Assembly: GCA_963457665.1 (NCBI GenBank)
Contig: OY735237.1
Coordinates: 1,154,001-1,218,000, forward strand
Direction: 5' to 3'
Length of the DNA stretch: 64,000 bases
Source of the DNA: Thysanoteuthis rhombus
Taxonomy: Eukaryota; Mollusca; Cephalopoda; Oegopsida; Thysanoteuthidae
Part shown: positions 1 through 64,000 of the stretch, in pieces
Layout: the number at the start of each line of letters is the position of its first letter
Position numbering within the stretch: position 1 is the first letter of the stretch
Translations under genes and position numbers: made by a program
The notes under the pieces: model-generated
Databases searched by the model: none
What the model was told of the DNA's origin: nothing
The model's input: the letters and a program-made list of their open reading frames with translations, nothing else

Positions 1-100
1 TGAGTCTGAAGTGAAGGTTTCGATCTTACTTCGTGGTACTGAATGGGATTATGGATAGTTTATAGCCACACTGAAGAGTTGTAATACAACGAAACAGCTG
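1..100 (+). repeat. SINE copy, 5' end cut by the window edge
   Basis: This stretch matches the 3' part of the tRNA-derived SINE at 4265-4412. Shared pieces include the 'gttgtaatacaacgaaacag' block and the 'tatagcca' block. It begins inside the tRNA-like half (the B-box-like 'gtttcgatcttac' is still visible) and is followed directly by a (TA)n tract. The two copies differ at many positions, so neither insertion looks recent. That it is a SINE is inferred from the better copy. Confidence 0.6.
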
Positions 101-109
101 AGACAATAA

Positions 110-154
110 ATATTATATATGTATATATCATATATATATATATATATATATATT
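110..154. repeat. (TA)n microsatellite
   Basis: Nearly pure TA dinucleotide run immediately 3' of the SINE copy. It may be the tail of that element or the target into which it inserted. Confidence 0.9.
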
Positions 155-302
155 TAAGAAATGGACATATTTGGTCTAACAGAATGAATCATAAATTACA
201 TAATTTAATAAAGTAATTTATTTGAAATGATCTCCCATCGTTACACGGTTAATATATCACTCAATTGAGACAACGTAAATAGAATAAACAATTAAAGAAA
301 AT

Positions 303-388
303 GGTGCTGTTGCAGGAATCAAACCTGTCACCAATAGGGTAGCCACTTCAATGTAATGATGCTCTTACCATTGAGTTAAACAGCCACC
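303..388 (-). repeat. tRNA-derived pseudogene or SINE head
   Basis: Read on the minus strand, the segment starts GGTGGCTG and ends CAGCACCA, so the ends pair as an acceptor stem with one extra base. An A-box-like stretch ('aactcaatggtaagagc') and a clear B box (GGTTTGATTCC) sit at tRNA-like spacing. At about 86 nt it is too long for a normal class I tRNA and the stems are imperfect. It is better called a tRNA pseudogene or the head of a SINE than a working tRNA. Confidence 0.5.
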
Positions 389-476
389 GGTAATGCAAAT
401 ACCAGATAACTGCTTTCAACCCAAGTTCTCATCTCATTTATTCTTGGTCTTTTTCGTCTCTTTCAATGAAACTGTA

Positions 477-477
<1 letters not shown>

Positions 478-511
<34 letters not shown>

Positions 512-512
512 G
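478..512. repeat. (TA)n microsatellite
   Basis: Alternating TA run with occasional G and C interruptions. Confidence 0.9.
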
Positions 513-1130
513 TAACATCCTCCTCTTAATTGTTCTTGAAAGAGTTAATGATTTCCTTTTAATGACACCGTGATTTTGAAATTAACTTTTAAACGAGTTC
601 CACGTTGTTTTTTTTTTTCTGTCAGGTGTCAATTTTCTGCCAACATTTTTCTTCATTTTGTGGTTCTGGCTAATAGTGCAACAGTCCGTGAATTACACAC
701 GATTCAAAAATGTTTGATTCCAGACAAATCTATGAACGAATTATTTGAAGATGGTTTTTTTTTTCTAACATTTATTTGCAAGAATTTATTTGAGGCTTGT
801 AAAACCCAAGATTATAAACGGTTTTCAAAGTAGAAACCCAGATGTCTGGTGACCCCAACCCCCAAGATTGGTTGAGGAGGAGAAATCCGGGGTGGGCTGT
901 CCAGAGAGTCATGAATGAATACGTATACCCCTTCCAACTTTGTTGACAGAACCAAAGTAATGAACCCCTTCTCCTTAGTGATCAGTCTTGTAAAATCATT
1001 TCATGTACTTGTTTATTGGCCAGATAATAGCACTCATCAGCACGGGTTAGTCGTAACTCGTGATAAGTAGATTATATTAACCTCGTGGTTGAAGGATGCA
1101 ACAAAAGAATTCAATGTATTACTAATAAAT
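513..1130. other. No gene recognised
   Basis: Short open frames here are rich in F, C and K and look like chance frames in AT-rich DNA. A short imperfect hairpin (cacgggtta / taactcgtg) lies near 1039-1060. Nothing else was recognised. Confidence 0.5.
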
Positions 1131-2260
1131 TGCACCATGAACATAGTCCTGAGGTTTTTAATAGAGCACTGAAAAAAGGTTTCACTTGACTAATGAAACT
1201 AATTGGACAGACGTTCAATGAGGAGAAATATCTTTGACTGGATTGCACCATGAACATAGTCCTGAAGTTTTTAATAGAGCACTGAAAAAATGTTTCACTT
1301 GACTAATGAAACTAATTGGACAGACGTTCAATGAGGAGAAATATCTTTGACTGGATTGCACCTTGAAGATAGTCCCGAAGTTTTTAATAGAGCACTGAAA
1401 AAATGTTTCACTTGACTAATGAAACTAATTAGACAGACGTTCAATGAGGAGAAATATCTTTGACTGGATTGCACCTTGAACATAGTCCTGAAGTTTTTAA
1501 TAGAGCACTGAAAAAATGTTTCACTTGACTAATGAAACTAATTGGACAGACGTTCAATGAGGAGAAATATCTTTGACTGGATTGCACCATGAACATAGTC
1601 CTGAGGTTTTTAATAGAGCACTGAAAAAATGTTTCACTTGACTAATGAAACTAATTGGACAGACGTTCAATGAGGAGAAATATCTTTGACTGGATTGCAC
1701 CTTGAAGATAGTCCCGAAGTTTTTAATAGAGCACTGAAAAAATGTTTCACTTGACTAATGAAACTAATTAGACAGACGTTCAATGAGGAGAAATATCTTT
1801 GACTGGATTGCACCATGAACATAGTCCTGAGGTTTTTAATAGAGCACTGAAAAAATGTTTCACTTGACTAATGAAACTATTTGGACAGACGTTCAATGAG
1901 GAGAAATATCTTTGACTGGATTGCACCTTGAACATAGTCCTGAAGTTTTTAATAGAGCACTGAAAAAATGTTTCACTTGACTAATGAAACTAATTGGACA
2001 GACGTTCAATGAGGAGAAATATCTTTGACTGGATTGCACTTTGAACCTAGTCCTGAAGTTTTTAATAGAGGACTGGAAAAATGTTTCACTTGACTAATGA
2101 AACTAATTGGACAGACGTTCAATGAGGAGAAATATCTCAGACTGGATTGCACCTTGAACATAGTCCTGGAGTTTTTAATAGAGCACTGAAAAAATGTTTA
2201 ATTTGACTAATGAAACTAATTGGACTGACGTTCAATGAGGAGAAATATCTTAGACTGGAT
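1131..2260. repeat. 113-bp tandem repeat, ten units
   Basis: Ten head-to-tail units start at 1131, 1244, 1357, 1470, 1583, 1696, 1809, 1922, 2035 and 2148, every one exactly 113 bp later than the last. The landmark 'ttgcacc' followed by 'tagagcactg' recurs in each. Units differ by a few substitutions; the last two or three are the most divergent. The units at 1357 and 1696 share private variants ('gatagtcccg', 'aattagacag'), which indicates duplication of multi-unit blocks. The length is not a multiple of three, so the array does not encode a peptide repeat. Confidence 0.95.
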
Positions 2261-2577
2261 TCAGTTTGAAAATATGGATGTATTGTATATTGTTGGAAAG
2301 GAACTTGTTATGCTAAATGAGGTTTGCAGCATAACCGTACGCAAAGGTCATGAACCTGAGTTTTAAAAGGAAATAACTGCATGTATTGATAGCTATAATG
2401 TGAGGGAGGTGATTGTTGTGGGATCCTTTCGAAAATCTAATCATTCTCTCCCCATAGCGTATCACCCTCCCTTCCACAAAATTCAATTGGAATTCTTTGA
2501 GAACTTCTGCAGATATTGTATGTACAAACTGAAAAATTTTGAAGGTATTGTTTGGTATATATAGATAACTACTATAT

Positions 2578-2663
2578 AGTGTGTATATATATGTGTGTAT
2601 ATATATATATGTATATGTCTATATATATACATGTGTATATGTGTGTGTGCATATATATATATA
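2578..2663. repeat. (TA/TG)n microsatellite
   Basis: Mixed TA and TG dinucleotide run. It creates a spurious Y/I/M-rich open frame on the + strand. Confidence 0.9.
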
Positions 2664-2818
2664 ATGGAGTGAGGAATAGCTACACAAACATGTTTATGTT
2701 TGTGCCCTGTTTGGCTTATTCAGGCGAAAGTTTTAAAGTTGAAAGTATCGAGCACTTCATGAAATAAACCCATCATTAATCGGATCTTGTATTATACTAT
2801 ATTGCATCCTTGATTTAT

Positions 2819-2819
<1 letters not shown>

Positions 2820-2855
<36 letters not shown>

Positions 2856-2884
2856 ATATATATATATATGTATATATATATATG
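2820..2884. repeat. (TA)n microsatellite
   Basis: Long TA run that abuts the 5' edge of the dispersed repeat copy at 2885. Confidence 0.9.
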
Positions 2885-3195
2885 TGAAGGCTGGTTGTGT
2901 TTGATCAACCCTACTGGGAAGCCATGTTAATATAACTGTTTTGTTTCTAAATCCCCAAAACGGTTACATGGTTAACCACTGATGATCCTAACCAGTAAAA
3001 TTCATACATTGTGCCATAATATCTAATTCTGTGTAAAACATAAAACCCACTGAAAAAAATTACGTAACTCACATGAACAGAAATGGGAAATGGGTGACTG
3101 AAATATCATAAATTTTTGGAATTTTTTTTTTTTTTTTCCTTCATATATTTAGTGTTTAAAGCTTTGCAGCTTTCTAGATGTATATATAAATACAC
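2885..3195 (+). repeat. Dispersed repeat family 1, direct copy
   Basis: An element of about 310 bp starting 'ggctggttgtgtttgatcaa' and ending 'tttaaagctttgcagctttc' followed by TA-rich DNA. Its reverse complement recurs at 4442-4746 with matching order throughout: 'gccatgttaatataactgtt', 'ggttacatggt', 'ctgatgatcc' and 'tacattgt'. No protein coding is visible. The class is unknown; a tail-bearing non-autonomous retroelement is possible. Confidence 0.8.
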
Positions 3196-4264
3196 ACTCA
3201 TGTACCCACAGGGCCTCTAAGATAGGGAGGGGGCAGCAGGTGCATAGCACAAGGGCCTGGAGTTTGTAAGACCTATGTATCAGAAACTTCAAAATAGATA
3301 CAATTTGTTAATGAATGAAATAGGTCAACTCATCCATATACTGGCGATTAAGGCATGCTAAAATGATTATAGCAGATAAAAACCATGATGGCTATAGGAC
3401 AAGGGTGCTTCTGCTGTGTGTGCCTGTACGTGGGGAGGGGGGAACAACTTTGCACCCTCTTATAAAATTCCTCTCAGAGGCTTTGTATATATCTATATTT
3501 ATCTAAGTCCATCAATAGTCCATGGTTTAATAACTAAACCAAAGCATTTATTTTACATAACAAATATTTTCAGCATAATCTCATCTGTTTTACTTTAAAG
3601 TGTAACGTATTCTAGTTCCATGAAAGAGGCAGACAAGCGACATCACAAGAAGTGATTAACAAGGATTAATTAATAATTAGTAAATATCCTGTGTAAATTT
3701 TCAAATGTCTGACTCGTAATATTCACTTTTCCATCTGTATGAAATGTGGGTCAGTTCTTCATCTTTCCCAAAGCTGTTTGAGTCTCAGTTACCCAGAATC
3801 CTATGTCAGGAAGTGATGTCATTCAAGAAAGAAAGGGCAGCAGACATTTAGAAATAGATGATGAAATAACAGAGCCTCTTTTTGATTCTCATAAAGATGC
3901 AGACTTTGTGAAAAATGAGGACAATGAACTATATATAATTTGGGTTAAATCTAAATAATTCTTTTCATGAGTGAAATCCAAGTAATGCTGTGTCCTTTAC
4001 GGATATTTTAAAACTAACTATGAATAGTAAATATAATCCGCCATTCTTTGTAAATGGATCAAACACAAAACACATGTTGGGTGTTCTCTGTCCTCAAATT
4101 TGAGGTAATTTTATGCTATATGATCTTATTTAAATATTGACCGCTTTTGATTAATAGAAATAATTAGATTTTAAAACTTGAACTGCACTGCCTTTTTTCT
4201 TTATCAAAATCTTTAAAAAAAATATTTTTAGATAAAGTAGTATTTTTGATATATATATATAGTT

Positions 4265-4412
4265 TTGCATAGGGTAGGGATAGAACATCTGCCTCAGGGT
4301 CTGACACGAAGTTTCAATCCTACCTTGTGGCACTGGAAGGGATATTGGATGGTCTATAGCCAGAACAAAGAGTTGTAATACAACGAAACAGCTGTTCGTG
4401 GATGACACAATT
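4265..4412 (+). repeat. tRNA-derived SINE
   Basis: The head carries an A-box-like stretch and a B-box-like 'gtttcaatccta'. The body shares 'tctatagcca', 'gttgtaatacaacgaaacag' and the following bases with the copy at window position 1-100. The copy runs into a (TA)n tract that it shares tail-to-tail with the inverted repeat starting at 4442. Confidence 0.7.
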
Positions 4413-4420
4413 ATCAATTA

Positions 4421-4421
<1 letters not shown>

Positions 4422-4452
<31 letters not shown>
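4422..4452. repeat. (TA)n microsatellite
   Basis: Pure TA run lying between the tail of the SINE and the tail of the inverted family 1 repeat. Confidence 0.9.
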
Positions 4453-4454
<2 letters not shown>

Positions 4455-4746
4455 CAGAAAGCCTTACAGCTTTAAACACTAAACATTGATAAACTCTTCC
4501 TAAAGATTTTTTTCTATCACTTCACTCTCTATTTTCTCACTATCTGTCAACGCAATTTATGTAATCTTCCAAAGTTTTTATGTTTTTTCCCCTTATTTCC
4601 CCTATACTTTGTTATTATGGTACAATGTATAAATTGTCTCTTGTTGGGATCATCAGTTGTTTACCATGTAACTGTTTCAGGGGACTTAAAAAACAAAACA
4701 GTTATATTAACATGGCACACCAGCAGTGTTGATCAAACACCACTTC
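4442..4746 (-). repeat. Dispersed repeat family 1, inverted copy
   Basis: Reverse complement of the element at 2885-3195, collinear along its full length with many substitutions and small indels. The two copies form arms of roughly 300 bp around a loop of about 1.25 kb that holds one SINE. Confidence 0.8.
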
Positions 4747-4749
4747 CCT

Positions 4750-5435
4750 TTATTATATAGTTTATTCCGTACATGTAGCTTTTCATTTTATATAGGGTAT
4801 TATGTGTATTGTATATTGATATTATTTTATACTTCATGTAATGTATTTTTTAAAACTGGGCTTACTTATGTAGATTACCCAAAATATGTTTCTAATGGGA
4901 TCAGTAATTATAACAACAATCTGACTTGCTCTCCATGTCATTTCTATTGAGTGTTCACCTATGTGAATATCAAATCTACTATGTTGGTTTTAATCTCAGA
5001 CAGCATGCTATCCAATTTATGATATCATCTTGAAGAATACTAATTATTCAGAAAAAACTTCCTTGAGTCGATTCTCAACCAACATATTCAACCAAAGAAT
5101 TTGACAATTATTTTTTACTCACCTTAAAGTTAATTTCTTTACGTTATATAACATTAAGCTTTCATCAAATGTTTTTTTTTTTAACACTTTTAACTATCAA
5201 ATAAAGCATTCTTATATACGTGGTTGAAACAAAATCACTTTCTAATGAGTAGTAACACCTCAATGGACGATTCCATTTATATACTTATTCAATTTGTTAC
5301 ATGGCATTCCATGTTGGATTTCTCATTCCGCCCAACTACCTATTAGTCTGACAGATGGACCAGAGCCAAATGTTTTCCCCTTTCCCTGGTTCTAGTCAAT
5401 ACAATGATCTTCCACATGACTGATAAATTCTTCTT
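4750..5435. other. No gene recognised
   Basis: AT-rich sequence with only short chance open frames. No repeat or gene was recognised. Confidence 0.4.
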
Positions 5436-5439
5436 ATTA

Positions 5440-5620
5440 ATTTTTGCCACTGTTTACCTAGTCGCATTGAGCGAACCACTCTCCAGTGTAGAGGGCCGTG
5501 TGTTTGATTCTTATACGCAACTTCTTTATTTCGTTCTGCACTTAATTTATTTACTCACTGCTGAAGAGTACCCAGCCTGTATTTAGTTGCGATAAAAAAG
5601 CAACTATGATGAAGATGAAG
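5440..5620 (+). repeat. Possible tRNA-derived SINE
   Basis: A segment with an A-box-like 'tagtcgcattgagcg' and a B-box-like 'tgtttgattctta' is followed by a perfect 7-bp hairpin (tagttgc / gcaacta) and an 'atgatgaagatgaag' tail. No second copy was seen in this window, so the call rests on the promoter-box spacing alone. Confidence 0.35.
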
Positions 5621-6470
5621 GTAAATTTATGTACTGCTGAGTATTCATAATACTTCATCCGCTAGAAATAAGAATAGACTGTGACAGATAAAGTTTGTTA
5701 AGTCGACTTTTTTATAGTTTAAGGTTTCATTGCGGGATTCCTCAAAGTAAAGAAACTGTTCAAAGTTCATCGATTGCGCATCAAGTGCTTTCGACCATTT
5801 ATCTCCGAGGTCCTTGCTGATAGCACAAAAGTTTTGCACAATTCTAATGATAAAAAAAATAACTGCAAATTCTGGAGATTATCTCCATTAAAGCAAAACA
5901 GCCCTACCCAAATAAGATTTCACTCACGTTTGGGTTGTAGCTTTCTAGCAGTAGAATTAACAAAAAGAGTAAAGTTAAAAAATTAATCAGAGAAATTCAC
6001 CCCAGAACCAATGAATGAAAAATCTATTGAGAATAAAATACGAGACTTCTTATTTATATTTTATGAAAAACTGTAATTTTAGGTATCGTTAATTAATTAT
6101 TTCAATTTTTGACCATTACGCAAATAAGTATCTTAGTATGGTTTAATGTCTTGTATATTTCAATGACCCAGAGAACTATGCTGATGGGGATCCTGAGTAG
6201 GTCCTACCAAATCAAACTGGTCAAAGGAAAGGAATTCAACCAAACCTCATTTGATCCGTGCCGAAAACTATATTCCCAATGTTTGTTGAAAAGAAAAACT
6301 ACGTTCCCAATTTTATTTTTTTTGAAAAAAAAACAAACTATAAAAATAATTTCTAAACATACATACTCCTTAGTTCACAACTGGTTTTGGTATTAAATAA
6401 TCCATCAATGGTTGATATGACATTAAACCAACCAACCGATCGATTTTCAAATGTTGGTATTATGGTGTGG
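5621..6470. other. No gene recognised
   Basis: Overlapping short frames on both strands have no recognisable protein character. No repeat was identified. Confidence 0.4.
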
Positions 6471-6474
6471 AAAT

Positions 6475-6530
6475 TATTATCATCATCATCATCCGTCGTA
6501 AGTCCACTGCCGGACCAAGAAAACAATTAT
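6475..6530 (-). mobile_element. LINE 3' tail fragment
   Basis: On the + strand a (ATC)n run is followed by 'ccgtcgtaagtcc'. This resembles the 3' terminus of the LINE fragment at 17413-17755, where a (CAT)n tail is followed by 'catccgtcgttag'. Only the extreme 3' end is present, as in a heavily 5'-truncated insertion. The match is short, so the call is moderate. Confidence 0.45.
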
Positions 6531-6679
6531 ATTATATCCTTCAAAATGATATAGGACTTCTCAGGGTTTCTTGAAAGATTAGAAAACTAGAATCCTTCAT
6601 AATCTCCTTGAAAAAAAAGATTTATGCCTGAGGGGTGACAGGTGGAAGGCAAGGCAGGATCTATCATTGATTATCCTTT

Positions 6680-6790
6680 TCACTATTTTTTTTATTGATC
6701 ATCCCCAACATGGTATGCTGCCAAAAGACGTTGGTCACATGACAATTTCTATTGAGTGTCTAAGCAGATCTGGCTTTCACTTTGTTTTTT
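6680..6790 (-). repeat. Dispersed repeat family 2, fragment
   Basis: The reverse complement reads like the head of the family seen best at 25020-25415 and 35020-35400. The order is 'ggt/gatctg', 'tcaatagaaa', 'catgtga', 'cttttggcagcat', 'catgttgggg' and 'tgatca'. Only the first third of the element remains. Confidence 0.6.
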
Positions 6791-6794
6791 TTTT

Positions 6795-8700
6795 CCTTTT
6801 ACTCATTATGATCTCTTTCTATCTCTTGGTGTGATTCCTTGCATTGTTCTTTCCGTTGTTCTTTGTGCTATTCTGTGTTAGTTTTCAAGTGACTCAATTA
6901 GTTTACATGTTTTTGCAACCGTCTGTCATAGCTTGTGTTAAGATAAGAAAGGTCAGACAGAAAAACTTTCCTTGTCTGTAACTTTAGACCAAACACACAC
7001 ATAAACAAAGGATTTCTCTTGAGTAGAGTTTTTAAAATTTTTTTGATCGTATTGTGACCCAGTTGAATCTCATGCAATAACCTTATAACCTTGTAATACA
7101 AACGATCATCTTTATCTCAGGGTTAGGGTATAAACATGATACAAATTAATGAAATGGACCATGTCACACTTTCTATGTTCAAAGGCAAGTAAACATGTTT
7201 GTTTCAAAGACATAGATGTGTAGAACTTGTACTGTATGCATATGGATCCTACCTTGCCTTTCACCCATCCCCCATCTTTCTTACAAACTCATTTGGGCCT
7301 GTTTTTTTTGGTTTTTTCTTCCCTGAGCATTGTAAAACAAGGACATATTAGATGGATTCAAGTTTTCTCATCTTCTTAGAGACCCTGGGAAGTCATACAT
7401 CATTTTGAAGTTTATAAGATATGTATTTCATTTATGGCAAATATAGTGGTCATGTGACCTGATTATGTATTTAAAATGGCCGTGAAATTTAAAGCACACC
7501 TTTGGGCACACCCAGCCTGAATGAGTTGTAACTCTATTCTTGTTTTTCAACCATGCCTTGGCTACTATTGATTTTATGATTCAACATGTTGAACAAATAA
7601 ATTAATGATGACCAAAGTAATAATGAAATTATTAGATACATCCATATTTCAAGTCTGAATTATTTCATTGTCCCAGATATTTTTCTCACTTATTTATTCA
7701 TTCATTTATTGAAAACCTGCAATTCAATAATGGGTTAGGATCTGTACGTTGAAGGGCCCTGCCCTGATGTAACAATCCAATTTGGAAAAATAAAGATTTC
7801 AAATAATTGTTATATTGAAATAATTGAATGTGAATTTCTATCCGATATACACAGTATTCCTTTACCATTTGTGGGTTTTTCATCAGTGATTTTGATAATT
7901 TGCAGTTCAGGCTTGAATAATTCAATGGGAATATTTGGGAGAGTTTTCGGGTATACTGTAAAAACCTGCATCATAAAATATACGCTGTATAAAATGAACA
8001 AAACGTAAAAAACTTGGGAAATCGTGGATGCATATCTATTTATAATATAGCAACTATTGCAACTTTTGACTAAATGTGACTTGTCGATAAAAATGTGTGG
8101 AACTCAGTGCTTTAAAATGGTTCCAGTAGACCCCAGATTGGCTGTATATATGTACAACATTCAAATATGGTCCCCCCCCCTTTGTCTACGTTCACTTTCA
8201 ACCCTTACGATCTCATTTCCATTTATTTCTATGTAATACTAGAAATCTTATTTACCAAACCAATTTGACGTGCATACTCAATGGACATAGGGGAAGGTCT
8301 TTAAGTAAAATATATTCAACACCACAAGGTGTCAGTTATATCAGTTTGATAAAATCAATAAAAAACGCGGTGTGTCCCTGACAATGCCAGGTGACCTTTT
8401 GAAATTTCTGATAAAAGCAAACATTGAAAAGAATCTTTGACCGTTGCTATTAAATCTCTATCAGATGCACTTTGAACATTTTTGTTGCACTTTATAGCCA
8501 TGAGGTTTTCGTTTAAAGTGCAGAGAAATAGCAAAAGATTTCAGATGATGACAATATAAACTAATTATCATGAGTCATGACGAACCTATGCCATTGTTTA
8601 CTTTAACCTTGTCAATAAATAATCACATGAAATGAACAAGATGAAAACAAGACTGATCTCTTTGGAGAAGGGGTTGACTGTCTTGGTTTGTCTCTTTTTA
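6795..8700. other. No gene recognised
   Basis: Long CpG-poor stretch with only short open frames of no protein character. It contains small A- and T-runs, a C-run at about 8170 and a telomere-like 'agggttagggt' near 7120. Nothing functional was recognised. Confidence 0.4.
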
Positions 8701-8704
8701 ACAG

Positions 8705-8860
8705 AAAAGGTATTTATATTCACTCATGTCTGTCTGTCCACAATATCTCCAAAAGTTCTCAATTAAACTTTTTGGATGAGTGAGTCTTAGGATTAGGGAG
8801 AACTTGTTAAATTTGGGAGTAGATCCAGGAATTTTTTTTCCCTCAATGAGAGATGTATTT
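8705..8860 (+). repeat. Dispersed repeat family 3, copy a
   Basis: Order of shared blocks: 'ttcactcatgtctgtc', 'aatatctccaaaagttctc', a 'ttttggatgagtgagtc' equivalent, then 'agatccaggaa'. The same order recurs at 8885-9020, 22455-22615 and 27130-27285. There is no coding capacity, and the class is unknown. Confidence 0.7.
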
Positions 8861-8884
8861 TCTTTTTTTTTTTTAAAATACCTT

Positions 8885-9020
8885 TCTGAATTCACTCGTA
8901 TGTATCCACACAAAAATCTCCAAAAGTTCTCCATGTCTTTAATATAAATATTTTGGAAGGGTGGGTCGCATAGAAAGAAAGATTATACTAAATTTTGGAG
9001 CAGATCCAGGAAATTTTTAC
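8885..9020 (+). repeat. Dispersed repeat family 3, copy b
   Basis: Directly repeated neighbour of the copy at 8705, sharing 'ctccaaaagttctc', 'ttttggaagggtggg' and 'cagatccaggaaat'. The pair forms a two-unit tandem of about 180 bp period. Confidence 0.7.
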
Positions 9021-9024
9021 AGTT

Positions 9025-10680
9025 CCCTTCTCTGTATCGTAGTAAGGTTTAGTCAATAGCTACAGGGTTAGGGTTAACACTAAATTGTTTTTTCTTGATT
9101 CTCACTTTTGGCAGCAAATATCAAGGAATAGTATCTGTTATTTTCCATTCAATTGAGTCAAGTGGGGATGCCTCTTCTAATGAATCTCTCACTGCATTTA
9201 TCTTTAAGAATTTTAATAACAAACCTTCTAGATCTGAAAATGCTTGAATTGGAACTGAAATTTATCTTCTGGTTGCTTGAAAAAAAAAAGTTAACAGTAT
9301 TTTCATTCCCATGCAGTTAATTAAAATGGTAACAACCACTGTTGGTATTTAGAAGGCCTCCTTCCATGTAGCGATCTTTTTTTTTTCTTAGAAACAATGT
9401 AGTTGTTATTTCAATCAACGGTACTTCAATCAAATAACCTCCTTTTTGAATGTTTTCCCGATGAGTTCAATCTCGACATTTCAAAATCCCGAGTGAACAA
9501 GTGCCTTACCAAATGTTAGTCTTTTTAGAAAATGATCTAATTGCTCTTCATTCCATAGTATTTCTCATTCTTATAAGTCATTTTAACTCTCTTACTTATT
9601 TTCATAGTCATTTTTAGTCTGCATTTTGAAGACGTCAAGTTTCAGTGATTCCAACTATTTTAACAAGTTTTTGTTTTTTCAACTGGTTCTAATTTTGTGG
9701 CAAAAATAACTGTAAGGCCTTTTGCGCTAGAGTGTCTGTCTATATTTACTGTTAAAGAATAAATATTTTACCAGAAAAAAAAACTATTACTTATAATATG
9801 TCTTAGATAATCAGGGTAAGTTGAAAAATCATCCTTTAATTAAAGAAACAACACAATGGATTGAATACCTCAAAAATATGATTTGTTTTGGGAACTGTCC
9901 ATGATTAAAATCAGTGTGGTACATACTACTAAAACCCGTTTCCTTCACTAACCATGTATTTTATTAATTAAAAAGGTCTCTACTCTGATGATCAGATAAT
10001 CTACTCATCAGAATGATTAAAAGCGTAAATAAACCAAAATATTCTATTGAATTTCATCCACTAATCTATTATCATTATATTAAATGTTTACAAACTCTTC
10101 TTGAAACAATTCTTTCCTGTTATCTAATTTTGGGGGCTTCCCTAAATATTAGGGACCCCTGGCTTCAGACCCCCTCCAATCCAGTGCTGTCCATACTCTA
10201 TTGCTAACATTCCTGTTTTATCATGTTGGGTTAGGGTTAAGGGTTAGGGTTGGTATTTCGGTACCACAGTCATTGATATATGAGATGTGGAAATAAAGCA
10301 ATCCTACTAGCTCTGTAACAGAGATTGCTCTTATTTTTAGGGACCTCATTACTCAACTTGTACCCCCAGACCCTAACATGCCAGTCATTGTTAATTCTAT
10401 AATGATAGGAATTGAAGTGTAGCCCCCTCTCCCCTCCCGTCTCACAAGGAGCCCCCCCCCTTCTATCGACATGTCTAGACTAAAAAGAGGCTTGAGTTCA
10501 TTGAACGAGCCACAATACTCCCCCCCCCTGCTATCTTTACAGAAAGTAGATAACAATATCAATGAAACCAAATACTAATAGCATTTTTAGTACTGGTACT
10601 TTGCCAAATTATTCCAGATTTTACAAGAAAAACAATGTACTGATGTTCATGTGTTTTGTGTTCATGTTATGGGTGACAGC
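9025..10680. other. No gene recognised; short telomere-like motifs
   Basis: CpG-poor DNA without a recognisable gene. Degenerate TTAGGG-like motifs occur near 9066 and at 10228-10253. These are too short to be a former telomere. C- and G-runs appear from about 10430 onward. Confidence 0.4.
10228..10253 (+). repeat. Very short interstitial telomere-like repeat
   Basis: Three to four TTAGGG-type repeats with one irregular spacing. This is compatible with chance or with a short interstitial telomeric seed. Confidence 0.5.
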
Positions 10681-11045
10681 AGAGATGAAACTTGAGATAG
10701 GGGGTGCGGGGATGGGAGGCTCGACTTCTTGAGGGGCCCCTTCAACCTAAGTGAGATTTGTCTGTAGAAATGCAGCAGGTAGACTACTACAAGCAGACTA
10801 AACAGCTCCCTAGGGTCCCGTGGCCCCTGGAGGGCTACCAAGTGGCAATGGGGAACCCCAAATCAAATTCTTCGCCCCTCCCCCCCAAGGTAAAGTGGGG
10901 GGGCAAATCAAATTCTGCTTAGGATCATATAGTGGCTTGCGCTGGCTCTGACTATTTATTAAGTTTTTTGCACCCTCCTCTATTGGGGACCGGGGGGGGG
11001 TCTCCAAATAGCCTGACCTATCCCCCACCCAGCTACGCCCCTTTA
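10680..11045. repeat. GC-rich dispersed repeat family 4
   Basis: A GC-rich island with long G- and C-runs. Blocks around 'gcagcaggtaga', 'tatttattaagtt', 'caaatagcc' and 'gctacgcccctt' recur in the same order at 22830-22985. A shorter related piece lies at 14325-14425. The overlapping open frames on both strands come from the skewed composition and are not treated as genes. Confidence 0.6.
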
Positions 11046-11049
11046 GTGA

Positions 11050-14000
11050 AGACATGTGCACGAAAACATTTCCAAAGTTTTGTTTACTACTCAGGAGTTT
11101 GCCCGTATCGGGACAGGGATTACCAGATATTTGGAGACATTTCACGCCGAAAAATCGCTAAAAAATGGCCAAATTGTTTGTAAAACGAACCACTGCTACA
11201 GTAAACACGAAAAATAAGATTTTATAAAAAATGAAGTCAACTTTTTTCTTCTCTACGAATGACAAACGTTAGAGTTTTGTTCATTATTGTAATTACCATG
11301 TGACTTTGAAGAATTGACTCTTTTTTTCCCCAAATGGACACATTTATCCTGGGGAAACGAAGATTTTGATGGGTTGAAGAAAAGAAAGCACAACAGATTA
11401 ATTACGATAATTTTTGTTTCTATTTTGTTTTCTTAAATAAAATGTTCGGTGGAAATGAAAAATGTAAAAAAATGGCCGAATATTTAGATATAGCCAGACC
11501 AAAAAAAAAAAAAAAAAATCATATCCAAATGTTTTTCAAAAAGGCTAAATTGGTCCAATTTTGCCATAAAAAAGGCCAAAACAGCAACCCCGATCAGTGC
11601 TTTGGGGTAATGTCGAGGTCTTTCTGCACACCCACGCTGTTATCCAATCGCAGCTTATGAATATCAATTAGGCGAGTGACGTAATAGAACCAATTACTAT
11701 AAATGGTTGGTGTAAACAATGTTGTTGTGCAACCTTAGAAAACCCCAACATTCAAAAACATCAGGGTTACATTTACGCATCGTGAATTGTGGTTAGGAAA
11801 GAAAGAGAAGATACAATATTGGGAAAGAAAAGTAATTTTGTTGTTGTTCGTACTGTCTAGGCTGCAATTACCCTTTACGACAGTCCCTCTCTCACTCACA
11901 ACTGAATGATTCATTTTTGAATGGAGAAAGGATAACAGTGAAATTTCTATTTATTATTCATGATTCATCTCCTCCAGTAAAATGGCAAAACCCATCACAG
12001 TGGTACGTTGTTTTTTTTTTTTCATACTTTTATTTCTATTTTTAAGAAAAAGAACTAAAGAAGGAATTACTTCCATTCTGTGGTCCACTTGAATGTGCGA
12101 ACTGCTAACGCAAAAGATAAGCGCATAAGATCTGTTATCCCTTTCTTTGTTTTCTTGTTATCGACACTCTTAATTACCTTTAAGTGATTTTAATTATTAT
12201 CACGAGGTTCAAGACTTAGAAAGAAATGTTTTCATTTTTAAAACGAGAAAGCAAGATTGCTTAATTTTAATTTTGAAACGATGTATAAAAAGATGAAGGA
12301 GAAAGAAATCCATAACAAAGAGAAGGAAATTTGGGGTCATGTTAGTACGACGCACGTCAGAGCGGACCACAGAATTGAAGTAGTACCTTGAAATTATTTT
12401 TGTCACTATGTAGTCTTTGCTTTTTGTACTTCAAGTTTGTATAATTCTATGAATGTTTAATTTTTGATTTCCTCGAAAATAACACGCAAATTAGAAGGGC
12501 CCAAGAAATTGAATGTTATGCACTAGACCCATCAACGATTAAAAATGATAGCTGTATCAACACAAACACAGAAAGCCCCATAGGAAATGTTTTGCACCGA
12601 TCCCCGTCAATGATAAAAGTGGCTCTGATTAATGAAGATTGGCAACATTATTGTCAAACTAAACGAAGAAAGCAGACGGATTTGAGAAGAAAAAATTGAA
12701 GTCTTCCCTCTCGTTGCTCTAGCATGTCATACTGACTGCAGTTGAGCTACGATAAACTTTTCAGTGTTTTTAATTCAAACATTTATTTATTTCAATCCAT
12801 TAAGTCAATTTTTTTATTTTTCATTCTTAAATATTCGGTTTGTCCATCTTTAGGAATAAAACTTGATGTTGGGGTTTTTAAAATCAAGTTTTTTTTTTCT
12901 TGCAGCCTCTCATAATTTTTTTTTTCTAGATGAAGAATTCAAATTGTAACTCGACCCATCATTGATTTGAAAAAAATTGGTTACTTGTCATCATCGTAAG
13001 AGTTTTGATAAAGACATAGAAAATTAAGGCGAAAGTAAATTATTGTAGTCAAAACTAAACAAAAATCAGTTTGTTGGATAAAATGAGTAAATATATCTCA
13101 AGTGACTGCAAGAAAAATTGTTAATTTTTAAAAAACGTTTTGATGAGACTCATGAATGAAATAAAACTGAACAATTAACAGAAAACGAAAAGTGATTTCT
13201 TTCGTGTTCTGTTTAGTGCGTACTTGACAAAAATTACTTTATGGGTCAGTAATGTATCTCTGTTTACATAATTCCTCAAATAAACCTCTGAAAATCACTA
13301 GAATTAAAAAATTTAAAAACAAACAAACAAAAAACAATAAGATATATTTTCTCGAGGGGGTCCCTAAAATCTTGAGGTCCTGGGCACTTGCACTAAACTA
13401 GTACGGCCTTGTTTGTAATTCTAAATTGACCAAACGACTTGAAACGAGAAATTTTTCTCATCTCATTTGTGAATCACTTGAATTCACTTGTAGAAATCAA
13501 AACAGGATCATTAAAGACTCTTTATCGAACAAGAAAACGTTATTTTGTCCCCCCGAGGAAGAAGAAGAAGGGGCTATCTTGATTATTTCCTTGTATTCAG
13601 TTGCACTCAAGACGAAGTACTTGCTTACTTACTATTTATCATATGACCTACACGCTTCTTATTTTCTTTTCCCTTAAGTCGTCACGTGTCAACATTGTTT
13701 ATGCTCAAGGTTTAACCTGGACTCAGGACTTCAGACGTTGTTGTCAACGGGTTATTTTTAATTTTAGTACGACGGCTTATGAAACTGACATTTTGTCAAG
13801 TCTTTACGACTACTTGAAGGTTTCAATAGGTTTATAATAAAGTATCATCGTTTTTCATAATAAGTACGTCTATTAATTTTCTTATCCATTTCCATAATTG
13901 ATTCTTTTGACTAGTGAAATGTTTCTTGACTTCATTTTCATTCAGGATGGTACAAACAGAAAAATAAGTACCCTCAAAACACGTGTTCTATGATAAAAGT

Positions 14001-14320
14001 TAGAGTACCTGTGGATTTGTTTTTCTTTTTCTTCTTACGTCCTCCTACCTCGAAAGAGTTGAGAAAATTTCTGTCTGCGCTGCTATGAATAAACAACATG
14101 TGGAGTTCTCTTTCAAGTGGTTAAAAATGTTTTTAAAAATCTATTTTTGGGAAAACGGAAATTCTTGAGTTTAGAGTTTAAAATACTTTTGTTTCGTATG
14201 AAATGTCTCGTAACGTTCAAAAGTTTCTTTGTTTAAATAAATGAAAAACTAATGCAATCACTTGACGCAGTCAATAGAGAAAAAAAACCCTTGTTGCCAA
14301 CCCATTGTTTCTGGTCAGTT
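11050..14320. other. No gene recognised; CpG-normal DNA
   Basis: CpG dinucleotides become clearly more frequent here than on either side. I found no convincing exon. Poly-A and poly-T runs are common. The only regulatory-looking cluster is at 11644-11704. Confidence 0.4.
11644..11704 (+). promoter_or_regulatory. Promoter-like motif cluster (unassigned)
   Basis: In about 60 bp the + strand holds CCAAT (11644-11648), a CRE-like TGACGTAA (11677-11684), a second CCAAT (11690-11694) and TATAAAT (11698-11704), in the order and spacing of a TATA promoter. No exon was recognised downstream, so this may be chance or a relic of a mobile element promoter. Confidence 0.2.
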
Positions 14321-14324
14321 TATT

Positions 14325-14425
14325 GCAGGAGCATAGCTAAAGAGAAGGGAGCTTGGCTCTTTAAGGGGGCCTCTCAATTGGAGGCTCAGGGGTTGTTTTT
14401 AAAAACCCCCTTTCCTCTCAGCTAG
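14325..14425. repeat. GC-rich dispersed repeat family 4, fragment
   Basis: Shares 'tggctctttaagggggc' and the G-rich context with 22840-22860, and the 'catagctaaagag' edge with the other copies. The fragment is short. Confidence 0.45.
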
Positions 14426-14557
14426 AGCATCTGACATAATATTTATTTTTAGAAGAAGAAAGAAATACTTTATTATTCGCATTTTTTTATTATTATTCCA
14501 ACCGATTTCAGTCATTTTTTATTTTGTGAAACAAAACATCGAGTGATTGAACTGTTC

Positions 14558-14782
14558 GCACAACTTATCGAAGGTGGTCCCGACTGGAAGTCTGAGTGTG
14601 AAAATTCCACACTCGTGCACACTCAGTGTTGAAATTGGTACTCGAATTCACAGAAATAGATACATAATTGTTGTTGTTTGAATGAACTGTTAAATTTGCC
14701 TCGCTTCATTAATCTTCGACAGGTCTCTCATCTGCACGTCGTTAACTGAATTCTAATCGGGACCACCTTCGTAAAGTTGTAC
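14558..14782. mobile_element. MITE with 35-bp imperfect terminal inverted repeats
   Basis: The arms 14558-14592 and 14748-14782 are reverse complements over 35 bp with about six mismatches. They include a perfect 15-bp core CGAAGGTGGTCCCGA. The 155-bp interior has no coding capacity and holds a second small hairpin (gagtgtg / cacactc). Size and structure fit a miniature inverted-repeat transposable element. Superfamily and target-site duplication could not be fixed by eye. Confidence 0.65.
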
Positions 14783-14784
14783 CA

Positions 14785-17035
14785 TTTTTTTTTTTTATTT
14801 CATCCGAAATTTTATTTAATTTTTTTCATTTTGAGAAAGAATAGGATCAAGTGTCTAAGATATTTACCGCAGTTATTTCAAGATAAAACCTATAATGAAC
14901 GATACGAACTGAATTTGAATAAAGAAGGAAAGAGGGAAGAAAGGAAGGAAGGAGAAAGAAAGAAAAGTTTAGTTCACGTCATGATGGGTTTAAATTTAGA
15001 AAGAGAACAAAAAACTTATTCATCTTATTTTTATATTGTGGTTTAATCGTAATGTTATACTTTTAAAACAACCTGTTGTAAATGAAAAACACGAATAAAA
15101 AAAAAAGAAAGTGGAAAAAGACGACCCCCACAAAAATATTTACAAAAACTAAATAATGGAGTCAAAAACTTTTTCTTAATTACTTCTCGAAGTGATTGTT
15201 TTTATTTCCTTATTTTGTTTGAAGTAATGTTCAAGTTTTTAGAAACGGTGTTTGTGGAACAAACGTAAAATTGGAAAAAAATATTTAATTTTTTTTACTT
15301 TAAAACACCCTAAGCTAGCAAGGCCTTTCAACCACTTCTCACATCAAAGGGTTAATCAGAAGGGAGTTATTTATGTCATAGAATTAAGACCAAATAAAGA
15401 AGAACATTTTAGATTAACTTATTGATGTTAAAATTGTGAAGTTGGAGACACTGAAAAATGGCCTGTTTAAAACGAAGACTGAAATGCAATAAGTGGCTTG
15501 AAATAACTTATTGCTTGGAAAACTTTTTTCAACGAAGAGCATTAAGAGAATTTAAAAAAAGAAAGATTAATTAAAGTTTAATAAAGTGAGGGTAGTGGTT
15601 GGAGCCCTGGGGACACACACTCCGCCCAATTTTAGTGAAAAAAGGTGGAGAGACTCGAAATCCGAAGAAACACAGACCATGCAGACAAAAGCACCACTGA
15701 AGTCTGCTAGGAAATTTGAGCAGATTCCTTGAGTAGTGGAAAGACTTGTTGGCGCTTGATCTTTACTCCGATAGAAATTCTTATATCACCCGTTGATTTA
15801 TAGCGTAAAACTTGCGAGAACGAATGCAGACTTGCAGTAAATATTTTTTAAAAGTTGGTAGCTAAAAATGGCTGTTTTTTTAAAATTTCCAACTAACTTT
15901 ATAGCTAAAATGTTATAGCTCCTGGAATCGTAAGATATTCGAATTTCATTTTAATAAATATATTATTTAAAATCATATTTTAATGAAGCTGTTATTCATT
16001 TTCATGATTTAATTAATTTGGTATCAATCAAGGTGAAACAAGTTCAAAAAATCATGCAAGGCTTCTGATAAATAATGTTTGAACTTTTGATTTTTTTTAG
16101 ATAATGCATTGAAATAAAATTCGAACTTCTGAACATTTCAAAAGCCATCGTATGTTTTCGAACTTAACATTTTTAGCTGCAAAGTTGGATGGAAAAAATA
16201 ATTTTCAGTCACCAGGTTTGGCAACTATTTTTGATATTTATTGTGATCAATAATTTAGTTGCCTGCAAGTTTGACTATTATTAATTATTTTTTTTTAGAT
16301 GTTTCCACACATCTCTATAAGACACTTTTTGGTCGGTCATCTGTTACGACCGAAAGAGGAAGGAGAGGTTTTATCTTTTATTTACAAGCTGACATAAGAG
16401 GTGTGATGTAATCAATCGATGACGTATCAAGTGTTTTTTTACAGTGTTGCCGAAAATCGTTTGTTATTAATAGCTGAAACTGTCTGCGAAAATGGCTAAA
16501 TTCGGCTAAATTTTTCAATTTCCAGCGAATTTTATCGCTAAATAGTTATATCATCTCATTTAAAACCCACCAAGATAACCGTACAGTAAGACTCCAGTTC
16601 AAATTATTAATTAAAATTGTTAATTAAAATTGTGTTTACTAAAATTAAACTTACTAATTGATTTTTTAATTTTTTTTCCAATAGCCTGATTTTTTTTTGG
16701 GGGGTAACCATCCTCATTTTCCTCCTTTTCTGTAGAAGAATTAGTAGAAGTAGTAGTAATGCTACTACCACAACTACTTCGTTTAGAATCCCTTGATATG
16801 GACGTATGTATGGTGGATGTGTCGTTGAACTTGTGGTTCTTGTTTGTTTGTCACCTAATTGAAAGAAATGAAGTGTTTTTTTTGCTCTCCATAACTTTTT
16901 TAAAAGGCATTTAGTTTTATCATAGATCTTCATTTTCTGATTCAGATAATTTCTATTCCTCCAGATGAGTTTTCGAATAAAATCTCGACTGATTTAATTG
17001 CTACAGGGACTTATCTTTGAACACAAGTTGATATT
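14785..17035. other. No gene recognised
   Basis: AT-rich, CpG-containing DNA. Loosely repeated motifs of the type 'tggctaaa ... tttccaactaac/agcgaa ... gctaaaa' occur near 15850 and 16480, and again near 26590; they may be decayed copies of one repeat. A small (TAG)n run lies at about 16735-16760. The minus-strand frame at 16607-16933 is low-complexity and was rejected. Confidence 0.4.
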
Positions 17036-17040
17036 TTTCG

Positions 17041-17180
17041 TATCAGGAGCTGGAGATATCGTAGAATCCACTGGAAAACACAAATGGCAATGGGCTAGTC
17101 ATGTTGCAAGAATGGCAGATAACCGCTGGACATCACGACTTACAACGTGGATAATCATATACGAAATTGTGACTGGCTGA
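17041..17180 (+). mobile_element. LINE reverse-transcriptase C-terminal fragment, + strand
   Basis: The + strand encodes KWQWASHVARMADNRW followed by TSRLTTW. This is the conserved C-terminal segment of RTE-like endonuclease/reverse-transcriptase proteins, and it is nearly the same as the peptide from the opposed fragment at 17413-17755. The match ends abruptly after TTW. It is a short truncated relic, not an active element. The clade (RTE-like) is from memory of the motif. Confidence 0.65.
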
Positions 17181-17412
17181 AAATTAACTGTTGAGACAAA
17201 CTAATCAAGTTCAGATTATACTGGCTCAGCTTAAAGGTCAAAGTTGATTGACTTTGAAATATTTGCACATTTTTCTCACAAATTACCCTTTTCATGAGTG
17301 AATTCATCCTTGAATGAATGAATACTCCAAATTTTATAGAATTTCAGCTAATGGTTAGTTTTTGGTGATTCGAAAGATTTGATTGTGTTTCGCTTGAAAA
17401 ATTCAGATGCAA

Positions 17413-17413
17413 A

Positions 17414-17451
<38 letters not shown>

Positions 17452-17755
17452 TCTTTCAACATCCGTCGTTAGATATATACCTTCCCCAGGATTCGCCACA
17501 CTTCTCTATCATGGGCGTCGTGGAGCCAGTATTTTCTGAATTTGTCTAGTTCGTCTTTCCATCTAATGCTCTGCCAGCCTTGGTTGCGCATGTGATTTCC
17601 GGGGATCCATTTCGTGAGTCGCGATGTCCATCGGTTGTTCGCCATTCTTGCAACATGGCCAGCCCATTGCCATTTGAGATTTATAATGGATTCTATGATG
17701 ACCCTGACTATTGTCTTTTTCCAGATGTTCTGTACTGTCTTAATTACGTTCTATT
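17413..17755 (-). mobile_element. LINE 3' end with (ATG)n tail, minus strand
   Basis: The minus strand has an open frame of about 90 codons. It contains KWQWAGHVARMANNRW, TSRLTKW, GWQSIRWKDELDKFRKYW and DAHDREVWRILG, then a stop near 17480. A (CAT)n run on the + strand at about 17413-17452 forms its 3' tail. The motif order is typical of the C-terminus of RTE-like non-LTR retrotransposon ORF2. The upstream part of the element is missing, as in a 5'-truncated insertion. It faces the related + strand fragment 230 bp away. Confidence 0.75.
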
Positions 17756-17759
17756 GTTT

Positions 17760-18045
17760 ACATTGTAAACAACTTTTCAAAGATGGACAAAAAATCAGCT
17801 TCTTTACATTGGAAACTTATAATTTCAATGCTCGAATGCCTAAAAGATTATTACGATACATTTACAAGTTACAGGCGTTTTTATCAGCTTGTCTCACCTT
17901 GTTACACGTGTGCAAGAAAATTGCTTTTGTCTCTCTTAAAACCTAATTGAAACTATCACTTATTTTCGTAAATAAAACCTGATGGTAAATGCCTATTTCA
18001 ATTTTATCGTAGCCTCTAAAGATGACAAAGGGTTCTATTCTTTTA
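17760..18045. other. No gene recognised
   Basis: AT-rich spacer between the LINE fragment and the dispersed repeat at 18048. Chance open frames only. Confidence 0.4.
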
Positions 18046-18047
18046 AA

Positions 18048-18430
18048 AAAATGTTTTTATGTTTGTGTACCCGTGTTTGTTTGCTTTTGCGCTCCTGGTC
18101 ATGCCGTTTTGTCTAAAGACTTAAAAATTCGAATCAGTATTCCACAAGAATCTCTCAACATTTTTAAAATTTTATTTTTTAGAGAAAAAATTTTGTGCCA
18201 TCTATTTTGACGGGTTTATTAATAACATCTGAATTCTCAAGAATCTGTATTTTTTTTCTAAATGTTTTTCAACTTGATGTCTAGATGTTTTCCTGTAGAA
18301 AATGCCAGTGATGTCATAATAGAATTTATTCTGACCATATTTATTCTTCGATGGAATTTTTTCCCATGATTTCAAATTTTGACGCTACGGTTGTTCAGTT
18401 ATTGACTGCGATGCTGAGTTTTATTTTATT
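18048..18430 (+). repeat. Dispersed repeat family 5, direct copy
   Basis: About 380 bp, collinear with the reverse complement of 35585-35975. Shared landmarks in order are 'tttatgtttttgt/tttgtg', 'ggtcatgccgttttgtc', 'gacgggtttattaataacat', 'gatgtttt', 'ccagtgatgtcat', 'attctgaccatatttatt' and 'ttgacgctacggtt'. It ends roughly 110 bp before the presumed TMEM86A promoter. No protein is encoded, and the class is unknown. Confidence 0.8.
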
Positions 18431-18539
18431 TTAAAATTTTCTCACAAGATCACGAGTCCCGTTATTTTTTAAATTTTTTTTTTCGAGGTTTATTCGGCAC
18501 ATATTTTGACCTTGACGCTGGAGACTCCCCCCACTCTTC

Positions 18540-18727
18540 TTCTTTTTGAAACACGTGCGAGTGGCCCCGCCCTAACCCTCGACCCTCACGCGTGTGACCG
18601 TCACACTAGAAGAGAGAGAGAGAGAGAGAGAAAGAGGGGGAGGCGTAGTCAGCTCTTCTTACAAAACAAGTTGTGTGTGAGAGAGATAGAGACACACAGA
18701 GAGTGCTAGCCAGACAGAGAGACAGAG
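18540..18727 (+). promoter_or_regulatory. Presumed TMEM86A promoter and 5' leader
   Basis: A local GC- and CpG-rich segment in AT-rich surroundings. It contains a CACGTG E-box (18552-18557), a GC box CCCCGCCC (18565-18572) and an inverted motif GTGAC-C-GTCAC (18594-18604). A purine-rich (GA)n leader (about 18609-18640, continuing as AG-rich DNA to 18727) precedes an ATG at 18728. There is no obvious TATA box. CpG density drops downstream, as at the start of a methylated gene body. The link to TMEM86A is inference from orientation, exon phase and composition. Confidence 0.4.
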
Positions 18728-18745
18728 ATGCGATCTAGTCAAAGA
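18728..18745 (+). CDS. TMEM86A: Candidate first coding exon of TMEM86A
   Basis: An ATG at 18728 opens a six-codon stretch (MRSSQR) ending at a donor-like GTGAGA at 18746. The splice leaves phase 0, exactly what the exon at 28666 needs. Joining them gives MRSSQR + LKSIGPKLVPFF, to be compared with human TMEM86A, which as I recall it begins MVSPVTVVKSEGPKLVPFF. The number of residues before the conserved KS-GPKLVPFF block therefore nearly fits. The exon lies just after a promoter-like, GA-rich leader. Weak points are the last exon base (A, not the usual G), the very short coding length and a required intron of 9.9 kb. Another first exon cannot be excluded. Confidence 0.4.
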
Positions 18746-18759
18746 GTGAGAGCTTAAAG

Positions 18760-18805
18760 AGGATATGTATATATATGTATATATACATACACACACACAC
18801 ACAGT
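18760..18805. repeat. (TATG)/(TA)/(CA) microsatellite
   Basis: Compound run just inside the presumed intron: TATG/TA steps followed by (CA)n. Confidence 0.85.
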
Positions 18806-18849
18806 GTTTATGGAAGACTATGATTTCGTTTTGTTAAATCAGTACATAC

Positions 18850-21675
18850 AGCACAAGATTCGATTCATTTAATTCGTTTTTTCAGAAATAAAACACAAAA
18901 TCGCGTCCAAAATGAACTGTGATTAATTAGGCAAACAATATAAGGGAGGTAATTCAGGGTTTTGGTATGAGATATTTTGAAGACAATACTAAACTGAACT
19001 AAGGGCTGAAACAAACTCTGGTGCACACCCCTATGTTAATTGGCTGCTAGATTATATCATAGTTATCTCCCTTGGTGTTTAACGCTTGCTGAATATGACT
19101 GAATCCTAATGGATTTTTCATTTTTTATTTGTGGTCAACTTCATGGCTTAATGTGTTTTGATGAGTTTGTGGTTGAGAATCTTTTGATTAAAATCACACG
19201 AAGGCTGCAATTATTGACGTTCAAATTTTGGATTTTTTTAAAAAGTATTATATTTTTTGATTTTATAATGACTTCAGGAGTCATCATTTGTTTTGTAGTG
19301 TCCTTGATATTTCTTAAATGATACATTTATAAATATTCAAGGATCAAATGATTAAAAGAGTCTTTGTATGTTCTGAAGTGTCCTTCACATTTTTTAGCTG
19401 TAAAGCGAGCTGAAAGTAGATGGTAATGAAAAGAGAGGCTACATCTTTTTATATTTATGGCAGCCATAACTTACATCTGCACCTACAAGATTACCCGAAC
19501 AATATGACCCTCTATTTCATAAGCTATGAATACAATTCGATTCCTTTCTGCTTTTAATTGGGCTTTTCCAAACATTCAACCGCATTCCAACTATAGACAA
19601 TCCATTCTTTTCTTTCCATCTTCAATGTTAACACTACGTTTCGACTGATTCATTCTATGGCCTTCTTCACGTATAATGTGCAATACTCGTAATGAAAGAC
19701 GGTATCTTTTATCGGTCTCTTTTTTTGGTAGTGCAATGCAAAAAATGGTATCAAACGTATTCCATGTTATACGTATCATTATTCATATTACACCTGAAGT
19801 AGGCCATTGGATGTGTCGGCTGGAGTTTCACATTAACGTCAAAGATTGAAGAAGAGGTGGGATTTTTTAAAAAAAAAGCTGGAATGCTAATTACTCATCT
19901 CAAAGTTATAGACAATTCAACCATTTTATCTGGGAAAACATTCATGATTGTTTATCAAGTTGAATTTCACTTTTAACCCATTGAAGACTGGCAATTGAGT
20001 AGGCCATTGCAGTAGCTCAACATCATTGTCCTCAATGTAGGCTCTGATGGTGCCAGTAGTCTGTAAAATTTAACCCAAACCCTCTACTCAATCTTGTGGG
20101 CATGTAAGTTTCTCAACTTTCTCAACCAATGATCAAGTTGAAAAAATAAAATCTTATATCACTTTTTTTTTTCATTTTTATTCAATTTTTTGAATATTCA
20201 ACTGAATTGTTATTAGATGCGGACTGTGTGGAAATAAACAACACATTAGATTTCTCGTTGTTCGAATATCAAAGATAACAATGTTAATGTATCGAACTAC
20301 ATAAATTTTCTTTCTTTGTGAAGTTTGTTCACATCTCGAGGTACCGTAACAGTGAAACAATGAGGTCAAAATCATCAAAAATCACTTTTTATAGTTCTTT
20401 TCTCTTAAGCATGAATCAATCTTTTTATTCCAAAAGTAATTCAGTTAAGACAGATTATTTGGGGGTGTATAAACTTTCCCACTAACTTGACTGTTTGGTC
20501 GGTCACTTATTTCTACTGACCGAGAGCTGGATTTACTATATAGCAAAAGTAGCACATACCACAGACCCTACGATTTCAAGGGTACTCTGCCTTCTCTTTA
20601 TATGAACGACTGCGTAATTAACATTTGGTATTTTATCCAATTATTAGATTTAATTAGTTTATAATCCAACATAGTGATTAATGGGAGCCTATCCATGTGA
20701 TACATAAATAACACTTGGATACTAAGGTATTTGAAATCGAAATCATAGCTGCTGCACAATGATCAAAGCGAAAATGATTTGCTATTACTTTGATGTCAGA
20801 CATATCTCGTATTATCTTGCTTTATAGCAAATGAGAAAAAAATTGCAAATAAAAAGAATGAATGTGTTCTGATATCAATGCACATTTTCTTAATTTAGGG
20901 CCTCTCTATAACATATGCTACAGGCTTAGCACTTGGCTCTGGGCTCTGACTAGTTTGAGGGTGTGGTCATTATCATGTTGAAAACCAATGAGTAATATAT
21001 AGGGGGGCTAATGGTAGCATAACCTTATTCAAAATTCTTAGATCTGATGTAATATCCATGATCTTTTGAATTACAATTGTGCAGCTGTGATTGGTTGAAG
21101 AGGAGAAAGGTAGGAAGTAGAACATAGGGATATTTGAATAAAATATCACTTGCCTTCCTCCCTATGATGGATAGGCCAAATAAAAACCCAGCATGCTTTG
21201 GATTTGATTTACCATGGCACCACAAATGGCCTACCTAACAAGCCAGCCTTGTGGGTACAGATTCCTCTCTCTCTCTCTGCTCATCTATATGTGTGTTGGT
21301 GTATCTGTCTGTGGGCACTCCTGGTCACATTTTTGGGGCTGCAACTTATAAATCTTACGAGAATACACCGATAGGCACCATAGTGCTCTTTTTTTGTCTC
21401 CATAGTCATTTTGGACCAACAATGCCCAAATCTTGAGCCAATATTTTTTGAGATAATTGTAGATAAAAGATTTTTTTTTTTTTGTTGAGATAATCAGTTC
21501 TGATACATGTGTGGCTTCAGTGATTCATTTATGTGAGGTACGGATGTTTGTTTTATGATGGTCTCACCTTTTTCCGAATCATATTTTTGGCTTGCGTTGT
21601 TTCTCCTTTCAATGGCGGACATTTTCCTGTTGCTTATTGAGAATCGGTGAATGTTCCTCTAAAAAACTGTTGAAT
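18850..21675. other. Intronic sequence, no exon recognised
   Basis: CpG-poor AT-rich DNA with chance open frames only. A short (CT)n run lies near 21267. A block at about 21290-21460 ('actcctggtcacatttt' and following) loosely resembles repeat family 5 but is too weak to call. Confidence 0.4.
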
Positions 21676-21679
21676 AAAG

Positions 21680-22030
21680 CTGGCTGAAGGGCTGGGATTT
21701 TAAACACTCACTCCTTATAGTGTCCAGACAAAACGGTTTTTAACGACCCCACCCTCCAAATAAAATAAGAGTGGGAAGTTCAGTTTGTTGAATAAGTCCC
21801 TTAGTTTGTGTCAAGCAAAATTCATGCTCGTTATTTGAAAATTCAGACACTTTTTTTAGTGATCACTGCTCAACAAAAGGTGACAAAAGTATATCATCCA
21901 TTGGTCACCCTTTCTTCAAATTTCTTAAATGATCACCCCCAACACTGTTAGTTGCTAAAAGACCTAGTCATGTGGTGACTAACCAGATCTGTTCATTTGG
22001 CAGTAGTTTTTTTCTTTATGCAACTCCAGG
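21680..22030 (-). repeat. Dispersed repeat family 2, inverted copy
   Basis: Reverse complement of the family 2 order. It contains 'agggctgg(g)at', 'ttaaacactcactcc', 'agtccctta', 'tttagtgatcactg', 'atgatcacccccaaca', 'gctaaaagac' and 'catgtggtgactaaccagatctg'. Close to full length. Confidence 0.7.
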
Positions 22031-22109
22031 AATGACTTCAATGTATGACCCCCACTTGTGTTTACATTGTGTGTGTGAAGATGAAACTAGTCCAATGTGG
22101 GTCATCAGA

Positions 22110-22140
22110 GAGACAGAGAGAGAGAGAGAGAGAGAGGAAA
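22110..22140. repeat. (AG)n microsatellite
   Basis: Purine dinucleotide run followed by G/A-rich sequence. Confidence 0.85.
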
Positions 22141-22454
22141 AAGGAAAGAAAAAAAATGTTGTTCACAGATTTGAGGCTGTGTGAAAAAGCTTTTGACACA
22201 CAAACAAGACTCTTCACATTTCATCATAGTCTGTCTCCACCTCTGTCTGTCCCTATATCACTCTATCTCCCCTCCCCCGGTATTTTAGCTTCCTTCGCTT
22301 CCCCACTGGCCTCCCCAACCATCCAACTATTTTCACTTTAACGTGTCACTTTTTTTTTTCTTTTTTTTCAAATTCCCTTTTTTCTCATTCTTTTCTCCCC
22401 CTTTTCAACCCCCCTGTCTGTCTGTCTCATTCATCTTCCTTCTCCTTGGGTCAG

Positions 22455-22615
22455 TGATATATGTATTCACTCAAGTGTCCGTTTGTCTCTCTGTCTGCCC
22501 TCACAATATTTCCAAAAGTTCTCAATGAATTTCGATGAAATTGTATGGAGGGATAGGCCATGGGCCAGAAGAGAATCGGTTAAATATGGAGGTGGATCTG
22601 AGAATTTCTTTCTTG
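22455..22615 (+). repeat. Dispersed repeat family 3, copy c
   Basis: Contains 'gtattcactcaagtgtc', 'caatatttccaaaagttctc', 'gatgaaat', 'ggccatgggcca' and 'ggtggatctga', collinear with 27130-27285 and 8705-8860. Confidence 0.7.
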
Positions 22616-22829
22616 CTATCTCCCTTACATTATATCTTTTTAATAACTGATTTTCATTCAGTTATTTTGGGAGAATGGTATTTGCAGAAGTTTTAGTTTT
22701 TTCTCTGTCCTTCTCTTGCTCTCTCCCCCCTCACTAAATACCAACTATACTTATCTGATGCTTGGTAACAATAATGGGGCACTTACTGAACAACCACTTG
22801 ATGGGTGTTGTCTAGTTTATGTGGCCTTG

Positions 22830-22985
22830 TAATTAGAGATTTGGCTCTTTAAGGGGGATTCCCAAGAACATTGAGTGTGATTGGTCAGTAGAATGCAGTA
22901 GGTGAACTGATATTTATTAAGCTGTTGGGGGCCCCCTTCATCAAATAGCCAAACAACCCACCCACCCATCGCTACACCTCCTCTT
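22830..22985. repeat. GC-rich dispersed repeat family 4, copy
   Basis: Shares 'gaatgcagtaggt', 'tatttattaagct', the G/C-run, 'caaatagcc' and 'gctacacctcctct' with 10745-11045 in the same order. Confidence 0.6.
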
Positions 22986-23414
22986 ATAATTACAATTTCA
23001 TTTTCACTTTGGAAGCTAATTGACCTAGTAAGTCTGCATCATTAGGAGCTCATTTATTTAACAAAAGTAAATTCAAGAAAGAGCCGACAAGCATAGGGCA
23101 GGTAAGGGGAGGGGCAAATGATGATGGCAAAATTCAGGGTCAAATGTGCAGGAAGTATATCAAACATTTGTATTCATTGAGTCTATTTTCCTTTGGTTAA
23201 ATATGATTTTTAATAAAATACACTATAGTATAATATTTACTAAACTTAGCTTCATTCAGTAAAAGGCCGAATAGGTGGGGGCTGATATGGAAGGGAAGAT
23301 AATACTACAATTTCCTGGAAAGGGAGACCTGCCTACTTGGAGAATCAGCATTCAAATTTCATTTTTCTTCTTTTCTATTCTTTCTTCTCTCTTTTTTTTT
23401 CCACCTAGGTTTGA

Positions 23415-23630
23415 CCATTGACTCAAGAGTCACACAACAGAAACCATCACATGGCATTTGGGGGTGATCAATTATTAGCCGATGATCACTAAAAAGTCTG
23501 AATTTTCAAAAAACAAAATAAAACGTTTTTCCTGGACATAGCAAGGAGTAAATATTCGAATTTTTAGCCCTCTAGCTCCCTTGGTGCAGCCTGTATATGT
23601 GATGCTTTCTATCACTAGATAGCCTCTTGC
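23415..23630 (+). repeat. Dispersed repeat family 2, copy
   Basis: Contains 'agaaaccatcacatg', 'ggggtgatca', 'gatcactaaaaagtctgaa', 'ggacatagcaaggagtaaat' and 'agccctctagctcccttggt'. The middle section is shortened relative to 25020-25415. Confidence 0.7.
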
Positions 23631-23739
23631 CTGTCGGACACAGGGTAAAGTTTTGAGACATATTTTAGGGGAGAATGGTGTCCTCAATATGGAGGGAGAT
23701 ATTGTATCAGCAAGAATTTTCTGTGAAGAATTGTATGTA

Positions 23740-23887
23740 ATAATTTTCTAGAAATCTTCTATATTCTGAAAACTAGCTAATTGTCTGAATGTCTTCTATA
23801 CTTTGAAGAATAGCTAATTATCTAGAAGTTTTCTGTATTTTGAAAAATAGCTAATTATCTAGAAATCTTCTGTATTTTGAAAACTAG
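23740..23887. repeat. 37-bp minisatellite, four units
   Basis: Four adjoining units of exactly 37 bp (23740-23776, 23777-23813, 23814-23850, 23851-23887). Each ends in 'aactag' or 'aatag' and contains 'cttct(a/g)ta'. A (TCTAGA)-type palindrome occurs in three of them. Confidence 0.85.
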
Positions 23888-25019
23888 CTAAAAACCTGTT
23901 CTATTTGGCAGTTTTCAGGTAGTTCTTGCCAACGCCCCCCTCCTCTCCATTGGTTGGATACTGTTTGTACAAATATTTGACCCTCTTTTTATTACCCTGA
24001 TGGACTGCTGTTGCACAAACTGTTATCTGGATAATTTTTGAATGCAAAAAAAACAAAAAAACAGTGAAAAACATGATGAAAAAACATGCTGAATTTGATA
24101 ATAGTTTTATTTTCTGCCTCAGATGTGTAATTTTTGCATTATGAGAGTACATTCTCACATACATTTGAATTTTAGATGTAGATGAAAAAAAATGGTTGAA
24201 CAACAAGGTATGAAAAGAAGATAAATCTTTTTTTCTTCAGAACTGATATGAAAATTACAGAGGTGTGGAGGGGCTAAGGCACAAAAAATGGAACCAGCAT
24301 GCCAAGTTCAAACTCCAACTGAAGCAATTAGTGTTCACTTTTCCTTAGTGCTCTCGGAAAAAAGCATGAATCCATCCCTCCCTGTTAATTTAAGGGTAAA
24401 TAGTAGGGCAGAATGGGCTCTCTTGACATGGTTGACCACCAGTCTAGGAGACAGAATTCTGATTCCAAATCAACCTGAAGAGGAGTGGGCTCCATCAGGC
24501 TATCTCACCCTTGACACAGCAATGATGAAAATCATCTGTGTTACCCCAAGGACCCTGTGGAAGATTTTGATTTTCAAAGAACAGGGAAATCATGATAAAT
24601 CTATTTCAATTTGATCCTGATGATTTTAACCCATAAACCATTTCTCTTAAAGAAGTACATTTTGAAATTATTAGATAATGTATAAAATTTCTGCATTGGT
24701 TGGAAAACTTGAGTTATATACAGAGTACTAATTCTAAATTTTCTGTTTTTTTGTCTGTCTCAAAAATGGCCCCGAAATTGGCTATATTTAAAAAAAAGAA
24801 TTATCTACAAGAGCATACAGTGCCCTGGAAACCCATATTGCACGGCTTTACTTGGCTCATCCCTGATGGACCCTCCATAATCCTTAAGCATAAATCTAGG
24901 CACAGCTTTTCAACCTGTTTCCATCAATGAATTCCAGAAAAAGAATTTAAATCACCATGAAAAGTTTTTTCTTGTTGACGTAGATAAAAGGATATTGTAG
25001 ATGTTCAAATAACTGTAAA

Positions 25020-25415
25020 ACAAGTCTGGTTTGTCACTCTATAGAAACCATCACAGGAGCCAAATCTTTTAGCTGCATACCATGTTGAGGGTGATCAAAT
25101 GAAAAATTAGAAAAAAAGGGGTGATCAATGAAAAATGACCCCTCTTGCTTTTCGGGTAATGATCACTGAAAAAAATCTGAATAAAAAATAACAAAACAAG
25201 TGTGAATGTTACCAGGCACAAACTGAGAATGAATTCAGCATAAATTTAGATTGTAAATGGAATGTCCTACTAAAAACCTATTTAGAATGTAAATTTGGAA
25301 TAGATGAAATAAGCTGTTTATGTCTCGATATAGTTGAGAAAATGTTGAAAATTTCAGCCACTCCATTGGTGTGGCCTGTATGTGTGATTCATTCATAAAT
25401 AGCCAGCCAACTTGA
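25020..25415 (+). repeat. Dispersed repeat family 2, near full copy
   Basis: Starts 'aagtctggtttgtcactc', then 'agaaaccatcacagg', 'ttagctgcataccatgttga', 'gggtgatcaa', 'taatgatcactgaaaaaa' and 'caggcacaaactga', and ends 'ttcagccactccattggtgt'. It lies 170 bp from an inverted copy at 25585. Open frames across it are accidental. Confidence 0.75.
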
Positions 25416-25584
25416 AAACTGAAGAAACCTTTTATGACATTTCTGGTTGATGGCTTTTTAATATGAAAAAGAAACTTTAACGCATAAACATTTTTGTATA
25501 TCAAGAGAAAACACTTGAGAAATGCAAAAACATATTTAAGTCTGTCAGTTTCTAAGTAGGTGTATGTATGTATCGTGTGTACAG

Positions 25585-25865
25585 GCAGCAGCAATGGAGC
25601 TAAAGGGCTGGAAATTTAAACATTTACTCCCCATGTTGTCTACAAAAAATTTTTCTTCTCCCTAGATAATAATTCAGTCCAGCTCGGGGGAGGGGGGGGC
25701 ATCAATTTGCAATGAGAGTTTATGCTAAATTGGTCCCTTAATTTATAGTCGGCAATATTCACTTTTCAATTGATCAACTCTAATATGACATGATGGTAAA
25801 AAGCTGTTGGTCATGTGATGGTTTCTATTGAGTGACTAACCAGACCTGGTTTCATTAATACTCTA
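25585..25865 (-). repeat. Dispersed repeat family 2, inverted copy
   Basis: Reverse complement of the family. It begins on the + strand with 'gcaatggagctaaagggctg' and ends with 'gtgatggtttctattgagtg' and 'actaaccagacctgg'. Together with 25020-25415 it forms a large imperfect inverted repeat. Confidence 0.75.
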
Positions 25866-25927
25866 TTGACAGAATGAGATTTTCTTTTTTCTATTAAAAA
25901 TAAATGTGAGTGGTAATGTCAACAGAC

Positions 25928-26245
25928 ATCCACTCGGGTAGTGTAATGGTTAATATGTCAGCCTCTCAGCTGGATGGTCCAGGGTTCAATTCCCAGTATA
26001 AGCAAAGAGTGTGAAAAAACACTTCATCCAGCTAATTGAGTACACTCTAAGCTATGGTGGACTTGCATTCTTCCAAGGGGGTGGTTGAAAAATAACTTGT
26101 AGGTATAGAGTCCTGGTCTCGACCGACTCGGGACTTGCAAGGCTCACTAAGCTGATGCTTGCAACAGAAACCGGGACTTTGCCAGCTGTTTTCGTACTGT
26201 TGCCTCTTGAGAAACGTGGACCTTACCTTTTTCAAGGTCAATAGA
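25928..26245 (+). repeat. tRNA-derived SINE
   Basis: The head has an A-box-like 'ggtagtgtaatggttaatat' and a perfect-looking B box GGTTCAATTCC at tRNA spacing, followed by a non-tRNA body with better than average GC. The 3' limit is uncertain; the body appears to run to 'caaggtcaatagacaag' near 26245. No second copy occurs in the window, so subfamily and tail are unresolved. Confidence 0.7.
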
Positions 26246-26249
26246 CAAG

Positions 26250-27125
26250 GCGTCTGAGACTAAGTTGAATTTGCTGCAGAAAAACAGGGCTCAACGTTCA
26301 GTTATCTGCAACATTTTGTGGAGCTATCAGGGTCAAAAGAACTGTTCCTACATTGGAAACTTATGGGGAATGAGAAATGGGTTTTGTAGGTTAAAAGAAA
26401 CTGAAAGAAGCAATAGCTTATCTCTAGATCAGACACAGAAATATTGATTCGATCAAACATAGATTGTCTGACTTCTATTTTGCTGCAAAGCTCTTTTATT
26501 GAGAGGATTGAAAAGTTGCTTTCAAGATGGATGACTCGGTTACTTTTCAGTTCACTTGATATGTGACAAAGATTGCCAGTAGTTCTCCCTGATGATGGCT
26601 AAAATTTACGGCTAACTTTCCTGCTAAAAATGTTATGTATGCTCAGAAATTCATACTAAATCTTAAAAAATTAAAATCATACATCTCATAAGATAAGATA
26701 TTAACACAATAATGAAAATGAATAGCTAAAAATGTTAAATTCACTCCAAAATTCATACAAAGGGTTTAATATGCTATTTTTACCACAATTTTTCAAATAA
26801 TCTAGCCTTTTCAAACTATTTTTCCTGCAAATAATTGCCATATATTTATGAATATTAATTGACTGTGGGTATAAGATGAAGTTAAATTAGAATAGAAAAG
26901 TCCAAATAAGTCAGACCTGTACATAAGTCGACCTCAAAACCATAACCAAGATATTTGATGATTTTACCTTAGCAGGAAGAAACAAAACAAAAATGCACTC
27001 ACAAATTGGCTTGATATCTTTCATTGATTGCTAATTAAACATAAATAATTAATAACATGAAAATTTAATCTTCATTTATTCAAATGGTAACAAATAGAGT
27101 TTTAAATAACTAAATGTTTTACTAT
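26250..27125. other. Intronic sequence, no exon recognised
   Basis: AT-rich DNA; the block at 26570-26760 loosely repeats the 'ggctaaaa ... gctaaaaatgtta' motif seen near 15850 and 16480. Confidence 0.4.
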
Positions 27126-27129
27126 TTTA

Positions 27130-27285
27130 TTTTCATACATTTTTGTATTCGCTCATGTCTGTCCAAACAGTATCTCTAGATGTTCATGATTGATCTCAAT
27201 GAAATTTTTGGGAAGGATGGGCCATGGGCTAAGAAAGAAGTGATTCAATTTTTGAGTGGATCCAGGAAAAGGTTTTTGATAGAGA
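27130..27285 (+). repeat. Dispersed repeat family 3, copy d
   Basis: Contains 'gtattcgctcatgtctgtcc', 'agtatctctaga', 'atctcaatgaaattttt', 'gatgggccatgggct' and 'gagtggatccagga', collinear with 22455-22615. Confidence 0.7.
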
Positions 27286-27289
27286 TATT

Positions 27290-27772
27290 TTTTTTATACA
27301 TCAAGGAAAGGTAAAATGTTGTCTGGATATTGAATTTTGAAATGGAGTTACCTCCCCTTCATTTTCAGGTGTGCAGTATACAAAATCATTTTCATTCAGT
27401 TTTCTGTGACAGTGGTCATGGGCATCTGGTGGGGGTTAGGGCATGGGGCAGATGCCCTCTCCCCTCTTAGGCCTTCATGGGGGTTAGGGAAGGTTGAAAG
27501 TTGGAACCCCATAGTCCATGAATGATAATAGGGTTGTACAATTGTTTTATGCAACCCCAAGAGTTTCTTAATTATTCATTGGTACTCACTCCATGATATC
27601 ATCCACTCAAGATTAGATAATACGTCTTTGTCTGCAGTCAAGTAAATCATCTTACGTAGGGATCATTCACAGAGCCAGATTAAGACCACAATAGGTCCAA
27701 ACATAATTTTTAAGGTATCAAAATTATATGTGATCTGAACAGTAAATTTATATTGAAACTTGAACATAGTAA

Positions 27773-27805
<33 letters not shown>

Positions 27806-28445
27806 CTCTCACAATTTCGATATATTTTTTAAAAAAATGAAGACTTATTAATAAATTCAAATTTCCAATTTTGAATGAAAAAAAATGTAATGTTACACTG
27901 TTACTTTCAAACGTAAAATGACGTTTCTCATAGTTTCAGCTGAAGAAGGGATATTTTACTGAAATAATATTTTTCATTCATGTGCTGAAAGTATTATTTG
28001 TTTTATTCATAATAGATCTTTTTCCCAAGCAAATACTGATAGAATTCTTTATTGCTATCTATTTGTAGGCCCCTATATCTTTAATATTTTATGTAGTGTA
28101 GTTTGCATTTAGGTTCATCCAGCTTTGATCATTCAGAATGGGTTGTATTTACGTACACAATGAATTGCAGATGAAATGCCTATCATACAACCGGTTTGCC
28201 ACTATGTTATATATTCTGAGTCTACCCTTTTTTTCCCACCCCCCAGAAATATATGTTTTTCACCCTCCCCGGGAAAGTGGCAGAGGATATCCAAGACAAT
28301 GGTGTTGGCAGAGGTTTGTGCTCTCTAAGTGTTATCCTTTTTCTTTTTGCTTTTGTGTAAGAAATACTTGAGTAATCACCTATGATAAATACCCTATGTA
28401 CCACTTTTAAAATGTTGATATTTTTGTTATATTCAGAGCTGCAAT
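27290..28445. other. Intronic sequence, no exon recognised
   Basis: A (TA)n run lies at 27776-27803. Remaining sequence is AT-rich without recognisable coding or repeat structure. Confidence 0.4.
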
Positions 28446-28448
28446 CCT

Positions 28449-28525
28449 CAGTTTTTATTTTATTTTGAAGCTCAAACACACTGTATCATAATGCAGAATG
28501 TTTGAGCTTAAAATAAAACAAACTG
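28449..28525. repeat. Compact inverted repeat in the presumed TMEM86A intron
   Basis: The arms 28449-28478 and 28499-28525 are reverse complements from 'cagttt' to 'caaaca', with only single-base gaps, including a perfect 11-bp AAGCTCAAACA / TGTTTGAGCTT core. The loop is about 20 nt. The left arm is also AT-rich (ttttattttatttt). It lies 140 bp upstream of the 3' splice site. It could be a miniature foldback element or an RNA hairpin. Confidence 0.75.
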
Positions 28526-28665
28526 ATTGTTCTAACTCGAAAAATAATGAAAATATCAGCTTTTTAAAAATTGGTTCATTGGGCACTTATCATACGTACC
28601 TATTGATTTGGAAATAATGTGAGAACTAATTCCAATTTTTTTCTCTTTTTTTCTTCAATCTACAG

Positions 28666-29361
28666 TTAAAAAGCATTGGTCCGAAGTTGGTGCCATTCTT
28701 CAAGACAGTTGCCCTGTATTTTGTCCTGTACCCTGACGAGAATCCACCCACAATCTTTTGTTGTCTCTTCAAATGTCTACCCATCATCTCGCTGATGCTT
28801 TTTGTCCTCCTTCAGGGCATGAGCTTCAGTATTTACTATCGATACTCACGGAGAATCTTGGTTGGACTTATCTTCAGTTGCCTCGGTGACGCTTTCCTCG
28901 TCTGGAAACAAAACTATTTCATGCACGGTATTGCAATGTTTGCCATTTCCCAAGTGATGTATGCTCGAGCCTTTGGATGGAAGCCTTTCAACCCGTATGC
29001 TCTCGGAGTATTATCTGTTATCGGAACCGTAGGTTATTACTACGTAGCGTCTGCCCTTAATGGGATCCTCCTCTACTTAGTAGCCCTCTATATAATTCTG
29101 ATACTAACCATGACTTGGCGTGCAATAGCCCGAGTTCAATTCTTCGATGAGCTGTGGACGTGGACCAAATTATGCGGCTGTGCTGGCTCCATTTTATTCC
29201 TCATCTCTGACTTTGTGATTGCCATTGATAAGTTCCGAACCCCTGTACCATTTTCTCACACGATTGTCATGTCCACGTATTATGCAGCTCAGCTCGGTAT
29301 TTCTCTGTCGGTTGTTGATAGCCAAGCGGAAGAACTGTTGATTCAGTCAAAACAAAATTGA
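28666..29361 (+). CDS. TMEM86A: TMEM86A-type lysoplasmalogenase (YhhN family), main exon
   Basis: Family members are multi-pass membrane enzymes that hydrolyse the vinyl-ether bond of lysoplasmalogens, releasing an aldehyde and a glycerophospho-head group. The exon opens after a polypyrimidine tract and CTACAG, in phase 0, and encodes 231 residues to a TGA at 29359. With a six-codon first exon the protein would have 237 residues. It begins LKSIGPKLVPFFKT, matching the human N-terminus. About eight hydrophobic segments fit the family fold (near residues 15-27, 39-55, 70-86, 93-109, 118-134, 139-157, 175-193, 204-223). Conserved family blocks are present: GDAFLVW (80-86), HG (93-94), YARAFGW (105-111), ISD (186-188) and TYYAAQ (210-215). 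Aspartates 81 and 188 are the likely active-site acids by family analogy. The exon is intact, with higher GC than its flanks. All but the extreme N-terminus sits in this one exon. Confidence 0.95.
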   Translation, partial: LKSIGPKLVPFFKTVALYFVLYPDENPPTIFCCLFKCLPIISLMLFVLLQGMSFSIYYRYSRRILVGLIFSCLGDAFLVWKQNYFMHGIAMFAISQVMYARAFGWKPFNPYALGVLSVIGTVGYYYVASALNGILLYLVALYIILILTMTWRAIARVQFFDELWTWTKLCGCAGSILFLISDFVIAIDKFRTPVPFSHTIVMSTYYAAQLGISLSVVDSQAEELLIQSKQN

Positions 29362-30310
29362 GACTGAGGCCATCGGTCTTGAAAAGGTTCGGAAAGCGAT
29401 TGCTTCAAACTTCCTAAAAAATCAGGACAAACAATGGGGCTTTTTTTTACAAAAAAATTGGTATAAATTGGTGTAACTGTTAGGTTCAAACAAATCTGAT
29501 CAAATACTGTTGGATGTCAAACCATTTTTTGGATGCATTAGCATCTATATCAGCGATCGCTGTCACTGACTGACTGACTAATTGACATAGCAAACGCCTC
29601 ATAGGACCTTCACGCAGCCTTCCCTCTCACTCTTCCTATGAATCTGATGTCGCTCAAGTTACATTTTATTAACGTCATTAGAACGTGGAATTTTATTTTA
29701 CTACATCAGAAGACAAACGCGTCAATTGCATGAAAGAAATTCTATTTTACTACAATACTAGTGTTATATGAAGGTTCTTTCAGAGGAAAGGGCTTTTGAA
29801 GGTGGGAGCATTGAAAGAATGGGCTTCTAAAAGCAGGGGCTTCTAAAAGCAGGGGCTTCTACAGGTGCTAAAGATCGATCCAGCACATCTACGGTCTGAC
29901 ATCCAGTCTAGTTAAATTAGGTCCCTAAACTCTGATTTGAACTCTTGCAAGATCAGTGCATACATTAATTCTTCAAACAGTCAGTTTATTCACTGATTTT
30001 CTCTGGACTAGTGCAATTTTCCGTCTTTTGAGGGGTGCAACGGACGGGGTGGGGGTGATTTTTTGTTGATATTGTGTGTAAAAAATTTCATGTAGTGTAA
30101 TTTTTTTCCCATGACAGAAGTATGTGCACACTTCTGAATTCAGTACAGTGAATCGATACTTTTTCCATGAAAATGCAGAATTTAAGATCTTTGGTGCGCA
30201 CTTTAATTTTCCTTGTGCACTGATTGCAAAACAGTTTAGAAAGAACTATCACCTTGTGAACTCATTCAGATGGTTAGTTTGGGGTTGGGGGTGTGGATTA
30301 ATGTATTGGC
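29362..30310 (+). other. Presumed 3' UTR and downstream flank of TMEM86A
   Basis: No AATAAA follows the stop within about 1.4 kb. The nearest weak signal I see is ATTAAA at 30817-30822, so the 3' end is undefined. A short 18-bp direct repeat ('aggggcttctaaaagc' type, about 2.5 copies) lies at roughly 29820-29862. No further exon was recognised. Confidence 0.35.
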
Positions 30311-30314
30311 TAAG

Positions 30315-30440
30315 TCTTTGGACTAGTGGTTGAGTGGATAGAAATGTTGGTCAAATATATCTAATTACCCTCTTGTGACAGTTGTCAGTTCAATCCCTGG
30401 GTCAGGCGGTGCTGAAAAATCATATATCCTGGTACAGTGG
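30315..30440 (+). repeat. tRNA-derived SINE head
   Basis: A-box-like 'actagtggttgagtgga' and B box 'agttcaatccctgggtc' lie at tRNA spacing, followed by 'aggcggtgctg'. The 3' limit is uncertain and may extend to about 30480. No second copy is in the window. Confidence 0.55.
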
Positions 30441-30559
30441 AAGAGTCAGATGAGCATTGCAAGGACCGATTATCTAGGAAAACTCAACATATACGAGATT
30501 GTGGAATCTATTGTAAAACGAGAACAAGAAGGTTCAGTTTGAAATTCACAGAAAGATAC

Positions 30560-30650
30560 TGATTTGAAGAGAGCCGGAGGGTACAACGACTGAAACATTG
30601 TGACTATAACAATCAAGATGAGGACACTAGTCTGAACAAATCAGTGGAGG
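30560..30650 (+). repeat. Short conserved hairpin motif, copy a
   Basis: Contains 'tacaacgactgaaacattgtg' minus its ends, then 'caagatgaggacactagtctg'-type sequence. The same order occurs at 36470-36570. The first part can fold (caacg / cattg). This is probably the degenerate end of a retroelement; the family is not identified. Confidence 0.4.
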
Positions 30651-31073
30651 ATAATAATAATTCATCGTCTCAGAAATGAAGAACCAAACAGTCAAGTACC
30701 GTAACAAAGAAAAAATCCTCTATCCATACAAGAATCCCTCGGGTAGCATGTATTTCGATTAATGTGCTAACGATTTTTACTTCCTCCCAAAAATTGAATA
30801 GTGCACTTTATTAAGTATTAAAAAATTGTTTTAATTATTTCTAATTTTCAAGAAAATTTCGAGTTCAGGATTAATTACATTACTCCCCACAGGTTTTGAT
30901 TATTTTCATTATTCAAGTTCAATTAACACCATTTTGATTATAACTGCATTTTTTTGGATGCAGTTACAGCATTATTCAGTCGGGGGTGTCCCTGTATAAC
31001 CCCCGTTCCCTCTAAATTTACGATTGAATTTTGAAATTGTTGTGGGACATGAACAGAATTTCTCCCCTTGCAT

Positions 31074-31326
31074 TTTCACAGGTCTCCCCCATTATAGTAC
31101 GAGTCACAACGTAGCACAGATGGATGGTAGACCTCAAAATGTCAATTTAGCTAAGAAAAAAAGAACTATATCAAGCACCAAAATAGCTAAATTGGCAATC
31201 AGGTTATCACAACTCGGTTATAATGCAGTTGGCTTACTTAGACCCCAACACCCGCAGTATAATGAGGGATACCTGTGTAGACTTTCACCGATATCATTGG
31301 ACGAAGAAGATGTGATTTGTTTCTAG
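31074..31326 (+). CDS. Possible orphan 3'-terminal exon, unrecognised
   Basis: After an acceptor-like 'ccttgcattttcacag', an open frame of about 84 codons runs to TAG at 31324. Its composition is protein-like and not low-complexity: KKKRTISSTKIAKLAIRL, then SQLGYNAVGLLRPQHPQYNE, ending DEEDVICF. It keeps several CpGs in a CpG-poor setting. I do not recognise the sequence. It could be a terminal exon of an unknown gene, a decayed exon, or chance: open frames of 100 codons occur elsewhere in this window by accident. A weak ATTAAA lies near 31666. Confidence 0.2.
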
Positions 31327-31682
31327 TCGATATTTCCATTGATTATTGAATGTTAGTAAAATATTCACAGAATTAAGTGACCTTTTTCAGTAACTGAAGT
31401 ATTGTGTGAGTTTTTTCACCAAACGGGGCCAGCGCAAGAATTCCAGGCATCCCAGCAGGTTTGCCACTCTTTACTTAACAAGACCAAAATTGAACATATT
31501 AAGGAATAATGTTATTTGGTTCTGAAACTAAAGATCTGTTACTGAAGGGAAATTCATAAAAGATGATCCCTCACACGAGAACAATATGATACATTGTAAA
31601 CATACATGAGTAATTGATAAAGAATATGTATTTTAATCCGTCGTTCTTGTTACTTTAGTTTGATTATTAAAGTCTTTAAATA

Positions 31683-33007
31683 TTTGATTATTTTGGTACC
31701 GACTTTATTTGATTATTTTGGAACCGACTTTATTTGATTATTTTGGTACCGACTTCATTTGATTATTTTGGTACCGACTTCATTTGATTATTTTGGTACC
31801 GACTTCATTTGATTATTTTGGTACCGACTTTATTTGATTATTTTGGTACCGACTTTATTTGATTATTTTGGTACCGACTTTATTTGATTATTTTGGTACC
31901 GACTTCATTTGATTATTTTGGTACCGACTTTATTTGATTATTTTGGTACCGACTTTATTTGATTATTTTGGTACCGACTTCATTTGATTATTTTGGTACC
32001 GACTTTATTTGATTATTTTGGTACCGACTTTATTTGATTATTTTGGTACCGACTTTATTTGATTATTTTGGTACCGACTTCATTTGATTATTTTGGTACC
32101 GACTTTATTTGATTATTTTGGTACCGACTTTATTTGATTATTTTGGTACCGACTTTATTTGATTATTTTGGAACCGACTTTATTTGATTATTTTGGTACC
32201 GACTTCATTTGATTATTTTGGTACCGACTTCATTTGATTATTTTGGTACCGACTTTATTTGATTATTTTGGTACCGACTTTATTTGATTATTTTGGTACC
32301 GACTTTATTTGATTATTTTGGTACCGACTTTATTTGATTATTTTGGTACCGACTTTATTTGATTATTTTGGAACCGACTTTATTTGATTATTTTGGTACC
32401 GACTTTATTTGATTATTTTGGTACCGACTTCATTTGATTATTTTGGTACCGACTTTATTTGATTATTTTGGTACCGACTTTATTTGATTATTTTGGTACC
32501 GACTTTATTTGATTATTTTGGTACCGACTTCATTTGATTATTTTGGTACCGACTTTATTTGATTATTTTGGTACCGACTTTATTTGATTATTTTGGTACC
32601 GACTTTATTTGATTATTTTGGTACCGACTTTATTTGATTATTTTGGTACCGACTTCATTTGATTATTTTGGTACCGACTTTATTTGATTATTTTGGTACC
32701 GACTTTATTTGATTATTTTGGTACCGACTTTATTTGATTATTTTGGAACCGACTTTATTTGATTATTTTGGTACCGACTTCATTTGATTATTTTGGTACC
32801 GACTTCATTTGATTATTTTGGTACCGACTTTATTTGATTATTTTGGTACCGACTTTATTTGATTATTTTGGTACCGACTTTATTTGATTATTTTGGTACC
32901 GACTTTATTTGATTATTTTGGTACTGACTTTATTTGATTATTTTGGTACCGACTTTATTTGATTATTTTGGTACCGACTTTATTTGATTATTTTGGTACT
33001 GACTTCA
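31683..33007. repeat. 25-bp minisatellite, 53 units, KpnI palindrome
   Basis: Exactly 53 units of 25 bp with no length variants. Each contains TTTGATTATTTTGG and almost all carry GGTACC followed by GACTT. Only three variable positions are seen: T or C in 'gactt(t/c)a', GTACC or GAACC (units 2, 20, 28, 43), and two units near the 3' end with GTACT. Units 16-27 and 39-50 have the same variant order, so a block of at least 12 units was duplicated at a distance of 23 units (575 bp). Confidence 0.97.
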
Positions 33008-33355
33008 GTCCCAAGATTATACAATTTTTGTTTTGTGCTGCAAAAAACCTCTGGTAACCCTACACCCTTCACAAAGGTTTCGTGTCCTGTAGCCGAGAGT
33101 TTATTTGGTCCCTAAGCAACCGACTAAGTGTGCTTAATAGATATACAGATCCTGCTCTTAAATTCAGTAAAAGAGCTTTAATTCGGCTCCTTTTTGCTAT
33201 CATTGCATGAATTCAAGGCAAATGACTTGAATGTGCTGGAAAGAAAAAAAATGGTTGTATTTTTTAAAAATATCTGAGCAAAACTTCATTTTATTCCAGA
33301 GTTTTGGTAAAAATATCCAGTATTTTGTGGCTGAAAAATTTGCGAACATCTTTTG

Positions 33356-33950
33356 AATCAGGAGCACCTTCCCTTCTCTGAAGATTGGATTGGCTGAAAT
33401 ATTGTGTTGACAAAATTTGAAATGTTAATGAATCTTCTCAAAAAGAGCTTTCCAAACTGTGTGTTGTAACACTCTGGTGTGTTGCTGATAATCTTTAGAT
33501 GTGACACAAAATCAAGTATAATCTTTCTTCATCTTTAATAAGATACTTATCCTGAGTCCCATGAAATGCTGCGATGACATTATATATTTGGATAACAAAA
33601 CTCAAGTAATATGAATTGCAAAAAGTTTTATTGGAAAGTTTGGAAAGCTTTGTTGTAGACCACCTTTTAAATGCAAAGTTGGTTTTAAGGTCCAAAACAA
33701 ATTTTGCATTCCAACTCCTGCAAAACCTCCCTTATATTTCTTCACCTCACCTCATATCTTGATCACATTTTTCAAAGCATCCACTTTATAAGTATTTCAC
33801 CTGGTTCTATCTGATGTTGAATTCAGTGACATATCATGTTTCATATCTTGGTTTTGCTGTGTGCTACGAATGTACAAAAAGGCCAAAATATTTTAGTGTC
33901 TATAAAAAATAAAATCTTTTTAATTCAATGTCGGGAAGGTGCTCCTGATT
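33356..33950. mobile_element. Non-autonomous DNA transposon candidate, 18-bp perfect TIRs
   Basis: AATCAGGAGCACCTTCCC at 33356-33373 is exactly mirrored by GGGAAGGTGCTCCTGATT at 33933-33950. An 18-bp perfect inverted match at 595 bp separation is very unlikely by chance. The interior has no significant coding frame, so the element would be non-autonomous. The CAGG...CCTG ends recall hAT elements, but no clear 8-bp target duplication is visible, so the superfamily stays open. Confidence 0.6.
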
Positions 33951-34049
33951 GTAAATTGTGAAGTTTCACATTCTTGTTCATTCAATGTTATAAATGGCAA
34001 ACCAAGAATTAATGGAAGAAAAACTTTATTTGAAATGAAGACCATTATC

Positions 34050-34325
34050 CACATGGCTCAATGCTTGAGTGCTTACTTTCAGTCCAGGAGGCCATGGTTC
34101 AATCCACAACCAGGTCATAGCAAAGACTCTTAAAATGGTATTCAATGCCTCTCCGCTAAGCACAAAAACTAGGAATGAGGAACCTCTCCCTGAGGCTAAA
34201 GAGTTACAGTCAAAATTATATTGGATACACCAGTTCTCTTAAGATTACTAAAGTTAAGCAATGCCAAACCTGGTCAGTACTTAGATAAGTGACCATTGAA
34301 GAATACCAGGCAGCATAAGCAGAAC
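34050..34325 (+). repeat. Composite SINE: tRNA-like head plus 5S rRNA-like unit
   Basis: The first part has an A-box-like 'tggctcaatgcttgagtgc' and a B box 'ggttcaatcc'. From about 34202 to 34322 the sequence follows 5S rRNA along its whole 120-nt length. Recognisable blocks are 'ccagttctct', 'aagttaagcaatg', 'cctggtcagtacttagat', 'gaataccagg' and 'gcagcataagc', aligned to the 5S 'gatctcg', 'aagctaagcagg', 'cctggttagtacttggat', 'gaataccggg' and 'gctgtaggc'. Divergence is heavy, so it is not a working 5S gene. Confidence 0.75.
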
Positions 34326-34329
34326 AAAG

Positions 34330-35015
34330 TTTTGACAGTCCTGGCAAGCCGGAAGTGGATCTTACCAAACTCTTTGTAAACCCTTGATTATAAGTACATA
34401 CAACTAGTTGCTAAAAATTGAATGATATTGCATTTTGGACACTATTTTTCCAATTTGATGCTAGATGTTTCAAATCCAAAGGAGGTAAGTCTGAGTATGA
34501 AGCTAGGAAAAGAAATTTAAAGTAGTTAGTTCAGTATTGGAAATGCATGATTCGTTTTGGCTGTCAAAACCAACTTTACCCTCTTTTGATTTATTTTCCT
34601 CAAATAAATCTAAAATCATTCCACAGCCTTATTTAAGGCATGAACTCAAGGCAGTCAGATGGAAATTTATATTTTAGATGCCATTTACCTACTTTGATAA
34701 TACACCATTTGTATTTGGAAATTGATTTTTTGTCTGTGAAACTCTCTGCATCACCAGATATCATTGGTAATGTAACGTTTTTCCCCAAGTCACTAACGAC
34801 ATTGGTGGACATAACGTTACAGGAAGAGAATTTCATTTCACGTTGAACCTGTTGAATAAAACTTCCTAATTGCTCTATAGTTAATAGAATGTTGATTAGG
34901 GGCGGGGCACTTTTTTCAATCTGAGAAACAGGTATGTATGTATGTATGTATCCATACGTATTTTGTGTGTGTACGTAACACTTTTCAATATTTATACAAA
35001 TATGAAAAAAATCAT
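34330..35015. other. No gene recognised
   Basis: Opposed short open frames at about 34633-34846 overlap on both strands and look accidental. A (TATG)n run lies at 34931-34950. Confidence 0.4.
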
Positions 35016-35019
35016 AAAA

Positions 35020-35400
35020 GCAGGTCTGGTTAGTCAGCCAATAGAAACCGTCACCTAACCAATCTCTATTGGCAGCATTCTATGAGTAGGGTAAAGGGAT
35101 AAGTGGTAACAATCAATTGAAAAAATTGGAAAAATGAGATGATCAATTTATGAGTTACTTCTCTCACCTTCTGTTAGGCCGTGATCACTAAAATGTCTGA
35201 ATATTGAAGAAACAAGCGCGAATACTGCCGGACACAAACTACTGGACCAATTTAGGATGAACTTACATGGTAAATTGACCCCCCCCAGATGTTTGGGCCG
35301 GGGGTGTCAGAAAACATCTAAATATATTTTTCTAGACATAAAAAGGAGTAAATGTTTAAATTTTCAGCCCTGTAGCTTCATTGGTGTAGCCTTTGTGCAT
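35020..35400 (+). repeat. Dispersed repeat family 2, full-length copy
   Basis: The best preserved copy. It starts 'caggtctggttagtcagcc', then 'agaaaccgtcacct', 'gatgatcaat', 'gtgatcactaaaatgtctga', 'gccggacacaaacta', 'aaaaaggagtaaatg' and 'cagccctgtagcttcattgg'. There is no coding capacity and no clear terminal inverted repeat. Confidence 0.75.
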
Positions 35401-35584
35401 GACACATATATACATATGTATATATACGTATATTGCTAGGCAGAATCACTAAATATTGGACACTTCCAAGAACTTGTTTAGTTTTTGTTGTTGTCATGAT
35501 TACTGTCATGGCATCAGGGCCTGGTTAACTCTTAAATACATGGACTGTATGTAATCAGTTGTAATTGACCGTGGTAATCTTCTT

Positions 35585-35975
35585 CCATGCATAGCCTGAA
35601 AACTATCTCACCACCACAGTCAGTAATTGAATAACCATAGCGTCAAAATTTGAAGTCATAAAACAATTCCATCGAACAATAAATATGGTCAGAATAAATT
35701 TCATTTATGACATCACTGGCGTGTTCCATTGGAAAACCTCTGAAATAGAGTAAAGAAACGTCTAGATTTTGGAGACTCTATATGTTATTATTAAGCCCGT
35801 CAGAACAACGTCCCAAAGTGGTCAAAAATGCTTTTCTTCCAAAAATCTACGATCACTTTTTTGGAAGCATCGAGTACCAATTTTCAAATCTGTTGACAAA
35901 ACAGTATGGCCAAGAGTGCTTGAACAAACAAACAAACTGACATGAACAAAAACATAAACAAACACACCCATGTAT
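35585..35975 (-). repeat. Dispersed repeat family 5, inverted copy
   Basis: Reverse complement of 18048-18430, collinear across about 380 bp, for example 'gacatcactggcgtgttcc' against 'gccagtgatgtcat', and 'aataaatatggtcagaataa'. It lies on the far side of the TMEM86A locus in opposite orientation. Confidence 0.8.
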
Positions 35976-36439
35976 TAAAAAAAAAGATACAGCCCTTCAC
36001 AGGCTTTGATGGCTATGGTTCAACTCCTCTGTAAAATGAATAGAAGAACATTTTGGCAAAGTCTTACGAATCTGCCATCGAATATGTATCTGGCCATCGG
36101 GACTTATTTGACCCATTAACACTGAACAAGCTGATTTGTCTGTCTGAAAGAAAAAATAAAAACAAATGCGACCTTACTCTTTCAAAAATTGTGGGGGGAG
36201 ATCAATGAAAGTATTCAAAAATTACCTCCTTCGCACCACATCAGTCAAGCGAGAATATAGACGTTCACAAGGTGAATCCTCCTCCCTGTTGAATGAACAT
36301 TGACACAAGTGACCTACCCCTGGTTTCAAACATATACAGATGGCGGCCATTAAAACTCATATTGTCCGACGAAGATGTTTTTGTCCCGACTAAAGACAAC
36401 TACGAATTTTTGACACCAATTAAAGTCAACAACATTCGA

Positions 36440-36570
36440 TATTAGAATATGGATGTTCCAGACGATCGCCGAGACAGGCCCATTCATCACCTGAAGACAG
36501 TGGATGCAACGGCTGAAACGTTGTGTTAAAAAAATGGGTCAAGATGAGAACGAAAGTCCGCTCAGAACTT
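36440..36570 (+). repeat. Short conserved hairpin motif, copy b
   Basis: Contains 'cacctgaagacagtgg', 'caacggctgaaacgttg' (a hairpin with caacg / cgttg arms) and 'gtcaagatgagaacgaaagt', in the same order as 30560-30650. Probably the terminal part of an old retroelement; the family is not resolved. Confidence 0.4.
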
Positions 36571-36980
36571 TACATATTCTAATATTTGTTAGTTTTCTAA
36601 TAAACGTATTTATAATGCGATCTCGGATATAAAAATTGTATTTGGTTGAAAAAAATATTCAGAATTTTCATAAGATTAATAAGAAAAATGAGTATGAAAA
36701 ATGTGTGAGTCATAACATTAAAAAAATGAAATGTCATATCATAATTTATCTATCTATTCTCTTAGAAGATTATCATTTGTTTATTTACAATCTGTGATGA
36801 AAGTTAACAATTGGAAAAATTACCCTAATTATTGTGACCGTGTAATAACGGGTGATCATTTCAAATAAGAGTTTCAATATGATATAACGTTATTCATAAT
36901 CATGACTCTATATCGAGGCGTTGTATATGTATCACGTAGAAACCTTGCTTTCATTAACACGGGTATCTGCAGCAACTTTT

Positions 36981-37246
36981 CTGGGGGTCGGATACGAAAA
37001 GATATGTATATTTTGGGGGGCAGGGGTACAAAAAGAGATATATATATATGTATTGGGGGGCAGGGGTTACAAAAAGATATATATATTTTGGGGGGCTGGG
37101 GGTACCAAAAGATATATATATATTTGTGGGGGGGCAGGGGGTGCAAAAATATATTTATTTTCGGGGTGGGGGTTACAAACGATATATATTGGGGGGGTAC
37201 AGAAAGATACATATTTTGGGGGCAGGGGGTACAAAATGATACAATA
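36981..37246. repeat. G-run minisatellite, about eight units
   Basis: Variable units of 27-41 bp, each with a run of five or more Gs, usually 'ggggg(g)caggggg', then 'tacaaaa' and an AT-rich 'gatatatatat' spacer. G-runs start near 36983, 37014, 37055, 37089, 37127, 37161, 37190 and 37217. Because it lacks stops in several frames, it produces overlapping open frames of up to 135 codons on both strands. These are not genes. Confidence 0.85.
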
Positions 37247-37249
37247 GTC

Positions 37250-38260
37250 GAGGGCTTTCTCTCCATTTTCGATTGTTCCCATCGGTATGATAATCAATTC
37301 AAAATATGAATAGGTTACACAACCCTTAGAGCAAGGACTGAGGGCCAGAAAACGTTTTCATTTTTTCTCAAGAGCCCAGAAGAATCGAAAGTTATACCAA
37401 GACAAAGTTTCGAAATTGAGAAGAGATTTTAGAATTTTAATTCTATTGTTTGTATAGAGAGAACAGGTGTAAAAAAAAAGAAGAAAAATAACTATCAAAA
37501 CGTTAATCTTCGTCAATATAGTGGGTATGCATCACCCATAATGTTAATTAAAGCTACCACGAACCACGGAAAGGCTCGAATCATTTTCGTTCAAATGAGA
37601 GTTCAGGAATGGAAAATTTACTATTTTTTAAAAAGTTATATCTCATCTAGATGTCGTATTTACGCGTAGTAGCAACGAACACAAGGCCTAGAGCAAGTTC
37701 TTGATGTTGAAATCGGCTATGTTTGGAGTATATTGCTGTGGACTTGAATTAGTTAACCCGAAAGAGACACATGATGCAAGTCAGGACTGTCCTAAAACAA
37801 CTTTGTTTGATCACGCTAGACTCGAATTCAGAGAGAGATGGAAGTAAAGAGAACTCTCCTGCTTATTCATTGCAAATAAATTTCCTTTTATTCAAGACTA
37901 TTTCGAAGACAAAACAAAATTTTGAAACAGAAAGAAGCAAAAATGAGCTGTAATACTTCTCCCGAGGTTACTAATGCCCGTGGGCCGCACATTACCGTCT
38001 TAAAATATTTACTCTAATCGAATTTTCTCCTGGATATATTGTGCTGTCTTGTGATCTCTCCACGTGAGGGTGAGCACAATGTAGACGAATACAAGGGTAG
38101 GGGTGTTCATACTTAATTGATCTTCCTACTTGATGCTTATATGAGAAAGGTGTCTACTTTGACCAATGACAAAGGAACAAGACTTGTCCCTTCTTAGCGA
38201 CACCAATTACCTAAATTTAATTAATTGAATAAAAAAACTTCATTTAATACATTTTCTATT
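37250..38260. other. No gene recognised
   Basis: CpG-containing AT-rich DNA with no recognisable exon or repeat. Confidence 0.4.
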
Positions 38261-38265
38261 TCTGA

Positions 38266-38379
38266 CGCTCAATTGTCTCACATTCAAAAGTATCATGCTC
38301 TATTGTCACCACACTCACTTGTCATCGCTCAATTATCGCACGCTCATTTGCCCTCGCTGAATTGCTGCACTTTCAATAG
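38266..38379. repeat. Degenerate 15-bp minisatellite, about eight units
   Basis: Successive units of 14-16 bp are built on 'cgctcaattgtctca', with every copy different (for example 'cgctcaattatcgca', 'cgctgaattgctgca'). It looks old and decayed, unlike the homogeneous arrays on either side. An open frame through it shows a five-residue AQLSH-like period. Confidence 0.7.
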
Positions 38380-40009
38380 GCAGCCAACAGAGGCAACTAT
38401 ATTTTCACAATAAAAAGTTTATGCAATCAAAGAGAACCAAACATCCTTCGACGAATAATAAGTAAATATATTGTTTAAACCTTTTCACAATGAATAGATG
38501 AATAGATATGTACTTTTGATTAGATCACAACTTCATTTAATCAAAACCAGGATATAAAACTATTATATTTTTAAAATCGATGGTTAATATAATCAAACTT
38601 TGGAACTTTTTATGAAAAAAACAAGTAAATAAATAGTTTTAATATTTTTTTAGAATAAATGTATTAAGATATAGTTTGAATAAATGAATTAAGATGTAGT
38701 TTGAACAAATGAATTAAGATGTAGTTTGAATAAATGAATCAAGATGTAGTTTGAATAAATGAATCAAGATGTAGTTTGAACAAATGAATCAAAATGTAGT
38801 TTGAACAAATGAATCAAGATGTAGTTTGAATAAATGAATCAAGATGTTGTTTGAATAAATGAATCAAGATGTAGTTTGAACAAATGAATTAAGATGTAGT
38901 TTGAATAAATGAATCAAGATGTAGTTTGAATAAATGAATCAAAATGTAGTTTGAATAAATGAATCAAGATGTAGTTTGAATAAATGAATCAAGATGTAGT
39001 TTTAATAAATGAATTGAGATGTACTTTGAATAAATGAATCAAGATGTAGTTCGAATAAATGAATCAAGATGTAGTTTGAATAAATGAATCAATATATAGT
39101 TTGAATGAATGAATCAAGATGTAGTTTGAATAAATGAATCAATATATAGTTTGAATAAATGAATTAAGATGTAGTTTGAATAAATGAATCAAGATGTAGT
39201 TTGAATGAATGAATCAAGATGTAGTTTGAATAAATGAATCAAGATGTAGTTTGAATAAATGAATCAAGATGTAGTTTGAATAAATGAATCAATATGTAGT
39301 TTGAATAAATGAATTAAGATGTAGTTTGAATAAATGAATCAAGATGTAGTTTGAATGAATGAATCAAGATGTAGTTTGAATAAATGAATCAATATATAGT
39401 TTGAATAAATGAATTAAGATGTAGTTTGAATAAATGAATCAAGACGTAGTTTGAATAAATGAATCAAGATGTAGTTTGAATAAATGAATCAATATGTAGT
39501 TTGAAAAATGAATGAAGATGTAGTTTTAATAAATGAATCAAGATGTAGTTTGAATAAATGAATCAAGATGTGGTTTTAATAAATGAATGAAGATGTTGTT
39601 TGAATAAATGAGTAAAGATGTGGTTTGAATAAATGAATCAAGATGTAGTTTGAATAAATGAATCAAGATGTCGTTTGAATAAATCAATCAAAAAGTAGTT
39701 CGAATAAATGAATCAAAATGTAGTTTGAATTAATGAATCAAGATGTAGTTTTAATAAATGAATTAAGATGTTGTTTGAATAAATGAATCAAGATGTAGTT
39801 TGAATAAAAGAATCAAGATGTAGTTTGAATAAATGAGTAAAGATGTAGTTTGAATAAATAAATAAAGATGTTGTTTGAATAAATGAATTAAGATGTTGTT
39901 TGATTAAATGAATCAAGATGTAGTTTGAAAAAATGAATGAAGATGTTGTTTGAATAAATGAATCAATATGTTTGAATAAATGAATTAAGATGTAGTTTGA
40001 ATAAATGAA

Positions 40010-41110
40010 TCAAGATGTAGTTTGAATAAATGAATCAAGATGTAGTTTGAATAAATGAATCAAGATGTAGTTTGAATAAATGAATCAAAATGTAGTTTGA
40101 ATTAATGAATCAAAATGTAGTTTGAATAAATGAATCAAGATGTAGTTTGAATAAATGAATAAAGATGTTGTTTGAATTAATGAATGAAGATGTAGTTTGA
40201 ATAAATGAATCAAGATGTTGTTTGAATAAATGAATCGAGATGTTGTTTGAATTAATGAATCAAGATGTTGTTTGAATTAATGAATCAAGATGTAGTTTGA
40301 ATAAATGAATCAAGATTTAGTTTAAATAAATGAATCAAGATGTAGTTTGAATAAATGAATCAAGATGTTGTTTGAATAAATGAATCAAGATGTTGTTTGA
40401 ATAAATGAATAAAGATTTAGTTTAAATAAATGAATCAAGATGTTGTTTGAATAAATGAATAAAGATGTAGTTTGAATAAATGAATTAAGATGTAGTTTGA
40501 ATAAATGAATCAAGATGTTGTTTTAATCAATGAATAATGATGTACTTTGAATTAATGAATCAAGATGTAGTTTGAATAAATGAATCAAGATGTAGTTTGA
40601 ATAAATGAATCAAGATGTAGTTTGAATAAATGAATCAAAATGTAGTTTGAATAAATGAATCAAGATGTAGTTTGAATAAATGAATCAAGATGTAGTTTGA
40701 ATAAATGAATAAAGATGTTGTTTGAATTAATGAATGAAGATGTAGTTTGAATAAATGAATCAAGATGTTGTTTGAATAAATGAATCGAGATGTTGTTTGA
40801 ATTAATGAATCAAGATGTTGTTTGAATTAATGAATCAAGATGTAGTTTGAATAAATGAATCAAGATTTAGTTTAAATAAATGAATCAAGATGTAGTTTGA
40901 ATAAATGAATCAAGATGTTGTTTGAATAAATGAATCAAGATGTTGTTTGAATAAATGAATAAAGATTTAGTTTAAATAAATGAATCAAGATGTTGTTTGA
41001 ATAAATGAATAAAGATGTAGTTTGAATAAATGAATTAAGATGTAGTTTGAAAAAATGAATCAAGATGTTGTTTTAATCAATGAATAATGATGTACTTTGA
41101 ATTAATGAAT
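40010..41110. repeat. Tandem 22-unit (550-bp) block duplication inside the satellite
   Basis: Rare variants recur at exactly 550-bp spacing: 'aaagatgttg' at 40161/40711, 'tcaaaatg' at about 40085/40635 and 'tgaataatgatgtac' at 40531/41081. Confidence 0.85.
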
Positions 41111-44100
41111 CAAGATGTAGTTTGAATAAATGAATCAAGATGTAGTTTGAATAAATGAATCAAGATGTAGTTTTAATAAATTAATCATGATGTAGTTTTA
41201 ATAAATGAATCAAGATGTAGTTTGAATAAAAGAATCAAAATGTTGTTTGAATAAATGAATCAAGATGTAGTTTGAATAAATGAATAACGATGTAGTTTGA
41301 ATAAATGAATCAAGATGTTGTTTTAATAAATGAATCAAGATGTAGTTTTGATAAATGAATCAAGATGTTGTTTGAATAAATGAATCAAGATGTTGTTTGA
41401 ATGAATGAATCAATAAGTAGTTTGAATAAATGAATCAAGATGTAGTTTTAATAAATGAATCAAGATGGAGTTTGAATAAATGAATCAAGATGTAGTTTGA
41501 ATAAATGAATCGAGATGTAGTTTGAATTAATGAATCAAGATGTTGTTTTAATAAATGAATCAAGATGTTGTTTTAATAAATGAATCAAGATGTAGTTTGA
41601 ATAAATGAATCAAGATGTAGTTTGAATAAATGAATTAAGATGTTGTTTGAATAAATGAATCAAGATGTAGTTTTGATAAATGAATCAAGATGTTGTTTGA
41701 ATAAATGAATCACGATGTAGTTTGAATGAATGAATCAAGATGTAGTTTTGATAAATGAATCAAGATGTAGTTTGAATGAATGAATCAAGATGTTGTTTTA
41801 ATAAATAAATCAAGATGAAGTTTGAATAAATGAATCAAGATGTAGTTTGAATAAATGAATCGAGATGTAGTTTGAATTAATGAATCAAGATGTAGTTTGA
41901 ATAAAGGAATCAAGATGTTGTTTGAATAAATGAATCAAGATGTAGTTTGAATAAATGAATCAAGATGTAGTTTGAATAAATGAATAAAGATGTTGTTTGA
42001 ATAAATGAATTAAGATGTTGTTTGAATAAATGAATCAAGATGTAGTTTTGATAAATGAATGAAGATGTTGTTTGAATAAATGAGTAAAGATATAGTTTGA
42101 ATGAATGAATCAAGATGTAGTTTTGATAAATGAATCAAGATGTAGTTTGAATGAATGAATCAAGATGTTGTTTTAATAAATGAATCAAGATGTAGTTTGA
42201 ATAAATGAATCAAGATGTAGTTTGAATAAATGAATCAAGATGTAGTTTGAATAAATGAATCAAGATGTTGTTTGAATAAATGAATCAAGATGTTGTTTGA
42301 ATAAATGAATCAAGATGTAGTTTGAATAAATGAATCAAGATGTAGTTTGAATAAATGAATCAAGATGTAGTTTGAATAAATGAATCAAGATGTAGTTTGA
42401 ATAAATGAATCAAGATGTAGTTTGAATAAATGAATCAAGATGTAGTTTGAATAAATGAATCAAGATGTAGTTTGAATAAATGAATCAAGATGTAGTTTGA
42501 ATAAATGAATCAAGATATAGTTTGAATAAATGAATCAAGATGTAGTTTGAATAAATGAATCAAGATATAGTTTGAATAAATGAATCAAAATGTAGTTTGA
42601 ATAAATGAATCAAGATGTAGTTTGAATAAATGAATTAATATGTATTTTGAATAAATGAATCAATATGTAGTTTGAATTAATGAATCAAGATGTAGTTTTA
42701 ATAAATGAATCAAGATGCAGTTTGAATAAATGAATCAAGATGTAGTTTGAATAAATGAATCAAGATGTAGTTTGAATAAATGAATCAAGATGTTGTTTGA
42801 ATAAATGAATCAAGATGTTGTTTGAATTAATGAATCAAGATGTTGTTTGAATAAATGAATCAAGATGTTGTTTGAATTAATGAATCAAGATGTTGTTTGA
42901 ATTAATGAATGAAGATGTAGTTTGAATAAATGAATCAAGATGTAGTTTGAATAAATGAATCAAGATGTAGTTTGAATAAATGAATCAAGATGTTGTTTGA
43001 ATAAATGAATCAAGATGTTGTTTGAATTAATGAATGAAGATGTAGTTTGAATAAATGAATCAAGATGTTGTTTGAATAAATGAATCAAGATGTTGTTTGA
43101 ATAAATGAATAAAGATGTAGTTTGAATAAATGAATTAAGATGTTGTTTTAATAAATGAATCAAGATGAAGTTTGAATAAATGAATCAAGATGTAATTTGA
43201 ATAAATGAATCAAGATGCAGTTTGAATAAATGAATCAATATGTTGTTTGAATAAAAGAATCAAGATGTAGTTTGAATAAATGAATCAAGATGTAGTTTGA
43301 ATAAATGAATCATGATGTAGTTTTAATAAATGAATCAAGATGTAGTTTGAATAAATGAATCAAGATGTTGTTTGAATAAATGAATCAAGATGTTGTTTGA
43401 ATGAATGAATCAAGATGTAGTTTGAATAAAAGAATCAAGATGTTGTTTGAATAAATGAATCAAGATGTAGTTTGAATTAATGAATCAAGATGTAGTTTGA
43501 AAAAATGAATCAAGATGTAGTTTGAATAAATGAATCAAGATGTAGTTTGAATAAATGAATCAAGATGTTGTTTGAATAAATGAATCAAGATGTTGTTTGA
43601 ATGAATGAATCAATAAGTAGTTTGAATAAATGAATCAAGATGTAGTTTTAATAAATGAATCAAGATGTAGTTTGAATAAATGAATCAAGATGTAGTTTGA
43701 ATGAATGAATCAAGATGTAGTTTTGATAAATGAATCAAGATGTAGTTTGAATGAATGAATCAAGATGTTGTTTTAATAAATAAATCAAGATGTAGTTTGA
43801 ATAAATGAATCAAGATGTAGTTTGAATAAATGAATCAAGATGTAGTTTGAATTAATGAATCAAGATGTAGTTTGAATAAATGAATCAAGATGTTGTTTGA
43901 ATAAATGAATCAAGATGTAGTTTTAATAAATGAATCAAGATGTAGTTTGAATAAATGAATCAAGATGTAGTTTGAATAAATGAATCAAGATGTTGTTTGA
44001 ATAAATGAATCAAGATGTAGTTTTGATAAATGAATCAAGATGTTGTTTGAATAAATTAATCAAGATGTAGTTTGAATGAATGAATCAAGATGTAGTTTTA

Positions 44101-45059
44101 ATAAATGAATCAAGATGTTGTTTGAATAAATGAATCAAGATGTAGTTTTAATAAATGAATCAAGATGTAGTTTGAATAAATGAATCAAGATGTAGTTTGA
44201 ATAAATGAATCAAGATGTTGTTTGAATAAATGAATCAAGATGTAGTTTGAATAAATGAATCAAGATGTAGTTTGAATAAATGAATCAAGATGTAGTTTGA
44301 ATAAATGAATCAAGATGTAGTTATAATAAATGAATCAAGATGTAGTTTGAATAAATGAATCAAGATGTTGTTTGAATAAATGAATCAAGATGTTGTTTGA
44401 ATAAATGAATCAAGATGTAGTTTGAATAAATGAATCAAGATGTAGTTTGAATAAATGAATCAAAATGTAGTTTGAATAAATGAATCAAGATGTAGTTTGA
44501 ATAAATGAATCAAGATGTTGTTTAAATAAATGAATCAAGATGTAGTTTGAATAAATGAATCAAGATGTAGTTTGAATAAATGAATCAAGATGTTGTTTGA
44601 ATAAATGAATCAAGATGTAGTTTTGATAAATGAATCAAGATGTTGCTTGAAAAAATTAATCAAGATGTAGTTTGAATGAATGAATCAAGATGTAGTTTTA
44701 ATAAATGAATCAAGATGTTGTTTGAATAAATGAATCAAGATGTAGTTTGAATAAATGAATCAAGATGTAGTTTGAATAAATGAATCAAGATGTAGTTTGA
44801 ATAAATGAATCAAGATGTAGTTTGAATAAATGAATCAAGATGTAGTTTGAATAAATGAATCAAGATGTTGTTTGAATTAATGAATCAAGATGTTGTTTGA
44901 ATAAATGAATCAAGATGTAGTTTGAATAAATGAATCAAGATGTAGTTTGAATAAATGAATCAAGATGTAGTTTGAATAAATTAATCAAGATGTTGTTTGA
45001 ATAAATGAATCAAGATGTTGTTTGAATAAATGAATCAAGATGTAGTTTGAATAAATGAA

Positions 45060-46260
45060 TCAAGATGTTGTTTGAATTAATGAATCAAGATGTAGTTTGA
45101 ATAAATGAATCAAGATGTTGTTTGAATTAATGAATGAAGATGTAGTTTGAATAAATGAATCAAGATGTAGTTTGAATAAATGAATCAAGATGTAGTTTGA
45201 ATAAATGAATCAAGATGCAGTTTGAATAAATGAATCAAGATGTAGTTTGAATAAATGAATCAAGATGTAGTTTGAATAAATGAATCAAGATGTTGTTTGA
45301 ATAAATGAATCAAAATGTTGTTTGAATCAATGAATCAAGATGTAGTTTGAATAAATGAATCAAGATGTTGTTTGAATTAATGAATGAAGATGTAGTTTGA
45401 ATAAATGAATCAAGATGAAGTTTGAATAAATGAATCAAGATGTAGTTTGAATAAATGAATCAAGATGTTGTTTGAATAAATGAATAAAGATGTAGTTTGA
45501 ATTAATGAATCAAGATGTAGTTTGAATAAATGAATCAAGATGTTGTTTGAATAAATGAATAAAGATGTAGTTTGAATAAATGAATTAAGATGTTGTTTTA
45601 ATAAATGAATAAAGATGAAGTTTGAATAAATGAATCAAGATGTTGTTTGAATAAATGAATCAAGATGTAGTTTGAATAAATGAATCAAGATGTAGTTTGA
45701 ATAAATGAATCAAGATGTTGTTTGAATTAATGAATGAAGATGTAGTTTGAATAAATGAATCAAGATGTAGTTTGAATAAATGAATCAAGATGTAGTTTGA
45801 ATAAATGAATCAAGATGCAGTTTGAATAAATGAATCAAGATGTAGTTTGAATAAATGAATCAAGATGTAGTTTGAATAAATGAATCAAGATGTTGTTTGA
45901 ATAAATGAATCAAAATGTTGTTTGAATTAATGAATCAAGATGTAGTTTGAATAAATGAATCAAGATGTTGTTTGAATTAATGAATGAAGATGTAGTTTGA
46001 ATAAATGAATCAAGATGAAGTTTGAATAAATGAATCAAGATGTAGTTTGAATAAATGAATCAAGATGTTGTTTGAATAAATGAATAAAGATGTAGTTTGA
46101 ATTAATGAATCAAGATGTAGTTTGAATAAATGAATCAAGATGTTGTTTGAATAAATGAATAAAGATGTAGTTTGAATAAATGAATTAAGATGTTGTTTTA
46201 ATAAATGAATAAAGATGAAGTTTGAATAAATGAATCAAGATGTTGTTTGAATAAATGAAT
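45060..46260. repeat. Tandem 24-unit (600-bp) block duplication inside the satellite
   Basis: Markers recur at 600 bp: 'caagatgcag' 45211/45811, 'caaaatgttg' 45311/45911, 'caagatgaag' 45411/46011 and 'aaagatgaag' 45611/46211. The two blocks are almost identical. Confidence 0.9.
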
Positions 46261-49200
46261 CAAGATGTAGTTTGAATAAATGAATGAAGATGTAGTTTGA
46301 ATGAATGAATCAATATGTTGTTTGAATAAATGAATCAAGATGTAGTTTGAATAAATGAATCAAGATGTAGTTTGAATAAATGAATCAAGATGTTGTTTGA
46401 ATAAATGAATAAAGATGTTGTTTGAATAAATGAATTAAGATGTAGTTTGAATAAATGAATCAAGATGTAGTTTGAAAAAATGAATCAAGATGTTGTTTTA
46501 ATAAATGAATAATGATGTACTTTGAATTTATGAATCAAGATGTCGTTTGAATAAATGAATCAAGATGTTGTTTGAATAAATGAATCAAGATGTAGTTTTA
46601 ATAAATGAATCAAGATGGCGTTTGAATAAATGAATCAAGGTGTAGTTTGAATAAAAGAATCAAGATGTTGTTTGAATAAATGAATCAAGATGTAGTTTAA
46701 ATTAATGAATCAAGATGTAGTTTGATTAAATGAATCAAGATGTAGTCTGAATAAATGAATCAAGATGTAGTTTGAATAAATGAATCAAGATGTTGTTTTA
46801 ATAAATGAATCAAGATGTAGTTTTGATAAATGAATCAAGATGTTGTTTGAATAAATGAATCAAGATGTTGTTTGAATGAATGAATCAATAAGTAGTTTGA
46901 ATAAATGAATCATGATGTAGTTTTAATAAATGAATCGAGATGTAGTTTGAATAAATGAATCAAGATGTAGTTTGAATAAATGAATCGAGATGTAGTTTGA
47001 ATTAATGAATCAAGATGTTGTTTTAATAAATGAATCAAGATGTTGTTTTAATAAATGAATCAAGATGTAGTTTGAATAAATGAATTAAAATGTTGTTTGA
47101 ATAAATGAATCAAGATGTAGTTTTGATAAATGAATCAAGATGTTGTTTGAATAAATGAATCAAGATGTAGTTTGAATGAATGAATCAAGATGTAGTTTTG
47201 ATAAATGAATCAAGATGTAGTTTGAATAAATGAATCAAAATGTTGTTTTAATAAATAAATCAAGATGTAGTTTGAATAAATGAATCAAGATGTAGTTTGA
47301 ATAGATGAATCGAGATGTAGTTTGAATTAATGAATCAAGATGTAGTTTGAATAAATGAATCAAGATGTTGTTTTAATAAATGAATCAAGATGTAGTTTGA
47401 ATAAATGAATCAAGATGTAGTTTGAATAAATGAATCAAAATGTTGTTTGAATAAATGAATCAAGATGTAGTTTTGATAAATGAATCAAGATGTTGTTTGA
47501 ATAAATTAATCAAGATGTAGTTTGAATGAATGAATCAAGATGTACTTTTAATAATTGAATCAAGATGTTGTTTGAATAAATGAATCAAGATGTAGTTTGA
47601 TTGAATGAATCAAGATGTAGTTTGAATAAATGAATCAAGATGTAGTTTGAATAAATGAATCAAGATGTTGTTTTAATAAATGAATCAAAATGTAGTTTGA
47701 ATAAATGAATCGAGGTGTTGTTTGAATAAATGAATCAAGATGTAGTTTGAATAAATGAATCAAGATGTTGTTTGAATAAATGAATAAAGATGTAGTTTGA
47801 ATAAATGAATCAAGATGTAGTTTGAATAAATGAATCAAGATGTAGTTTGAATAAATGAATCAAAATGTAGTTTGAATAAATGAATCAATATGTAGTTTGA
47901 ATAAATGAATCAAGATGTAGTTTGAATCAATGAATCAAAATGTAGTTTGAATTAATGAATCAAGATGTACTTTGAATAAATGAATCAAGATGTAGTTTGA
48001 ATAAATGAATCAAGATGTAGTTTGAATTAATGAATCAAAATGTAGTTTGAATAAATGAATGAAGATGTTACTTGAATAAATGAATCAAGATGTAGTTTGG
48101 ATAAATGAATCAAGATTTAGTTTGAATTAATGAATCAAGATGTTGTTTGAATAAATGAATCAAGATTTAGTTTGAATAAATGAATCAAGATGTAGTTTGA
48201 ATTATTGAATCAAGATGTAGTTTTAATAAATGAATCAAGATGTTGTTTGAATTAATCAATAAAAATGTAGTTTGAATAAATGAATCAAGATGTTGTTTGA
48301 ATTAATGAATCAAGATGTTGTTTGAATAGATGAATCAAGATGTAGTTTGAATAAATGAATCAAGATGTAGTTTGAATAACTGAATCAAGATGTTGTTTGA
48401 ATAAATGAATCAAGATGTAGTTCGAATTGATCAATCAAAATGTAGTTTGAATAAATGAATCAAGATGTTGTTTGAATTAATGAATCAAGATGTTGTTTGA
48501 ATAGATGAATCAAGATGTAGTTTGAATAAATGAATCCAGATGTAGTTTGAATAAATGAATCAAGATGTAGTTTGAATAAATGAATTAATAAGTAGTTGGA
48601 ATAAATGAATTAATATGTATTTTGAATAAATGAATCAATATGTTGTTTGAATTAATGAATCAAGATGTTGTTTGAATAAATGAATCAAGATGTTGTTTGA
48701 ATAAATGAATCAAGATGGCGTTTGAATAAATGAATCAAGATGTTGTTTGAATAAATGAATAAAGATGTACTTCGAATAAATGAATGAAGATGTTGTTTGA
48801 ATAAATGAATCAAGATGTAGTTTTGATAAATGAATCAAGATGTTGTTTGAATAAATGAATCAAGATGTAGTTTGAATAAATGAATGAAGATGTTGTTTGA
48901 ATAAATGAATAAAGATGTACTTCGAATAAATGAATGAAGATGTTGTTTGAATAAATGAATCAAGATGTAGTTTGAATAAATGAATCAAGATGTAGTTTGA
49001 ATAAATGAATCAAGATGTAGTTTGAATGAATGAATCAAGATGTAGTTTGAATAAATGAATCAAGATGTAGTTTGAATAAATGAATCAAGATGTAGTTTGA
49101 ATAAATGAATCAAGATGTAGTTTGAATAAATGAATCAAGATTTAGTTTGAATTAATAAATCAAAATGTAGTTTGAATAAATGAATCAAGATGTTGTTTGA

Positions 49201-49484
49201 ATTAATGAATCAAGATGTTGTTTGAATAGATGAATCAAGATGTAGTTTTAATAAATGAATCAAGATGAAGTTTGAATTAATGAATCAAGATGGCATTTGA
49301 ATCAATGAATGAAGATGTTGTTTGAATAAATGAATCAACATGTTGTTTGAATCAATGAATCATGATGTAGTTTGAATAATTGAATCAAGATGTTGTTTGA
49401 ATAAATGAATAAAAATGTAGTTTGAATTAATGAATGAAGATGTTGTTTGAATAAATGAATCAAGATGTTGTTTGAATAAATGAA

Positions 49485-50760
49485 TCAAGATGTAGTTTGA
49501 ATAAATGAATCAAGATGTTGTTTGAATAAATGAATCAAGATGTAGTTTGAATTAATGAATGAAGATGTTGTTTGAATAAATGAATCAAGATGTTGTTTGA
49601 ATAAATGAATCAAGATGTAGTTTGAATTAATGAATGAAGATGTTGTTTGAATAAATGAATCAAGATTTAGTTTGAATAAATGAATCAAGATGTTGTTTGA
49701 ATAAATAAATCAAGATGTAGTTTGAATAAATGAATCAAGATGTTGTTTGGATAAATGAATCAAGATGTTGTTTGAATAAATGAATCAAGATGTAGTTTGA
49801 ATTAATGAATGAAGATGTTGTTTGAATAAATGAATCAAGATGTTGTTTGAATAAATGAATCAAGATGTAGTTTGAATTAATGAATGAAGATGTTGTTTGA
49901 ATAAATGAATCAAGATTTAGTTTGAATAAATGAATCAAGATGTTGTTTGAATAAATAAATCAAGATGTAGTTTGAATAAATGAATCAAGATGTAGTTTGA
50001 ATAAATGAATCAAGATGTTGTTTGAATAAATGAATCAAGATGTAGTTTGAATAAATGAATCAAGATGTTGTTTGAATAAATGAATCAAGATGTAGTTTGA
50101 ATAAATGAATCAAGATGTTGTTTGAATAAATGAATCAAGATGTAGTTTGAATAAATAAATCAAGATGTAGTTTGAATAAATGAATCAAGATGTAGTTTGA
50201 ATAAATGAATCAAGATGTTGTTTGAATAAATGAATCAAGATTTAGTTTGAATAAATGAATCAAGATGTTGTTTGAATAAATAAATCAAGATGTAGTTTGA
50301 ATAAATGAATCAAGATGTAGTTTGAATAAATGAATCAAGATGTTGTTTGAATAAATGAATCAAGATGTAGTTTGAATAAATGAATCAAGATGTTGTTTGA
50401 ATAAATGAATCAAGATGTAGTTTGAATAAATGAATCAAGATGTTGTTTGAATAAATGAATCAAGATGTTGTTTGAATAAATAAATCAAGATGTAGTTTGA
50501 ATAAATGAATCAAGATGTAGTTTGAATAAATGAATCAAGATGTTGTTTGAATAAATGAATCAAGATGTAGTTTGAATTAATGAATGAAGATGTTGTTTGA
50601 ATAAATGAATCAAGATGTTGTTTGAATAAATGAATCAAGATGTAGTTTGAATTAATGAATGAAGATGTTGTTTGAATAAATGAATCAAGATTTAGTTTGA
50701 ATAAATGAATCAAGATGTTGTTTGAATAAATAAATCAAGATGTAGTTTGAATAAATGAAT
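49485..50760. repeat. 10-unit (250-bp) higher-order repeat inside the satellite
   Basis: The same variant series occurs at 49485, 49735 (250 bp on) and 50510 (775 bp further), each 204-bp stretch translating identically on the minus strand. Confidence 0.85.
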
Positions 50761-53700
50761 CAAGATGTTGTTTGGATAAATGAATCAAGATGTTGTTTGA
50801 ATAAATGAATCAAGATGTAGTTTGAATAAATGAATCAAGATGTTGTTTGAATAAATGAATCAAGATTTAGTTTGAATAAATGAATCAAGATGTTGTTTGA
50901 ATAAATGAATCAAGATGTTGTTTGAATAAATGAATCAAGATGTTGTTTGAATAAATGAATCAAGATGTAGTTTGAATAAATGAATCAAGATGTTGTTTGA
51001 ATAAATGAATCAAGATGTAGTTTGAATTAATGAATGAAGATGTTGTTTGAATTAATGAATCATGATGTAGTTCGAATAAATGAATCAAGATGTAGTTTGA
51101 ATTAATGAATGAAGATGTTGTTTGAATTATTGAATCAAGATGTTGTTTGAATAGATGAATCAAGATGTAGTTTGAATAAATGAATCAATATATAGTTTGA
51201 ATTAATGAATGAAGATGTAGTTTGAATTAATGAATGAAGATGTTGTTTGAATAAATGAATCAATATGTAGTTTGAATAAATGAATCAAGATGTTGTTTGA
51301 ATTAATGAATCAAGATGTAGTTTGAATAAATGAATCAAGATGTTGTTTGAATTAATGAATCAAGATGTAGTTTGAATAAATGAATCAAGATGTTGTTCGA
51401 ATTAATGAATCAAGATGTTGTTTGAATAGATGAATCAAGATGTAGTTTTAATAAATGAATCAAGATGAAGTTTGAATTAATGAATCAAGATGGCATTTGA
51501 ATCAGTGAATGAAGATGTTGTTTGAATAAATGAATCAACATGTTGTTTGAATCAATGAATCATGATGTTGTTTGAATAAATGAATCAAGATGTTGTTTGA
51601 ATAAATGAATCAAGATGTAGTTTGAATAAATGAATCAAGATGTTGTTTGAATTAATGAATCAAGATGTAGTTTGAATAAATGAATCAAGATGTTGTTTGA
51701 ATTAATGAATGAAGATGTTGTTTGAATAAATGAATCAAGATGTTGTTTGAATAAATGAATCAAGATGTTGTTTGAATTAATGAATCAAGATGTAGTTTGA
51801 ATAAATGAATCAAGATGTTGTTTGAATTAATGAATCAAGATGTAGTTTGAATAAATGAATCAAGATGTTGTTTGAATTAATGAATCAAGATGTTGTTTGA
51901 ATAGATGAATCAAGATGTAGTTTTAATAAATGAATCAAGATGAAGTTTGAATTAATGAATCAAGATGGCATTTGAATCAATGAATGAAGATGTTGTTTGA
52001 ATAAATGAATCAACATGTTGTTTGAATCAATGAATCATGATGTAGTTTGAATAATTGAATCAAGATGTTGTTTGAATAAATGAATAAAAATGTAGTTTGA
52101 ATTAATGAATGAAGATGTTGTTTGAATAAATGAATCAAGATGTTGTTTGAATAAATGAATCAAGATGTAGTTTGAATAAATGAATCAAGATGTTGTTTGA
52201 ATAAATGAATCAAGATGTAGTTTGAATTAATGAATGAAGATGTTGTTTGAATAAATGAATCAAGATTTAGTTTGAATAAATGAATCAAGATGTTGTTTGA
52301 ATAAATGAATCAAGATGTAGTTTGAATAAATGAATCAAGATGTAGTTTGAATAAATGAATCAAGATGTAGTTTGAATTAATGAATGAAGATGTTGTTTGA
52401 ATTAATGAATCAAGATGTAGTTTGAATAAATGAATCAAGATGTAGTTCGAATTAATGAATGAAGATGTTGTTTGAATTATTGAATCAAGATGTTGTTTGA
52501 ATAAATGAATCAAGATGTAGTTTGAATTAATGAATCAAGATGTAGTTTGAATTAATGAATGAAGATGTTGTTTGAATTATTGAATCAAGATGTAGTTTGA
52601 ATAGATGAATCAAGATATAGTTTGAATAAATGAATCAAGTTGTAGTTTGAATTAATGAATGAAGATGTTGTTTGAATTAATGAATGAAGATGTAGTTTGA
52701 ATAAATGAATCAAGATGTTGTTTGAATTAATGAATCAAGATGTAGTTTGAATTAATGAATGAAGATGTAGTTTGAATTAATGAATCAAGATGTTGTTTGA
52801 ATAGATGAATCAAGATGTTGTTTGAATAAATGAATCAAGATGTAGTTTGAATTAATGAATCAAGATGTAGTTTGAATAAATGAATCAAGATGTTGTTTGA
52901 ATTAATTAATCAAGATGTAGTTTGAATTAATGAATGAAGATGTTGTTTGAATAAATGAATCAAGATGTTGTTTGAATAAATGAATCAAGATGTTGTTTGA
53001 ATTAATGAATCAAGATGTAGATTGAATAAATGAATCAAGATGTTGTTTGAATTAATGAATCAAGATGTTGTTTGAATAAATGAATCAAGATGTTGTTTGA
53101 ATTAATGAATCAAGATGTAGTTTGAATTAATGAATGAAGATGTTGTTTGAATAAATGAATCAAGATGTTGTTTGAATAAATGAATCAAGATGTTGTTTGA
53201 ATTAATGAATCAAGATGTAGTTTGAATAAATGAATCACGATATTGTTTGAATTAATGAATCGAGATGTAGTTTGAATAAATGAATCAAGATGTAGTTTGA
53301 ATAAATGAATGAAGATGTTGTTTGAATTAATGAATCAAGATGTAGTTTGAATAAATGAATCAAGATGTTGTTTGAATTAATGAATCAAGAAGTAGTTTGA
53401 ATTAATGAATGAAGATGTCGTTTGAATAAATGAATCAAGATGTTGTTTGAATAAATGAATCAAGATGTAGTTTGAATAAATGAATCAAGATGTTGTTTGA
53501 ATAAATTAATCAAGATGTAGTTTGAATTAATGAATGAAGATGTTGTTTGAATAAATGAATCAAGATGTTGTTTGAATAAATGAATCAAGATGTTGTTTGA
53601 ATTAATGAATCAAGATGTTGTTTGAATAAATGAATCAAGATGTAGTTTGAATAAATGGATCAAGATGTTGTTTGAATAAATGAATCAAGATGTAGTTTGA

Positions 53701-56700
53701 ATAAATGAATCAAGATGTTGTTTGAATAAATGAATCAAGATGTTGTTTGAGTAAATGAATCAAGATGTAGTTTGAATAAATGAATCAAGATGTTGTTTGA
53801 ATAAATGAATCAAGATGTAGTTTGAATAAATGAATCAAGATGTAGTTTGAATAAATGAATCAAGATGTAGTTTGAATAAATGAATCAAAATGTAGTTTGA
53901 ATAAATGAATCAATATGTAGTTTGAATAAATGAATCAAGATGTAGTTTGAATCAATGAATCAAGATGTTGTTTGAATTAATGAATGAAGATGTAGTTTGA
54001 ATAAATGAATCAAGATGATGTTTGAATTAATGAATCAAGATGTAGTTTGAATTAATGAATGAAGATGTTGTTTGAATAGATGAATCAAGATGTTGTTTGA
54101 ATAAATGAATCAAGATGTAGTTTGAATTAATGAATCAAGATGTAGTTTGAATAAATGAATCAAGATGTTGTTTGAATTAATTAATCAAGATGTAGTTTGA
54201 ATTAATGAATGAAGATGTTGTTTGAATAAATGAATCAAGATGGCGTTTGAATAAATGAATGAAGATGTTGTTTGAATTAATGAATCAAGATGTAGTTTGA
54301 ATAAATGAATGAAGATGTTGTTTGAATTAATGAATCAAGATGTAGTTTGAATAAATGAATCAAGATGTTGTTTGAATAAATGAATCAAGATGTAGTTTGA
54401 ATAAATGAATGAAGATGTTGTTTGAATAAATGAATAAAGATGTACTTCGAATAAATGAATGAAGATGTTGTTTGAATAAATGAATCAAGATGTAGTTTGA
54501 ATAAATGAATCAAGATGTAGTTTGAATAAATGAATCAAAATGTAGTTTGAATAAATGAATCAAGATGTAGTTTGAATAAATGAATCAAGATGTAGTTTGA
54601 ATAAATGAATCAAGATGTAGTTAGAATAAATGAATCAAGATGTATTTTGAATAAATGAATCAAGATTTAGTTTGAATTAATAAATCAAAATGTAGTTTGA
54701 ATCAATGAATGAAGATGTTGTTTGAATAAATGAATCAACATGTTGTTTGAATCAATGAATCATGATGTAGTTTGAATAATTGAATCAAGATGTTGTTTAA
54801 ATAAATGAATCAAAATGTAGTTTGAATTAATGAATGAAGATGTTGTTTGAATAAATGAATGAAGATGTTGTTTGAATAAATGAATCAAGATGTAGTTTGA
54901 ATAAATGAATCAAGATGTTGTTTGAATAAATGAATCAAGATGTAGTTTGAATAAATGAATCAAGATGTAGTTTGAATAAATGAATCAAGATGTAGTTTGA
55001 ATTAATGAATCAAGATGTTGTTTGAATAAATGAATCAAGATGTAGTTTGAATAAATGAATAAAGATGTAGTTTGAATAAATGAATCAAGATGTAGTTTGA
55101 ATTAATGAATCAAGATGTTGTTTGAATTAATGAATCAAGATGTAGTTTGAATAAATGAATCAAGATGTAGTTTGAATTAATGAATGAAGATGTTGTTTGA
55201 AATAATGAATCAAGATGTTGTTTGAATAGATGAATCAAGATGTAGTTTGAATAAATGAATCAAGATGTAGTTTGAATTAATGAATGAAGATGTTGTTTGA
55301 ATAAATGAATCAAGATGTAGTTTGAATAAATGAATCAAGATGTTGTTTGAATTAATGAATCAAGATGTAGTTTGAATTAATGAATCAAGATGTTGTTTGA
55401 ATAGATGAATCAAGATGTTGTTTGAATTAATGAATCAAGATGTAGTTTGAATTAATGAATGAAGATGTTGTTTGAATAAATGAATCAAGATGTTGTTTGA
55501 ATAAATGAATCAAGATGTTTTTGAATTAATGAATCAAGATGTTGTTTGAATAAATGAATCAAGATGTTGTTTGAATTCATGAATGAAGATGTTGTTTGAA
55601 TAAATGAATCAAGATGTTGTTTGAATAAATGAATCATGATGTAGTTTGAATAAATGAATCAAGATGTTGTTTGAATTAATGAATCAAGATGTAGTTTGAA
55701 TAAATAAATCAAGATGTTGTTTGAATAAATGAATCAAGATGTAGTTTGAATGAATGAATCAAGATGTTGTTTGAATAAATGAATCAAGATGTTGTTTGAA
55801 TAAATGAATCAAGATGTAGTTTGAATAAATGAATCAAGATGTTGTTTGAATAAATGAATCAAGATGTAGTTTGAATAAATGAATCAAGATGTAGTTTGAA
55901 TATATGAATCAAGATGTAGTTTGAATAAATGAATCAAGATGTTGTTTGAATAAATGAATCAAGATGTAGTTTGAATAAATGAATCAAGATGTAGTTTGAA
56001 TAAATGAATCAAGATGTTGTTTGAATAAATGAATCAAGATGTAGTTTGAATAAATGAATCAAGATGTAGTTTGAATAAATGAATCAAGATGTTGTTTGAA
56101 TAAATGAATCAAGATGTAGTTTGAATAAATGAATCAAGATGTAGTTTGAATAAATGAATCAAGATTTTGTTTGAATTAATGAATCAAGATGTAGTTTGAA
56201 TTAATGAATGAAGATGTTGTTTGAATAAATGAATCAAGATTTAGTTTGAATAAATGAATCAAGATGTTGTTTGAATTAATGAATGAAGATGTTGTTTGAA
56301 TAAATGAATCAAGATGTAGTTTGAATAAATGAATCAAGATGTTGTTTGAATTAATGAATCAAGATGTTGTTTGAATAGATGAATCAAGATGTTGTTTGAA
56401 TTATTGAATCAAGATGTAGTTTGAATTAATGAATGAAGATGTTGTTTGAATGAATGAATCAAGACGTAGTTTGAATATATGAATCAAGATGTAGTTTGAA
56501 TAAATGAATCAAGATGTTGTTTGAATAAATGAATCAAGATGTAGTTTGAATAAATGAATCAAGATGTAGTTTGAATAAATGAATCAAGATTTTGTTTGAA
56601 TTAATGAATGAAGATGTTGTTTGAATAAATGAATCAAGATGTAGTTTGAATAAATGGATGAAGATGTTGTTTGAATTAATGAATCAAGATGTAGTGTGAA

Positions 56701-59700
56701 TTAATGAATGAAGATGTTGTTTGAATAAATGAATCAAGATGTTGTTTGAATAAATGAATCAAGATGTAGTTTGAATTAATGAATGAAGATGTTGTTTGAA
56801 TGAATGAATCAAGTTGTTGTTTGAATAGATGAATCAAGATGTAGTTTGAATAAATGAATCAAGATGTAGTTTGAATTAATGAATGAAGATGTTGTTTGAA
56901 TTAATGAATCAAGATGTAGTTTGAATAAATGAATCAAGATGTAGTTTGAATAAATGAATCAAGATGTAGTTTGAATTAATGAATGAAGATGTTGTTTGAA
57001 TTAATGAATCAAGATGTAGTTTGAATAAATGAATCAAGATGTAGTTTGAATTAATGAATGAAGATGTTGTTTGAAATAATGAATCAAGATGTTGTTTGAA
57101 TAGATGAATCAAGATGTAGTTTGAATAAATGAATCAAGATGTAGTTTGAATTAATGAATGAAGATGTTGTTTGAATAAATGAATCAAGATGTAGTTTGAA
57201 TAAATGAATCAAGATGTTGTTTGAATTAATGAATCAAGATGTAGTTTGAATTAATGAATCAAGATGTTGTTTGAATAGATGAATCAAGATGTTGTTTGAA
57301 TTAATGAATCAAGATGTAGTTTGAATTAATGAATGAAGATGTTGTTTGAATAAATGAATCAAGATGTTGTTTGAATAAATGAATCAAGATGTTGTTTGAA
57401 TTAATGAATCAAGATGTTGTTTGAATTAATGAATCAAGATGTAGTTTGAATAAATGAATCAAGATGTTGTTTGAATTAATGAATCAAGATGTAGTTTGAA
57501 TTAATGAATGAAGATGTTGTTTGAATAAATGAATCAAGATGTTGTTTGAATAAATGAATCATGATGTAGTTTGAATAAATGAATCAAGATGTTGTTTGAA
57601 TTAATGAATCAAGATGTAGTTTGAATAAATAAATCAAGATGTTGTTTGAATAAATGAATCAAGATGTAGTTTGAATGAATGAATCAAGATGTTGTTTGAA
57701 TAAATGAATCAAGATGTTGTTTGAATAAATGAATCAAGATGTAGTTTGAATAAATGAATCAAGATGTTGTTTGAATAAATGAATCAAGATGTAGTTTGAA
57801 TAAATGAATCAAGATGTAGTTTGAATATATGAATCAAGATGTAGTTTGAATAAATGAATCAAGATGTAGTTTGAATAAATGAATCAAGATGTAGTTTGAA
57901 TAAATGAATCAAGATGTTGTTTGAATAAATGAATCAAGATGTAGTTTGAATAAATGAATCAAGATGTAGTTTGAATAAATGAATCAAGATGTTGTTTGAA
58001 TAAATGAATCAAGATGTAGTTTGAATAAATGAATCAAGATGTAGTTTGAATAAATGAATCAAGATTTTGTTTGAATTAATGAATCAAGATGTAGTTTGAA
58101 TTAATGAATGAAGATGTTGTTTGAATAAATGAATCAAGATTTAGTTTGAATAAATGAATCAAGATGTTGTTTGAATTAATGAATGAAGATGTTGTTTGAA
58201 TAAATGAATCAAGATGTAGTTTGAATAAATGAATCAAGATGTTGTTTGAATAAATGAATCAAGATGTAGTTTTAATAAATGAATCAAGATGTTGTTTGAA
58301 TAAATGAATCAGGATGTAGTTTGAATAAATGAATCAAGATGTTGTTTGAATTAATGAATCAAGGTGTTGTTTGAATAAATGAATCAAGATGTTGTTTGAA
58401 TTAATTTATCAAAATGTAGTTTGAATGAATGAATCAAGATGTAATTTGAATTAATGAATCAAGATGTTGTTTGAATAAATGAATCAAGACGTAGTTTAAA
58501 TAAATGAATCAAGATGTAGTTTGAATAAATGAATCAAGATGTTGTTTGAATAAATGAATCAAGATGTTGTTTGGATAAATGAATCGAGATGTAGTTTGAA
58601 TAAATGAATCAAGATGTAGTTTGAATAAATGAATCAAAATGTAGTTTGATTAAATGAATGATGTTGTTTTAATAAATGAATCAAGATGTAGTTTGAATTA
58701 ATCAATCAAGATGTTGTTTGAATAAAGGAATCAAGATGTAGTTTGAATAAATGAATCAAGATGTTGTTTGAATAAATGAATCAAGTTGTAGTTTGAATAA
58801 ATGAATGAAGATGTTGTTTGAATAAATGAATCAAGATGTAGTTCGAATAAATGAATCAAGTTGTAGTTTTGATAAATGAATCAAGATGTAGTTTTAATAA
58901 ATGAATCAAGATGTAGTTTGAATAAATGAATCAAGATGTAGTTTGAATAAATGAATCAAGATGTAGCTTGAATAAATGAATCAAGATGTAGTTTGAATAA
59001 ATGAATCAAGATGTAGCTTGAATAAATGAATCAAGATGTAGTTTGAATTAATGAATCAAGATGTAGTTTGAATAAATGAATAAAGATGTTGTTTGAATTA
59101 ATGAATCAAGATGTTGTTTGAATAAATGAATCAAGATGTAGTTTGAATTAATGAATCAAAATGTAGTTTGAATTAATGAATCAAGATGTTGTTTGAATAA
59201 ATGAATCAAGATGTAGTTTGAATTAATGAATCAAGATGTAGTTTGAATAGAGGAATCAAGATGTAGTTTGAATAAATGAATGAAGATGTAGTTTGAATTA
59301 ATGAATCAAGATGTAGTTTGAATAAATGAATCAAGATGTAGTTTTAATAAATGAATCAAGATGTAGTTTGAATAAATGAATCAAGATGTTGTTTGAATTA
59401 ATGAATCGATATGTAGTTTGAATGAATGAATCAAGATGTAGTTTGAATAAATGAATCAAGATGTAGTTTGAATTAATGAATCAAGATGTAGTTTGAATAG
59501 AGGAATCAAGATGTAGTTGAATAAATGAATCAAGATGTAGTTTGAATAAATGAATCAAGATGTAGTTTGAATAAATGAATCAAGATGTAGTTTGAATGAA
59601 TGAATCAAGATGTAGTTTGAATTAATGAATCAAGATGTTGTTTGAATAAATGAATCAAGATGTAGTTTGAATAAATGAATGAAGATGTTGTTTGAATGAA

Positions 59701-62700
59701 TGAATCGAGATGTAGTTTGAATAAATGAATCAAGATGTAGTTTGAATAAATGAATCAATATGTAGTTTGAATTAATGAATCAAGATGTAGTTTGAATAAA
59801 TGAATCAAGATGTAGTTTGAATAAATGAATCAAGATGTAGTTTGAATGAATGAATCAAGATGTAGTTTGAATTAATGAATCAAGATGTTGTTTGAATAAA
59901 TGAATCAAGATGTAGTTTGAATAAATGAATGAAGATGTTGTTTGAATGAATGAATCGAGATGTAGTTTGAATAAATGAATCAAGATGTAGTTTGAATAAA
60001 TGAATCAATATGTAGTTTGAATTAATGAATCAAGATGTAGTTTGAATAAATGAATCAAGATGTAGTTTGAATAAATGAATCAAGATGTAGTTTGAATAAA
60101 TGAATCAAAACGTAGTTTGAATTAATGAATCAAGATGTAGTTTGAATAAATGAATCAAGATGTAGTTTGAATAAATGAATCAAGATGTTGTTTGAATTAA
60201 TGAATCAAGGTGTTGTTTGAATAAATGAATCAAGATGTAGTTTGAATTAATGAATCGAGATGTAGTTTGAATAAATGAATCAAGATGTAGTTTGAATAAA
60301 TGAATCAAGATGTAGTTTGAATAAATGAATCAAGATGTAGTTTGAATAAATGAATCAAGATGTAGTTTGAATAAATGAATCAAGATGTAGTTTGAATAAA
60401 TGAATCAAGATGTAGTTTGAATAAATGAATCAAGATGTAGTTTGAATAAATGAATCAAGATGTAGTTTGAATAAATGAATCAAGATGTAGTTTGAATAAA
60501 TGAATCAAGATGTAGTTTGAATAAATGAATCAAGATGTAGTTTGAATTAATGAATCAAGATGTTGTTTGAATAAAAGAATCAAGATGTAGTTTGAATAAA
60601 TGAATCAAGATGTAGTTTGAATTAATGAATCAAGATGTAGTTTGAATAGAGGAATCAAGATGTAGTTTTAATAAATGAATCAAGATGTAGTTTGAATAAA
60701 TGAATCAAGATGTAGTTTGAATAAATGAATCAAGATGTTGTTTGAATTAATGAATCAAGGTGTTGTTTGAATAAATGAATCAAGATGTTGTTTGAATTAA
60801 TGAATCAAAATGTAGTTTGAATTAATGAATCAAGATGTAGTTTAAATAAATGAAATCAAGATGTAGTTTGAATGAATGAATCAAGATGTAGTTTGAATTA
60901 ATGAATCAAGATGTTGTTTGAATAAATGAATCAAGACGTAGTTTGAATAAATGAATCAAGATGTAGTTTGAATAAATGAATCAAGATGTTGTTTGAATAA
61001 ATGAATCAACATGTTGCTTGAATAAATGAATCAAGATGTAGTTTCAATAAATGAATCAAGATGTAGTTTGAATAAATGAATCAAAATGTAGTTTGAATAA
61101 ATGAATGAAGATGTTGTTTTAATAAATGAATCAAGATGTAGTTTGAATTAATCAATCAAGATGTTGTTTGAATAAAGGAATCAAGATGTAGTTTGAATAA
61201 ATGAATAAGATGTAGTTTGAATAAATGAATCAAGATGTTGTTTGAATAAATGAATCAAGATGTAGTTTGAATAAATGAATCAAGATGTAGTTTTGATAAA
61301 TGAATCAAGATGTAGTTTTAATAAATGAATCAAGATGTAGTTTGAATAAATGAATCAAGATGTAGTTTGAATAAATGAATCAAGATGTAGCTTGAATAAA
61401 TGAATCAAGATTTAGTTTGAATTATTGAATCAAGATGTAGTTTGAATAAATGAATCAAGATGTAGTTTGAATGAATGAATCAAGATTTAGTTTGAATTAT
61501 TGAATCAAGATGTAGTTTGAATAAATGAATCAAGATGTAGTTTGAATAAATGAATCAAGATGTAGCTTGAATAAATGAATCAAGATTTAGTTTGAATTAT
61601 TGAATCAAGATGTAGTTTGAATAAATGAATCAAGATGTAGTTTGAATTAATGAATCGAGATGTAGTTTGGATTAATGAATCAAGATGTAGTTTGAATAAA
61701 TGAATCCATATGTAGTTTGAATTAATGAATCAAGATGTAGTTTGAATAGATGAATCAAGATGTAGTTTGAATAAATGAATCAATATGTAGTTTGAATTAA
61801 TGAATCAAGATGTAGTTTGAATAGATGAATCAAGATGTAGTTTGAATAAATGAATCAAGATGTAGTTTGAATAAATGAATCCATATGTAGTTTGAATTAA
61901 TGAATCAAGATGTAGTTTGGATTAATGAATCAATATGTAGTTTGAATTAATGAATCAAGATGTAGTTTGAATAAATGAATCCATATGTAGTTTGAATTAA
62001 TGAATCAAGATGTAGTTTGAATAAATGAATCAAGATGTAGTTCGAATTAATGAATCAAGATGTAGTTTTGATAAATGAATCAAGATGTAGTTTTGATAAA
62101 TGAATCAAGATGTAGTTTTAATAAATGAATCAAGATGTAGCTTGAATAAATGAATCAAGATGTAGTTTGAATAAATGAATCAAGATGTAGCTTGAATAAA
62201 TGAATCAAGATGTAGTTTGAATTAATGAATCAAGATGTAGTTTGAATAAATGAATCAAGATGTAGTTTGAATAAATGAATCAAGATGTAGCTTGAATAAA
62301 TGAATCAAGATGTAGTTTGAATTAATGAATCAAGATGTAGTTTGAATTAATGAATGAAGATGTAGTTTGAATAAATGAATCAAGATGTAGTTTGAATAAA
62401 TGAATCAAGATGTAGTTTGAATTAATGAATCAAGATGTAGTTTGAATAAATGAATCAAGATGTAGTTTTAATAAATGAATCAAGATGTAGCTTGAATAAA
62501 TGAATCAAGATGTAGTTTGAATAAATGAATCAAGATGTAGCTTGAATAAATGAATCAAGATGTAGTTTGAATTAATGAATCAATATGTAGTTTGAATTAA
62601 TGAATCAAGATGTAGTTTGGATTAATGAATCAAGATGTAGTTTGAATTAATGAATCAAGATGTAGTTTTAATAAATGAATCAAGATGTAGTTTGAATAAA

Positions 62701-64000
62701 TGAATCAAGATGTAGTTTGAATAAATGAATCAAGATGTAGCTTGAATAAATGAATCAAGATGTAGTTTGAATAAATGAATCAAGATGTAGTTTGAATAAA
62801 TGAATCAAGATGTAGCTTGAATAAATGAATCAAGATGTAGCTTGAATAAATGAATCAAGATGTAGCTTGAATAAATGAATCAAGATGTAGTTTGAATTAA
62901 TGAATCAAGATGTAGTTTGAATAAATGAATCAAGATGTAGTTTGAATTAATGAATCAAGATGTAGTTTGAATAAATGAATCAAGATGTAGTTTGAATTAA
63001 TGAATCAAGATGTAGTTTGAATAAATGAATCAAGATGTAGTTTGAATTAATGAATCAAGATGTAGTTTTGATAAATGAATCAAGATGTAGTTTTGATATA
63101 TGAATCAAGATGTAGTTTTAATAAATGAATGAATATGTTGTTTGAATAAATGAATCGAGATGTAGTTTGAATAAATGAATCAAGATGTCGTTTGAATAAA
63201 TGAATGAAGATGTAGTTTGAATAAATGAATCAAGATGTAGTTTGAATAAATGAATGAAGATGTTGTTTGAATAAATAAATCAAGATGTAATTTGAATAAA
63301 TGAATCAATATGTAGTTTTAATAAATGAATCAAGATGTAATTTTAATTAATGAATCAAGATGTCGTTTGAATAAATGAATCAAGATGTAGTTTGAATAAA
63401 CGAATGAAGATGTTGTTTGAATAAATGAATCAAGATGTAGTTTTAATAAATGAATCAAGATGTAGTTTTAATAAATGAATCAATATTTTGTTTGTAGAAA
63501 TGAATTAAGATGGCGTTTGAATAAATGGATGAAGATGTTGTTTGAATAAATGAATGACGATGTTGTTTTAATAAATGAATCAAGATGTAGTTTTAATAAA
63601 TGAATCAAGATGTTGTTTGAATAAATGAATCAAGATGTTGTTTGAATTAATGAATCAAGATGTAGTTTGAATAAATGAATCAAGATGTAGTTTGAATAAA
63701 TGAATCAAGATGAAGTTTGAATTAATGAATCAAGATGTAGTTTGAATAAATGAATCAAGATGTAGTTTGAATAAATGAATCAAGATGTAGTTTGAATAAA
63801 TGAATCAAGATGTTGTTTGAATTAATGAATCGATATGTAGTTTGAATGAATGAATCAAGATGTAGTTTGAATAAATGAATCAAGATGTAGTTTGAATAAA
63901 TGAATCAAGATGTAGTTTGAATAAATGAATCAAGATGTAGTTTGAATAAATGAATCAAGATGTAATTTTAATTAATGAATCAAGATGTAGTTTGAATAAA

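Follow-up and report, generated by a model that had tools for sequence, protein, structure and literature searches.

A 25-bp tandem array in Thysanoteuthis rhombus is, with a probability of about 0.85, a single-locus, probably hypervariable, AT-rich minisatellite that has expanded to 41 kb near a gene. The window that we analysed is a stretch of 64,000 nucleotides (C42:1,154,001-1,218,000); C42 is a 42-Mb contig in an assembly of 2.73 Gb and 514 contigs. The array of the window, array B, lies in arm B of an inverted duplication, and array A is its counterpart in the inverted copy, arm A; both are on C42. Together, the paired arrays look like a local expansion of a minisatellite, not like a centromere or a genome-wide satellite. 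The hypervariability is probable from the comparison of the two copies. Hypervariable AT-rich minisatellites are already known as a kind; the length and the paired copies are unusual. In a literature search of titles and of the openings of abstracts, no paper among those listed could be recognised as describing this array, and we do not claim that it is absent from print.

The features of the window are as follows (window coordinates, strand, description).

1..64000, no strand, window within arm B of the inverted segmental duplication (matches inside the window and on both sides)
28630..29361, + strand, TMEM86/YhhN-family exon in a stop-to-stop open frame (Pfam PF07947, E 1.6e-43)
31681..33005, + strand, second 25-bp array, 53 units of TATTTGATTATTTTGGTACCGACTT (TRF; unit dissimilar to the main unit)
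38491..38526, + strand, isolated degenerate unit-like stretch (score of 28 in local alignment, as against at most 27 in 300 base shuffles)
38600..38652, + strand, left junction of array B (junction sequence and a similar first unit also in the inverted copy)
38653..64000, + strand, 25-bp minisatellite array B, which continues 16,064 bp past the window to C42:1,234,064 (TRF, unit parsing and adjoining contig sequence)

Extent, composition and surroundings of array B

TRF placed the array at 38653-64000 of the window with a period of 25, 1014.3 copies, 91% matches and 0% indels, in agreement with the start, the unit length and the copy number given by the first-pass annotation. That annotation had the array running off the window, and the adjoining contig sequence confirmed this: by unit parsing, the complete array B is C42:1,192,653-1,234,064, which corresponds to 41,412 bp and 1,657 units with 285 distinct forms. 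The consensus unit is GAATAAATGAATCAAGATGTAGTTT (76% A+T), and the array contains no N. The part of array B in the window comprises 1,015 units, the last of which is truncated by the window end, in 182 distinct forms including the truncated one; the commonest form is again GAATAAATGAATCAAGATGTAGTTT (275 units). The array had also been described as uninterrupted. Unit parsing of the window part agreed with this description, with no foreign insertion seen and an indel in seven internal units. A base-by-base comparison at a lag of 25 gave a match of 0.916. From 40,001 onward in the window, the GC content is 23-24% and the GC skew is +0.63 to +0.72. Length variants of the unit are rare in array B, and the substitutional variants are interspersed. 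Divergence from the consensus, measured in blocks of 50 units, is mostly 3-7% in array B, with 8-11% in the last four blocks; in array A it is 7.7% in the first block, 10.9% in the last block and 2.6-5.5% between them. Thus, the units are less uniform at three of the four array ends than in the interiors.

No function of the array is indicated. No Rfam family reached the cut-off inside array B. Coding on the + strand of the array was ruled out, the longest open stretch being 28 codons, and coding on the - strand, where the longest open stretch is 113, is not indicated.

The TMEM86/YhhN-like frame ends 9.3 kb before the start of array B. Given the preceding intron-like sequence and the stop codon, this exon is probably the last exon of its gene. 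It is intact in both copies of the segment, and the 3 of 734 bases that differ are all synonymous. Ten of the 44 ORFs listed for the window were searched against Pfam, and the YhhN ORF was the one with a match; the same ORF had no match in the PDB. The degenerate unit-like stretch at 38491..38526 is about 130 bp outside array B and is possibly a relic or progenitor of the array unit. In the right flank of array B, a unit-like stretch was not found by local alignment (score 19, p 0.17).

Other repeats were observed in the window. A 5S rRNA-like stretch at 34203-34321 (+ strand) is the single Rfam match in the window (50.2 bits; cut-off 38), and our guess is that it is a 5S-derived SINE. At 1129-2261, a 113-bp unit is repeated in ten copies (96%). 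An imperfect 32-39-bp repeat at 36993-37241 has AT-runs beside G-runs (GGGGGGCAGGGGG), and an array that resembles it is also present in the inverted copy (C42:693,553-693,743).

Array B is 1.19-1.23 Mb from the start of C42. The first part of this contig (C42:1-10000) is a different satellite, which has a 181-bp unit (98%) and is at least 10 kb long. It is possible that array B is loosely near a chromosome end. Contig C1 starts with (TTAGGG)n; C42 starts with the 181-bp satellite instead. On contig C198, mitochondrial COX1 is present at two places 7,175 bp apart, and both reappear 20,544 bp further along; a mitogenome of about 20-21 kb in which cox1 is duplicated is reported to be characteristic of oegopsid squids (PMC7800340). 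Two further arrays on C42 are outside the duplicated segment as seen, namely a 15.9-kb array of a 21-bp unit (C42:1276689-1292543, 755 copies) and an array of another 25-bp unit that spans 3.3 kb (C42:1334324-1337623). C42 also has a further inverted repeat, in which part of 1401000-1405000 recurs reversed at 1370006-1372512 (96%).

Copies of the unit and the inverted duplicate

The unit was counted in the assembly with one 32-base pattern that spans one unit junction, a probe by which strongly diverged relatives could be missed. In the whole 2.73-Gb assembly there were 451 exact matches (395 forward and 56 reverse), 395 of them in 194 kb around array B and 56 in 40 kb around array A. Because a control pattern, read backwards, had 0 matches in the 2.73-Gb assembly as compared with 451 for the true pattern, array B is not a chance product. 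When up to three mismatches were allowed, the assembly-wide counts were 1,539 and 362, which equal the counts in the two array stretches, and within the 194 kb around array B no such match fell outside the array. The unit is confined by these probe counts to two arrays on one contig; the confinement is based on the equality of the totals for the assembly and for the array stretches. Thus, the array is a discrete locus and not a genome-wide family. A family shared by many chromosomes, as in pericentromeric or knob satellites, was not observed, the probe counts giving one contig. The first-pass annotation had offered four readings and had proposed a genome-wide count of unit loci to decide between them. 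This count, with two arrays in one duplicated region, points to local expansion: the locally expanded minisatellite was retained, and the centromeric, pericentromeric and knob readings were dropped, since with equal probe counts a multi-chromosome satellite was not seen.

A similarity search returned array A and a weak array of a 26-bp unit on contig C34 but not array B, probably because very common words were skipped; the pattern totals are the reliable measure. The array on C34 (C34:39078599-39079180) has 22 copies, and its unit resembles the main 25-bp unit, with 0 of 300 shuffles as good. For a unit picked from a 2.7-Gb search, this resemblance is weak evidence of kinship with the main unit.

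Array A (C42:682,908-692,086; 9.2 kb, 367 units) is on the strand opposite to array B and 0.5 Mb away from it. Arm A extends from about 655 kb to beyond 742 kb of C42, and its sequence recurs reversed in arm B. A 680-683 kb corresponds to B 1,237-1,234 kb (95%), A 692-698 kb to B 1,192-1,187 kb (98%), A 714-724 kb to B 1,170-1,160 kb (97.9% over 10,033 columns) and A 738-742 kb to B 1,148-1,144 kb (97.7%). Among the matches listed, A 665-673 kb corresponds to B 1,259-1,251 kb (94-96%), A 674-677 kb to B 1,239-1,237 kb (97-98%) and A 698-704 kb to B 1,186-1,180 kb (98%). One comparison omitted matches shorter than 400 bp and matches with both ends inside array A; the other omitted matches shorter than 500 bp or below 90% identity. 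In the matches listed with mismatch figures, substitutions between the flanks of A and B amount to about 1.1-3.3%, and the remaining difference is gaps. The exception to the range of 94-98% is A 673,037-673,973, at the edge of an array with a 43/127-bp unit, where the identity is 85%.

On the outward side, the homology ends at about 655.5 kb in A and about 1,266.3 kb in B. A 644-654 kb has no collinear match in B and shows scattered repeats only, including a 296-bp out-of-place piece (94%). No N bases were found in the sequence examined around both copies. For the sequence between the arms, no second copy of 806-809 kb or 903-906 kb was present among the 40 candidates scored for each. Because no second copy of 806-809 kb was among these candidates, the inner edge of arm A should lie between 742 and 806 kb. 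Arm A contains an extra piece of 3.3 kb without a counterpart in B. A 1-kb stretch that is matched once in B has three matches in tandem in arm A, at a spacing of 2.07 kb. The pair thus has the high identity of a segmental duplication and an outer edge in both copies, the edges seen being the outer ones only. Arrays A and B have the same left junction and begin with similar units. Therefore, the array or its seed predates the duplication.

Turnover of unit order

The two copies of the segment in this one assembly contain 367 and about 1,657 units, and array B, at 41.4 kb, is 4.5-fold longer than array A, which measures 9.2 kb. Runs of identical units common to A and B reach at most 5 units, as compared with 4-6 in five shuffles. 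When windows of 20 units from A were placed at their best positions in B, the mean divergence was 5.26% (35 windows). Shuffled A gave 5.70% (sd 0.05, 20 shuffles), and simulated unbroken copies of B with 1.1%, 2.2%, 3.3% and 5% substitutions gave 1.2%, 2.3%, 3.2% and 4.9%, respectively. With 40-unit windows, the values for A versus B, shuffled A and the simulated 5% copy were 6.03%, 6.40% and 4.9%; with 10-unit windows, they were 4.40%, 4.72% and 4.94%. The best A-to-B window had a divergence of 2.4%. At all three window sizes, the likeness of A to B was above that of shuffled order, in each case by 5 to 9 sd (20 shuffles). The unit order is largely turned over between A and B, and the residual likeness is weak and statistically clear. 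Because the real array is at least as close as the simulated 5% copy (4.94%) in 10-unit windows, small conserved pieces would escape this comparison. The residual likeness may be surviving ancestral order or may reflect motifs repeated in both copies.

When array B was compared with itself in 164 windows of 20 units, 47 of them had a partner that did not overlap and was less than 2.5% divergent, as compared with 0 of 164 in one shuffle. The partners are at distances of 22, 24, 31, 34, 41, 42, 75-77, 107, 164 and 167 units. In the largest duplicated block the copies are 167 units (4.2 kb) apart and their windows differ by 0-1.4%; aligned as a whole, this block is identical in 97.5% of 4,052 ungapped columns, as compared with 91.7% for one control block. 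Adjacent units of array B differ by 2.27 bases and random pairs by 2.32, and the minimum among the lags tried is 2.10 at lag 10. Adjacent units are nearly as different as random pairs, and for this reason we rejected slippage of single units as the main process. Array A shows a slight likeness of neighbours (2.08 between adjacent units, 2.20 for random pairs).

The block duplicates, the lost order and the heterogeneous ends fit a process in which blocks of several units are copied through out-of-register exchange or repair. We propose that the array would grow and shrink by out-of-register recombination, or by recombination repair between misaligned copies, in which runs of units and not single units are copied. 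As enzymatic routes, unequal sister-chromatid exchange and synthesis-dependent strand annealing are candidates. The array would have no sequence-specific function, and its length would be tolerated because it lies outside recognised exons.

Two other arrays of the segment were compared as well. The second 25-bp array has 53 units in B and 12 in the inverted copy A (1.3 versus 0.3 kb). A probe of TATTTGATTATTTTGGTACCGACTT with up to three mismatches matched 53 times forward and 13 times reverse in the assembly, and 63 of these 66 matches are in the two copies. The remaining three are single, 3-mismatch matches at C8:56729796, C33:12628681 and C46:17124658; the variant is identical at the C8 and C33 sites, a hint of a dispersed element as the source. 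As single-stranded DNA, three units of the second array have a better fold than shuffled sequences (z -2.5, 3 of 200 as good). Kinship among the two 25-bp units, the third 25-bp unit at about 1,334 kb and the 21-bp unit at about 1,277 kb was unsupported in eight comparisons (lowest p 0.097). The third array of the segment, with the 43/127-bp unit, measures 11.9 kb in B and 1.2 kb in A. All three arrays are thus longer in B. That array length is governed by the chromosomal segment and not by the individual array is a decidedly doubtful idea, since with equal odds three arrays would lean the same way with a chance of 1 in 4 and are too few to exclude chance. If true, it would suggest a state of the region that acts in cis and causes its minisatellites to expand jointly.

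Alternative readings and known systems

The inverted copy might be the other haplotype of the same locus, unpurged and placed in reverse, in which case the arrays would be two alleles from one animal. An identity of 94-98% is compatible with high heterozygosity, which a figure legend on flying squid mentions (PMC10225486), and the common exon differs at just 3 of 734 sites, all synonymous. Against this stand the ends of homology at about 655.5 and 1,266.3 kb, seen in sequence free of N that does not include the inner edges of the arms, the lack of a second copy of 806-809 and 903-906 kb among the 40 candidates scored for each, the lack of a collinear match for A 644-654 kb, and the extra 3.3-kb piece and three tandem matches to one 1-kb B stretch in arm A. 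We consider this reading unlikely, and less likely than a true duplication. An assembly artefact, in which a short array was copied many times, is far less probable still. Arrays of 41 kb are hard to assemble, and the evidence here is assembled sequence; however, 285 distinct forms occur among the 1,657 units, and near-identical blocks 22-167 units apart still differ at scattered sites. Because of these differences and the absence of N from the sequence examined, a simple mis-expansion is unlike what is seen.

A satellite that belongs to a genome-wide structural family, whether centromeric, pericentromeric or at a knob, would also be long, uninterrupted and AT-rich, and the array is 1.2 Mb from a contig start composed of the 181-bp satellite. 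The probe counts of the assembly, however, are matched in full by two arrays of a single contig. The array also has a gene exon to its left, and the sequence on either side is ordinary and contains dispersed repeats, so that we give this reading very little weight. An equally improbable reading is that of a functional element, in which the array would be a strong barrier, transcript-ending or chromatin-based, to read-through from the gene upstream of it. The motifs AATAAA and TGTA play a role in 3'-end formation. The + strand of the array contains 1,184 AATAAA and 966 TGTA, and the orientation of the array matches that of the upstream TMEM86-like gene. Such motifs easily arise in an AT-rich unit, however, and the inverted copy keeps the gene beside an array that is 4.5 times shorter.

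The expanded minisatellite, which we prefer, can be compared with known systems. Classical hypervariable minisatellites are far shorter than array B. According to a passage on the classical autosomal loci (PMC2599865), they have interspersed variant repeats at one locus, as does array B, and are GC-rich, unlike array B, which is GC-poor with a strong strand asymmetry. The same source describes MSY1 (DYF155S1) of the human Y as a single locus with a 25-bp unit of 75% A+T, with substitutional unit variants, length variants never seen, 48-118 units in single-type blocks, and a unit predicted to form a hairpin (PMC2599865). To the extent of that description, array B is like MSY1 in its 25-bp unit, 76% A+T, one locus, several substitutional variants and rare length variants, and differs in having 1,657 units with interspersed variants. 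For the main array, we discarded an MSY1-type mechanism driven by hairpins, since on neither strand did the unit fold better than shuffled sequences (z +1.0 and +1.3).

A passage that calls the class limits loose gives minisatellite units as 11-60 bp and arrays as usually a few hundred bp (PMC12692304). The period of 25 is within this range, and the 41.4 kb of array B exceeds the array size, which is a typical and not a defining value. With tens of kilobases of head-to-tail units, array B resembles satellite DNA in the wide sense; it differs in its unit, which is in the minisatellite range as given there, and in being one duplicated locus near a gene.

Thus, a very long, satellite-like array behaves as a one-locus minisatellite, and the length of an array is not enough to class it as a centromeric or structural satellite. 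The inverted segment pair offers a built-in comparison of the change in a long array with that in its flanks: between the copies, substitutions in the flanks amount to about 1-3%, whereas the arrays are 4.5-fold different in length and retain little of their common unit order.
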